The notes under the pieces were generated by a model. It was not told where the DNA came from. It saw nothing but the letters and a program-made list of their open reading frames with translations, and searched no databases. Below, piece after piece: positions 1-64,000 of a stretch of DNA of 64,000 nt (positions are counted from its first letter, which is position 1; the number at the start of each line of letters is the position of its first letter). A program made the translations under genes and the position numbers. This stretch comes from Paralvinella palmiformis (taxonomy: Eukaryota > Annelida > Polychaeta > Terebellida > Alvinellidae). The DNA lies in contig JAODUP010000713.1 of the NCBI GenBank assembly GCA_025642065.1, positions 69,501 through 133,500 of the forward strand, given 5' to 3'.

Positions 1-2028
1 CAACATTAAGTCCTCGATATAATTAATTGTGGACTGTTATAGATTGACAACATTACAGAGTGATCGCAAACTGTAGGCTATGAATTAATTAAGTGACTGG
101 GCTGTGAAATCAATTATTTATTTACAGTTTCAGAGCTTCGTTTCCTTCGATATCATGTGTGCACAATTAAAGTGTTAATTAATAAAAGAGTATGTGATCA
201 TGTAATATATAGTACTAGTATTAGCAATTCATTTCAACCATGCGCACACATGTACACGATGACATGTGGAAAACCAGAGAGCTTTTGTTTATCTGAGAAA
301 TACCTCCGGTCGCTGGAGGCGCCACTGGTTCGAAATTCAACATGGCGCGGCATGAGTAACGCCTCTCTATATTTAAGCTTTCTGGTAATGCCCCTGCTTT
401 ACCTTATTTCGGCCTACGTCAAATTCACTTTTACGGCACTTTTCTACAGGCTTTGAACAGGCTATTATTCATGAAAAGAACGCTTTATAAATAATAATAA
501 TAATAGTATACAATGACCTCAACTTTTTAGAGAAATCATTCCTCTACCTCCGTCGTTATGGGCAACTAACTAAATGTCAGTCTGGAATATTCAATATAAC
601 AATGATCACTGTACACGAAGTCTTAAGGTAATGCATGTTAGCAATCTGGCTATGGATCAAATAAACAACAGCTTATAAGAGTCTAACTAAGACCTTAGTA
701 TCTTATATCAACTTATTTCGTCCCAGACGAGACATTACAGGTCAATGCCAATCGCGGTGATCATTTTTGTTGTTGTTTCATCAAATATATCCTTAGGAGT
801 TGAACGAAATAAAGTATCATATTTACTGTATATCAGTATTAATTAGTCGTTAATGTGGCATAATCTACTTTGTAGACGTTCACACAGCGAAGTTCATGTC
901 CTCTATTTTTATTATGAGCAAGACAGAAATGTAGTATTTTATTACCATTGATACAAACAAACAAACAAACAGACAGACAGATAGACAGACATATATACAT
1001 ACAAACAATTAAACAAACACACATACATACTAAGTCGCCTTCATCTTTTATTTCGCCTCATTATATTTATAAGTCATTCGGATTGTTTTAAGCTTATCAT
1101 GTGCGCTAAAGAGGCCATAAAACGGCAACATTTTTATACACAAACGCGCATGTATGCACACACACACGTACGTACGCACGCACATATATAATGCCAAAAA
1201 CAACCAAAAACAAACAACAACAAAACATGACATGATGAATACACAGTTAGAAGGCAATTATAGTCTAGATTCAATAGATAAATTGTCTCCCACATTAATA
1301 TGTTTTAGGGTTGTATTTGATACCATCATGAACAAACATTTAAGATTCCCTTCATACCGTAAAAACTAAGAAATGTTCTAAAAACATGGAAGCAAAGATA
1401 AATAGAAATAAAGATCCAAATGAACCCCAAGGATCAGCTAGACTACACGCTAATAGACATAGCGTTGACAAAAAGAAAACATATGTGACGTCAATACTCC
1501 GGATAGAGGAAAACATCCAGGTGACTTGTAAGCCAAAGGTAAAGAAGAAGAAAATAAGAAGAAAAAAATGCTTATAATAGTGCCAAATTAGTGGTAAATA
1601 TTTTAATTGGTAATAAAAAACAAGCGATAACAATGTCGACGTCCTTCTTCATGTTAATCAATCAAGTTTATAATATTCTCTCAATCGTTGATATTTGACC
1701 GGACTTGCGCTAGAAGACGCCAATCGTCATCAGTTACTAACTGATGACTTAATGTAAATTTCGGCTAATATCCAATAAAATGGCATTAATTACTTTAATT
1801 GACTTTATATAAATATGATTCATTTCATGTCACTCGGCATTTAGAACCGTCTTTTGTTTGAATAGCAATAAAGAAATGTATCGAGAATGTTTACTTTTTT
1901 ATAATCTGTGCAACTTTCTATGGAAATATGTTTGCCTTTGATTCTCTCTTTTAAATTCTTAGATAGTCGTGATATTTCAATATATAGATTAAAGTGAGCA
2001 GATGCATATTCTCAGATAACACAACGAA

Positions 2029-2092
2029 GTTGGGCCAACATTGGCTGCTACATTGACCCAGCATTGGCTGCCAACATTGGGCCAGCGTCCAT
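2029..2092. repeat. Degenerate 24-bp tandem repeat
   Basis: About two and a half units of a roughly 24-bp sequence are visible, sharing the cores TTGGGCCA/TTGACCCA and CATTGGCTGC. I see no coding or structural role. Confidence 0.5.
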
Positions 2093-3228
2093 TTTTCCAA
2101 CATTTATTTGTATTTACAAATATTTCCTCGATGCTTTCTCTCTCACTCGATCACTCAATCACATGAGTACATAAATATGAGAATATCAATAAACGTAATG
2201 AACGCGTTTATAAAATCGCTCGAATACACTGACATACATATTTCATATTTATTTTGCCATATTTTCTGTGCGTATTTATATTTTGTTGATTATTTACGTT
2301 CATTTTTACTTGGTTACGCAATCTATTATAGCCTATCGCGAGGAAAACATTTTCTGCAAAATATTAACATTGCATTTTATTTCCCTTTGCATTAACATCA
2401 AAATGTATTTTCTAATAACATTTCTTTGAATTTCCTCGTTTATTTAACAGTGGTTTTCATCATTCCTGGAACATATATGTAGTCGAAGGGATCGATATAC
2501 TTTAAGAAAATGGTCAGTTGATCATAAGAATGTTCAAAATGATGATGATGATTGAAATGATGATGAAATATTATTGTATCATTTATTAATGATGAAGAGC
2601 ACCATAGATCAGTCTACACTTAATTGGTTTATTAGAAACGTCACTGCTTTTTACAGTTTAATTTACAACTTATTAGTATAAGAACCAATGTTTTGCATCG
2701 AAAACCTATAGCTTTTACTATACTAAAATGTACTATAGTCACCCAGATTCTTGGATGGTAGATATTCAATAATAATAATAATAATAATAACAATCATGTG
2801 CCAACTGACGACACTGCATGAGGACTGATTATCAGCTATAAGAGGTAATTTTCCTAACGCAATGAGAAATAAACCATTCAACTAAATAAACATATACTTC
2901 GTGTCGAAGAATTGTCTTCAGAAATTAATTAAATTAATATCAACACTCGGTTGTATAAAGGCAAAATACCTTTTAATGGTGCAACTTAGCCTTAGCCTTA
3001 GGCTACGCAACAGACCTCAGGTCTCGAGTCTCTACAGCAGATATATTAGATGAGTGATCTTTCATCAGACCTTTCATCAGATTATCCCACTTTCTTAGTG
3101 AGTATCCCCCTCTGCCATATATGGTGGTAGGTGAGTGATTGGGTTCTTTGTATAAGAACTTTTTTGGCGTGTCTTTTATGCAACACGAATTTCGAACGTT
3201 TTCCTCAATCCGCTCACATTCAACAGGC

Positions 3229-3366
3229 GCTTTGATTGGCTCCTGCTGGTATTCGTTTACGATCAACAAAGCTTGACTTTCAGCGAAAGCTTGACTACGA
3301 ACGTTATATTTATAACCAATCAGTGGCGAGTTATTTGCCTCACTGCGGGCTTTGTTTGTTGACATC
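3229..3366 (+). promoter_or_regulatory. Probable promoter of the GNAT-PARP gene
   Basis: A CCAAT box lies at 3316-3320 and an inverted CCAAT (ATTGG) at about 3234-3238, 45 and 130 bases ahead of the start codon at 3367. The local sequence is richer in G+C than the rest of the upstream region. No convincing TATA box is placed correctly, although an AT-rich TATATTTATA stretch lies at about 3305. This is inferred from position and motifs only. Confidence 0.4.
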
Positions 3367-6300
3367 ATGGAGTCTGGTTTGGAGAATGTCGAGAACCGAA
3401 CGCAAAGTGAAAATATTGAAGATAAATATTTGATCAAAGATGACGACCTCACCATCGAACAAGAACGGATACTTTCGGGAGCGCAGTTATCGGAAGAGCG
3501 CGAGTTTCGTGATAAAAATGGCACAACAGTCACCGTCACACCCGTGCTTCTGGATTTCAGAAGGATTCTACAGAGCAAGAGTTCCGTGGAAGTGGTGCCG
3601 GGGGTATGCGTGCCTTATTAATTGTATAATGTATTTGTAAGATCGAATCAACTCATTCATATATATGAATATTAATAAAACCATTCCTTAGTAGATTTAT
3701 TCGCAAATTGTGAAATGATTAGTGGGCACTTCGTCTTCCGTCAAACGCCCAACGGTTGAAAGGGCTACTCAGTCTACTGACTACTGTGACCATCATTATA
3801 CCGATTAAACCTTGTCTATTCAGTTTCAAAGTGTATAAATAAAAAGTGGTAATTTGATTGGTGATTCCAATAAGAAGTACACGAGCCATGAGTCTCAATT
3901 AACTGGCTCATTGAATATGATTGATATCTTCCAGATATAATATGAAGTCGTTAAAAAAGTAACTTAGTAATTCTGTGGATGAAAATATAAAATGCTTCAA
4001 AAATTACTTGAGTGGCAGCTAAAAAGAAATTATTTTATGACATGTTTAATTTATTTTAAAAAAAATGAAAACATGTCATGCAGTACTAAAAACAAGCACT
4101 TGAAGCAATGGGTAAAAATATATAAATCAAACTTGGCCGGATTTATTGGTTGCCCCTGACTTTCAAAATAGATAACAAGTACATCTGTGTTTCACGAGAA
4201 ACTGAAATAACAAATAGCTTTGATAAATATATTTTTAAATTGGTAAGACTACTTTTGAAAATGTCCCTAAAACACCAAAATCGGACCATTTGAAAATACC
4301 TCAAATTAACAGTATATTTTTAGAAACTACAGAATCAGATCAAGTTGTCTGAATGACAAATAAATTAAAACCTAAGCTTACTGTAGGTCATAATGAAATA
4401 TCTTCTAAACTATTCAAAGAAACTATTGAATACATTAAATAGCCTTTGATCCATATCATAAATATATTATTTCTTACTGGTATTGTTTCTAATCAACTGA
4501 AAATAGTTTAGGTAATTCTGATACTTAAAACATCTGATCCCATTGAACTTACAAACTGCAGACCCATCAGCCTTCTCCTTGCTTTTTTGAATTTATTTGA
4601 AAGGATAATGTATAACAAGGTAATGTGGTTTTTCAGTGGTAAAAATATTCCTTATAAACATCAATATGGTTTTTGCAACAAACACTCAACAATTCACCCA
4701 ATTATACATTTATTAAATTAATGTGCATTAGGCCATTGTTTTTTGGAATACTTGTTTTACAAGTCCGCCAACCACATCTGAAACTCGCCGCCAGGAAATA
4801 AATTGACTTTTATTCATTTTATTATTATTTTCCCGTCTGCGGCTAACCTTGTTTTTTCCCTTCAAATTGTTTATTTTGACATACAAAATACATAATTTTA
4901 ATGAAAGCAAATGCATACAGAATGTTGAAAAGGAAGATGCTTGAAGCATTGCTTATACAATGCATCCCTCCTTAACTTAACATTAAAAACATTCATGATA
5001 AATTTAAAAATAATGTGGAAGTTTAGCACTCGGAATTTTTCCCCAGTAGCTACTAACCTAAAATATACTCAATTAATTTAGGGGAGAAGTGGGGTGGTTC
5101 GACCACCTTACACTTCAATGGTTTGATCTTAGTATACTCGATACACCAATCGGCAAGAAGTACTTATATGTATATAGTGTAGACTTTTGAAATGTTTACA
5201 TCTATTCGAATTTTGATACAACCACTTTCAGTCACTAATTGTTTTTGGTGGTGTATTAGTGCAAATTGTTTCAAAGTAAACACAAAACAAATATTCAGTG
5301 ATATATTATGTTCCAGCTTAAAACTATTAAGTGTAATAAATAACGAATAGGGTTTTAATGTTGCGGTTGATTCTCCCCACCTGGTCAAGCCTCCCCACTT
5401 CTCCTATATCTTTTTGAAACAACAACAAATCAAAATACTACCTATAACTAGCTATTAGCACAATGGTTTTGGTTACAGCATACATGAAAAAAACTCTTCA
5501 GGCATCGCTCAACAAGTCACTCATTTTGTCTTCCTTGACCCGCACAGTAAACAGCCTTGTGGAGTGGGGCATTGTTAAGTATCACCCCTGCCTACGGTAT
5601 CCATGTGTTTCAGATATTTTTCTTGGAAAAACCTGTCTGGATACTCGAATCTGACAGTTTACAAATCTGGGCCATAAACTTCTGAATTCAACAGTCCGAT
5701 TCACACCAATCGCTACATGGAATGATTGGTTTTGTTGCAGATCGCACATGTGGAATCATGTTCTTACGTTTAAATGTGTTCCAATTTTTGTCGGATTTGC
5801 ATAACTCATATATGGAATATCGGTTGTAAGCTTATTAAAATACGCAGATCAATTTGCAACAGTGCTAGTCTCAACCAATCAACAACAGCGTAAGAATCCA
5901 TTGGAAAGATGGTGACTCATGCTGGTGCTGACAGTGACATGTCTATTGTTTACTTTTCACTGACGGTTAACGACAGAAAGAAAATAATAAAGACCGAAAA
6001 AAGCTAAACTATAGGAGAGATTGTCAAAAAACAATGGCTTTAGCTGATAATTCTTCTCATAAGCAATTTATAGTTTCTGCAATCTCTCAAAATTATTTAA
6101 TGTCATTAAAAGACATGATATTAATTTAATTTAATTACTATGGTATCACCAGGAATTGCCAATCAATGGTTTGCCAGTTATCTTGTAAATAGAAAACAAT
6201 ATGTTCAAATCGGTAAAACAAAGTCTGATGTTAATTTCATAAACTGTGGTGTACCACAATAGTCTATCCTGGTTCTCTTGCTATATTTAATATATGTTAA

Positions 6301-6434
6301 TGACCAGACATGGGGTCAATTCAATTTCCTTTAAAAAAAATAATCCAGAAATTAATATACCATTTTGCAATGCTAACACTTACATGTGGTGTTACCAATA
6401 TACTGGAACCATAATGATCCAGAACTTTGGTTCC

Positions 6435-6487
<53 letters not shown>

Positions 6488-7111
6488 TATGCACACCGAC
6501 TGTGGCACCCCAAGTGAGAATTTTAACCAATTAAAATGGTCTGGATACAGTGGACTCCGCCCCAACACTGTGACGCCACCACACAGCATACCTGTAATCT
6601 ATATAGAGATATTGCTATTTAGAGCTTAGAGGCTGTGCTGATTAAGCGACAGCCTGGGGATTCTCCCCGAACATCAAAACCAAACCAAAGGAATTAATTA
6701 ATTTTTTCATCTCACCGGGAATACCAATCTGGAGCAAAAACTTGCCCTATCTCTGCTAAAACTGTGACTACTATTGCCTGTCCCCAGACCTAACTGTTTT
6801 AATAACCATTTGAGATCTTTTGTAAACTTACCATATGTCAGTGGTTTACCCAGCAGGAGTTGTGAAAGTAATACAGGATCTGACCCCTGCTGGGTGTTAA
6901 GCAAAAACGTTGGTTTCAAAGCTCCTACTGGACAGTGGAATATAAACACATCTTTGATGATTACAAAATATACTCTTACATGGGGTTGTACCCAAGACTA
7001 TGATCCATCACTTGATATAATAAAATATCTTTTTAGCTAAAAGCGCCTTGTGGTTAGGCTTGTGCTATTTTTTACCATGTTAACACTTACATGTGGTGTA
7101 ATAATTTGTTG

Positions 7112-7166
<55 letters not shown>

Positions 7167-7213
7167 CTTGTAGTTTGGGGAGTATCTCCAGGCTGTCGCT
7201 TGTTTGGCACAGC

Positions 7214-7251
<38 letters not shown>

Positions 7252-10200
7252 TGAATGTGGCACCACATGTGAACATTTAACCAATTAAAATGGTCTGAAT
7301 ACCATTGGCTCCACCCAAAACATGACCCCACCACAGAGCATGCCTGTAATCTTTATAGAGATATTGCTATTTAGGAATTTACCCCCGTTCAATGTTTAGA
7401 ACGGGCAAAAAAAATCCACAAATTAATTTACCATTTAATTTTTTAATTCAGAAATATTTCTTCCATAACAATCCTACTTGCAATATAAACTACTCGGAGT
7501 AGGTATTCCAGTAGGTACTCGGAGTACCTACTCATGGTAAAAAGTATTAGGCAAAAAGAGTCAGAAAAAAAGTGGATTTGGGAAAAGTTTAATAAATTTG
7601 AAGTGGAATTGACCAAAGATGGAATTGGAATTGACAAAATGGAATTGACCCCATGTCTGTTAATGACATATAAAAGTTCACAGATACTCATATACTGCCA
7701 TTTGCTGATGACACTTCTTTAGTCATTAGTAATACCAATGTTGCTCCTTTATACCAAAGAGCAAATGTGGAAATGAATATCTTATTTTTAAACGGTTTTG
7801 TGTGAATGGTCTCTAATTAAACAATAAATAAAAAATTGGTAATTTTTAAAGGTGGTACCAAAAATATTCATTTTAGCAACTTGGACATTTCAGTTAATGG
7901 TACTGACATTTGGAGCAAATTGGCTCTCAATTTCAAGAGAAAACCACCAAAGTTCTTGGTGTGATTGTAGATGAATTCCAAATTTATCAATTCCAATTCA
8001 GTTTTTTAAAATAAGCAATTCGGAATTGGATTGCTCATCAATTCAGGAATTGAATTGACCCCAATTTGTCTGGTCTCAGGTTTTATATTGCATAAAGCAG
8101 GTAAAAAAATTGTTATCAAAAGATAATGTAAAATTCTATACAAGGCACTCGTACAAACATATATCTCCTATGGTATTCTAATTCGGGGAAATGCCAATTC
8201 ATCAATCCTCCAGAAAAAGTGTATTTACAAAAAAGAGCTACTGGTATTGAAATTATTAATAATGCTGGTTGTAACAATCATATGAATCCTTTATTCAAAA
8301 ATTTTAAAATCTTCAGATTATGTGACAAGTATGTTTGTTTATGAACTACTTTATTAGTAAACTACTTCTTCATTATTTTGATGAGAAGTTCCATTTCAAT
8401 TCTGATACCGGTATATAGAATGATCACATGACAAGACAATCTAGTCATATGAATGTACCTAGATATAACTCTGCATTATCTAGTAAGTTGCCTTTATTTA
8501 ATTTTCCTATTACGATGAGAATCCGTTAATCCGGACATCATTTATCCAGCAAATCCACCTTCTGACACATTATTTTCTGTGATGGATTTAGCTCCATTAT
8601 AAATGACTCTTTAATCCAACTAAATTGTGTTCCAACTCCGACACTTCATTTCACCAACAGAATGTGACATTTCAAGGTAAAATTACCTCGATAATCTGAC
8701 AACACAAAAATGTTGCCAAATATTTCCACTAGTTCAGTCATGCATTAAACAGACCTGACATGTTGTCAGTAATGGTTAATTAACCCAACCACACATGATA
8801 ATTGCTATATCATAACCAATTACAATCGTCCTTGACCATATACACTGACACACAATGCTTCCATTGCCTGTGGCTATCTCATAGCCAATCTTAATCATTC
8901 ATGGCTAATTATAAACACAAATGTGTGATCTTTCCAATGAGCAGATCATGAGTTAATCTGATGGACTAAGTGACACAAGTATTTCTTTATAATGTCTGTA
9001 ATTAACAAACATCAAAATTATTTGGTCATTTATTGTGTTATAATTGTTGAAAATAAATAAATACACGACAAGTTTATAAGTGTCATTGTGGTTCCAATGG
9101 ATGTTGCATATAATTTTTGTTACATACAAAGGCATGTTTTTATGAACTAAAAATGTTTGACACCGACTACCGGTATGTCACAGGCTTGATATTCTGACAT
9201 TCATATTTATCTGACATATTATCATGTGACAAACCTTGTCGGATTAACAGATTCTCACTGTATCTGAAACAACTGGAATCATACCCTTTCCACTTGTATA
9301 TCAAGATCACAAGCTAAGAAAACACCGAAAAGTTACATCTTATCAATAATATACTCAGCATCTGTAAAATGCAACAACCCTTATTGTAGTCAGTGTATAC
9401 ACTATAGTTAAGCATCTGATTCCTTGGTATCTGGTTATCATATTTCCATATTTATCATTGATACATGACAAGGCTTGCGAATACAATAACAGTTAACTAA
9501 TTTTTTATGAAGATATCATAACATCAATATATATTAATATTATGGACTTCAGAAAGAAATAATATGGAAACTTATTCTCAGTTCACCTCAAGGTGAGTTT
9601 CTAAGTTTCCATTTTCCACATTATTAATTCATATATGTGCTGAATCCTATTTGATTGTACATAAACTTATTTTACAAGTGACTACAGTCATACAATACAT
9701 GCTGCATTAAAATTCTGTCCATGAAGTTAGAAGGAAGATAGCGGATCCTGCATATGACTTTTTTTCATGTTTATTGTTTACAAAAATAGCCATTAATTAC
9801 ATTTATGGGCATAACATATATATCTGTTATTCTATATACAATTTTTAAATGTTCAAAGACTATAATGTAGTCTTTGAACAATTAAGATTATATTATAATC
9901 TTAATTCTATTTCCTCTATTTGGCATATTTTTGTGATATACATTACAGTGATGAATACTTTATAATGTAATCGCAGATATAATTGATTACAATTATTATT
10001 AAGATAACAGATTACTAAAATCCTGTAATTGCTCTAATTCTGTCATTAGCACGGGGGTTTATTTCTTCATCTAGGTCTCAATTACAAGATACGCCTTTAT
10101 GAGCAGTTGAATCTATCCACAATCATAATATAAACAAACCCGCCCTATATACTGAATTTTATTTTTTGGTAAATTTGCAGGGATCCCAGTTTGGAAAAAG

Positions 10201-13200
10201 TTATAATGGTAAAATTATACTATATTAATTATTATGACTAAATTTAAGTAATAAAAATTAATCGAAGCATACCTACTTATATTCCACTATTCAACCCTGT
10301 GTGTTTGTGTGTGAGGGAGAAAGAGAGGGAGGAAAAAACAGGAAATGTTCAATTTAATTTCTTTCCAGTGGGCCTTTGATTTAAATAGTTATTGTTCTAA
10401 AAATGGGATGTGACAAAAAATAAAAATAAATGCTTTGATATTGGTTTTCTGCCAAACTTGCAGGTTCCAAATGAAGAATTACTGCACTCGGTTATAGGTC
10501 TGTACAACACTTCTCTGAGTGAAATGACGCCTGATGTTCTCTATACCTCTGTTTGTGATAAACGAGCCAGGACAATTATTCTGCTTCAAAGTGTTGCAGG
10601 TAAAAAGCATTATGCCATTCCTTCCTAATGTTGACTTCATATATCATTCTGGCCTATGACATTTTTCTGTTATTGTATTATTTCTTAATTATGTTTGCCA
10701 GTTTAGTTCTTCGGTTGTACTATATTTATACCATTGATATTGTTTAGACGCTGTGGGTGAATATAATGCAAGAAAGAAAGATGCAACGGATGGAAATGGA
10801 GAAAACCCTAGTTTAGATGAGGATAAAGAAGATAGTTATACAGTTGAGGGATCTACGCCGGGATTCTTTGCGGGTGTCTTCAGTGATCAGGATACAGGCT
10901 ATTCAGAAAGGTTACATTATTAATGTATTTAAGGAGATACATATTGTTTATATCTAAGTCTGTATAAAAAATAGGGTTATCTTTATTTAATCATGAAAAT
11001 ATACACGGTATATGTTATGGATAGAGAATGTTTCCTTGTTTTTTCAAAAAGAAACTCTAAAAAGGAAAGTGGCATTTGAAGAGGAATTTGTCTTTTTGAA
11101 ATGGAAAATACCGCATTCAAACAGAATTTGTCATATTTTTAAAAACAGAATTTGTCTTATTTTTAAACAATACAAGTTATAATGGCACTGATAGTTGCCT
11201 TACCTACCCAATGCTGTATTAGCTATGCTGAATTTTACTGTGATAGAAGTGGTTCTGACATATGGAATTATATTAGCATTATATTAGCATTATATTCAGT
11301 CTCCAGTTGATCTGTAGGTTGTGGGCTATCTGAGACCTATAATATTGTTTGAACATTTTGTAACCTCTAATACAAGGTTCAATATGCTGCATACCACTAT
11401 GTAATTATATTAAATAGTGCCTTAAAATGGCCAATATTATTTAAAAAATGAAACATTTCTTAGACCCCACAGTCCTGCACCAAATCTCCAGCTAGATTTG
11501 TGCACCACTTGCGATTCCCTGTTTGAAAATTTCAGCTATATTTTCCAAGTCCACTTTAATCCCTGGTTATTAAATACCAAAAATAATTGTACTTTCAAAT
11601 CTATCAACTGAAATAAAAAAATGTATTAATTGCTAATTGTACAAATTATTAGGACTAGCTTTGGATTAATTCATTATTGTTTGAAGGTAGATTTAGACCA
11701 AGATTTAGACACAATGGCTTTCAATCTATAAATGATGAAATATTTGAAGCAACAAAGGTATTTTGTAAATTCAAATGAAATGCTGCAAGTTCTCCTCAAT
11801 ATGATAATATTATCAAATGCATAAATAAGAGGCTATAATTATCAATTATAGTAAAATTGAAGCTAACCACATGTTTAACAAAGGCTATTTGTGCATGTCC
11901 AGTGTGCCTCAATAGTCTAGTTGGTAGTGTGTTGGACCACAGATCACTACCATGTGAGTTAAAATCTTGGCATGGGCATATCTGAAGGGTGTTTCATCTT
12001 TTGTTTCACTTCATTACCTTTGGAGATCACTCGGCTCATTAATAGCCTAACATGTGCACAAAAGTAGCCATGAAACATTAATCATCATCTTTTGCATGTC
12101 CAAAGTATTCATGAGTAATCTTTAATGTGAATACATAATTTAACCCCATACTTGACTATTATCCACAAAATAGTTTCCTGCAGTTGGTGACACATCACTT
12201 GGATTATTTTATGCATTGCATTACTATGTGTACAGAAGTATTTGTTTTCATTAAATGGTTATCAACATTTGTTTTATAAAATGATACCTTAATTGTAAGA
12301 TATAAAAATAATTAATTTCTCAGACATTGAAACAAGCAGGATTTAAATATATGAATTATATGAACTAATAACTGGAAATAATTAATTTTTTTATTTATGG
12401 TATGTGAATTATTTGTTAATTTTCAAATTTTCTAAAACAATTACATTTTATTTCTATATTGCTAGAAGACATTATTATTCACACATATATACACATACAT
12501 GTGTGTGTGTGTGTGTACATATATACGTAGTACTAAAATTTGTGAAACTAGATGTGAGACATTTTAAATGCTGTCCATGCACAATTTTTCATGGTAAGTA
12601 TCATATGCTATTCTAATGTTATGCATTATCTTGAATGAAATATTTGATCATGGTGGCTGCAAAGATATTGGAAGCATTTTAGCAAGCAAACCAAATCTTG
12701 ATTAATCTAAATTTATATTCGTATCTTATTATATCTATAACATTACAACATTATATGTTCAATTTCCCCCCCCCCCATTTTGTGTCAAGAAGCCAAGTTA
12801 TTGCACGTCAGTAATCAAAACATTATAAAGCCTGACATCTGCCAGTACTTCTTACTCACAGCTTAATTGTTATTACAGCTTCCATTCAGACATGTGGAAC
12901 ATTACAGTAATATTAGGGAGAAACTAAAGTCTGAACTACAAGATGACTGATCAAATATTGATGAAGCTTATTAAGTACATTTATAATCCAGTGGCACACT
13001 TTGTGATATTTTACTGAATTCTAATGTATAATCCAATTATTTATGATAACCAGAGTTTAGTCAGGATGCAAGCAATCTTCTTAAAAAACTTAGGATAATA
13101 ATTGTTTGGAAATTCTCAGCAGTTACCTAAAGTTATGCTAAATAAAGTGGATAATTTACAGCATCAGTTAAAAGGAACATACATACATTTATGTTTTGTA

Positions 13201-16200
13201 TCATAATTTATTAATAATAACATCATCCAAAATGCGTATCCACAGTTCACTATGGATTTAAGAACTAAACATTTATCTGTTATAAAAATATCTGTGGCCA
13301 AATAATGATGAAAACTTATAAGTACGTTTATTGTCTTTGTTGGAAATTGGTATGGTAGGATGTGATTTGAATCCTCAAATCCTAAAGTAAAGGGAAACTG
13401 GGAATTAATATTTTTAGTGTGTAATTTATCATAGAAGGATTAAATCATCTGGATTTCCCTCATTGATATATCCAGCAACAATAATAACTGACATTCATAT
13501 TATTATTATTATTAACATTAATCAATGTTTGGTTAAAAAAGAAATTAATTGCAGCAAAAATTAGTATGATTCATATGGCTTCCTCAAGACCCTGGAATTA
13601 ATTTTGATAAAAAATATCCATAAAAATGTCCTTAAATTTTTAGAAAATATTTGTCATTGAAAGCCTGAATGGAATTAGATTATTTTTCTGGAAAACTTAC
13701 CCATTTTGCATAAAATAGATGATAGAGATGGGCAGTATTTACTTAACATAGTTGTGTATATGGACATTCCCATAGTACAGTGGTTATGGGAATGTATAGC
13801 ATTGCACTATACAACTTCAGATCTGGCTTTTAACAAAATCCTGTCAGCTTCTTAACTGAGGAATTGTCCCCAGGGCTCTGTACTATTTATGTGGTCGTAA
13901 AACATCAATCAATCATCTATGTTATTGATGTGGTCAGCACCAAGGTCTAAACAAACTACTAAATCATTTGCTAACTGACTCAATCAGAATTGTTTGTTGA
14001 ATTGTAGTGAGGAAGATGGTGAGGATGACAGCGAAGAGGAAGATGATTATTCACGGGGTGTTAGAACATTCTTGAGGAATGCCCACAGGAGGCGTCATGA
14101 CATAAATTCAGCTAAGGAGCCTCTGACTATGAAACATATAGGCATTGAACACAGGATAGTTGGAGTTGCAACATATGAAAAGACCTACTGGTAGATTGAA
14201 AGATGGTCATTTGTTTGGTTTTTAAAACTTTTTTTAGAAAACAGATTTAAGGAAAAATATGAAAAAAAAAGAATCACAAATTCCAATTGTTTTAAAAATT
14301 TCAAAAAAAAAACCCAATAATTTTCAGAAAAAACCTATTAATTTTCAATATTTTAGTGATTGCTTACAAATTTATTAAAGCTTTCTTTTAACTTATTTAA
14401 AACCATTCAGTTTGACACTGATCATTTCATCTCTCTCTTTCTACACCAGCAAGCCAGGAGAGAAAATAATTCATCTCACACTGATAACAGTGAGAAAGAA
14501 GTTTAGAAAAGCTGGAATTGGCAAATACCTGCTCTTTGTAAGCATTACAACAGCCTATGGTCATTATGTGACTGTACGCATGTTTATTATGAGTGTTTTA
14601 TAATTATATCACTTAAGCAATTCTGCATCATTAATTCATAAGTAAATCTCAAATACTATTAAGACAAAGAGTTATCCCACTAAAAATGAAATACCTGAAG
14701 AGGCTGTTGCAGGTGCAGTTCTGTTTTATTATAGATGTCATTTCTCGTGTTGTGTTTTGTTTCTAGCAAATAAGAGACATGTCCATTGTAGGACACTACG
14801 ATGCTGTAGTCGTCCATGCCGATAATTCTGCCTTGGAATTCTTCCAGCGATATGGCTTCACTGATGACATCATACTCAACAGCAGATGGAGGTTTGTAAT
14901 TAATGCATCATTGTTTGTGGTGCTTATTAATCATGGAAGAAGAGATGCTGTTGGTATTTGGGCAGTTCCCTTTACAATAACAGTACTTCCATATCTTACA
15001 AAAGTAGGATGTTAGAGCTTTACACCATACAAAAAAAAATAAACAGGTCAATGGAAACCCATTTATGTGTTAAAGATTGGTTTTATAGCCTGACTATTTG
15101 TTACTACTACTAGTACTAGGTGGCAGACTCTAAAGAAAGCACCAAGAGCTGAAACCTCAACCTTCTTTTGTTATATGTAACAAATTTATTGCTATATATA
15201 TTTTAATTTACATTTCAAATTCAAGATAAATTAATTAAAACGATGTCTAATTAGAAAGTGTTAAGAATATTCTGCTATTTTGTGTGAGTCTGTGTGTGGT
15301 GTCATTCTTAGTATTATTCCAAATGTATTATGCCGGTAGCACCTTTTCCTCACATTTATGGTTTACAAATATACAGAATATATATAAAATATTATTAATG
15401 AGCCAACAAGATTTGGTATTAAAAATTGAAACATCTGACAGAAATATATCTCATTTTCAGTGACTTAGCCGAACAATATACGAACTGCACATTGATGTGT
15501 TACTTGCCACCATTTACTAGTAAGTTATAAAAGACATTATGGACCTCTTTTTTAGTGTACTCCACAACATTATGTGCCACTTGAGGTCTGATTGTTGTAA
15601 ACAAATGATGGTTAAAAGTAGGGGCTTTTGGATTTTAAAATTTGATTAGCAAAGGGTTTTCAAAAATTTTTTTAATTTTAGTAGGATTTTTCATTTTAAT
15701 TTCTTTAAAAGACAACCCATCCAAGAATAGAACTAAACAGTTACCATTCAGTCATTCACTTTTATTTTACATTTAATATATATTATTCCATGTCATTTTA
15801 ACATTTTAAGTTTATATGTCTTGTATTGTAAAGTACTTTTGAATATGATATAGTTTATGAAAAGAGTGCTATATAAATATGGTATATAATAATAATAATA
15901 ATAATCTGTGAACAAAAGTAAATTTGAATATGAGAAAAAACTAATGAAAGAAATATTTCCTAAAAGATAATACCTTAAGATAGGTTTAAAAAAAATACAT
16001 TTGATGGCTTGATTTTCACAGATATAATAAAATTAGAAAAAATTATGATTACAGTGACTGTCCTGTATTTTTTCTAATTATCTTTCATGTTCTTCTATCA
16101 TAAAAATCACCAAGGAATTTATCGTTTTCCATAGAAATTTTTCTTTAATATTTATGATTGTTATACAGATAAAATCCTCTCAGATCATTCCATACCAGAA

Positions 16201-17967
16201 CTGGACATTATTGCGATGGATAATGAAATCAAGAAATGGTTAGTTTTGCAGATTTTGTGTCAATTTGATTAAAAATGTACTGATATAATTTGAAATTAAT
16301 GTTTGTGGAAAACAGCATTGAGATTTGATGATGTTGAGACTGTTGTTGATCAACCTATGTTTTTTCTTGCAAGTAACGATAAACAATAACATAATGTTTA
16401 TGGTATCCTTTGAAAAGTTTAGGCTATACAAGATGATGGTCGTATTTTATCATGGTGCATCATTTTGTGTTATTTTGTTTTGTAGGAGAGAAAAAAGTTT
16501 GGAAGCTTACAGATCTGAGATAACATGTGTGAGCAGGATGCGGCATGAGGTTGTACATCTCAGGGCACTAGTTAGTTCCCAGCAAGATCTAATTACCATC
16601 CTTACTGAAAACAATGAAAAGTTGAGACATGAGAAATTTTTAATTGGTAATTATTTTCTCAAAATATACATACTTCAGCACCATTTTTGTTAAAATAATT
16701 ATTATATAATAGCTCTAGTACACCATTAATGTTTTGTGAGTTAATCTGAAAGACAGAAAAATTAAGCAGGAGAGAGTATGATTGATATGGACTAAATGCG
16801 ATCATTTGGAACAAATATGTGCATTTGAGCAGAAACACACCTTTATTATACAAAAATGATTTCAGATGGAAATGACGATAGATGGAAAATTAAAGATTTA
16901 TTTAATGATTATGTTAATAATAATAATAATAATACCTTTTGAACAACCAGATTTGTCATCTTATCAGTAGCTGAGTCACTACTAGTCTAACTAGACCTGC
17001 TAACAGTAGTTAAATATTAGACTCTGATATTGTGCATTGCAGAGAAGGAATTCCTCGAATATCGATTAACCACAACAAAAGAAGCTTTTACCACAGGATA
17101 CTCAGATGGTTAGTATTGCTGATGCTGAACTAAAAGTTTGTTCAGTGAATCTTGTTTACTGTAGATGTGTTATTTTGTTGTTGGCATTTTTTTGCAGCTG
17201 GCAGAACCAAAACCAATTCATGGGTTTTATGTTTTGCGGTATTAGCAAGTCTGAAAATATTTTTTTGTGATAATTTGATAAATATAATTCAAGTTTCTTC
17301 CCAACAATCATAAATGCTTGACTCAACATCTGGTGAATATAAAGACAAGCATTAAATTAACATTTATATTCAACTGCCACTGGAGCCTAACATGGCCTAA
17401 CATTATGCAAGATGCCCTCTATAATGGCCCTTCTGTAACTTGACCGAAACCTAGAGTCTCTGACCCATTCATGACCCCTACCAGGAACAATTTGGCAATT
17501 TGCAGAAGCTAACAGTGTTGTATTCTGCATTTGATTAACTAACACAGGTTGGCAAATGCGTGACCAAGCAAAACACTTACCCATATGGATTACAATTTAG
17601 TTTCAGTATTAATTGCTGCATTGTCATAGCATCAGCTATTGGCATGTTTAAAGTCAACAGGATGATTTGAACCTGTTATCTTAAGATAGGTTCTTAATTT
17701 TGATCTCAGAACAGGTATTCAGGACCTGTCTTATTTTTGATACCATTAAACTGCTGGTATACTAAGTGCAATGGTGACTGTAAGGCTGCATATAAACATT
17801 TGTGCAAGAGAACTGAATTTATATGAATCTAGATTTGAATATTAATTGCTGTGAATTTAAATGGAATCTCAATGTGGAACCATTTTAATGCCTAAATATG
17901 GCTAAGTTCCGTCATTTGATAGATGACACTGTTATGCTCCAAAACACATGTACACCATTCACACACC

Positions 17968-18005
<38 letters not shown>

Positions 18006-19485
18006 ATTGTGCAAATATTTACAATTCAGTCACTGTGATAAAATTTACAGGTACGTGCACTATATTTACCTTGTTAAATGAAAAATATCAGCATTTACAA
18101 AGAAGTTTAGCAATGCCATAATACCAACAAGAATCCCATTTTGGATCATGGCATCTTTGTCTATTGCCACATTAGGATGGCTATATTGTCTGGAATTAAT
18201 ACTCATGAAATGGTTTTGGCAGTGCTGACCACAAAATGACAACCCACAGATAATAATATATTTATAGTAATACTTATTAACTAGGTAGCTTATTTTACTT
18301 GGGAAAGGAGGGTGGTTATGTAATGCAGCAAATTTCTAGTTTATTAAGCCATTGGCTGGACCTTTCATTGTAATCATGTCATAACTTTAAAGGGATAGTC
18401 GACCTTCATTTCAAATTTTCAGGACTAATACAGCTATACTCACAAATATCATACATAATGTCAAAATGTGTAAATGATCACCCACATATTAAATAATCCA
18501 GTTCAAAGTGCTGATTAATCGACTTTTAATGGTCTGTGGGCACCGCCATTTTGACGTCACTTCAGCATATCCGGTTGACTTGAAGTCTGTAGAGCCTGTA
18601 CAATAGCATGTAAAGTGTGAGCAAAGAATTATTCCAGAAATAAATGGCATTCCATCATGAATGATATACAACCATATCAGTTTGAGCCAGAAGGAACCTT
18701 ACAGGAAGAAGATGATTCAGAATGACTCAGAAATTAATGCTCAAGAGAAACTATAATCTGCGTCAGTCCAGAGTGCCCGTGTGATGTCAGAGCATTTCAA
18801 TTTTAGCATTCACACCTTCAAATCTTGTTTCCGGTGCAGTTGTATTGTTGGCCCTCCACTAATTTAGATTATTTCCCATATCTATGATATCAGATATAAT
18901 TCATGATTATTATTGTGGAATTTTTGGTTACTGTTCTAAGCATTACATATTTTTTAAATGTTTTCTGAAGGTGGACTCTTCCTTTAAGTAGGCTCTGAAT
19001 GAACAATGAACACTATTGCTTTTATAGGCATAACCTTTCAATGTGTAAAATTATAATTCAGTATGTGTGTGTGTGTGTGTGTTACATGTGAATATTTATG
19101 AATATTTACTTACAGATGATGATGAAATCCCAGGTGAAAAATTGATTAGGGAACTTGAGAGAGAAGTCAGTAGGACCAAATTAACTTTGTCCACTTCACG
19201 TAAAAAAGGTAACCCTCTCAATGTTACAGAAACAGTTCTTATTCATCTTAAGTTAAAATCTTGATGTAAACCTGATGTCATTTAAGAATCTTAACTTATA
19301 TTGAGTTTACAATAATTTGTTATCCTTTTTACACTACTTACCACAATGGCCTGTAAATCTATTATCAGTAGCACAAATGATTTTTATTCTGTTTGAATAA
19401 TCATTAAATATCTTCTATTTTATCTGCAAATATTTCTAAATATTTGTAATGAGAAGTCAGGGAAAAATAAAACAGACTTATAAAA

Positions 19486-19518
<33 letters not shown>

Positions 19519-19520
19519 CT

Positions 19521-19564
<44 letters not shown>

Positions 19565-22500
19565 ATAGTATCAATTTAATAAATGAGACTTATGGTATGT
19601 TCAAAAGAAGGTTTTCCAATAGTACAATTGATGACACACAGAAAATCTCTAGGATAAGTTTTTAGATCCAAGAGTGATCTATGTCTGTGGGATGTTTTAT
19701 CTGATAATTTCACTTCCCTTGGAGAGCTTCTTCTCTAGACCATGTGTACAAGATCATGCAAAACATTTTAAATCAATGTCTAAACTCATCAACATTAGAA
19801 ATATTATAGCAAACCTTATACAATATATTTTAATAAAAAGTAATGATCCTTTCCTAGTCATAGTCAACTATCTAGGACCTGTCCAATGTACATGACCAGT
19901 GTGTTAGAATTACTCCTGCGCAGTGTTAGATTTTTCATGTTAGTATGATAAACTGATTGCCTGCTGCAATTATTTAGTAAAACTGTAGGTTAATTGTATT
20001 TTTGGACTGAAATGGCAAGAAATACAAATGAAAGTAATTCATTTACATCCAAAATGGCTACTGTTGATCCATTGACAAAACAAACGAATATGCCTATGTT
20101 TTGGCCATAGTTGGTGATAAATAAAAATGTACTAAAATTTTGAAAATTGTATTTTGTTGATATATTATAAATTACTTATATCTGAAAAGGTGGGAAAATG
20201 TAACATCACAAAAATTAAGTATACAGTTGGCAACAATAAAGATTTTCACAATTGTTGTGGTGGTGAAAGCCTTAATATGCACTTCTTACAATTCCAGATG
20301 TTAACTAATTAGGCTATATAAGTTTATTTTGTATATAATTATTTTAAAATAATATTTTATTCACTGTTTCCTTATATCTGGGAAATTGATATAGATTAGT
20401 GGAGAACAATTTTAGAATGAACTTTTTTCAGATATTCACAAAGTTGGTAGATAATAATAATGTATATTTAATAAAGCACCCTTACTAGCAAGAACCATTT
20501 AATGGTGCTCTACAGGGATATCCCAAATAGCTTGTATGTAAGAACCTAATAAGAGATTTGAATGATAATCATTATTTACCATAAAGATGATAAAAGCAAC
20601 TTTGAAAATGTGAGTTTTCAGAACAGGTAATAAACCTGTCAAGAGATGATGGATTTCTAATGTCCACCATAAAGTACGACTGGACCACTAAATTCACAAT
20701 CGTCATACGACTCGAGTTGAGACCCCAGTGCCTGAAATAATATCTGACTGGATGACCGGTGATTTCAGGATGACTTCGAATGTTTGATTGATTCTTTATC
20801 ACTAATAGGTGAACCCAATTATTTGCTGAATCAGGGATCAGCAGATGAACCATACGATCATGGTAAAGATACACAAGAATTTTATAAAGTAACTCATGAT
20901 TTTGATGAAGCCTTGAAAGTGGACAACCTACAAACGAGCCAGTATCAGGTGCAGATGGTTTCCAAGGTAGGTTTCTGTCTCAGAATATGAGACTGAAATA
21001 TATTCCTTGACATGTTTTTTCTTCTAATGTAGTACACCAACTTTGGTTTGGATAAATATTTACTTTTCAGATGTTACATATATTCTATAATTCTTCATCT
21101 GCCTCCCAGTTTTCATGCAGAACAATAATTAATTTATAACTAATGTAGATGTGTGCTTCTTTCATTTTCTATTTTCAGGCCATATTACCAGCCAGTTACA
21201 CTGAGAGTTATAGATCCAGATTGTCATCTTTAAATGATCCAACCTTTGTCACCCGTCTTTACTTCTGTGGCAGCCTCAAGAAGCCTGATCGATTGCCTGA
21301 GATATTGCATAATGGTTTTTCGGAACAAGGTTTGTTGTGAAACATTTCCCACAGGCATATACATCTAATTATATTATTGCACTAGATAAAGTACTCACTC
21401 TTGAGTTGGGGAACTTGAGTTCAGTTCCAGTCAGAGAGTTAACATCTTTCAGACCAGTTCAGAGATTAATTCCTTTGTTCATAACATCACAGTTGGTTTA
21501 TCATGTAAATAGTACTATCATCTGACCTAAATTAAAACGTCAGGTACTTTCTGATGGTGCAAAATGCTCAATACATTTATTAATCTCCTATGAGTGACTG
21601 GGAAAATGTAGTGTCAGCTATTTATCAGATAAGAACCATACTGAAAATAAGTGCTTATACTTTCTGATGTAATCCCCATTTTCTAAAGATAGATGAAAAG
21701 AACATTCGGTTAAATAAATCTTATTTACCAGTCAAATCTTTGCACTCTAATGTACGGGCATACTTTATGTCACTCCCCAGATATGATCCATGGTGAATAT
21801 GGTCGAGGGTTATACTTCTCCAAATATCCTTTAAAGGCAGCACTTTACGCACCAGTAAGTATAATATAAACCAAACCATGGTCAATTTGCTGCACACTGA
21901 ACACCAGATTACAGATCCACTTCTGTTAAAATGCTCTATGTACATTTCCCAGGTTTGCATGAAGAACGGGAATCTGATTTTTAATTGTATCAATATTATC
22001 TCTGCAGCTTGGCTCGCTCATACTAACCGAGGTGGCATTGGGAACAACAGAAACAGTAGTCACAAAAGACAGGGCGCGGACATCACCCTCCAAATACTCT
22101 GATTCAATTATTGTAAGAAACAGCAAGATTTGATTATTATTCGTTATTTTATGTTTAAAAATGCTAGTGCTACTGAATTAAATGCTGGTGCTTCTGAATT
22201 AAATTTTTTATCTGAAATTCGCTGACATAGATTATTGGCCACCAAATATTTGACTGATTTTCTTGGGCTCAATAGTTGATAGAATCTTGAATGAATAGCT
22301 ATCTCAACATAGTGAATTGCTGTGGACTACACAGTTCTAGCTGGCAGGAAGAATTAGAAATATCCACCAGTGTCATATTAAGATGACAAAAAAATTAAAG
22401 AATGATAATTAATCAATCACTAATGACCATTCCCATTTTACAGATGCCATATCAATTCAGTGATGAGACTAATTCTCACAGTAAAATCTAATTTCAGACA

Positions 22501-22662
22501 CCGGGGAGGCATTGTTCAGACGATGATGATCAGCTGCTTTGTCAGGAGTATGTTGTATTTGATATCTACCAGACACTACCTCTGTATCTGATCTCCTACT
22601 CACCAACTGAATCTCGTACAGTGCCGCAGTCACCCAGCAGTGCCAAACCCAAGTCTCTGTGA
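3367..22662 (+). CDS. GNAT acetyltransferase / PARP-like ADP-ribosyltransferase fusion protein (16 exons, 677 aa)
   Basis: Coding exons: 3367-3603, 10464-10599, 10748-10910, 14008-14190, 14450-14537, 14767-14891, 15461-15519, 16169-16238, 16486-16646, 17043-17108, 19116-19208, 20809-20966, 21179-21329, 21781-21854, 22008-22112, 22498-22662. All introns are GT-AG, phases agree throughout, and the sum is 2034 nt. Residues 1-215 are unrecognised and become acidic (SEEDGEDDSEEEDD). Residues about 219-330 look like a GNAT domain: an HLTLITV strand, the acetyl-CoA pyrophosphate loop RKAGIG (259-264) and a motif-B-like ALEFFQRYGF ending at F300. Residues about 350-460 are predicted coiled coil (LRALVSSQQDL, NNEKLRHEK). 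Residues about 535-660 resemble a PARP catalytic domain: RLYFCGSLKK (Cys543 at the usual His), YGRGLYFS (Tyr575) and QEYVVFD (Glu640). From family knowledge this would pair protein or small-molecule acetylation with ADP-ribosylation; substrates and activity are unknown. The in-frame ATG at 3367 is the first in the exon. I recognise the domains, not the gene. Confidence 0.8.
5081..5404. mobile_element. Miniature inverted-repeat element with TA target duplication
   Basis: The 324-bp element is flanked by TA at 5079-5080 and 5405-5406. Its ends are imperfect inverted repeats: GGGGAGAAGTGGGGTGG on the left and, read inward from the right, GGAGAAGTGGGGAGG. A TA target fits Tc1/mariner-type transposition. 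A similar motif (AGGGGAGATATGCCC, GTGGGGTGGGGAG) at 26163-26200 may be a fragment of a relative. It has no coding capacity. Confidence 0.55.
6305..7659. mobile_element. Non-autonomous hAT-type element, copy 1, with nested repeat DNA
   Basis: The ends are perfect 18-bp inverted repeats: CAGACATGGGGTCAATTC at 6305 and its complement ending at 7659. An exact 8-bp target duplication TTAATGAC (6297-6304 and 7660-7667) flanks it. Eight-base duplications and CA-starting ends fit the hAT superfamily. It sits inside the LINE: the host RT frame continues across the duplicated site (YVND, then a segment leading to FADD). The right part shares a 37-bp block, containing a perfect 21-nt palindrome at about 7511-7531, with copy 2 at 32476-32747. 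The interior (about 6375-7372) is a composite of two near-identical ~140-bp blocks, two inverted copies of a ~42-bp sequence (6640 and 7175) and three (TA)n tracts, probably from a later insertion. Confidence 0.85.
8513..9260. mobile_element. Non-autonomous pogo/Tigger-like DNA transposon, copy 1
   Basis: The 748-bp element is bounded by TA on both sides (8511-8512 and 9261-9262). The right end, read inward, is CAGTGAGAATCTGTTAATCC and the left end is CGATGAGAATCCGTTAATCC. Such CAGT...AATCCG termini with TA targets are typical of pogo/Tigger elements. A second copy in the opposite orientation lies at 59737-60355 and aligns along nearly its whole length. I see no transposase frame. Confidence 0.75.
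9851..9906. repeat. Two adjacent near-perfect hairpins
   Basis: 9851-9879 is a perfect 12-bp stem (GTTCAAAGACTA) with a 5-nt loop. It is followed directly by 9880-9906, a nearly perfect palindrome starting AATTAAGATTATA. Together they could extrude as a double cruciform. They lie in the first intron of the GNAT-PARP gene, 590 bases after the Tigger-like element and outside its ends. Confidence 0.6.
10748..12950 (+). CDS. Alternative 3' end of the GNAT-PARP gene (predicted 224-aa short isoform)
   Basis: After the exon 10748-10910 (phase 2) two further exons can be read in frame. The first is 11691-11757, ending at a GTATTT donor. The second is 12879-12950, preceded by TATTACAG and ending in TGA, with a polyadenylation signal AATAAA at 13141. 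They add RFRPRFRHNGF and then LPFRHVEHYSN to the shared N-terminus, giving 675 nt or 224 residues with neither the GNAT nor the PARP domain. The exon at 14008 also needs a phase-2 donor and would open with TGA if joined to 11757. So the long form must skip both these exons. The two outcomes look mutually exclusive. Coding-like composition and correct splice sites support the exons, but transcription is not shown. Alternatively they could be two overlapping genes. Confidence 0.5.
11901..12090 (+). mobile_element. tRNA-derived SINE, family A, plus strand
   Basis: A tRNA-like head (box A region AGTCTAGTTGGTAGTG, decayed box B GAGTTAAAATCT) is followed by a body ending GTGCACAAAAGTAGCC and AATCATCATC. 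The sequence aligns over its full ~185 bp with the minus-strand copies at 28943-29094 and 34161-34340. It lies in an intron of the GNAT-PARP gene between the two short-isoform exons. Confidence 0.75.
13141..13146 (+). terminator. Polyadenylation signal for the short isoform
   Basis: AATAAA lies 191 bases after the TGA at 12948-12950 and inside the intron of the long form. Confidence 0.4.
13745..13920 (+). mobile_element. Probable SINE
   Basis: A tRNA-like segment (AGTACAGTGGTTATGGGAAT) is followed by a body ending in GTGGTCGTAAAACATCAATC, a tail type common in tRNA-derived SINEs. No second full copy is certain in the window, although a similar tail occurs near 24412-24433. Confidence 0.4.
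17969..18004. repeat. (TA)n microsatellite
   Basis: An alternating TA tract with one interruption, inside an intron of the GNAT-PARP gene. Comparable intronic (TA)n tracts lie at about 6437-6482, 7117-7163, 7217-7243 and 19488-19561. Confidence 0.9.
18391..18983. mobile_element. TTAA-flanked miniature element, copy 1 (piggyBac-type MITE)
   Basis: This 593-bp segment lies between TTAA at 18387-18390 and TTAA at 18984-18987. The ends are inverted repeats: AGGGATAGTCGACCTTCA on the left and, read inward, AGGAAGAGTCCACCTTCA on the right. A TTAA target is the signature of piggyBac-like transposition. A second, shorter member lies at 27864-28192 in a BTF3 intron. No coding capacity is visible. Confidence 0.75.
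20560..20775. repeat. Unclassified dispersed repeat, copy 1
   Basis: This segment matches 52693-52860 in the same orientation. Shared landmarks in the same order are GAGTTTT(T/C)AGAACAG, a CACTAAAT stretch, GTCATA(T/C)GACT(T/C)GAG and TGGATGACC. It lies directly upstream of the GNAT-PARP exon at 20809. I cannot assign it to a family. Confidence 0.5.
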
Positions 22663-22830
22663 TCATTTGGCCATTGAACCATAATCAGGATAGTGAGACA
22701 GGGTATAAATGAATCCTCCTGTGGGGGGAAAAGGATATTTACGTATACAGTACAGTATTCTTCTTGAGTTCTGATCTGAGGGTGTGTGATCATTATAGAT
22801 TCAGACACACATCCATATTGCACACACACT

Positions 22831-22836
22831 AATAAA
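22831..22836 (+). terminator. Polyadenylation signal of the GNAT-PARP gene
   Basis: AATAAA lies about 170 bases after the stop codon. A further AATAAA lies near 23757 and could serve a longer 3' UTR. Confidence 0.45.
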
Positions 22837-25289
22837 AACGCAAGAACATGCATATTGATTTTATACAGTATGATCACTGTGGACCAATTAACTGCTTTTT
22901 TGGCATATCTGCACCAATAATATTGAAATGTTTGACATTGTTATAATAATTGTTCAGTTTTAACAGTTCTGGTTCTTTGTTATTTTTATTAATCATGAAT
23001 TGCAAGCTGGGGGTAAATTCTGTGGATTTGTTGACTTACCCGAATCATCATGTGTGCTACAAGATAAATGTGGCCGTTATAAAAAAAATTATCCAAATAA
23101 ATGTACATTGGGTATTAGCTGAAGTTGCCGAAAAGATATTTGTGATGAATGGTGCCGAGATCATTATGTAACGGACATCTGATGTTTACTATTGCCAAAA
23201 TTTATTTACTCTGATATACATTGGCATGCAGGCATGCCCACCAGAAAGAATTTTGTGATTAATGAAAAATTCAACTAAATGAAGTATTGACACGAGTGAA
23301 ATTTTCTAGGGCAGCACTGGTATATAATGGTCTGTGAAGCTGATATTCGTCATTAACGGTCACTCATTATTTGCTTTGTTCATTTGTTGAAAATGTTTTT
23401 ATGATGATCTTTGCTTGTGCTGTGCGACACAACGCAGTTAGATTATACAGTAGGGTTTTATTAGATTACACCAAAACAGGAATGAAATATTATATATGCT
23501 AAAAAAGTAGATTGTTAAGATGGTGTTAGATTGTATTTCTCAAAATAGTACTTTGTCAGGGACATATTTAATTATATTTTCCGAGACTGACAAGACCTCA
23601 TTAATTAGAATATAGGTAACTAGATGGGTGCTATCAGTATTTTGAAAGTTTGTTGGTTTTTTATCTTGCCATATTATTGCATACATTTGATCAACATTAG
23701 GACTGTACATTCTCTGTATATGTGATTTGTGGTGTTGTTGTCCATCAGAGGTGTTGAATAAAAATGGAAGCTACTAGTTTAGCTGATCACAATCGGAGCC
23801 ATCTGTTTGATAAGAAACTAATAAATCATATTATCAGATACGATTCTAGCATCCAGAATTTAAAACATGAATTCCACTTAAATCAATGCTTATAAAAGAT
23901 TTATTCTATATCATTCTGGAAACATTGCTAATAATTAAAATTAATTATGTAGCTGTCGCAACAACAATTATTACTGCCATATGTTGGAATGGGCAAGTGA
24001 TCGTTGGATTAATTGCAAATATTTCACCACTGATTACATTCAAGTCCTATTAAGCATCCTGCCAGTAAACAGCTGCCACCAGTTGTTATCCTCTGTAATG
24101 AGCCTGGCTTCTTAAAAGTAAATCTGCATATTATAGTAGCAGACTAATCAGACTGAAAACTTTTAGCAAGAACAAAAAGTTCAGTTTTAAGGGGAAAAAA
24201 TCTGGCTTCCCACAGCCAAGGATATATAATTTTCCTGGAAAAAATAACAACTTTTCAAGACGAGGCATAAAAGATTTAAAGGTAATAAATTATGTGTAAA
24301 AAACATAGCAAATATATTCACGTACTGTGGACTTCTGGCATTTTTTTACAGTACAGCCTCTTCCAGGAGTATTTTGACATTTGATTAATGGAATAGATGC
24401 GCGATGCCATTTTTATGTGACTGCAAAACATCAAGTATGCAAAGATCTACAGATCTCTAGGATTTCATTTTACATCAATGAACTAGCACAATGTATGTAC
24501 ATCACAAATCTTATTACACCAAAAACCATGACTACTAAACTTTAGTCATTTTCACTTTTATTAAACATGTTCAATGGAGAAGATATTCATTTCAATAAAG
24601 TCCAAAGAATTCACAATTTATATACATTAATCTTTTAAAGATAGAACTTATCATCAGGCTTGATTTTTAAGTCTGGTAACTCTTGGCTTGTATCTGTGGG
24701 AAAGAGGTAAACCCCTCTGCGGCTAGAACTACAGTATAACTAAACACTGTTTGTGCGTGTGCACATGTGCATGCGTTTGCCCTTCATGTGAATATTTTTT
24801 AAATCCCAATTCATGTAGTATGCTGTAACGTGTGGTGATGTTAATCATGGAGGTGGTAATTTGATATGGCACATCACACACAGAGTAATTTTTCAACCAA
24901 AGCCTTTTGACGTCTTAGTGACTAGGCCTTGCTTTATGAGGATTTTGAAAATTGACCACACAAACAACATGGCCTCGTAAATATTGAGATATTACACATA
25001 TTTGATTGTGTGTGCTTGATCATGATGATATTGATACAATAAATATATGCAGAGTATAAAATCAGGAATTTGAGGGCAGACGTCACAGAGCAATACTGGC
25101 AGTGACAGTCCATTTTTCTAGTTCGCACCTCTTACATGGCCACGAAAGATATTTTCCTTACATTATATCACTTGGGATAAAATCAGTGAAAGAGCAACAC
25201 CATGGTTGGAAAACCTGCACTGTATAATCACTTGTTTTGACAGCTATGTATGCTACTTGTTTGATCTAAGCTCCCAGCTTATGGTGAAT

Positions 25290-25600
25290 TCCCCTTTCAA
25301 GGGAAATTTCCAGAAGTGTATTTAAAAACAAGGACTATTCCAGGAATTCCGAGCAGTTTTCTTCTAAAGGCATATTTAATCACGGCTTTTTGTTCCAAGT
25401 GTATTTTTCTCAGGAAGTATTTATTCCAGGACATTTCCAGACCTAGAAAATGGATTTGTTGCTTTCCAGGGTGTAGGAACCCTGTAAATGCTGAATAATA
25501 TCCAAACGTTATAAATACCAAGTGGTTGCATAGCCGAGCATTGGAACAGTGTTCACTAGTGCTAAAGTTCCAAGCACTCAATGGGCTAACTCCCAAACCC
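25290..25600. repeat. Unclassified repeat with self-complementary parts
   Basis: Its right end (25529-25600, AAGTGGTTGCATAGCCGAGC) resembles the left end of the element at 38063-38642 (AAGTGGTTACGTATCTGAGC). The left part contains several short inverted GGAATTCC/TTCCAGG motifs. It is probably a truncated relative of that element. Confidence 0.4.
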
Positions 25601-27041
25601 ATTCTGTTTTTTTAAATATTGCGGCCGAGCATAATACACTTTTATTTGGTCTAAAGTTAGGTAGAGACTTTCAACATCTATGAAGATGTTCAAACAAGAA
25701 TAAATGAGATCGCATCACCTTTGGCCAACTATATCTACATGATTGTAACACGTTAACTCGGATCTTTTTATATCTGTGTCTGAGCATTTGAAACAAGCCA
25801 AATTAGGTGCCTGCGCACTCAGCTCTTTTACAGCAGCACACACAGTTCAGTGTCTGAACACTAGATAAATGCACATTTGGTGCTGACCTTTAGTGCCAAT
25901 AAAAACGGTTTCAATTCTCGGCCAAGCAACCTCTTGGTTAAAAGATCTTACAACAAATCAGTAGTTTTGTATACATTTGTACTACAACAACAGCAAGCAA
26001 TACTGGTAAATTGATGTTATCCTTATTGTACTGAATGATCTTGAATGAAACAATAACTTTTATCACATACAATACATTACGTGGTCTGCATTATTCACTT
26101 CAAACTGTTCCACACATCATCAAATTCAGCACAAGATGGTTGAACGAAAGCCCACATTCGTTAGGGGAGATATGCCCGACAGTGGGGTGGGGAGATTTCC
26201 GGTACAATATCTGGTCACACAACCTTTTATTTATTCATAAATATTGATTTAAAAATGTCAACAAATTAGTTATTCTTGATATTCAATATTGATGGTTTTA
26301 ACAAATAAATAGTGGTTTTACATTTATGTGTAATCCACTGATCTACAACGTAAATACGTGGTCAGAACTCGCATGCAGTTTCCTTTTTGAAACCAAATTT
26401 GAAGATCCAAAACAAGACCGAGTTGTGCTTTATGTGAATTGTTAGTCGACTCCGAAAAACTATTGAAAATACTACTTCAATTAAGAGAATCTATATCTGA
26501 AACAAACTTGTAAGATGTATGATATCTATCTATTGTTAATCAATCCTGGCATGTATGTAGTTGAACGAAAAATGCTTCATGAACAATTTATTCCACTAGA
26601 CAATCCATAAAAAAAATATATATAAAATTAATTCCTACCTACCTTATGAATTGTTTTGGACATGTAACCCCAAACCAATTTTTTTAAAGACTGGCCTGAT
26701 TGTATGGAGGTTTAAGGCAGGCGAGTCCTGCTTAATTTAATTTTTTTCTATGGATTTAAATGAATCATAATTTCTGTTGGAAAAACTGAAATCCATTAAA
26801 AATTCTCCGGCCTTAAAAGCAAGTTTCACACAACGAAGTAGTAAGTTCATATCCTGTAATAACAATTTTCAACATCCGACTACTTAAAACACTAAATTGG
26901 TGGCTAATAATGTATTTATTTAACTTTGAATACGATTTTCTGTCATCAGCCACTGTACAATCAGTGATCTGACCTGCACAAAGAACAAAAATCGAACATG
27001 CAAATTGCCAATACATCATCTTATAACAATATATAGAAAAA

Positions 27042-27047
27042 TTTATT
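27042..27047 (-). terminator. Putative BTF3 polyadenylation signal
   Basis: AATAAA on the minus strand, about 190 bases after the BTF3 stop codon. Confidence 0.4.
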
Positions 27048-27234
27048 CCCCTTTCTATACGTTTTATGTAACAAATAGGCCACAAAGCTGGGCATTTTAA
27101 TCTTGATACCATTATGAACTCCAAGCAGTGTCAAACATGTGTAGCTCAAACAAATCTACACTGGGTAAAATGTATAAACAGGTCATTGTCAGCAAAACAA
27201 ATTGATGCAACTGTGACATAAAGAAAGGTTAAGA

Positions 27235-30200
27235 TTACGTCCCTTCATTCTTTGAAGCTTCATCGAAGTTTTCAACCAATTCTGAAAATAACAAGTAGAA
27301 AATGGACATGTAATCTTCGTGTGATTTTTCAAAAAAGTGTAAGACAAATATCACAAAAATAAGCAGTCTGCAAAAAAGAACATCTCGAAGTACATTACCT
27401 GGGACATCATCGTCATCCTCGTCAATATCTGCAGCATCTGGCTTGTTATCAGAATCAACTAAAATAATCAAATTTGTTACATATTGATCAATCAACACAT
27501 TATGTTTTTACAAATATCACAATTCAACCAATAATTTTTCACGTTCTTTCTAAGGGAGACAAAGAACAAGATGTCACAAGTTCTTGATTAACATTTCAAC
27601 TAATTGATTCCGAACTAAAATATCCTAAAGATCTCCACAACAGAAAAGATTAGTCACAGTCATTATTATCTATTTTCATTCATTACATCCAGCATTTCTG
27701 CTTTCAGGTAAATGACTATAAAGACTATGGCCCATAATGCATTTATTTCATCCACTCTATATTGGCAGACACATCAAACCCATTTAATTGCAGGATTTCC
27801 CACTGTAATATCGTGAACCAGGAATGATTCTTGAGTTCAAATTGAAATGAACATGTTTCATAAAGGAACAATTCATCTTCATTTCAAAGTTTAAGAACTA
27901 AAATAAATATGCTTCCATGAATTATTAAATGATAAACATAAATATGAACATGTCAGACACAGACCAAGGTTGGCTAAACCAGAGGATCTGTGACTTGACT
28001 TCATCTGGAACAAGATGGGCTACCTGATCCTTGCGGCCACTGAAATCAAAACATTCTCCTTCTATACAATCCGCCCCCCCCCACCCCAATCTAAGATATC
28101 AGTAAAGTTGAGTGATAATTATCACGGGATTTGGGGTTAATTACACAATCCTTGTGTATTTAAATCATATTATCTGAGGGTGAACTATTCCTTTAAGTGA
28201 AGATCTGATAATCTAGATGCATGTCTGTAATTAATATATAACCCATACAAGGAACTTTGCACTCTACATTTCAAATTACAGCCAGGCTAGGCCAAGAAAA
28301 AAGACGAACATACCTCCAGCAGTTACTGATGTAGCCAGCTTCTTTAGGTTTGTTAAACTTTCAGCTCCTAGTTGATTCAATATACCAGGAAGCAAGTCGG
28401 TGATTTCTGTAAGACAGGAATAATTTCACATAGAAGAACAATAACAGAATGTGAACACAAAGTTTTGTCCTACAAATGTGATACTTGTGCTAATACATTA
28501 CAAAACAGGTTTGAAATCTACTTGCGTTTTGTTTCAGCCTGTCCATTAATGGCAAATGTGTTTGACTGAAGAGAAGCCTGGACCTTGGGATTAGTAAAAT
28601 GTATTACCTGCCCGTCATCTTTTATCATATTAACCTGAAAGAACAGAACTAATTATTATACAAATAAATGTTTTACCCGAAGGGACTGATCACACAGATT
28701 AATTCAACTATTTGTGTTTTATCACACTTGTAAAGTTAAATATTTTCATCCAACTAAATACAATTACAGCAATTATTACAAAAGTATCCCTGAATTTCTC
28801 CTAAAGATAGACACACCATATAATTATGGTAGTTTGTGATGAATTACAACAGATGGTAACTAAAGAGAATTAGCCAAGTGTTGCTTCAGTGCAACTAGCT
28901 CATTCGTACCAAGCTAGTCTACAACTAGAATGAGATCATGTTTTACAGCCACTTTTGTGCACATGGACGACCTCCAGTGGTAACGAAGCGCAGTCAAGGA
29001 TGAAACGACCTTCAGATATGGCCATGCAGAGATTCGAACAAAGTGGTAGTGATCTATGGTCCAGCATGCTACTGCTAGACCATGGGCGCACCCTTGTTAT
29101 AACTAGGTAGAAACCTAAATAAAACTTCATACACCCCACAGCTTGAAAATGGCTAACTACAACCCAGCTGCACTACAGCACCATTTAGCACTCTTTCCAA
29201 TAAGATTCCTCATTGGCCCAGAGAGTACAGTTTAATTTCTGGCATTAAAATATAACTCCAAATACACCAAAACTGCAGTTAAATATATGTAAGTGTTCAT
29301 ACTTTTTCACATTAAATAATGTACTCGTTCACCGATATAAGTAAATTAATCCTCATTATTAAAGAAGCTAATTCCAGCAAAAATGCAATAGCCCTGTTAT
29401 CTTATTGTCCTTGCAGTGATCATCAAAAAAAGCTGAGGGATATTTTTATTCTAAGAAATACAAAGTAACAGCAATCCACCCACAAACTAAATGACATAAA
29501 AAAGCAATCTAAACTATATTTGTCATAATCATGGATCACTGTTTTAACTAGACAAATAATAACTGCCCAGATTGAGTTGTGGGTGGGTTACTAGTTAAAT
29601 TTTCTGGCCATAACAAAAATTAAGTCCTACTGTAGGAAACATGATCTCAGAAAGCTTTTGAAAATATCAAATTTGCAAATGTTTCCTAGAATAAGAGTAC
29701 ATGAATAGCCACAATATAATTTCTGACAAAGCCCTCTCATATCTTTCAAATATCTTCACTGTGGCCTTGATCAGTCCTGTTGAGCTTGAATACATACATG
29801 GAGTATTCATGTGGTATAAAGATCATCACATCAAGGCAAAATCAGCATGTTTAACCCTTTAAAACCCACAAGGTCGGGTACAAGATTTGCCTCTGGAACC
29901 AGTTTTTCCCATATTTAAATTTGTTATAGGGCACTGCAACATATTGCTTAATAAGGACTTAATGGTAGTAAACAGACCCATAAAAGTATGCATTTTCTGA
30001 AAGCTTGATAAATAAACTTTTCAATTAAATTGATTTTATTTATAAAAATACAAACAGGTATGTGAAATATGAAATAGAAAAAACATTAATTAATATTTTA
30101 ATTTTTTTTTAAATGTTCAATTTAAAAACAGTCTACTAATCTAAATATTCACTCTACAAAGTTGAACTACTATCTATATTATCTACAAATGTCAATGTTT

Positions 30201-33200
30201 ATAACAAGGCAAGTTTTAAACTGATATATTAGGAAAAGGTATGAAAAATAATAAAAATAAGTTTATATAAAAAACGGAAAGAAAATAATCATATTTCTAT
30301 ACTAATAACAACTTATCTATCTAACTAAAGTGAATGTGAACACTACTACTATTACTACTCAAATCTAATCTAACCAACTGCTAACACTACAATGTTTTCT
30401 CTTCCTTGCTGGTGCTGAGCTGGCTTTCTGCAGGTCATCATCGTATGTGTAGTCGGACATGTAGTGGTATCAGTGAAAACAAGGCACAGGACACATTCTC
30501 ACTTTACAAACACCACATGCATATAAAGTGTCCACTCTTCTTGTGTGAACAGCACACTTTAATTGGGTTTCATGTTTTATTAAAGAATGTTCAAGTTCCC
30601 GGTTGAGACGAATGTCTGTTGCTGGTCGTGAACTGGAAGCATGATGTTTGCGAATAAATGAGCGCCCAGCAACCAACCCATCAATCAGTTCAAGGAAGAA
30701 CCCAAACTGGTTGTTGCTCTTTCCAGGATTCATCTCTTTGTGTAGGAGGTAAGCCTGCACACCAGATAACTGCAATATGTGAAAGAACACCTGCAAATAC
30801 CATGTCAGCGATTTCATGTGACGACGATATGAGGACACCGGTGATTTGCCAAACCACACCCCCCATGAAACTGTTATACAGCTCAATGGCACTTGGCTTA
30901 TTGATAATTATCAGGGCACCTTTTCTGTCTCTTCTTCTGACAGCACCATCACCCAAATAGCCAGGAACATTACATAATACATTAACAGCATACGTCCTTT
31001 CATTCTTTTCAGACTGTCACCACGCTTGAGGCTTTTTACAACTGCACAGGTCTTCTTTGCATCCTTTGGCAGTCCTAATCTGTTTTGAGTTACAGTGCCC
31101 CAGCTCAGGGTGTTTTGCTCCTCTAATTTTGTCATCAGTTCGATGCTGGTATAATAATTATCAGTGAAAAACCGATGTCCTTTGTTCAAATAATGTTTAC
31201 CAACATCAAGAACTATTTGTGTTGTTTTAGAGACAGCAGTCTTCACACGTTTACCAACATAAGGGAGTAAGTTTAACACATAGCCAGTGTGTGATTCCAC
31301 AATCGTGAACAGTTTGATCCCATTTGACAGGCTTCGATTTTATGTATTGTTTGATACCCAACCGCCCCTTGAATTTCAACATTGTTTCATCAATGGACAA
31401 TTCTCGTCTTGGATGATAGGCAGCCCTAAAACGCTTGTTGATGTAGTCCAAGATATTCTGCACTTTCCACAATTTATTTTCCTTGTTGATGGATGAATCT
31501 TCATTGTTGACGAAGTGCAGATATCTCAAAATCTGAAGGAATCTGTTCCTGGGCATGGTTACGCTGAATCCAGGAGTCTGCGTCAGATTATGTGTCGACC
31601 AGTATTCACCCAAACGTCCCTGTTTTTGTACAAGTCCCATCGTCAATAACAGACCCAACCAGGTCTTCAGTTCAGGAACTGTCACTTCATACCACTCGGA
31701 ATGTTTTCTTCCTTTTTTAGGCTCCTGTTGACGACACTGACCAGCATATCGGTTGGTTTCCCCAACAATTAGACGGAACAAGTAGTCTGTGAAGAATATT
31801 CCGAACAGTTGTTCCGCATACATTTTACTGCAATCTTCAGCATTGTCAACACCAACACTAGCTTCGTTAATAAACGGAATGTCTGGATAATCTGTCAGAT
31901 TATCCGTCCAGTCACATTCATGTGGCGCTACAGGCATTGTTTCATCATCCGAACTACTGTCACCGCTTTCGCTATTAGATCTATCCAGGTCGGAGATCGA
32001 AAAATCATCGTCACTTTCTCTATCAAAGGCCCGTCGACGATCCTGCACCAGTTTCTCAGCTATTTTTACATCAAACGAGTCAAAACCCCCAAATTCTTCT
32101 TCACTATCCGTATCGAACGCAAAATCAAATGACAGATCACTCGTGCTGGTTGATGCGGCCGTTTTGATACTTACGGAACAGTAAAAAATCGTAACGGGTG
32201 CAATTAAAAATTCACGAAACCAACACAATACAAAACATTGACTAAAGATGGCTGACAATTTTACACTGCACATGCAAGCCTCTTTCTGGAAAAAAAATGT
32301 CCGCGTTTGCTAGAACGCTGATTGGACCGTATTTATTAAGCAAATGAGGGATACATATATATACGTATACGGGCCGCAATGACATTTAAGGGTAGTATGT
32401 ATATATATGTGTTCGGGTCTGAATGGATTAACTGGAAGTTAACCTAAAGATGCTCAACCCCTTCAATACATGGGCCAGACATGGGGTCAATTCAATGCCT
32501 GAATTGATGGTCAATTCCAAAATTGGAATTAATTATTTAAATCCTACAAACAAATCAAATTATCTTTTTTTTCCAAATATTAATTTACCTTATTTCTCAC
32601 ATGACAATCTAACTTGGACTACTTACCCCAAGTAGCTTATATTCCAAGTAGGTACTCGGAGTACCTACTCATGGTAAAAAGTAGTATGTAAAAAAAGGAA
32701 CTGGAATTGATGCATTTGATTCAGCATTGGAATTGAACCCATGTCTGACATGGGATATTATTTACTGCCAGTTTTTTAAGGTACTCTATAGTTTCTTGTC
32801 ATCTGTTGTTGCTCTTCTGTGAATAACTTTCTTATTAGTTAAACATTCAGGGTTTACAAAAGAAGTAAACTGACACGATCAGTAACCACTATTTTAACCA
32901 GACAAATATTAACTGATGAGGTTAAGTTATGGATGGGTTACTACAAAGACAAATCTTATCTTAATAGTTAAATTTTACAGGCCATAACAAAAATTCAGTC
33001 CTACTGTAGAGAACATGATCTTAGAAAGCATTTGAAAAAGTCAAAATTTTAAATGTTTCCCAGTGGAAAAGTCACTGAACACAAAAAAAGTATACGAATG
33101 ACCATAATTTAATTTCTGACTCAAAACCTTCTCATATCTTTCAAATATATTCAATGTAGCCATGATCAGTCCTGTTGAGCTTGAATACATACATGGTGTA

Positions 33201-33756
33201 TTCATGTGGTATAGAAATCATCACATCAAGGCAAAATCAGCATCATGATATTTAACTCAATGATCACCTAAAGATGCTCACCTCTTCAATACCTGGGATA
33301 TTATTTACTGCCAGTTTTTTCAGGGTACTCTGTAGTTTCTTGTCATCTGTTGTTGCTGTTCTATGAATAACTTTCTTCTTTCTTCTTGCTGTACCCTGAA
33401 AAATGTCAAAGACATTAAAATCAGACCTATCTTACAAGATTATACAAACAAGCCAAGATATACAACACACACCTGCACAATATATTTCTTATATGTTTTC
33501 CTTACAAATCCAAAACAAAATGTCACACATCATGACCTTTAACATTGTGTATGCCACTGCAGATCAGTCCTGTTGAGCTTGAATGCACTCACTAGATTAT
33601 CATGGTTTTATTTTGGTTCATCATATCTAACAGTGGGTTTTTGTAAAACACAATAACTACCTAATTACATGTGACCATGAATGAATAATACACACACAGT
33701 ACCTTTCCTCCAATGCGGACTTGGGCTTGGAGTTGCTTCAACTTCTCTTGATTCAT
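27235..33756 (-). CDS. BTF3: Basic transcription factor 3 / NAC beta subunit (6 coding exons, 158 aa)
   Basis: Coding exons on the minus strand: 33756-33703, 33395-33282, 28634-28526, 28406-28314, 27458-27399, 27281-27235. The sum is 477 nt or 158 residues, close to the short human form (about 162). The start [18 protein letters not shown] is the family hallmark and includes the ribosome-binding region. GTARRKKK, the NAC core ([32 protein letters not shown]) and the acidic tail ([20 protein letters not shown]) follow in the usual order. With NAC alpha the protein binds the ribosome exit tunnel and shields nascent chains in the cytosol. A non-coding first exon lies near 36797-36895. The donor of the exon ending at 28526 is GC, not GT; all others are GT-AG. 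The 4.6-kb intron between the second and third coding exons is swollen by a tandem duplication and a piggyBac element. Confidence 0.97.
27864..28192. mobile_element. TTAA-flanked miniature element, copy 2
   Basis: The left end AGGAACAATTCATCTTCA and the following ~70 bases match copy 1 at 18391. The right end, read inward, is AGGAATAGTTCACCCTCA and abuts TTAA at 28193-28196. The left target has decayed to ATAA (27860-27863). It lies in the BTF3 intron between exons 28314-28406 and 27399-27458. A poly-C tract occurs inside at about 28075. Confidence 0.65.
28943..29094 (-). mobile_element. tRNA-derived SINE, family A, minus strand
   Basis: Read on the minus strand, it starts GTGCGCCCATGGTCTAGC, has a box B-like TTTGTTCGAATCTC and ends with GTGCACAAAAGTGGCTG. 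It is the best-preserved member of family A and lies in the long BTF3 intron. It has no tRNA cloverleaf beyond the head, so it is not a tRNA gene. Confidence 0.8.
29521..29850. repeat. Left part of a duplicated BTF3 intron segment
   Basis: This aligns with 32870-33235, the sequence just downstream of the true BTF3 exon 2 on its own strand. Shared stretches include GGCCATAACAAAAATT(A/C)AGTCC, CTCATATCTTTCAAATAT and GATCAGTCCTGTTGAGCTTG. The duplicate was later split by the piggyBac element and continues at 32432-32830. Confidence 0.9.
29855..32427 (-). mobile_element. piggyBac-type DNA transposon (2.57 kb) inserted at TTAA
   Basis: TTAA lies on both sides (29851-29854 and 32428-32431). The ends are imperfect inverted repeats: CCCTTTAAAACCC on the left and, read inward from the right, TCCATTCAGACCC. 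The interior is filled by a broken transposase on the minus strand. The insertion splits a duplicated copy of the BTF3 exon 2 region, so it is younger than that duplication. Confidence 0.88.
30365..32273 (-). pseudogene. piggyBac transposase, inactivated (PGBD4-like)
   Basis: Reading the minus strand gives an acidic N-terminus, then the family's DDE_Tnp_1_7 domain: [14 protein letters not shown], the first catalytic Asp in [14 protein letters not shown], the second in [13 protein letters not shown], and [10 protein letters not shown] near the third. A Cys-rich C-terminus ([15 protein letters not shown]) follows, as in piggyBac zinc-binding tails, and the frame ends at the TAG at 30365. It is broken: a one-base loss near 31318 (after KPVKW), a second frame change near 30960-31020, and a third near 30850, where the Asp expected after MGGV is missing. 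It therefore cannot encode an active enzyme. The start codon is uncertain. Confidence 0.92.
32432..32830 (-). pseudogene. Duplicated BTF3 exon 2 (pseudo-exon) split by a hAT element
   Basis: 32452-32475 and 32748-32822 together copy the true exon 33282-33395 (GTARRKKK...GIEE), including the stretch coding for the TTDDKK motif region. The copy has substitutions, has lost the intact acceptor side (CTTTCTTATTAG in place of the real CTTTCTTCTTTC) and carries a miniature transposon within the coding part. It is not usable as an exon. Confidence 0.88.
32476..32747. mobile_element. Non-autonomous hAT-type element, copy 2 (272 bp)
   Basis: The ends are CAGACATGGGGTCAATTC on the left and, read inward, CAGACATGGGTTCAATTC on the right. 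The flanking 8-bp target copies are ACATGGGC (32468-32475) and ACATGGGA (32748-32755). It shares with copy 1 (6305-7659) the same ends and an internal 37-bp block holding the palindrome GTAGGTACTCGGAGTACC. It is probably close to the unexpanded form of the family. Confidence 0.88.
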
Positions 33757-34160
33757 TTTACAAACAGCTAAAATACAGAATAAAATATAGCTGAAACATT
33801 CCTAAACTTAACTACAATGATAACATGCACTCAAGAGACTATTCTTGTATGGCTGACAGTTTATAAAATTATCACAATGGTGCATGAACAAAACCTAATA
33901 ACAAAATACCACTGAAATAAAAATATATAGACAACATATTTAATTTACACTATATTTTTATTACAAACAAACTGGAAATATTATTAATCCACATCATTAT
34001 CCATTTTCATCTCATACAGCGATAAAATCCCTTCAGATCTTTGGGAACAGAGATAACTAAGTGAGTTGGTTTATTTAATATGACATATGACATATGAGGG
34101 AAGAGAATTTACACGTTTACCAATGCCTACCCAACACCGTTTGACTAAACTCCATTCTGT

Positions 34161-34340
34161 AATGATGATTGACTTTTTACGCCACTTTTGTGCATATGGT
34201 AGGCTAAACAGTGCAAGCAACCTCCAAAGGTAATGAAGCAAAGTTAAAGATGTAACACCTGTAGCTATGCCTACTCAAGATTCGAACCCAGGTGGTAGTG
34301 ATTCATGATCAAATGGACTACCAGTTAGACCTTGAAGGCC
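34161..34340 (-). mobile_element. tRNA-derived SINE, family A, minus strand
   Basis: On the minus strand it starts GGCCTTCAAGGTCTAACTGG, has box B GGGTTCGAATCTTG and ends GCACAAAAGTGGCG followed by AATCATCATT. It lies in the intron between the non-coding first exon and the first coding exon of BTF3. Confidence 0.8.
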
Positions 34341-36377
34341 CCCCTCTCCCGAAAAACCTAACTATTTGCAGATTAAGGAGTGTGAGAGCATCGGGGTCAG
34401 TTTTGACTGCAAATGCATACATGAAACTGGAGACACTTTTAAGCAGGTGGAGACAACATGGAATATCATCATGATCACTGTCTGATTCTGTTGCTGAAAG
34501 TTTCAAACTTGAAGAAACAGCAACCTTAATTTTGAGACACCACTTGATGGGTAAATGTTAACACTCAATCTTACTACTGAACTCTCAACCACACCCAATA
34601 CACTCTGCTTTAGTACCATCCAATTTTTGTAAATAACTTCCTCACAGGATCAGTAAGTCTATCACCCATAAAGGCACAGCTCACACTCAGTAATATGATT
34701 TTAATGTTTATAGAAATAAGTTAATAATCCAAAATAATAATCACAAACTATCTGGTATCGTAGATATAAGGAAATAATTATAATTACAGTGGGGCAGAAA
34801 TAAACTGTTCAGCCTATTGGGTATATTACGATAGTCCACATATTTATTTATTTTCATAACTACATATTATTTCTTATACGAATTACTGAGATCATTAAAT
34901 AATCAATTTAATCCAAAAAATATGCTTTTGGGGGAAATCATTGCTTTTAAAACCCTGTTACCCAATGTGTCAAGTAGCTGAACAAAGCTAGAATTATATA
35001 TTCCATTGGAGCTCAACAGCATATTAAACTAAACAAGATCATAGAGACAGGTTCATCTGTTCAATAATCATTATGAATCACCCGTCTTCACCCGTAAAAT
35101 AATTATAATTACTCATATATCAACTCACACCTACTATTTGTATTTTTTTAAAGAAACATTACTCTGTTAGAGAGAACTTGCAGGTGATTGCACAAGTACA
35201 GTAAGATGAATCACATCTCACAATAATGTTACAAAGACCCCACCCTCACAAAATGACTGGGAATGAGAATTTTATTTATACCAAGCTTGTATCATAATGA
35301 TGTCATAGATTTTAAAATAGGAATAAACATCCATTTAATGGTCAATACAGTCACTGCCTCAGATTAGATTTCCAGGATGCGAATAAGAGGCTATATGGTG
35401 GCATTATCACAATTGAAGACAGAACAAAATATATTGATTAACTTTCCCAAATAATGCAACGCTGTGCTTATTCTTACATTCTTAAATGAAGAAAAGGGCC
35501 CAGAAAATAGACACTTTACATCACCCCTTCCACTAAACTATTACTGTTGATTATATTAAAGCCACAAATAAAATAACTGATTTAATGGGAAAGGTACATA
35601 ATTGGATAAAGTATATCATTAGCAGGTGCCATTTTATCAAATATCCTGCCACAAGCAGGATTAAGCATCCTACTTGTCATCCAATTGCTAAATACATCAG
35701 CTAAGTTACCCCACCATACAAGCAACAAAACAAATTAAGACATGTTCAACCAAATACAGAACATATAAATTGGATTAGGTGACCAGCAAACTTAGCAATG
35801 CACGACAACTAATGTTACGAGTACCTATATTTATGCATTAATAGTAGAATACCTAAAATACTGGATTATGATGAATTGTTAGAAATTTTCACAGTAGTAT
35901 GGCCCAATAGATTAAACATCAGTTGCGTGACCCAAGCAAAATCCAGGATAAACTGATAAAACCCACTGTGCTGAGTGAAATAAGTTTAAACCTGGTGATT
36001 CCTCCAAAACATCAATGCCTTCATACCATTTACTATCAGCAGACTGGTATTACTGTTGTTTCAGTATAGACAGGCATAAAAAAACACTTGAATGATTAGT
36101 ATCCAGCAGAGCTGTCAGATTATTAATGTCAGGCTAGGTTAAAAGTACATGTCATAGACAGTAAGTACCAAGGATATACATGAACCAGATTTCAAGTATC
36201 TAGTCCAGACAAGTATATTTATATTAAGCCTTAAGAGGCGAACATTTATTCTGACAATTCACAAATAAATTTGTTACACTCACTTGTCTTGCGACAAATC
36301 AAACAAGTGAGTAAAACAAGTCAAGTGGTAGTTCTATTTGACAGAGGCAACTCCATAGAGAAATATCCAAAGAAAAA

Positions 36378-36454
36378 GGTATCAGTTGGATTCAAACCCA
36401 CAGCCACGAGGTCTTTAGACAAAGTTTAGTGCATTACTCTATCGGGATGCCCTC
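36378..36454 (-). mobile_element. tRNA-like SINE fragment
   Basis: The minus strand reads GGCATCCCGATAGAGTAATG at the head and has a box B-like GGGTTTGAATCC. No complete cloverleaf and no body can be recognised. Confidence 0.4.
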
Positions 36455-36796
36455 ATAAGTCTGGTAGTCTATCAACTTATCAAGACAATAGAATAATTTT
36501 AGACCATCATGATCATGCGACATGTCCATGGTGCGACGATGAAACATAGACCTACTCCTAGGACACATTTCTTGGATACTGTCTAGTGTCGAATCGTGTC
36601 TCGGGCGATGGGAAATAATACCAATTGTCAAGTCATGCATCTAAATCTGTATCTATCTTCTGCCGATCTAGTCTTATAGAAATAAAACACGTCCGACAAT
36701 AAAATGATAAACGCACACGTTTTCTTATTTTATATCACTATCAAGAATAAAATCGATATTATATAATAACTGTAAAATAACAAATGCAAAAACTAC

Positions 36797-36895
36797 CTGT
36801 GTTATTCTTAGATGAGTATGGTTGTTTGGAGAGAACGAGCTGAAACACTCAGCCCAATAAACCCACGAGGTGCAGAAAATGGCCACCGGAAGAGA
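36797..36895 (-). promoter_or_regulatory. BTF3: Non-coding first exon of BTF3 with a possible 5' oligopyrimidine start
   Basis: On the minus strand a donor (ACACAG|GTAGTT) lies at 36797/36796, and the next acceptor is at 33768-33769, ten bases before the BTF3 start codon. The presumed transcription start region reads CTCTTCCGG, a short pyrimidine run like the 5' TOP motif of translation-machinery mRNAs. The exact start is inferred. Confidence 0.5.
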
Positions 36896-37409
36896 GCTAA
36901 AACAAAGTTAGGTTCTTCTATATGTCACTCCAAAAGGTAACAATGTGTCTCACACACAAACACCTTAAATTAGAATTTAATTATTCGAATACCTAATACA
37001 TTTTAATTCGCATAGGATTTTTCTAATAATTATGCGTGCATTACATCGAGTAGTAGTCTATAGAAGTTCAGCCATCACCTCTGGAAATGAAAGTTCATTA
37101 TGATTAATAGTCGCGCCGTGCATTATAGTCTCAAGATACATTCCAGTTGCAATAATTTAATTTACTCAATATAAACCATCACAATATTACCATTTTCTCA
37201 CAAACATTAAATTGTTTCAATAAACAGTTATTGTTTCATTAATTATGGTTAACTGTTGCAATTTTCCAAACTACTATAGTCTCAAACCCTATACGACCAC
37301 ACAACAAAAGTTGGTTAAAGGCGCGAAAGGGAACAAGAGCATTGGATTTACAGTGCAGACGGAGCCATTTTTACTTACTACATTATACTATAACATTATC
37401 AGTTCCACG
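36896..37409. promoter_or_regulatory. Shared divergent promoter region of BTF3 and NASP
   Basis: About 0.5 kb separates the presumed BTF3 start (leftward) from the NASP start codon (rightward). I see no clear TATA box. Two ATTAA/TAATTA-rich stretches are present, and a short GC-rich patch (GGTTAAAGGCGCGAAAGGGA at about 37312) lies near the NASP start. Regulation is inferred from layout only. Confidence 0.5.
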
Positions 37410-40400
37410 ATGGCCGAAGCTTTGCTAGAAGCAGTTGATAAAGCTGCAGGGTATGAACATCGTTTTCGCTTATTAGAAAAGTCATGGTTTTTATAGTCTG
37501 TATATATAACGATGCCACTATCACTGACATATGTCAGTATGTGACTGTCTATGACTATCAATTGGGTGAAATGTAGATCACTAGATGGTCTAGTCTAACT
37601 TGTTTAACGTGAATAGTCAATAGATCTAGACTAGTTACTAGAGACGTAGAGTCTATCTTTAAACTTAAAGGTTTATTAGATCGGCTTTTAAAGGTGATTA
37701 ATAGTCTTTATCATTCTGATTGTATAATATATATTATGATATGACATGTAGCATCGTTGTTATTAAAATAACCGTACCACGTTATTTTGGAAATACTAAA
37801 TAACTAATAGTAGATATCATATAGATCTAGTCTAGATACTAATTATAGTAGACTAGATACAGAGTTTATGACTAGATCTAGACTCGAGAGTCAGACTAAT
37901 AGTGTAACACTTGTACTATAGTTGTAGACATACTTTGATACTATAACTATACTACCTATAGTATAGCCATCAGCGATTTGTAGGTCTTACACTTTGTCCT
38001 TAGTGTTGGTTAGAAATTATTTCCTTTTGTGAGATGCTGAATGAACTGTATAAAATACAAAGTGGTTACGTATCTGAGCATTGGAACCCTGTACCTCAGC
38101 GTTTTAGCTCCGATGCAGCTTTACAAATAATCGGGGTTCCCAGGTATCCTAGAAAACCTGGAATATAACATTCCTGGAAATGTCTTTGAATTTGACAAAA
38201 TCTCACGGAAAAAATAGTGCCTTTGGAAAAACTCCACTTAAAATAAATAAAGGGAATAAATAGTATACCTGTAGAAAATAATATTTCCTTGGCTGCAGGA
38301 ACCATAAAATAATGCATTATGTCAGATTTTCTTTTTAATCTGATTATAATGCCTATTAATAGACTTAATCTAATATCTTTCTTAAACACTAGTAGCAGTA
38401 ATTACAACTGCGCTCCTGACACTGATGCGAGCAGATGAAAAATGATCATGAAATTGCTCAGATTTATAATAATATTAATGATGCTGAATGCTCGGATCTT
38501 TATCATCGACAAACACGATTGCAATGCTCGGCTTGCTGTTCCATGTCCGCGCTTCGGAAACCAACACTTGGGGGCACACACGTAGACTACTCAGACCTTT
38601 ATCATAAACAAACACGATTCTGATGCTCAGATACGTAACAACAGCCTATATAATATCAATGTATCAGGTCAACACTGTTAAGATGTATCCAGAACTCGGT
38701 ACTTTTAATGTCTCATTTGTATCTGATTAACCACTCGCAACATTGTAAGTCAAGGAAGTTATTGTGTAAGATTGAGTCTCAGAGCCCAGTGTACAATACT
38801 TAAAGTTGTTCATTATTCATTGTGCTTATGGTATTTCTGTTATGTGCTGGTCAAGGTAATGTTTGCTTTCAATAATTGCTTTCAGTTAGTGGTAAAAGAG
38901 TCATGCTTTGCACAATCATATTTTGTGGCCTATCCACGTAATTAAGCGTTGTTTCCCTCCATACACTGATACCATAAAAGATACATATGAAAAATGAAAA
39001 GCTGCTTTACCTTTTGTGCTGATTAATGCATTCAGTTCCTTGCCATAGCTGCCATGTAGCTCAGCAGTGTGAGCAGCAAGTGTACACTATGTGCTAGATG
39101 TGTTTAAAACATATGAATCATGTGTATGAGCTGTTACAAAATATAAGTCAATGTGAACTACAGTTGAAATTTTAGCGTGTAGTGGTATGGACAAAATTTT
39201 GTTTGGGTAACTGAACTGAATTGTTCTTGTCTTATGCTAGTGTATCTTGTTTAGATTTACACGAAAAGTTCCATAGTCAAGTCTCTATTGTCCATACAGT
39301 TTGAACAGCCTGTAGTTTAGTTGCACAACTGCAGTTAATTACCCAGGATGCCTTCTGTGCCATTGAATTCCTGTGAGGGTGTGCTGTTTATACTTTGCCA
39401 TTTGCCTGTTGGTTCTGGTGTGGTAAGGAGGTGTGGCTGCTAGCTCTGCATTGCCAGTCTGTATAACAGGTTACCTACTTCACGTTTTAATAAATGCCTT
39501 TGTTTTCCTCTTATTCCAACTATTATAATACTGTGGTTGTTGGAGGCAAAATATTACTCTGTAATGGAGCTGCTAAAAGCACCAGTGAATTGCAAAAAAA
39601 AAATTAATAGTTCAAGTAGCAATGTTGCACATGTCTACTATGGCATGAAATTGTTTCCAGTTCTTGCCTGTGTATAGTTATAGGACTCTGTACACACAAG
39701 TCATGTGTGACTTGCAGCATTACAGAAATTATTAACAAGATAGTATTTTTCTTACTTAAATGTTTGTATAATAATAAGCATTATTTACTTTGTCAGTGGC
39801 TTTTTAAAAAATTTGTTTCACAGTCTGAAATTTTGTTTCAGCATCGATCGTGACAGGATGGAAGCCCTTGAATTACTTGCTCAGGGCAAACGGAACCTGT
39901 TATGTGGTGAAGTACCAAAAGCTGTTAACGAGCTGCAGGAAACATGCAGGAGATTGTGAGTACAGATTGAATTAAAATATAAAGCATTGTGACTGTGTTA
40001 GCTAGAACAGATTTGTGAAGAAAAATACTAATTCCAGTAGCCTTCTATTCAAATGATCAAAAAAGTTCAGATGGTCATTTCTCGGTCTTGTAGAGAAACA
40101 GATGTTGCTTTGGAAGCTGATTTTAGAAGGACAAATAAGGTTTCTGTTTTTTGCATAAATGTAATACAGCTAGTCAGTAGTAGAAATAAGGAAAATGTTC
40201 ACTTGTCTGGCGGACAAGTGAAAATTTCATTCCACTTGTCCGCTAAACATTTTCCACCAATATTCTGTTACTTGTTCAAGCATCTGACCAATTAGGCAAA
40301 ACTACAAGCTTTGTGAATTAAAACAAACACATTATATATAATTTGAAAGAGATAATATAACATTTATTATGGTAATTAACTTCTATGCTAGAGCTAAGCA

Positions 40401-42396
40401 TCCTATCAAGACTACTGTTCTCAACCTTGTAACACAACTGCCAGGATTTTCGGAATTTGCAAATCAGCCAGAAAGAAAAATTAAATTTATCGGTTCTTCT
40501 CATGATCGTACTCGGACATGGTTTTGCATTTTTTTAACCAGTCATAGTTAATATTGTCCAGTTTTATGATATGAGACGGCTAATAGTCAATCTATAATCT
40601 ATAAAATATGATATATGCAGGGGCTTTTATATTTCATTACCATTCATGATTTTTTTCTACCAGCTGTCCTAAATTTTTCTATTTTTATCCATTTCATTTG
40701 GTTGGCACCAAAAGCCTCATTATAATATTCATAATCCTTTGAGAGGTACTAATTAATTTATAGGTTTCAGTGCTGCTTTGTGGTGATTTATATCATCCAT
40801 ACATTTCAGGGCCGACAAATTTGGTGAGACAGCAGATGAGTGTGCCGATGCATATTTTTACTACGGAAAGTCGTTGCTTGAACTCTCTAGGATAGAAAGT
40901 GGTGTCCTTGGCAATGCGTTACAAGGCAGTAAGTTACTTGGTTTGGTATTAATATGTGGTTTACAACAACAGGATAGCACCTAAAAAAAGTACGGTCCCA
41001 TTTTATAGGCACTTGGACCATAATCGTCTGGGCTTAGAACATCTGTTGGGTTCCGGGGAGGGGTAAGTGCCTTTCTGAGTGAGTATGTAGTGAACGGGCA
41101 AATAATTGTGGCTTTTTTACACTGAAAAGCATGGTGCCGATCAAAGGCAGATTGTTTACTGGGCTTTTTTGTTTTTGTTAGTTGAGGAAGATGAAGCAGA
41201 GGAGAAGTCGGATGAGAAGTCATCCACAGATATAGTTGAAAAAGATGATCTGACAGGTAATTGCCTATCTTGTGATGGTGGAAGAAGTACCATCATAGTT
41301 TTTACCACTGAGCTGGATCAGTAAGACAGAAATTTACTGTTCTGCCTTTTGATTTACTGCTTCTCCAATGAACCCAATTAAACAAATTGTCTGATCAGTC
41401 ATTATTTGATGAAGAATAATCATGGTTCATGCTTTAGACATGGATGGTGTCTGGAAAGAGGATACGTTTAAATTTGAAATAATGCTACGCACATTTACTA
41501 GCCCAAGAAAATATTTGGTTATGCAGGGACAGAACTATCTACCATCCTGCTATTACTAGTCTTTTCATAAGCTTCTGGCTCATATGAGCATCTTACACCC
41601 TTGTGCATCCTAATGTGTGATGGTTGTGATTTTTCCCTGCATGTGCTTCCTGTGTTTGAATGATTGACTGCTTGCTTTTCGTTGCCTTAGAATGTTATCT
41701 GCAGTTGTTTTTCCTTGGTGATTGATAGATGGCTTTGTTTTCGTGTCGGTGTGAAGAAGCTATGAATTAATCACCAGTGATGACATTGATTTGTGTGCTT
41801 AACAATTGAATAGTACAATCTTCGATCACTGGATATTAATAACAAGACGTACTTGAGTCACTGTTACCATGCTTCAAGTAATTGAAGGGACAACAGTGGA
41901 TGTGATCATTGTAATTTCTTATGTGATTGTGTACTCCACTTTGTTAACCATACATGGAACAAGGACGTTGTTCGGGTGAGATCTGACCAGGTGGTCCATA
42001 CTCTCCGATACCAACACGTGCCATGACTACTATTGAAACTTCCCTATTCCAGTTGAAGAGAAGGAGAAAATTAGCGATGAGATTATCGATGCCATGCTTG
42101 AAACGGATGAGGAAGTAAAGGCTCGTCTTGAGAAGGAAAAGGAAATCAGTGGGAAAGTTGAAGACAAAAAAGTGACCAGTCAGGGGGACAAGGATCTTGT
42201 AAAAGATAAAAAAGATGGAAATGAAGATGTTAGCATGGAAAACGATGACAAGAAAGGTTAGAATGAAAGTTGCTTGTCCTAACATTGTCCTGTGTACTAG
42301 AGGGTGTGTTGAAAAATGTTTGTAGATTTGAATGATTTTCCTCTAGTTTGATGTGTATCACATAGTTCATAAAATGTTAGTTGTTTATTTTAAAAG

Positions 42397-42438
<42 letters not shown>

Positions 42439-45400
42439 TCTTGCTGAAGACATTTTTGAAAATTAGGTGTCTTGCACTGAAACGAGTTGAAGAAATGTTT
42501 AAATTCTCAGGGACGATAATTGATGATAAAGATGCCAAAAATGGGAAAGAAACATCGGCCCTCAAGGAAGATGCGAACAAGGAGAATGTTGACAAGTTAG
42601 CTGAAGACAAGAAGGAAAATGTCAAAAGTGAAAAGGTTGCTACAAACAAAAAGGATGCCCTCAAAGTTGATAAGGATACTATGGAGAAAAAGGCAGATAT
42701 CAAAGTTGACAAGGATGCAACAGAGAAAACCGCCGATATCAAAGTTGATAGGGATACCCCGGGGAAAAAGGTCGAGGTAAAAGGCAACGAGGATGTCGCG
42801 GACAAAAAAGCTGATGTAAAAGGTGCTGAGGATGTCACGGACAAAAAGGGCGACCTCAAAAGTGTTTCAACCGGTGAAAATAAAACATCTGATGAAGAGA
42901 TGGAAACTGATGAAAACAAAGGTATTGAGCCGGTTAAACAGACTACATTTTAGCTAAGGAAGCACTTGGTTTTATTCGATAGTGTGTGTGTGTGTGTGTG
43001 TGTGTTTGTGTGAGTGAGACCATGGTGGTGGTTGTAATGGACATAAGGCAAATTAATACTCTTGTTTTTGTGGCACTTTGATTTACCAGTTCCCAAAAGG
43101 ACTCCCCATCTGCCGAAAGCCAGATGAACCTATGGGTAGAAAATTGAAAACAATTGTGGGAAGGCATCATGTTGACACAGTAAGCAAGTTAAGCATCAGT
43201 TTACTGATAAGTAATACACAGGTCATTCCTAATATTACTTCTATAATATTTTAGTGGGGATACGATTCTTAAAAATCCCGTTTTAACTTTTGAAAGACAC
43301 ATTCTTTTATTATTCAAGCCTAAAATGAGGACAAATGTTTTTGTTACAACACTATAATAATAAAAGTATAATATTATTGTAAGTAAATGGGCTGTGTTGA
43401 ATGTGTGTTGTATTAACTGGTCACATTTTACATGGCCCCTAATACATGGAAGCAATATACTGTTTGCCAAATTCCATCATCCCCTTATTTAACAATTATT
43501 TAAAATGGTTTCAGGGCTATGACTAAATAAACCCAGCTTTTTAGCCCTATGGATGATGCACTGTTTTGCACCTCCTATTCTGGATTAGAATTGTGGTGAT
43601 AGCTGTGTGTGTTTGGGAGTTGTGTCAGCCGTATGTCCCAGTTGTGACCAGGGCTGTAGCATTTTTGGAACCAATGCATGGATTTGTGCACAGGTATTAC
43701 GTGTGGCAATCCAATAGAACTGTGCATGCCTAGAGACGTTATGTGATGGTTTACACGACATTGGTCAACACAAGAAACATTTCACTTGACTTCTGAAGTG
43801 TTTGCATTGAACTAAGTGAGAAACTTAAACCTGGTCATTGGCATTGTCATAACAATTGCAAAACCTTGCCCGACATAAATTTGGTAGTTGAAAGTTATTG
43901 TTTCTTAAAATATTCTTAGAAGCCACACTGTTAGCTTAGAATTTGGAGCTTTATGCTGCAGACCTCTAAATCAAGTTTGATTCAAGGTACCTGTGTTGGT
44001 CTGATTTTTCCTTATGGAATTGCCCCTGGGTGATGTGCCACTCGCTTATTGGTGTAGCCAGAAGTAATACTCTGTGAAAGAAAAGCAGGGAGTTATTCAA
44101 CTCAGTGGTAATCATTAAATAGGTGATTTGTTTATGCCATGTATTCATCATCATTGAATGATTTTGTCAGAAAAGGGTAGATGCCGTGTTATTTAGATGA
44201 AATCTACCCAAAGATAGCAGCAGCTGGGTTATATTACTCCCTTTTCACAGCCATGCATACAGCTATGCAAATATCTGCAAGTTTCAGGGGTTTTTGTTTT
44301 GTGATCAACGGGTATATTTCTGTATCTCGACTTTGCATTAATAACATATGGTGGCATTGGGGTGTGATATACTAACCGTAATTTTTAATCCACTATTATA
44401 AATTGCCCGTCTTTAAGAAACTTACGTAATGCTTCTAAAAAACTAACACGTTTTTGTGTCAAGTACCAGATTAACCCATGCAGAATTTTAATATCTTTGT
44501 TTTATGCAATTGGGCTTCAGTGTTAAAAAAATTGTAAATATTTGAATAACTGTAACCTTTATGCCTCACCATTTGGATGTTGGTGGTCATCTTTGACCTA
44601 GTTCTACAGTCAGTAGCACAATAATGTTTTTAGTACTGCAAGCCAAATAAAATAGACTAATTCATTGACACATTTAATACCTTCCTTCCTTGAATTGAAT
44701 CTGGTGCTCTAGAAGGTGAAACATCTCAGGAAGAAGGTGTCGAGTCGGAAGACATTGGTGATGAAGAGAGCGAAGAACAAGAGGGTACCGAAGAAGAAGG
44801 TGATGGCGAGGGAGAGAAAGTGGAAGGAGAGGGTCCTTCTGATAAGAAGGTATGTGTGGTTACCGTTGTTATAATTGGTCATATTCTGATGATTATGTTT
44901 AGCTATGGGTAAAACATAAGTTTGCTCGCTTTAATATCACTGCAGGAGGAGGATATCTCAAATCTGCAACTTGCCTGGGAAATGTTGGAACTGTCGAAGA
45001 TAATATATAAAAGGTGAGCAGCATCTTCATTAATAATAGCCATGTATTTTGAAATCACCGATTTCTAGGAAGAGGGAATCACTTCATCTGGTGGTACTAC
45101 TAAACGCTTTCCCATTGCAGAAACACCAGCAGAGAGTCAAAGCTGAAGATGGCAGATTCATTTTTAAACTTGGGAGAAGTTGGCATGGAAACGGGTAAGA
45201 CTGTCTTGATGATAAGTGATGCAGACAGAAGAAATCATAGGATGATTATTATTTTAACAAATATAGATTCTTTTGAGAGAAATATCTGGTCATCATAATA
45301 AGTTCTCCCCAACCTGAAATAGTAGTAACTGTTCTGTTCCACAACAAGAATGTTTTACTTGGTTGGCTGGAAGATTCCCCCCAAATGTCTTTACTATATA

Positions 45401-48108
45401 TTCACTATTGATCGTATAAATGATATTTAATGAATTATTTTTAACTTCTAGAACAATACGAGACAGCTATATCAGATTTCAAAGAGTGCTTAAGGCTGCA
45501 AATGGAGTTACTGGATGCAGATGACAGAGCCTTAGCTGAAACATATTACCAGTTGGGCTTAGCTTGCACATTTCATGCACTTTATGATGATGCTGTAGAC
45601 TACTACCGAAAAGCCAGCAGCACAATAGAAACCAGGATTGGTCAGTATCTATTATAATATGAATTAGATATTATTAAGTGTTCTGGATTTAGTGTCACTG
45701 TTGTGTAGTGTTATTTCATATGTTTATTCATTTATTTCAGGGAACTTGAAGAAAATTATTGAGGGCATGGAAGGTAAGGGTAAGGAAAAGGCAGATCCTG
45801 ATGATCCACTTGTCAAAGCACAGAAGGAAGTAAAAGATTTAGAGGACATCATTCCAGACATAATGGCAAAGGTGTGGCTTCCATGATGATTAACTGTTGT
45901 TATTTGATTTGCTTCAAACCATTTGATAAATTCATTCAGTTTCATTGTGGGTTTTTTTTCTTAAACCTTTGCTCAATTCATTAGGCTACTAGATATAGGC
46001 TTTTGTGAAGTGGATTTTATCACATCAGACATAACAATAACACATTTTTTCTCATCAAAAACTAGATTGAGGATGTTTTGGATGAGAAGCGCAATGCAGA
46101 TAGGGTGAAACAGTTGGTTAAGGAGAATTTGACATCTAACATGGAACAAACGTCCACCACAACCACAGGATTTGGTCAAACAGAGCAACCTACTGTGAGT
46201 ATAATCTAAAATTGCTCAGTACAAGTAGTGTACAGGTAGTCGTCAACTTAAGATCTTGATTGGTTATGACGGATCGTTGCAAGTTGATCTGGTTGTAGGT
46301 GTTATAATTACCTTACATATATTATACTGTGTAATGATATTATAATCATCTTTAAGTCGTCTACTAGGGATGGGAAGATTCAATTTGTTTATTTTCGATT
46401 AGAATTATTCACCATACTTTACTCAAGCATGCCAGTGATCACACATTTCAATAAACTAATTTTAAAAGGGTTAAAGTAGCAACTTTATTTTTAATAAACA
46501 CTTAGAAGTTTTGATATAAACAAATAATATCTAAATTACTTTTACAAAAATTGCCAATAATTTTATGATAAAAATGACAAAATATATCTAGAAAAGAAAA
46601 ATAGCTTTTTGAGAATATCTAACCTACATGACCATAATTTCAAATAACTTCATGAACTAAAGTTCTGAGTTTTGTTCAGAAAGACCAGTATATCCACATT
46701 ACTGGGTTTTGAGGTTGATCCTCAGTGCTATGACTACATCGCCTGCTGTTGAGAAAACCCTCTTGAGTGGAACTGAAGTCCCATGGATGATGAAATAACA
46801 CTGGTTTCCGGTTTGCCCAGCAGAGGATACTGAGAGGATTTCACATGCTGTGGAATCAAGCTCTGTGATTGGGTGAAACCATAGGTCAACAGTAATCTAC
46901 ACTGACATCAAAGAAAACGTCATTGGAAATCCGGGATTTTCCCGCCTCATTGTCTGAGTGCACACTAACGAAGAGTAACGTGCCATTAAAAAAAAATGAA
47001 ATAAACTGGTTTACAAATTGAAAAAGCATTAATCGAACTGAAGGACTAAAACCAAGATTACTGTGAACCACAATTAATCGTCACATCCCTATCGTGTACT
47101 GCATGTCATCAGGCAGAACAGTCATACATTGTGTAGGTCAGAAGTTGATGACTAGCTGTATAATATCTTGAGTAGAATTTTGTGATGTTTGTACCAGATT
47201 TAGTGGTGTGGTATTTGGACTTAAATGCTGTTATCGTGTAGTTGATGTCATGGTCAACTCCAAATATCCAGTTCGTAGAATCTTATTCTGTTATTTATTT
47301 GGGTCATTTCATTCATCAGTAAATGGAAGGGAGGCCCCATGTCCTAAGTGAAATGAGGGCTAAATGTAAATAATGTCATCACACACTCAATGAGATTTTG
47401 AATAAAGAAGCCAGATACATGATTGTTGGTGATTATTTGTAGAATTTGAAATGCGTTAGTCAAGTCCTGCTGATATTATATAATCTTATTTGTTCAAAAA
47501 AAAGAAAAAAAAGCAATAGTTTTCTGTGATTGTTAATTGTATAAATTAACTGTTTCAGAGTCAGTCAGAGGCTGTAAAAGACATTACTCACTTGGTCAGG
47601 AAGGTAGGCATCAGACATGAATATACATACATGCTCAAACCTGTTTTATTTCCAATGTAGCATACTGTTCTGTTTCCTACCATTCCAGTTTTAATTTACT
47701 TGATTTTTTGTCAATATGAAAATATGAAGAAAACTGTTATCTTCACAAACTTGACTGCTTCTCGCCTTAGTACTACTTGGCCTTGACCTGTCATTTTGAA
47801 TTTCTAGAGAAAAAAGGTCGAAGATGATGATGAAGATACATTGAAGAAGGCCAAAACGCAAGAAAACAGCTCAGTGGACCAAGTGAATGGAACAGCAGAA
47901 GTCAATGGCAAAGCACCAGTTAATGGACAGGTATAGTCCTCTTAATCAGATGCCATAATTTAATTATTGCTTGGTGGCGATACTGTGCAAATAAATCCAT
48001 CTTTAAAGTTAAATTGTTGTTTATAGTGTACTGTAGTTTGCCAGATTATTTTCTCAGTAACTTTTTTTTTGTCTTTAGGCCAGCAAATCAGAGGTGTCGG
48101 CTTCCTAA
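37410..48108 (+). CDS. NASP: Nuclear autoantigenic sperm protein, histone chaperone (15 coding exons, 629 aa)
   Basis: Coding exons: 37410-37450, 39842-39955, 40810-40928, 41182-41256, 42053-42256, 42511-42921, 44713-44849, 44946-45013, 45121-45194, 45452-45640, 45741-45871, 46066-46194, 47559-47603, 47808-47930, 48079-48108. The sum is 1890 nt, with GT-AG introns. The SHNi-TPR architecture is clear. TPR1 ([20 protein letters not shown]) and the next helix pair ([19 protein letters not shown]) are cut by a ~275-residue acidic/lysine insert. The later TPRs follow ([53 protein letters not shown]), then a coiled coil, an NLS-like VRKRKKV and a KKAK cluster. The family binds H3-H4 and linker histones in the nucleus. 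The insert contains ~15-residue repeats ([13 protein letters not shown] and variants) in exon 42511-42921. Confidence 0.96.
38063..38642. mobile_element. Putative inverted-repeat element in NASP intron 1
   Basis: The left end GTTACGTATCTGAGCAT (about 38065-38082) recurs inverted at the right end (38622-38638). The right half holds two copies of an ~100-bp block with CTTTATCAT(C/A)(G/A)ACAAACACGATT. A partial relative of the left end lies at 25529. No target duplication is obvious and the family is unknown. Confidence 0.45.
40190..40300. repeat. Palindromic repeat in NASP intron 2
   Basis: CACTTGTCTGGCGGACAAGTG (40200-40220) is a short interrupted palindrome, followed by a second CCACTTGTCCGC 13 bases on. 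It is probably a remnant of a fold-back miniature element. Confidence 0.4.
42399..42436. repeat. (TG)n microsatellite just before NASP exon 6
   Basis: About 19 TG units lie 75 bases upstream of the exon starting at 42511. A second, interrupted (TG)n tract lies at about 42981-43010, 60 bases after the same exon ends. Confidence 0.95.
43925..44110 (+). mobile_element. Possible decayed SINE of family C
   Basis: AGTTTGATTCAAGGTACCTGTGTTGGTCTGAT with a following CCTTATGG resembles the body of the element at 51905-52070 (GGTTCAAATCC, TGTGTTGGTCGGAT, TTCCATGG). It is weakly preserved. Confidence 0.35.
46365..47091 (-). mobile_element. Internally deleted hAT transposon with transposase C-terminal remnant
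   Basis: The ends are TAGGGATGGGAAGATTCAAT on the left and, read inward, TAGGGATGTGACGATTAAT on the right. The 8-bp target copies are TCGTCTAC (46357-46364) and TCGTGTAC (47092-47099). On the minus strand around 46690-46790 the frame contains VFSTAGDVV and LRINLKTQ, the conserved hAT dimerisation region (normally S/PSERVFSTAG...R..L). It then stops. The 727-bp element lies in the NASP intron between exons 46194 and 47559 and is non-autonomous. Confidence 0.88.
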
Positions 48109-48319
48109 GGTAGTTGTGACATGGTTGGCAGCATCTGTCTCATGTTTATGGGATTGTTAAACAGGGCGTTACGATAGATCTAAACTTTGTAATTTCATCA
48201 TCCTCAGTGGTGGCACAATTTTTAAGAGAACTAACATGGTGTTATTTATTGTTAGCATTTACATTTAAAGTGTTCGTGAGTTAGTTCATCATTGTAAGTC
48301 TAAAACTTCATATTGTATA

Positions 48320-48325
48320 AATAAA
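48320..48325 (+). terminator. NASP: NASP polyadenylation signal
   Basis: AATAAA lies 212 bases after the NASP stop codon, followed by a GT-rich stretch (GTTGTCTTTGCTTTTGTTT). Confidence 0.7.
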
Positions 48326-49912
48326 GCTCATTATGAAGAAAGTTGTCTTTGCTTTTGTTTACACTTGTATATATGCTATGTTTGGGTCAGAAAACCTCGA
48401 GTCATTAGTAATGTTTTGAGTAAATGACCTTTAATGCTAATTGTAAGGAGAATAACGAACAATGTTTTATTTTATGCACATTTAAAACATTAACGACTAG
48501 TTAAAAATACTTAAGTCTTATGTAACAAATATGCATGATGGGGGTGCTAGTGATGATAATTTGAAATGCCTTCCAAATACTTCTAGCAGTCCATCAAGTT
48601 CCTTTGGGGGTGGGGATATGCTGTTTTTGTGTGTCAAAATTGTCATCGGTGCGAGTGTCTGATAAGTACGCCTGTGCACAAATTTATATGTGACAAATAT
48701 GAATTTGTATTATATAAATGAAATAATCGAATGTAATTAACATTTAAATATGGGTAATAGCTTCAGTCAATTGATATGGCTGCATGCTGCTTGGAATCTT
48801 AACTTGGCATTCTATTCCTAGATCATCAAATATTGCTCAACAGAGACTAGTTATATAAATGACTTGAAATAATGGTTTTTAACATTGCATGTATCATATG
48901 TAGGACTTGATTTGCTAAATATCTGAAACACATTTGTGTTAAATTAAATAGTTCACTTCCTTTTTTTGTTAATTGGGTGCAAAAACTGACAAAGGGCAAT
49001 ACCAATCCTAATGGATGGGAGATGATCTATCTTAAGCATGTCTTTCTACCAGGTAATGCTTTCATATTAGTGTAGAAATTTAATTCTGTATTAGTAGTGC
49101 ATCCTGGTATGTGTTGTGGTGCTAGTAATCTTTGAGTATATTAACATTTACAATGGGTCAGTGCTTCCTTGGCTACTCCCGTTAATGTTTATGCCCAATG
49201 TTTTCATGACTGGTGCAGGCGAGGATGAGATGACTTCATGTGGTTCTCCAACTGAAGTCTGTAGAGGGAATCAATTGCTACCAAACCCTAGAACTTGTTG
49301 TTCTGCATAGATCGCTTATAATTGGTAATAAGATATTAAGCTGTCGTTGACATTCATACATGGTGTGCATTGCATGTTTACAATAAGGTCCAAAATTATC
49401 CTAAGATTTGAAGAAACATGTTACTTTTTAAAATAATCAAGTTTAAGTGTTTATTTCATATTCATTATCTATCTTGATATGTAGTCTCAATAATTCTGTA
49501 TCTATTTTTTCCATTCCTCCATATATACATGCAAAAGGATTAAATAAAACATGCCCAAATAAGTATAATATTCTTCCATTGAGCTGAATAGGAGATTGCA
49601 TTAAACGAATTATTTCAATATACAATTAAACTGATGCCAATTTTGTGAAAAATTTACTAAAGCAAATTCTCATCCTCGTTTATTTAGTAGTACAATACGT
49701 CGAAGGGATAACTGGATTACAAACTTTGGAACTTATTGTAAGTAAAGGTGATGGGGGATCGGATTGGCTATTGCGTGTTGGGAGGCTATGAAATACTAAA
49801 AATAAATATTTTCCCTTACAAAATTCAATTTTTTGGCTCCAAAAATCCCTTTTCTGAGAGGCACTTGTCACTTGAAGCACTCATCTTGGAAAATTCCACA
49901 TAAAAGGATTAG

Positions 49913-50110
49913 CTCCCTGATAGTGTAGTTTTAAGAGCAGTGTGCTGCTAGTCTCCAGATTGTGCGTTCGAATCTGGTGCATACCTAAGTTTGTAGGATT
50001 TGCTTCCCTATGGTATTCGGCCAGATGTGACCAGCACAGAGGCCAAATAACTAGACAACTCTACACAAGAGCAACTCGGGTTAAATTCTGGTGATAAGTC
50101 CCTGCAACTA
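49913..50110 (+). mobile_element. tRNA-derived SINE, family C
   Basis: The head CCTGATAGTGTAGTTTTAAG (box A-like) and GCGTTCGAATCTGG (box B) are followed by a body including CCTATGGTATTCGGCC and CAACTCTACACAAG. It is comparable to 51905-52070. The acceptor/T-stem half does not form a complete tRNA, so this is not a tRNA gene. Confidence 0.65.
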
Positions 50111-50602
50111 ATTTTCCACATTTCTATCAATAGTGAATCTATGTGAATGATCACTTTCTATACACATCCTGGCAAAACAACGAGTGCTTAACATTAATTC
50201 GTTGATCACCTAAATGCATCCGGTATCCCCAAATTAATCCAGCAGCCTTCTGTTGTGTTGATCTTCCAAGATCATCCCAATCATAGATTTGGGAGAATTA
50301 CCACTGATTAGTATGACTTTTTAGACTACATGTTTGCAATTTAATTATAAATATATGTAAAAATAACTAGCCAACGCAATAGCTTGGCTGTGTCAAATTA
50401 ACAGTTTACACTGTTGCAAGTCTTAAAAAACTCCCAGTGAAACAATGCCCGTATTTGGTCGTGTATCAGCGCCTGCAAGACTGTAGGCGCTGCGCCATCT
50501 GGCGAATGAGACCGGCAGTTGCATGGGACGTCACTGGAGAGCTTTTTCCATCGTATAAATAATAATAGCAAATTTACACCCAGCATCTGATTCGTAGTTA
50601 AA

Positions 50603-50760
50603 TCGGACATTTCTGATGTTGACGATTTGCATGATTATATATCGGAAGAAGAGTAAGAAAGTGGTGACAAGCCTGATTCATGTGATATACAGGCATATCT
50701 GTTCGAACCAGACGCAGACGATTCAGAAACCGAAGATGATTCGACTAAATCACTCGTAAC
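50603..50760 (+). pseudogene. Degenerate acidic coding fragment with a YLFEP motif
   Basis: The + strand reads SDISDVDDLHDYISEEE, a stop, then ESGDKPDSCDIQAYLFEPD and an acidic DDSETEDDS run. Short acidic N-termini followed by a Y-x-FEP motif occur in several repeat-associated and P2X7-C-terminus-like invertebrate proteins. That comparison is from general memory and weak. A stop breaks the frame and no continuation was found. Confidence 0.3.
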
Positions 50761-51229
50761 AGGTGATCGTCCCATATCATGTTGTATTTTGTTGTGATAG
50801 CTGTCACCAACAAAATGTTCACTGCATATGTATGTCGTGCTGGTGGGGCACCATTTGTCTCATGTTTGTTAGACAAAACGTGTCCAAGCTGCCCTCGGTT
50901 TTTTTAAGATGGTGGGGGAAATTCATGAACGGAAATCTCACTTTTCAAAATAATATTTTCCCATCTGTACACAACAGAGCGCCAAGCTATATTTCACAAT
51001 AATTCTATAAACTACTATACAGCTAAATAAATCTGTCGTAACACGACATTAGCGCTAATATCACACTAGTTCACGCTGTAAGCAAGAAATGTCAGCGCTT
51101 ATCAGGCGGTTGGTTTCGTTTCGTGATCTATGATCATGAAACAGTGATAACACACGAAAGCGTAAGCACATATTTCCAGTATGGTCCCTTTATTGATTGG
51201 TTGTTCATATTTCCTCTCCAACCACTCAC

Positions 51230-51477
51230 AGGGGAGCAGTACGGAAAGATGGAGCCGAAGTACCCGGAGGGTGGTCGCTGTCAGCAGTGGGTCTTTAACG
51301 TCCCCCTTTATTTTAATCAATTCAGTGGAGAAGGCAGCGCCATTTAACGTGGTCAGCCACCCACGATGTTGTGACCCGAGAAATTAATCTCTGGAAAGGT
51401 TTGGACCTCTTGATAGGATCGAACCTGTGACCCTTGGCACCAAATGCCAGGTGCTTAACAACTAGACCACCGGAGCT
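51230..51477 (-). mobile_element. tRNA-derived SINE, family B, minus strand
   Basis: On the minus strand the head reads AGCTCCGGTGGTCTAGTTGT with box B AGGTTCGATCC. The body runs through TTAATTTCTCGGGTCACAAC to a region containing GGACGTTAAAGACCCAC. A second copy of head and proximal body is at 60490-60618. The left boundary is approximate. Confidence 0.75.
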
Positions 51478-51904
51478 AATATGGCCTCATCCGTACACAG
51501 TACAGCACCAAACTATATTTCACAATGATTCTATGAACTATGAAACACATAAAAACACGACATTATCGCTAATATCACATTAGTTTCCGCTATCAACAAA
51601 ACGATTTCTACAACGAAACAAACAATGGGGCGCTTTTCACGTGGTTATGTTTTGTTTCTGTGACGTCACAAGCTGTACCGGTCGACCTATTTTCGTGTAT
51701 TGGCGTCGCCTATTTTAGTAGAGTGTGTGACCATTGGCCTAAAAGAAAACTAGACCGAGCAATCAGTGGTGTTTGAATGTTTTCTTTTAGGTCAATGGCT
51801 GTGACGTACTGGGATAGTCGTGAAGATAATGATGGGTATTGTTTAACAGTATAAAATGTAAAATTAGAAGGGACTGAAAACAATATGGAAATTCAAATGT
51901 CCGA

Positions 51905-52070
51905 GGCCTTTAAACACTGATTAGGGTGTGCATACCTCTATGTTATGGGTTCAAATCCGGATTAGATACATGTGTTGGTCGGATGTGTTTCCATGGCGAG
52001 TCGCCAAGACTGAACAACTCAACTCTTTGACACTGATTATTTATTTATACTGACATTGGCCATTCACGAA
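51905..52070 (+). mobile_element. tRNA-derived SINE, family C
   Basis: A tRNA-like head with box B GGGTTCAAATCCGG is followed by TGTGTTGGTCGGAT, TTTCCATGGCGAG and CAACTCAACTC, in the same order as in the copy at 49913. Confidence 0.55.
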
Positions 52071-52689
52071 TTGGGAAATAAATGTAACATTTCCAGCAAA
52101 CTTTGTTGAGTTTCATGTTATCTTCCTTGTGATCATTTGGTACATTCTGGTTAATAATTGACTAATTACAATTAATAATAATAATAATAACAGTATGATT
52201 GTTGTTAATAACGAAAGTGTACAAATTCTGATGTTTTCCTGTGTTTTGGTTGTTTCGTTTGTTTGTTTGTTTGTTTGTTTGTTTAGCTTCGGACTGGTCA
52301 CACCTGGGACGTATGGCCGAACAGACACTCATTCGGGAAACATACCAGAAACGCAGGTATGAGCCGTGACAATAGTTTGGTTTTGTCAGGTATATGTTGG
52401 CCAGGACTTGTGTTGTATAAACATCATGTCGTGTTGCTGTTATATGAAAGATTAGACTCAAACGTCTACAACCACAATGAAACAAGTACAATGGGGTATG
52501 TTGGTCTAAGTAAATATAACCTGGCGTACGGCGCGGGTTGTTGTAATCCGGTGTGGATTCATTGTCGACGTTTTTAATGTAGATTAAATAAAGCGACTTT
52601 AATAGCAGAAGTCATTCAAATACGCTAAACATTGATGTCCCAATACAATGTATTTAAAAACCGATTTACAAATTTGAACGATTATTATT

Positions 52690-52995
52690 ATTGAACAAGT
52701 GAGTTTTTAGAACAGATCTATACTTTTCAGGAGTCTTCTGGTGTAGGCCGGTAATCTGTTCGGCAAAGTAGAGGACACTACACTAAATGCATAATTGTCA
52801 TATGACTTGAGCTCAGGTACCTGTAACAGTATCTAATTGGATGACCCGAGTTTTGTGGATGGCCTTTTTACCGGGAATGGATTCACATAGATATTCAGGT
52901 GCTACACCAAAAATCATTTTCGAAGAATGTGATTTCAGTCCAAGTAGTAATCTAGTACACTGTGCTCTTGTAGATAAGTTGGTTCTTCTGCCTAC
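52690..52995. repeat. Unclassified dispersed repeat, copy 2
   Basis: Its first ~170 bases match 20580-20770. The minus strand is open across 53010-52813 (KSHSSKMIFGVAPEYLCESI, IHKTRVIQLD), which could reflect an ancestral coding sequence of the repeat. I do not recognise that protein. Confidence 0.45.
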
Positions 52996-53118
52996 ACCTT
53001 GCAGCCACAACTGATCAATGTTTGTACCAGAATATGACGACCGTTGTATCTTATTATTATTATTGTACTAGACAAGGAGCTCTAAATATAGTAAGGTTAT
53101 AAGTTGAAATTACAGGAC

Positions 53119-53151
53119 TTACTCACTCACTCACTCACTCACTCACTCACT
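53119..53151. repeat. (CACT)n microsatellite
   Basis: Eight CACT units. A second (CACT)n tract with five to six units lies at about 62910-62933. Confidence 0.95.
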
Positions 53152-53412
53152 ACGTTGAAGTTACAGGTTTATTGAGAATTTGTAGATAAATTTTCAATAA
53201 ATGTTTTATAATCAATTCCACTTCTCACACTTTGGGGAGCAAAACGTACAGACTGACTACACACACTGACAGTTTCCTGTTCGTACAATCCGTCAGACAA
53301 ATATTGGACTACAACACGTCAGGTGTTTGAACAACTGTCAGGATTTAAACATAAAGGAAAATCTATATTGAGAGAATCGCTCATCGAAGGAATGCATATA
53401 ATAAGATTTTAT

Positions 53413-53710
53413 TTAACATAAAAATTTTACAATTACGACATTTCGATGAAACTCAGCTACTACAATTTGAAATAGTAGAAAGTGAGAAGCATGATGGTTG
53501 CGTTGCATCCAAACCTCAGAATAATTTAGTTATTGATTTCTTTATACTCGGCCTACCTGGGACATACTCCCCAAAGAAATGGCCGTAGCCAAATAGTTGT
53601 GGATGAAACATCTCCCAGAACATGTAAACATCTATTTTAAGATCGGTTTTACAGCCTATAATGAAGAAGGTTAACGACATGGGGAGGAGTATTAAAATAT
53701 ATAGTCGCAT
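53413..53710 (-). CDS. Candidate small secreted protein, two exons (about 66 aa)
   Basis: On the minus strand an ATG at 53710 opens a frame starting MRLYILILLPMSLTFFIIGC, which looks like a signal peptide with a Cys at its end, followed by an aromatic-rich stretch (YMFWEMFHPQLFGYGHFF). A GTAGGC donor follows 53557. An acceptor at 53461-53460 opens a second exon that reads VAEFHRNVV and stops at 53413, overlapping an AATAAA. Against it: no neighbour, no family match known to me, very short second exon and no promoter motif at the right distance. A non-coding reading is more likely than not. Confidence 0.22.
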
Positions 53711-54073
53711 AGATAGATTGCCATGTACACAAAATATATATACAAACCGGGAAGGGAGTGTCACTGTATTAATACGTTACCGAACAACTAAAAGTCACTT
53801 ACATAGAAATGCCTGGTGAGTGATGTTAATTTTTAGATAGTTACCACCGAAGATAAAATACATATAATAATCTTTATCAAGTGTGTATAATATGTTACAA
53901 GTTAGCCTTGGTATAAAGATATAAAAATAATGAATACAACAGCTGAACGTTTGGGAGAGTTTGAAGTCACAACATCGACTTCATACGTAGCTTATGTATG
54001 TCTTATTTATCCTACAATATTGACGTACTTCAGCTCCTTTTTCTGCTATATCGTGTGACAAATAAATGAATTG

Positions 54074-54183
<110 letters not shown>

Positions 54184-54548
54184 GAGAGAGAGAGAGAAAT
54201 TAAAACTTTATGTGCGCGCGCAAAAAACACATCATTCTTAGTTCTGGCATTTAGATCATATTTCCATTGAAGTGGTATAAGAATTTATAGCTAACTATCT
54301 ATTATTTTTTCATTTACATGAACCTGTCGTGTGGTTTTCTTCTCCTAGAGACACAAATAAATATATTTCCTATCAGCCCTTAAGCTATATCACAGAACTT
54401 GTTTACAAAGTCGTGTTCTCTTCTAATAGTGTAAAGTTAAAAAAAAACAATAGTCATACTAAATCAGTAAATGTTAGCTTGGTGTGCAAAACCTCCGCGA
54501 AACGCACAGGATAAAAAGAAAGATAGTATGAAGGTGTGTGTGTGTGTG

Positions 54549-54587
<39 letters not shown>

Positions 54588-55332
54588 ATGTGTGTGTGTG
54601 TGTGTGTGTGTGACATATTGTGGAATCTTTAAAGAGACCAATACCAGTACATTAACATTTTCTATTAATATCGTTCATTAATACAAGTATGGTGATCAAG
54701 CTGATCTATGTTATTGGTAAACGTCACGTGTACAGAGAGTGTTGAAATCCCCAAACATGAATAGATAATATATTAACTGAATATGTGCTATAGGAAAACA
54801 GCAGAAATAAATAAAGATAATCTATTTTTAAAGTTAAAATATTGTAAGATATACATATTAACGGATATAATGTAACTAGATCTAATTGAAATATTTAGCA
54901 AATCATAGGAACTTTATAATTGACCTTGTAGACAGTTGTTACTGAAGTTTCCCATAATTTCACATTATACGTAAGGTAGTTATTTCAAAAGTAATCTAAG
55001 GTTAGCTATAAAATAGAAAGGAATACTGACAAATGCTGTTTATCGAGTATTGATGTAATGAATAACTGGGGCAAACAAATCAGCACAACAAATAATAATG
55101 CTGAAATTTATCAAAATAAAATAAAATAGAGCTGGTTGGCGCATATCAATCACCAGGTAGCTAACCTAAACGTTTATAAGCGTTTGTCATCAACTTCTTT
55201 TGATAAGGAATTTTTGTATCAGTCTATTGAAAATATATTTTAAGTCGAAATTGTATCACAGAATCAATTTCAGTCCACAACGTTGACCTTTGTAAAACTA
55301 AATACTTGAAAAAAGGGCAGTATGTCTAGCAT

Positions 55333-56160
55333 ATGCTGAATGGGAATGCTTCAAACTCCGGGAAAAAAGGGAAAAGGTGGACGTCTCTTTCCATTCCTGA
55401 CCTGAATGCCTTCATTGGGTTGCTACTTGTTGTTGGTCTACACAGGGCGCATATCGCAGTGGCAGCAATATTGTCTGTAATAATAAGTTTAAATGCATTC
55501 GTTTTTGCGGAGAATTTACCTCAACAACATCGCACAATTGTTGGAACTCTGCGCTACAACAAAGCTGAAATTCCAACTGAAAGGCAGCCATCAAATAATA
55601 GACCCGACCATTCTTCTCTGTTTGGATTTGCTGATAATTTGACCATCACATCATAAGTTCCGGCCAAAGGTAGGGTTTTTCTGGCATCATCCACCATACA
55701 TCATGATGCAATCACTGCGGGGGGGGGGAGAAGCTTTCCAACCTTCTTTCACTATAATGCTACGAAGAGCGGTGGTGACAACATGGATCACTTGGCTAGA
55801 TTAATGACCTACAATTACACCGTGTTGGATATGGGTGGAGTTGCTGGATTTGTCATATGGATGTTTCTAAATCCTGGCTGAACAACAAACGACAGAAAGG
55901 GTCAAACACCGTAAATACATCAAGCCTCACCAACGACTGGATCAGTTTGCGCACTCGGAATGTCAATGGGCTCCACCCTGCTGTAGTGACCGCATTACAT
56001 CAGCTTGGAATAGGTGCTGCAGTAGTACAGAGACCATGCCAAGCTTGAAATCCTGTCAGGAAACTATGCCAATCACGCGGAAGGCCACAAGACTTCAACT
56101 ATCTATTCAAAATGCCACAAATATGTAAGTGGTACTCATTCAGCCATGGTTACTTTTTGC
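55333..56160 (+). pseudogene. Second piggyBac transposase remnant, strongly decayed
   Basis: The + strand reads WTSLSIPDLNAFIGLLLVVG, the typical helical start of the piggyBac catalytic region. After a gap comes VPAKGRVFLASSTIHHDA, then FFHYNATKSGGDNMDHL, corresponding to the family's YN..K.GVD..D segment with the last catalytic Asp kept. A Cys/His-rich tail (CEIL, CHKYVSGTH, CTNCE) follows. Stops and frameshifts interrupt it, the first two catalytic Asp regions are missing, and a poly-G run lies at about 55720. Its sequence differs from the element at 29855-32427, so a second piggyBac lineage is present. Its terminal repeats were not found. Confidence 0.8.
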
Positions 56161-56454
56161 ACAAATTGTGAAGTGTAATCAGATGTATGTAACTAGGACA
56201 ATGGCCACGCATAAAATCTAAATAATATCATATCAATGGCTCTGATTTCTTATATTATTTAACTAACTCCTATATTTGAGTTTTGTATTTATTACTGTTG
56301 CTGATTTATACATAAAAAGTTAAATATTTAAATTTTTGGGATCCACACAGTAAATACTCGTTATTTATTAATCAGTTATCTTTATCAGTTATATTTATTA
56401 ATCAGTAAATCTTATCTATAATAACAATATCTCAATGGTTTACACGGTTTTGTA

Positions 56455-56532
56455 TTACTACTAATAATAATAATAACAATAATCGTAATAAACAACAACA
56501 ACTACTACTATTACTAATACTACTTGCTGCTA

Positions 56533-56567
<35 letters not shown>

Positions 56568-56640
56568 CAACTACTACTGCTAGTAATAATAATAATAATC
56601 GTAATAATCGTCATAATAGTCCTCGTGATCTCTATTTTTA
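56455..56640. repeat. Trinucleotide-rich tract (AAT/ACT)n
   Basis: Mixed runs of AAT, ACA and ACT units, including about 14 consecutive AAT units at 56533-56565. Low-complexity Leu/Ile frames on the minus strand here are not genes. Confidence 0.9.
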
Positions 56641-57780
56641 TTTATATCAATCCCCATTTGGTTTTCTCCACCACAACAAAGATCAGCGAACCCTTGAGAG
56701 CAACGATATTGCTGAGCCGGATACATCCGGATCATTGTTTCGAAAAGATAAAATGCCATAAAACAAACAGTTCTGACTATATTACGGCTAGATAAAAAAT
56801 TCTCAGGTAACTTCAAAGCACTGCTATTTAAATGGTAAACACCACAAGTTATCGTTAAAAAGAGCATCTGCATTGAAATCACCCTTGTTTAAGTTAGGAC
56901 ACCGAATTCTATATATATATATAGCACGTATATGCATGTATATATATGTATATATATAGCACGTATATATATATATATATATATACGCGTGCGTGTGTGC
57001 GCGCGCGTGTGTGTCGTGATAATCAGAACAGATATTTTGTGATGTTATACTGACCCATACTGAATTGACGTAACGAAAACTACGTGAATGGGAAAAACAT
57101 ATAGTTCAGCGCATCTAATGAACTGACATTTCATCATGTGACTTCTCATCAAGGTGACTCTAGAACATACACTCATCTGTACTAAGCCACAAACTGCGAT
57201 ACTATTTAGCAAAATAATATCTCTCTGTTTGTGAGTGTAATAATATAAGTAGGCTTATCATGACCTTTAGTAAGTCAAATATGTTAGTTTGCTACAATAC
57301 AAAGCGAGATTGACGAACATAGGTTTGACGTCAGTGAACAGCCCGTATCAGTGGTATCATCAACATAATGGAATATACTATTATGGCATGGGGTTGTTAT
57401 AAAACAATATTTTAACTGCCTCTTATGAATATCACCAAGTTAAAATACGGCTTTTTAAAACACACGTGCGCGCATGTACACACAGCACGCTGAAATATTC
57501 GATTAATATCCGCTCTCCCGAAGCTATATTACACAAGATATATGCCCTTTCAACCAAGCAACTCTCGCCAACCAACAAAATGTAGGCTCTGGTCCGCTGA
57601 GAGCAGAGTCAAATGTGGTTTATTCTTGGAGTATCCCAGTCACGATCTGACACGAGTCGCTGATATGCCTTTCAGCCAGGTCTGAAATATGTCACGACCA
57701 GTTATTGTAGGCGATACTCATCGCTATGTAAATACGTAAATAATTGTTTTCCGAGTCACGAGACCAAGCATTCGACTCGC
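56640..57780. other. Intergenic region before the secreted-protein gene
   Basis: No gene is visible. It contains compound TA/GC-GT microsatellites at about 56910-57013 and otherwise unremarkable sequence. The last ~200 bases probably form the upstream regulatory region of the next gene. Confidence 0.55.
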
Positions 57781-57788
57781 TATATAAG
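57781..57788 (+). promoter_or_regulatory. TATA box of the secreted-protein gene
   Basis: TATATAAG lies 100 bases before the start codon at 57881. A start near 57811 would give a ~70-base 5' UTR. Confidence 0.65.
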
Positions 57789-57880
57789 CCTTAAACGGTC
57801 ATCGATTATGGTAGAATTCTTAGCGCTTTAGAGAGAAACACAGACTATACACAAGAAGTGGCAGCCTTAAGATAGACAAC

Positions 57881-59292
57881 ATGGCGTCGAGGATGCTTCT
57901 CGTCTTAGCTTTGGTAACGGTGTTTGTTGCCATCGCTGTGGCATTTCCGGCGAAGGTAAGCCATTCTGTAGACTGGTTCGGCTACAGTGGCCCTTCAATC
58001 TCCATTGACAATATTATTTTGTATTATTGCATTATAATTTACATCTATTGTATTCATGCACATGTAAATGGAATTGAAAATAAATGTCAGTTTCTAGTTA
58101 AATAAGTAATTATCCTACATTGAAGAATAGTACAATCGATTTTAGACTAGTACGACTCTTTGGCGTTAAAGCAGTTCTTTGGTGTCCAACACCTTTGCCA
58201 GACGATTCTAATAACAATGTCTTTTATTGGCATTTTCAGTCATTCTATCACTTATATCTTGCGAATTAAACATAACATGTGTGTTTTGTGGGTAAAAAAC
58301 GTCGTAATAAGTTTGTGTTTACACGGATCATTTTGAGATGACCACCTTCTGGCCAAAAACAAATTATGCAGGAATATGCACGCAGATTCAGTGTTGGTAC
58401 GCTGAGAGTGGTGACTTTACATATAACCGAGCAAAATTATATCCAAAAGAACACGTCTTGATGACGTCAGTTGACAACTCTTCCGTCGGCGGGACGCGCC
58501 ATTAAAATATCTCCATATTGTAACGTCTCTAGATTTTAATAGAAATACAGAAACGAGTATGAATTAATTTTTTCTACAATTTTATTTAGGAATTGCTTAT
58601 TTACGAATAGGATTAACATTTCCAATACATCGCTATAAAGCTAGATTGATGAAGTCATAGTAAGTTTATAAACGTTAATGTTTCAGAAACTCCATCGACG
58701 GAAGAGACAGGTTTATTACGGAGATCCATCGAATATGGGCAACGACGACTTCGATCCAACAAATGTGGACAACAACGACCCAGAAGATGTGGGAAATAAC
58801 GATCCAGAAGATGTGGGAAACAACGATCCAGAAGATGTCGGAAACAACGATCCAGAAGATGTCGGCAACATAAATCCAGGAGATCAGGACGGTATGGATA
58901 ATGGTGATTACGATGAAGATGGTGGCGATGATGACTACGAGGAATCATTCACCACAACCCCCATGCCCGGACCCTATCCAGGATGGGGCTGGGGAGGACA
59001 TGGAGGATTTGGGAATTGGGGAAGTCAGCCCGGTAATTCGGGAGGTCAGTGGGTAGGTCAGCCTCAACAGTGGGGAGGTCACTGGGGAAGTCAGGATGGC
59101 CAGTGGGGAGGTCAGCCTCACCAATGGGGAGGTCACTGGGGAGGTTATGCTGGCCAGTCGGGAGGTCAGGCTCACAATTGGGGAGGTCAGACTCACCATT
59201 GGGGAGGTCAGACTCGTCATCGGGCAGTTCAGCATGGAGGCCCACATCGAAGTTCAGGTGGTCCATGGGGAGGTTTCCACAATAGATGGTAG
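57881..59292 (+). CDS. Secreted acidic-repeat and Gly/Trp/His/Gln-rich protein, two exons (226 aa)
   Basis: Exons 57881-57955 and 58687-59292 join in phase 0 (GCGAAG|GTAAGC and TTTCAG|AAACTC). Residues 1-21 are a clear signal peptide (MLLVLALVTVFVAIAVA), with cleavage expected before FPAK. Next is a dibasic furin-type site, LHRRKR|Q, at residues 28-33. Then come four to five tandem NNDPEDVG octapeptides encoded by 24-bp repeats, an Asp/Glu-rich stretch and a Thr/Pro hinge (TTTPMPGPYPG). A tail of GGQ, QWGGHWG and QPHQWGG units follows, with about a dozen Trp and no Cys in the mature chain. The TATA box and an AATAAA at 59410 frame the gene. The composition suggests an extracellular matrix, mucus or biomineral-associated protein with calcium- and metal-binding potential. 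That function is inference. I do not recognise a family. Confidence 0.88.
58768..58880 (+). repeat. 24-bp tandem repeat encoding NNDPEDVG
   Basis: Four near-identical units of AACGATCCAGAAGATGTGGG type, plus a diverged fifth, keep the reading frame. Confidence 0.9.
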
Positions 59293-59409
59293 AGTACCTA
59301 AGGCGACATTCTCGCTTGACAGCCTTAGATCTGGTGAATTGGCTCTAATACATTCTATTCTCGTAGTAATTTGGTTTGAACTAACATTTCGAATCTCACA
59401 TGAAAACAT

Positions 59410-59420
59410 AATAAAATAAA
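59410..59420 (+). terminator. Polyadenylation signals of the secreted-protein gene
   Basis: Two overlapping AATAAA hexamers lie 118 bases after the stop codon. Confidence 0.65.
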
Positions 59421-59653
59421 AAATTTGATTGATATGTTGTTCTGTTGTTTCTTTAAATTTTTATTTTTATTTCGCTCCCTATATTTTTATTTATTTATTT
59501 TCTCACGAGCCTGTTTACTTGCTTTTCTATTTAATGGCTCCTCCACGTCAATTGTGCATCAAAACCGATTTCTTCAGCAGAGGCGGCTCAAGAGCGTTCC
59601 TCTCTGCTGGCATTTATTCTAACGTGACGAAAAAAGTGTTCGTAGAAACATTA

Positions 59654-59655
<2 letters not shown>

Positions 59656-59736
<81 letters not shown>
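59656..59736. repeat. (TA)n microsatellite, left of Tigger-like copy 2
   Basis: About 40 TA units abut the left end of the Tigger-like element. A similar tract (60356-60410) abuts its right end. Confidence 0.97.
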
Positions 59737-59739
<3 letters not shown>

Positions 59740-60352
59740 GAATCCTTAATCCGACAATGATAAACATAATCAATGTGAGATCCTTAATCCGATCATGATA
59801 CACATTTTTAGATCCTAAAGACATGCCTTTGTATGTAACAAAAATAATACGCACAATGACACTAATAATGTGTGGGGGGGGGGTATTTATTTATTTATTT
59901 GTTTTCAACAATTATGACACAATAAATGACCAGATCATTTTGATGTTTATTAATTACAGACATTATAAAGAAATAGTCGTGTCACTTAGTCCATCAGATT
60001 AACTCACGATCTGCTCATTGGATGCATTTGTGTTTGTAATTAGTCATGAATGATTATGATTGGCTATGTGATTGTGTGTCAGTGTGTATGGTCAAGGACG
60101 GTTACAATTGGTTACGATATAGCAACTATCGCGTGTGAACTGAACTAGCGGAAATATTTGGCAACAATTTCGTGTTGTCAGGTTATCGAGGTAATTTTAC
60201 ACTGAAATGCAGCATTTTGTTGGCGAAATGAAGTGTCGGAACGCGAGTTTGCCGGATTAAAGAGTCATTTATAATGGAGCTAAATCCGTCACAGACAATA
60301 ATGTGTCAGAAAGTAGATTTGCTAGATAAACGATGTCCGGATTAACGGATTC

Positions 60353-60355
<3 letters not shown>
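59737..60355. mobile_element. Non-autonomous pogo/Tigger-like DNA transposon, copy 2 (inverted)
   Basis: It aligns in reverse orientation with 8513-9260. The right end reads GATGTCCGGATTAACGGATT and complements the left end of copy 1. Shared interior landmarks include the AATAAATGACCAGATCATTT region and a TGGTCAAGGACGG stretch. Both ends touch (TA)n tracts. A poly-G run at about 59873-59882 is private to this copy. Confidence 0.8.
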
Positions 60356-60410
<55 letters not shown>

Positions 60411-60413
<3 letters not shown>

Positions 60414-60810
60414 GAAACCTGACTACACCCCTCTTCATACCGGCTATCACGTTGGCATTATCCGCGGCAAACGATATCATATTTTCCGCAATGTCAGCCA
60501 CCCACGATGTTGTGAGCCGAGTAATTAATCTCTGAAAAAGTTTCGACCTTTTGCGGGGTGCGAAACTGTGACCGTTTGCACCAAGTGCCGGGTGCTTAAC
60601 CGCTAGTACACCGGAGCTCACTGCTAACGTTGCCATATTGCTCGGGGTTTATATACACAATTTTCAATAGGAAGTCGAAACTTTTTCAGAGATTAATTAC
60701 TCGGCTCACAACATCGTGGGTGGATGACATCGTGGGAAAATATGGTATCGTTTGCCGCGGATAATGCCAACGTGATAGCCGGTATGAAGAGGGGTGTAGC
60801 AGGTTTCATT
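60411..60810. repeat. Inverted repeat with 137-bp arms and 126-bp spacer
   Basis: Left arm 60411-60547 and right arm 60674-60810 are about 96% identical by eye when one is reversed and complemented. Both arms contain part of a hAT transposase frame (ADNANVIAGMKRG) joined to family B SINE body (TTAATTACTCGGCTCACAAC). The spacer carries the SINE head. Confidence 0.9.
60490..60618 (-). mobile_element. tRNA-derived SINE, family B, partial, minus strand
   Basis: The head AGCTCCGGTGTACTAGCGGT and the proximal body match 51345-51477 on the minus strand. Box B has decayed (GTTTCGCACCCC). Confidence 0.7.
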
Positions 60811-61137
60811 GTACAGCGACATCCTAACATCTTGATGGTTGGCTGTACTTGCCATCTCATGCATTTAGCAGCAAGTAGAGGAGTTTCTAAGGTGTAGGAG
60901 AATCTTAATGTAACTGTGAAGGATACTCTGATCAGAATATATTATTATTTTGACGAGTCTTCAAATGGAAAAGGAGGATCCGTTAGGTCCGTTAGGATCC
61001 GGATAGAAACCCCACAAGATACTGAAGCTGATTTCAACGAGGTGGCTGGAACTCACTCAGTTACTGGAGCAATCGGAACCCCTTTTTTGGATGAATTCCT
61101 TTCTATGCTTAATTTAGATCTGGCAGATACTCTTTGA
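60742..61137 (+). pseudogene. hAT-type transposase fragment
   Basis: The + strand reads MVSFAADNANVIAGMKRG, then NILMVGCTCHLMHLAASRG, a TAG stop at 60895-60897, and LIRIYYYFDESSNGKGG further on. The pattern D-N-x-N-V-x-x-G, C-x-C-H-x-x-H-L-A and YYF-x-x-SS is the catalytic core neighbourhood of hAT/DUF4371-like transposases. The frame runs on into the tandem repeat at 61062. N- and C-terminal parts are absent. Confidence 0.75.
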
Positions 61138-61514
61138 TTATTGGAGCAATGGGCACCCTTTTTTGATGAATTCCTTTCTATGCTTAATTTAGATCTGGAA
61201 AATACTCTTTGATTACTGGAGCAATGGGAACTCCTTTTTGTGGAATTCCTTTCTATGCTTAATTTAGATCTGGCAAATACTCTTTGATTACTGGAACAAT
61301 GGGAACCCCTTTTTTGATGAATTCCTTTCTATGCTTAATTTAGATCTGGCAGATACTCTTTGATTACTGGAGCAATGGGCACCCTTTTTCGATGAATTCC
61401 TTTCTATGCTTAATTTAGATCTGGCAAATACTCTTTGATTACTGGAGCAATGCGAACGCTCTTTTTGATGAATTCCTTTCTATGCTTAATTTAGATCTTG
61501 CAAATACTCTTTGA
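61062..61514 (+). repeat. Tandem repeat of about 76 bp, six units
   Basis: Each unit contains GAATTCCTTTCTATGCTTAA and a TTAGATCTGG/CTTTGATTACTGG stretch; period 75-76 bp. The first unit is read in frame with the preceding transposase fragment (DEFLSMLNLDLADTL, then a stop), and later units shift frame. Confidence 0.93.
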
Positions 61515-63920
61515 TTTTGCTATAACCTCAAGCCTAATTTCTGTGGTCAATCAGGTATTATTTAACCACGAATTAAATCCTATCTCATGAATTTGAATGG
61601 TATTATTTTCGGTCTTTGTATTTGCTCCACGCATTAGAATTATATAAAATTAGCCTAGTCCGGTTCTGATTAGCATTCAGGTAAGACAGGATTATTGCTG
61701 CAGAATAGTTATGTCATAATTGATAGGAGTAGAATTTTTATTTATGCTATATTGTTCTACGATATTTCGCATCATGTTTTATTGTGTAGTGTAGACATAT
61801 ATAACATGTTGATATTTATCTTCAGTTGGTGTTAATAGTTTAGGGAAACTTGTTGAAGATTTAATTGAATCTCACTACTTCCAATGATAGTGTTGCATTT
61901 TTAGTTAGATGGTATAATAAGGGGAGCATTATTACTCAGCCTTTTAGTAGGGAATTGAGTAAACGACCCCTTACAAAAAGTAGGCAGCCTCTCACCTGTG
62001 GTAGCCCGTATAAACACCATGCCGCCATTGCTGTGGCATTACTGAAGGGAGGTATGGATACGGGGAAAGGGGGTTGTGAAGGGCTGGCTGTGGGGTAGTG
62101 GTAGTCACACTAGTGGCATCTTCTCCATTGCAAGGGAGATTTAGTGGCCCTCCCCCGAAAAAGTTGGGAAAATGGAGTACATGGTGCATTCTAGGCCACT
62201 TTTTCGACAAAACCAAAGTAGCCGATCGATTTTCTGCCGATAAAATAGGCGACGAGAGACTAAAATAGACGACGTATAGCGTCGAACGTTGGCTACTATT
62301 GAAAAGGCTGATTACGGAGAAGTTAGATGCTTCAGGATGGACCGAATTTGTGTGACGAAGTATTAGTCAAGTATTAACTATTATTCAAGTTTGATCACTG
62401 TTTATATGCCATGTTATATAAAGCAGTATTACTCCATACAAAAATGCCATTTTATTTTTTACTCGAGTTTTATGTGTTTTTATGTGTTTAGATTGCCATG
62501 TGTTTTCTTTTATGGTGTGATTCAGTACAGATTAAAGAATATCAGAGAATGAAGTGGGGGTGTTCTTGTTATTTATAAAGCATTATTCTTTATTTCTTAT
62601 TCGCCTGGTATAGTAGTCATACCATCTTATAAGATTCTTGATAGCAGTCAATGTAAGAAAGATGTGCATGATAGGGGGAGATCTATGTCGGCTATAATAC
62701 ATGTGGATCAGATGGACTTTTTAAAATTAATTTCATTTAGTGCTGGGGTAAGCAGGGCTTTGCGCGGATAGCACTCGCAAGCTTTAATTATTACTGTTTT
62801 AGTACTCAAAGGTTGGGATCTCTGTAACCGGTCTGTTGTATCCTCATATGTCATATTTTGTAATGGCACCTATAAGGTAGATGCACCAAATGATCTTTTT
62901 GTGCTGATATCCATCACTCACTCACTCACTCACTCATCCATCCGTGTGATTTTTAACCACCAACACAACGGATGAGGGACGTCCATGTACAATTTCTGTC
63001 TTCATACGGCAGGTCAGTTAATGTTGTCTCCATTGCTTCACGTTGTTGTAGTTTCACATCTAGGTGAAGTTCAAATTTTATTTTTTTAGCCTACAAAACA
63101 AATTGTTTCAACCTTCAGGGCTATTGACAGTTAAAATCATAACTGAATGACCATGACTTTTTAGGGGAATGTGAACCGAGGCCACAAGTTCAGCTAAATG
63201 GTATCAGTCCTGGCTCACTACCACACACCTGTTGCCCCCACCCCACCCCCGCGAAATCTTTCACGGTTTGTTTTCTCTGTTAAGATCATAAACAAGAACG
63301 AGATAGTCCACCCTCTTATCGTCTATTAGGTAATTATCGCTGTAACTAGGTTCCAGCATTGTTGTTCACAGCATGTTCATATTTATACCATTATATAACA
63401 TTACTGATGGCGCGTAGAGGTGCTAACGAGTTTGGCTCTTGTGGGAGTTGATTTCTGTATGTTATAGGTTTGATGGACATGCGGTTCAGTGTCATATGAG
63501 TATATCGTGTATACTTATCTGTGTCCACTGTTTTTGACAACCATTGAGAAAGTGGTATGAGATTAACTTACTAGGAATGATCGATCTATATTCTAAAGAA
63601 ACCAAGAAATACCTTCGTACCATTGAAAATAAACTCGACCGGCTTGAGTGTATGTTCTGGATTAGATTATCTAAATAATAGTTATAGCTGTCATAACCTA
63701 AGACTTACTATAAGTATTTGTTCTGAGAGTTCCAAACGAAAACATATGTTCTGAATACATAAACCTGCTTCGTTTGAAAAAGTTTATTTTGAAATAGTAA
63801 ATTCCTGTACTTCGCATGAATAGAATAGCTATAATTCTTCGTTGAAATTAGCCTTTAAGTAGTAGTTCTTAATTAGACTGTGGTAGTCCGTTGATACGGT
63901 AGTGTTGAAATATAGTAGTA
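61515..63920. other. Intergenic region at the right end
   Basis: No gene is supportable. It contains a (CACT)n tract at about 62910-62933 and a stretch at 62205-62290 (AAAATAGGCGACG) that resembles, inverted, 51690-51720 (GGCGTCGCCTATTTTAG). The longest open frames have no domain features. Confidence 0.55.
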
Positions 63921-64000
63921 CAGTCACGTCTCGTTTATCCGTACATTTGTAGTCCGACTGAAATTGTGAAAATTACCAAATCATGTGGATTGTTGTTGTC
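63921..64000 (+). mobile_element. Left end of another pogo/Tigger-like element, cut by the window
   Basis: TA at 63919-63920 is followed by CAGTCACGTCTCGTTTATCC, the typical CAGT...ATCCG pogo/Tigger terminus. The sequence differs from the two copies inside the window, and the element runs beyond base 64000. Confidence 0.5.

Follow-up and report, generated by a model that had tools for sequence, protein, structure and literature searches.

A Paralvinella palmiformis gene joining GNAT, coiled-coil and PARP-like domains belongs to an unnamed animal protein family

The analysed window, a 64,000-nucleotide stretch of the Paralvinella palmiformis genome (assembly GCA_025642065.1, contig JAODUP010000713.1, positions 69,501 to 133,500 of the forward strand), contains what the sequence supports as one protein-coding gene for one protein, with the order GNAT acetyltransferase, coiled coil and PARP-like ADP-ribosyltransferase (ART) domain. 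Its sixteen exons, numbered from the first letter of the window, are as follows.

Exon 1, 3367..3603, + strand: start codon, followed by the disordered N-terminus and the opening strands of the split GNAT domain (from about residue 45)
Exon 2 (phase 0), 10464..10599, + strand: helices and strand of the GNAT N-lobe
Exon 3, 10748..10910, + strand: end of the N-lobe and acidic insert
Exon 4, 14008..14190, + strand: remaining acidic insert, helix 192-213 and GNAT strand 229-239
Exon 5, 14450..14537, + strand: acetyl-CoA loop RKAGIG (14505-14522) and His248 at the position of the GCN5 catalytic Glu (14472-14474)
Exon 6, 14767..14891, + strand: GNAT segment VVVHADNSALEFFQRYGFTDD
Exon 7, 15461..15519, + strand: GCN5-like end of the GNAT domain (NCTLMCYLPPF)
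Exons 8-10, 16169-16238, 16486-16646 and 17043-17108, + strand: coiled-coil helix (about 16195-17095)
Exon 11, 19116..19208, + strand: linker and short helix
Exon 12, 20809..20966, + strand: beginning of the ART fold (from about 20859)
Exon 13 (starts at a phase-0 intron), 21179..21329, + strand: LYFCGS motif, with Cys543 at the PARP His position (21266-21268)
Exon 14, 21781..21854, + strand: GRGLYFSKYPLKAALY, with the triad Tyr575 (21813-21815)
Exon 15, 22008..22112, + strand: ART strands
Exon 16 with the stop codon, 22498..22662, + strand: QEYVVFD, with the triad Glu640 (22546-22548)

As proposed in a preliminary description of the locus, the joined exons form a single frame of 677 residues with zero internal stops, and intron phases are compatible across the whole model; all 15 introns start with GT and end with AG. 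An independently made annotation of this species (LSH36_713g01000, here P0001; 689 aa) is identical at 677/677 residues. It also confirms the model without two candidate exons with AG/GT flanks (10181-10208 and 11687-11757), which were dropped because adding both introduced many stops into the joined frame. P0001 contains 12 extra residues between residues 269 and 270, using an intron-5 donor 36 bp further on. This donor scores 1.9 as compared to 3.9 for the one in our model; both score under the gene's 14 other donors (5.1 to 10.3, values flattered by a score built from these same donors). Since the insert is absent from all 64 remaining rows of the family alignment (A3) and uses the weaker donor, it was set aside and may represent a minor isoform. 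The phase-0 intron before residue 514 lies 29 codons ahead of Cys543, which by itself says little. We regard the architecture of GNAT domain, coiled-coil helix and ART domain as nearly certain.

The GNAT half is matched by Pfam family PF13673 (E 2.3e-9; 37.7 bits, cut-off 23.6), and a single-sequence search of solved structures matched GCN5 (E 1.7e-4). The loop RKAGIG is located at residues 259-264 as previously described, conforms to the R/Q-x-x-G-x-G/A loop of the GNAT superfamily and is kept across the family. In the exon 6 segment, A, D, A, F and F are invariant in 65/65 rows, and of seven regions compared, the GNAT core shows the highest conservation. As PARP chains took up the structure-match list of the full-length model, the GNAT domain was folded separately on P0041, and the predicted structure has a GCN5-type fold over the whole domain. 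Because its opening strands and helices precede the acidic stretch in the model, the domain is predicted to be a GCN5/PCAF-type fold split by an acidic disordered insert. The GNAT domain initially described is thus present; it had been drawn too small, as its N-lobe is predicted to lie before the acidic stretch, and the structure comparisons led us to give up the reading as a small GNAT of the usual kind in favour of a GCN5-type domain. The position of the GCN5 catalytic Glu, which we take to be E122 of Tetrahymena GCN5, is His248 in the worm protein (H 37, Q 12, E 7, K 4, Y 3, D 1 and one gap in 65 rows). Since this position is changed in most rows, the GNAT half may likewise be inactive; general bases other than Glu serve in many GNATs.

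Between the two halves, where a coiled coil had been proposed, the single-chain model of P0001 contains a continuous predicted helix (residues 352-437). This helix of about 85 residues is probably a coiled coil and dimer tether, the dimer being read solely from its length in the single-chain model.

The C-terminal half is matched by Pfam family PF00644 (PARP; E 7.5e-10; 39.1 bits, curated cut-off 26.7), as are 55 of 65 family members at E up to 0.01, so that GNAT and PARP, the two profile matches called for in the preliminary description, both score above cut-off. No Pfam family besides GNAT and PARP was matched at E up to 1 in the 677-residue product; bromodomain, WGR and BRCT domains were thus among those without a match. 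The single-sequence search of solved structures was weaker: the whole protein recovered PARP chains at no better than E 0.58, and the C-terminal piece recovered PARP10 at E 4.9e-4. The predicted structure has a PARP-type ART fold close to PARP4 and tankyrase, and on this model the domain is of the tankyrase/PARP4 type. The previously noted GLYFS and QEYVVFD motifs were found at residues 573-577 and 639-645, and the triad residues Tyr575 and Glu640 are each retained in 58/61 rows. With the register set against PARP10 and tankyrase, the triad His position is Cys543 in the worm, Cys in 56/61 rows and His in 0/61, and this Cys has stayed almost invariant from corals to frogs. Furthermore, the position of PARP1 Ser904, presumably a nicotinamide contact, is Ala in 61/61 rows, and that of PARP1 Tyr907 is mostly Phe. 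Judging from these residues, the ART half probably does not act as a standard ADP-ribosyltransferase.

The worm protein is not unique to the P. palmiformis genome and belongs to an unnamed animal family, whose relatives in corals, molluscs, starfish, sharks and frogs are widely annotated, yet without a name in databases. Both halves are present in members from sea urchins, axolotl and corals, among others, and the same domain order, for which the preliminary description had suggested a search of related genomes, was found in many unrelated ones. By sequence relationship, this is an old animal family spanning Cnidaria and Bilateria; a lineage-specific oddity was rejected, as relatives were recovered across many animal lineages. 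Distances of the GNAT and PARP domains run in parallel. A GNAT domain without PARP persists in chelicerates and one fluke, and the PARP half would therefore be dispensable there. A tree of 36 of the 93 proteins (27 with PARP, 7 without, 2 uncounted), inferred by a quick method with SH-aLRT support only, needs three changes of PARP presence, two of them forced by well-supported branches. The absence in chelicerates looks like one loss, and in sponges the PARP half may either never have been present or have been lost; fluke, sponge and mite rows sit on long branches with unsure placement, and the midpoint root carries no meaning. Several short mollusc, nemertean and annelid models also have no PARP match (e.g. 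P0032, P0040, P0049, P0052), and are presumably incomplete or mispredicted. Mammals, birds, insects and nematodes did not appear among the matches listed, and because the searches retained only relatives sharing short words and limited how many were scored, absence from these groups cannot be concluded.

As the best explanation overall, to which we assign a probability of roughly 45%, we propose a gene of an old family whose GNAT half acetylates and whose non-ordinary ART half steers it through the coiled coil. The mechanism itself, with its activity, ligand, dimer and regulation, is offered tentatively, at somewhat under even odds. The GNAT half would bind acetyl-CoA via its R-x-x-G-x-G loop and acetylate a protein, presumably by a chemistry different from that of GCN5, since the general-base Glu is not retained. 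The ART half would more likely bind NAD+, ADP-ribose or a modified partner than transfer ADP-ribose, because in its pocket Tyr and Glu are retained while His is replaced by Cys and Ser904 by Ala, and it would steer the GNAT half by way of the coiled coil. Such retention of Tyr and Glu would be odd for a domain without NAD-linked chemistry and counts against this explanation. So do the poor power of triads to predict activity, the inexact parallel with plant PARP3, the changed GCN5 Glu position and the persistence of GNAT proteins without a PARP half.

That retention, the near-fixed Cys and the predicted fold near PARP4 and tankyrase would instead suit a bifunctional enzyme, in which, as the preliminary description suggested, the GNAT half acetylates and the ART half ADP-ribosylates, perhaps on one shared substrate, with Cys replacing the function of His. 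We consider this unlikely, given the invariant Ala at the Ser904 position, the reported inactivity of plant PARP3 with the same His-to-Cys change and the strong loss of activity, cited in PMC7955679, when the PARP1 His is changed to Ala. Equally unlikely is a dimeric scaffold without catalysis in either half, both pockets binding ligands or partners: the varied GCN5 Glu position and the ART pocket without His and Ser904 would agree with it, but the CoA loop is retained, the GNAT core is conserved above all other regions compared, and alternative general bases are common among GNATs. A still less probable reading is a single-chain metabolic coincidence detector, in which acetylation of a nuclear or cytoskeletal protein by the GNAT half requires NAD+ or an ADP-ribose ligand in the ART pocket, remodelled to carry a thiol instead of His. 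An artefactual fusion of two adjacent genes, to which the long introns (first about 6.9 kb, third 3.1 kb, eleventh 1.6 kb) might point, is close to refuted by exon phases that fit throughout, the shared domain order, the parallel domain distances and proteins of 596 to 703 aa from sequences of 2140 to 2876 bases maximum (P0015, P0018, P0020, P0071, P0087), as would be expected of spliced transcripts.

Should the family prove to be what it seems, an animal PARP subfamily with a C-Y-E triad of its own has gone unnoticed; to our knowledge, no other animal PARP subfamily is fused to a histone-acetyltransferase-like domain. The family offers a natural test of the role of the PARP His and a direct route to whether acetyl-CoA and NAD+ signals meet in one chain, and sea urchins, axolotl and corals with both halves are workable in the laboratory. 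A true coincidence detector would mean that acetyl-CoA and NAD+ status have been read by one molecule since before the coral/bilaterian split. If the family is truly missing from mammals, this would explain the lack of earlier study.

In the literature searched (mostly listings, some best rows only; parts of PMC2964712, PMC4245714, PMC7955679, PMC6701155, PMC7824862, PMC11354881, PMC7641849 and PMC1266365), no characterised animal GNAT-PARP protein was found, and the words acetyltransferase and GNAT are absent from two surveys of PARP evolution. Within that literature, the novelty claimed initially stands for animals, with a partial precedent in large multidomain phage proteins that carry both ART and GNAT domains, according to PMC7824862; these polyvalent proteins, which are injected into bacteria, may join the two domains in one chain. 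The GCN5/PCAF (KAT2) acetyltransferase domain is a close system, whose catalytic Glu the worm protein lacks, as it does the bromodomain of KAT2. Another is the acetyltransferase domain of the kinetoplastid kinetochore protein KKT23, from a different lineage, in which we know of no ART domain. Compared to the ART domains of PARP4 and tankyrase, the family has Cys for His, Ala for Ser904 and mostly Phe for Tyr907. PARP9 and PARP13 have the triads Q-Y-T and Y-Y-V, have lost the Glu and are not known to carry a GNAT domain. These human PARP-fold domains also lack the triad His; PMC7955679 lists PARP13 as inactive and describes PARP9 as needing a partner. Triads predict activity poorly, since a table in the same paper lists nine human PARPs without the Glu as mono-ARTs. 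Plant PARP3 shares the His-to-Cys change in motif 1 (C-G-S) and the retained Glu, and differs in its restriction to land plants, its BRCT-WGR-HD-PARP architecture and its lack of GNAT. Its triad is C-V-E, with Tyr kept by implication in the moss version (PMC2964712), and it is not an exact match because it also lacks the Tyr; putting back H-Y-E reportedly did not restore activity. We take the His-to-Cys change in plant PARP3 and in the animal family to be independent.

The 16-exon gene proposed in the preliminary description (3367-22662, forward strand), with a product described there as a GNAT domain, a coiled coil and a PARP-like domain, was upheld by joining of its exons, which yields exactly 677 residues with compatible phases, no internal stop codons and GT-AG borders at all 15 introns. 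A separate annotation of the Paralvinella palmiformis gene (P0001, LSH36_713g01000, 689 aa) is identical at 677/677 residues and carries 12 additional residues between residues 269 and 270 of the window product, which originate from a splice donor 36 bp further downstream. As this insert is absent from the remaining 64 of 64 rows of a 65-row alignment of family proteins (A3), and as the upstream donor matches the other donors of the gene better by donor score, the 677-residue form appears the likelier main product. Both competing donors score below each of the gene's 14 other donors. Other elements in the window are:

30911-32309, reverse strand: transposase, two overlapping open frames matching PF13843 (DDE_Tnp_1_7; E 4.8e-39 and 7.4e-21)
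42381-42953, forward strand: 190-aa open frame with Lys/Asp-rich repeats over 39-bp tandem repeats
58672-59292, forward strand: open frame of 206 aa, in which NDPEDVGN repeats precede repeats rich in Gly, Trp, Gln and His (GGQWGGQPHQWGGHWG)
61061-61516: six tandem copies of a 75-bp unit, with 91 percent matches

The transposase, presumably of the piggyBac type, is an interrupted copy, given its two overlapping frames. No Pfam match was obtained for the next downstream frame (30470-30907) or for the 42381-42953 frame. The sole Pfam match of the 58672-59292 frame lies below the cut-off, and its product could be a structural secreted protein.

Three protein searches yielded a family set of 93 proteins. 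The pairing of GNAT and PARP-like (ART) domains noted earlier recurs in other animals: in A3, 61 of the 65 rows cover the GNAT loop as well as the motif of the ART half. By Pfam or alignment, both domains are present in the annelid Paralvinella, a brachiopod, a nemertean, many molluscs, starfish, sea urchins, sea cucumbers and stony corals, and, among vertebrates, in sharks, a chimaera, the coelacanth, salamanders, a caecilian and frogs; in vertebrate rows Pfam often detects one domain and the second was assigned by alignment. Rows from spiders, a horseshoe crab, a mite, a lung fluke and a sponge contain GNAT without PARP, as do some short gene models, which may be partial. Judged from these sequences, the GNAT-PARP proteins form an old animal family. 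Pairwise GNAT and ART distances correlate at 0.87 over 59 rows, a value reached by none of 2000 shuffles, which indicates that the two domains evolved together. For family members of 596-703 aa in one source, the longest contig measures 2140-2876 bases; we infer that these are spliced transcripts, so that the two halves would share one mRNA in those animals. The sturgeon model P0081 (Acipenser ruthenus, 1012 aa) combines a TINF2_N domain and an aminotransferase piece with the family GNAT and coiled coil, lacks a terminal PARP, and probably represents merged adjoining genes.

In alignments to PARP10 and tankyrase, LYFCGS falls on the HGT/HGS motif of those proteins, so that Cys543 occupies the place of the His in the His-Tyr-Glu triad. 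Among the 61 rows possessing the ART domain, this position is Cys in 56 (Ala 2, Val 1, Gly 1, Ser 1), the triad Tyr and Glu are each present in 58, and the complete C-Y-E triad in 54. The positions of PARP1 Ser904 and Tyr907 are Ala in 61/61 and Phe in 48/61 rows, respectively. In the four rows with coral names, the residues are Cys, Tyr and Ala (Ser904 position) without exception, and the three rows long enough to include it also have the triad Glu; the pocket was thus probably fixed before the coral-bilaterian split. The coral-like P0087 is also C-Y-E, with P0088 (C-Y-K) and the sea urchin P0085, which stops early, as counter-cases. Cys is replaced by Ala in the sea slugs P0031 and P0038, by Gly and Ser in the frogs P0067 and P0069, and by Val in P0050 (Dimorphilus), whose ART end is shortened and decayed; the pocket is therefore drifting in some lineages. 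The window gene contains a phase-0 intron 29 codons upstream of the Cys543 codon, and PMC1266365 describes such an intron a short distance before the His codon in every human PARP gene except two. This single matching phase agrees weakly with descent from a PARP gene.

The GNAT half retains the acetyl-CoA loop, and the GCN5 catalytic-Glu position is variable over the 65 rows (His 37, Gln 12, Glu 7, Lys 4, Tyr 3, Asp 1, gap 1), with His248 in the window protein. The structures are predictions, the GNAT model being of a relative rather than of the window protein.

The literature offers one close precedent for the His-to-Cys change, plant PARP3. Land-plant PARP3 has Cys for His, retains Glu, and has Val for Tyr except in moss (PMC2964712). 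Arabidopsis PARP3 (C-V-E) is inactive and does not bind NAD+; PARP1 changed to C-V-E loses activity and retains NAD+ binding, and restoring H-Y-E in PARP3 regains binding and not activity (PMC6701155). Changing the PARP1 His strongly reduces activity, as cited in PMC7955679, which also lists nine human mono-ARTs without the triad Glu. The GNAT-PARP family, in contrast to most land-plant PARP3, keeps Tyr as well as Glu in most rows.

Because of these reports and the Ala at the Ser904 position, ordinary ADP-ribosyl transfer by the ART half is unlikely, which disfavours the earlier suggestion of true bifunctionality, with both halves acting as enzymes in one chain. The kept Tyr and Glu nevertheless suggest some remaining binding role for the pocket. 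In the likeliest interpretation, the ART-like half would serve as a ligand pocket that regulates or targets the GNAT, with the coiled coil joining the two. Besides true bifunctionality, a double pseudoenzyme, in which both halves would be non-catalytic, is a rival.

Individual family proteins are already public, many with both domains marked, and are unnamed; most are labelled 'uncharacterized' or 'hypothetical' by their sources, or carry transferred names. A zebrafish-style clone name, si:dkeyp-50b9.1, is attached to the elephant shark member, and the papers searched gave no mention of it. Among titles and abstract starts of the listed literature matches, mostly outside subscription papers, none described GNAT joined to PARP, and the terms 'acetyltransferase' and 'GNAT' are absent from the main text, as far as available, of the PARP-evolution surveys PMC2964712 and PMC4245714. 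The folds themselves are known; their pairing was not seen described in animals in the papers searched, and the triad is unusual. The preliminary view that no characterised protein carries both activities in one chain holds for animals as far as these papers show. Outside animals, PMC7824862 reports that certain phages inject large multidomain proteins among which both ART and GNAT domains occur, which is, by its description, a partial precedent and the nearest found.
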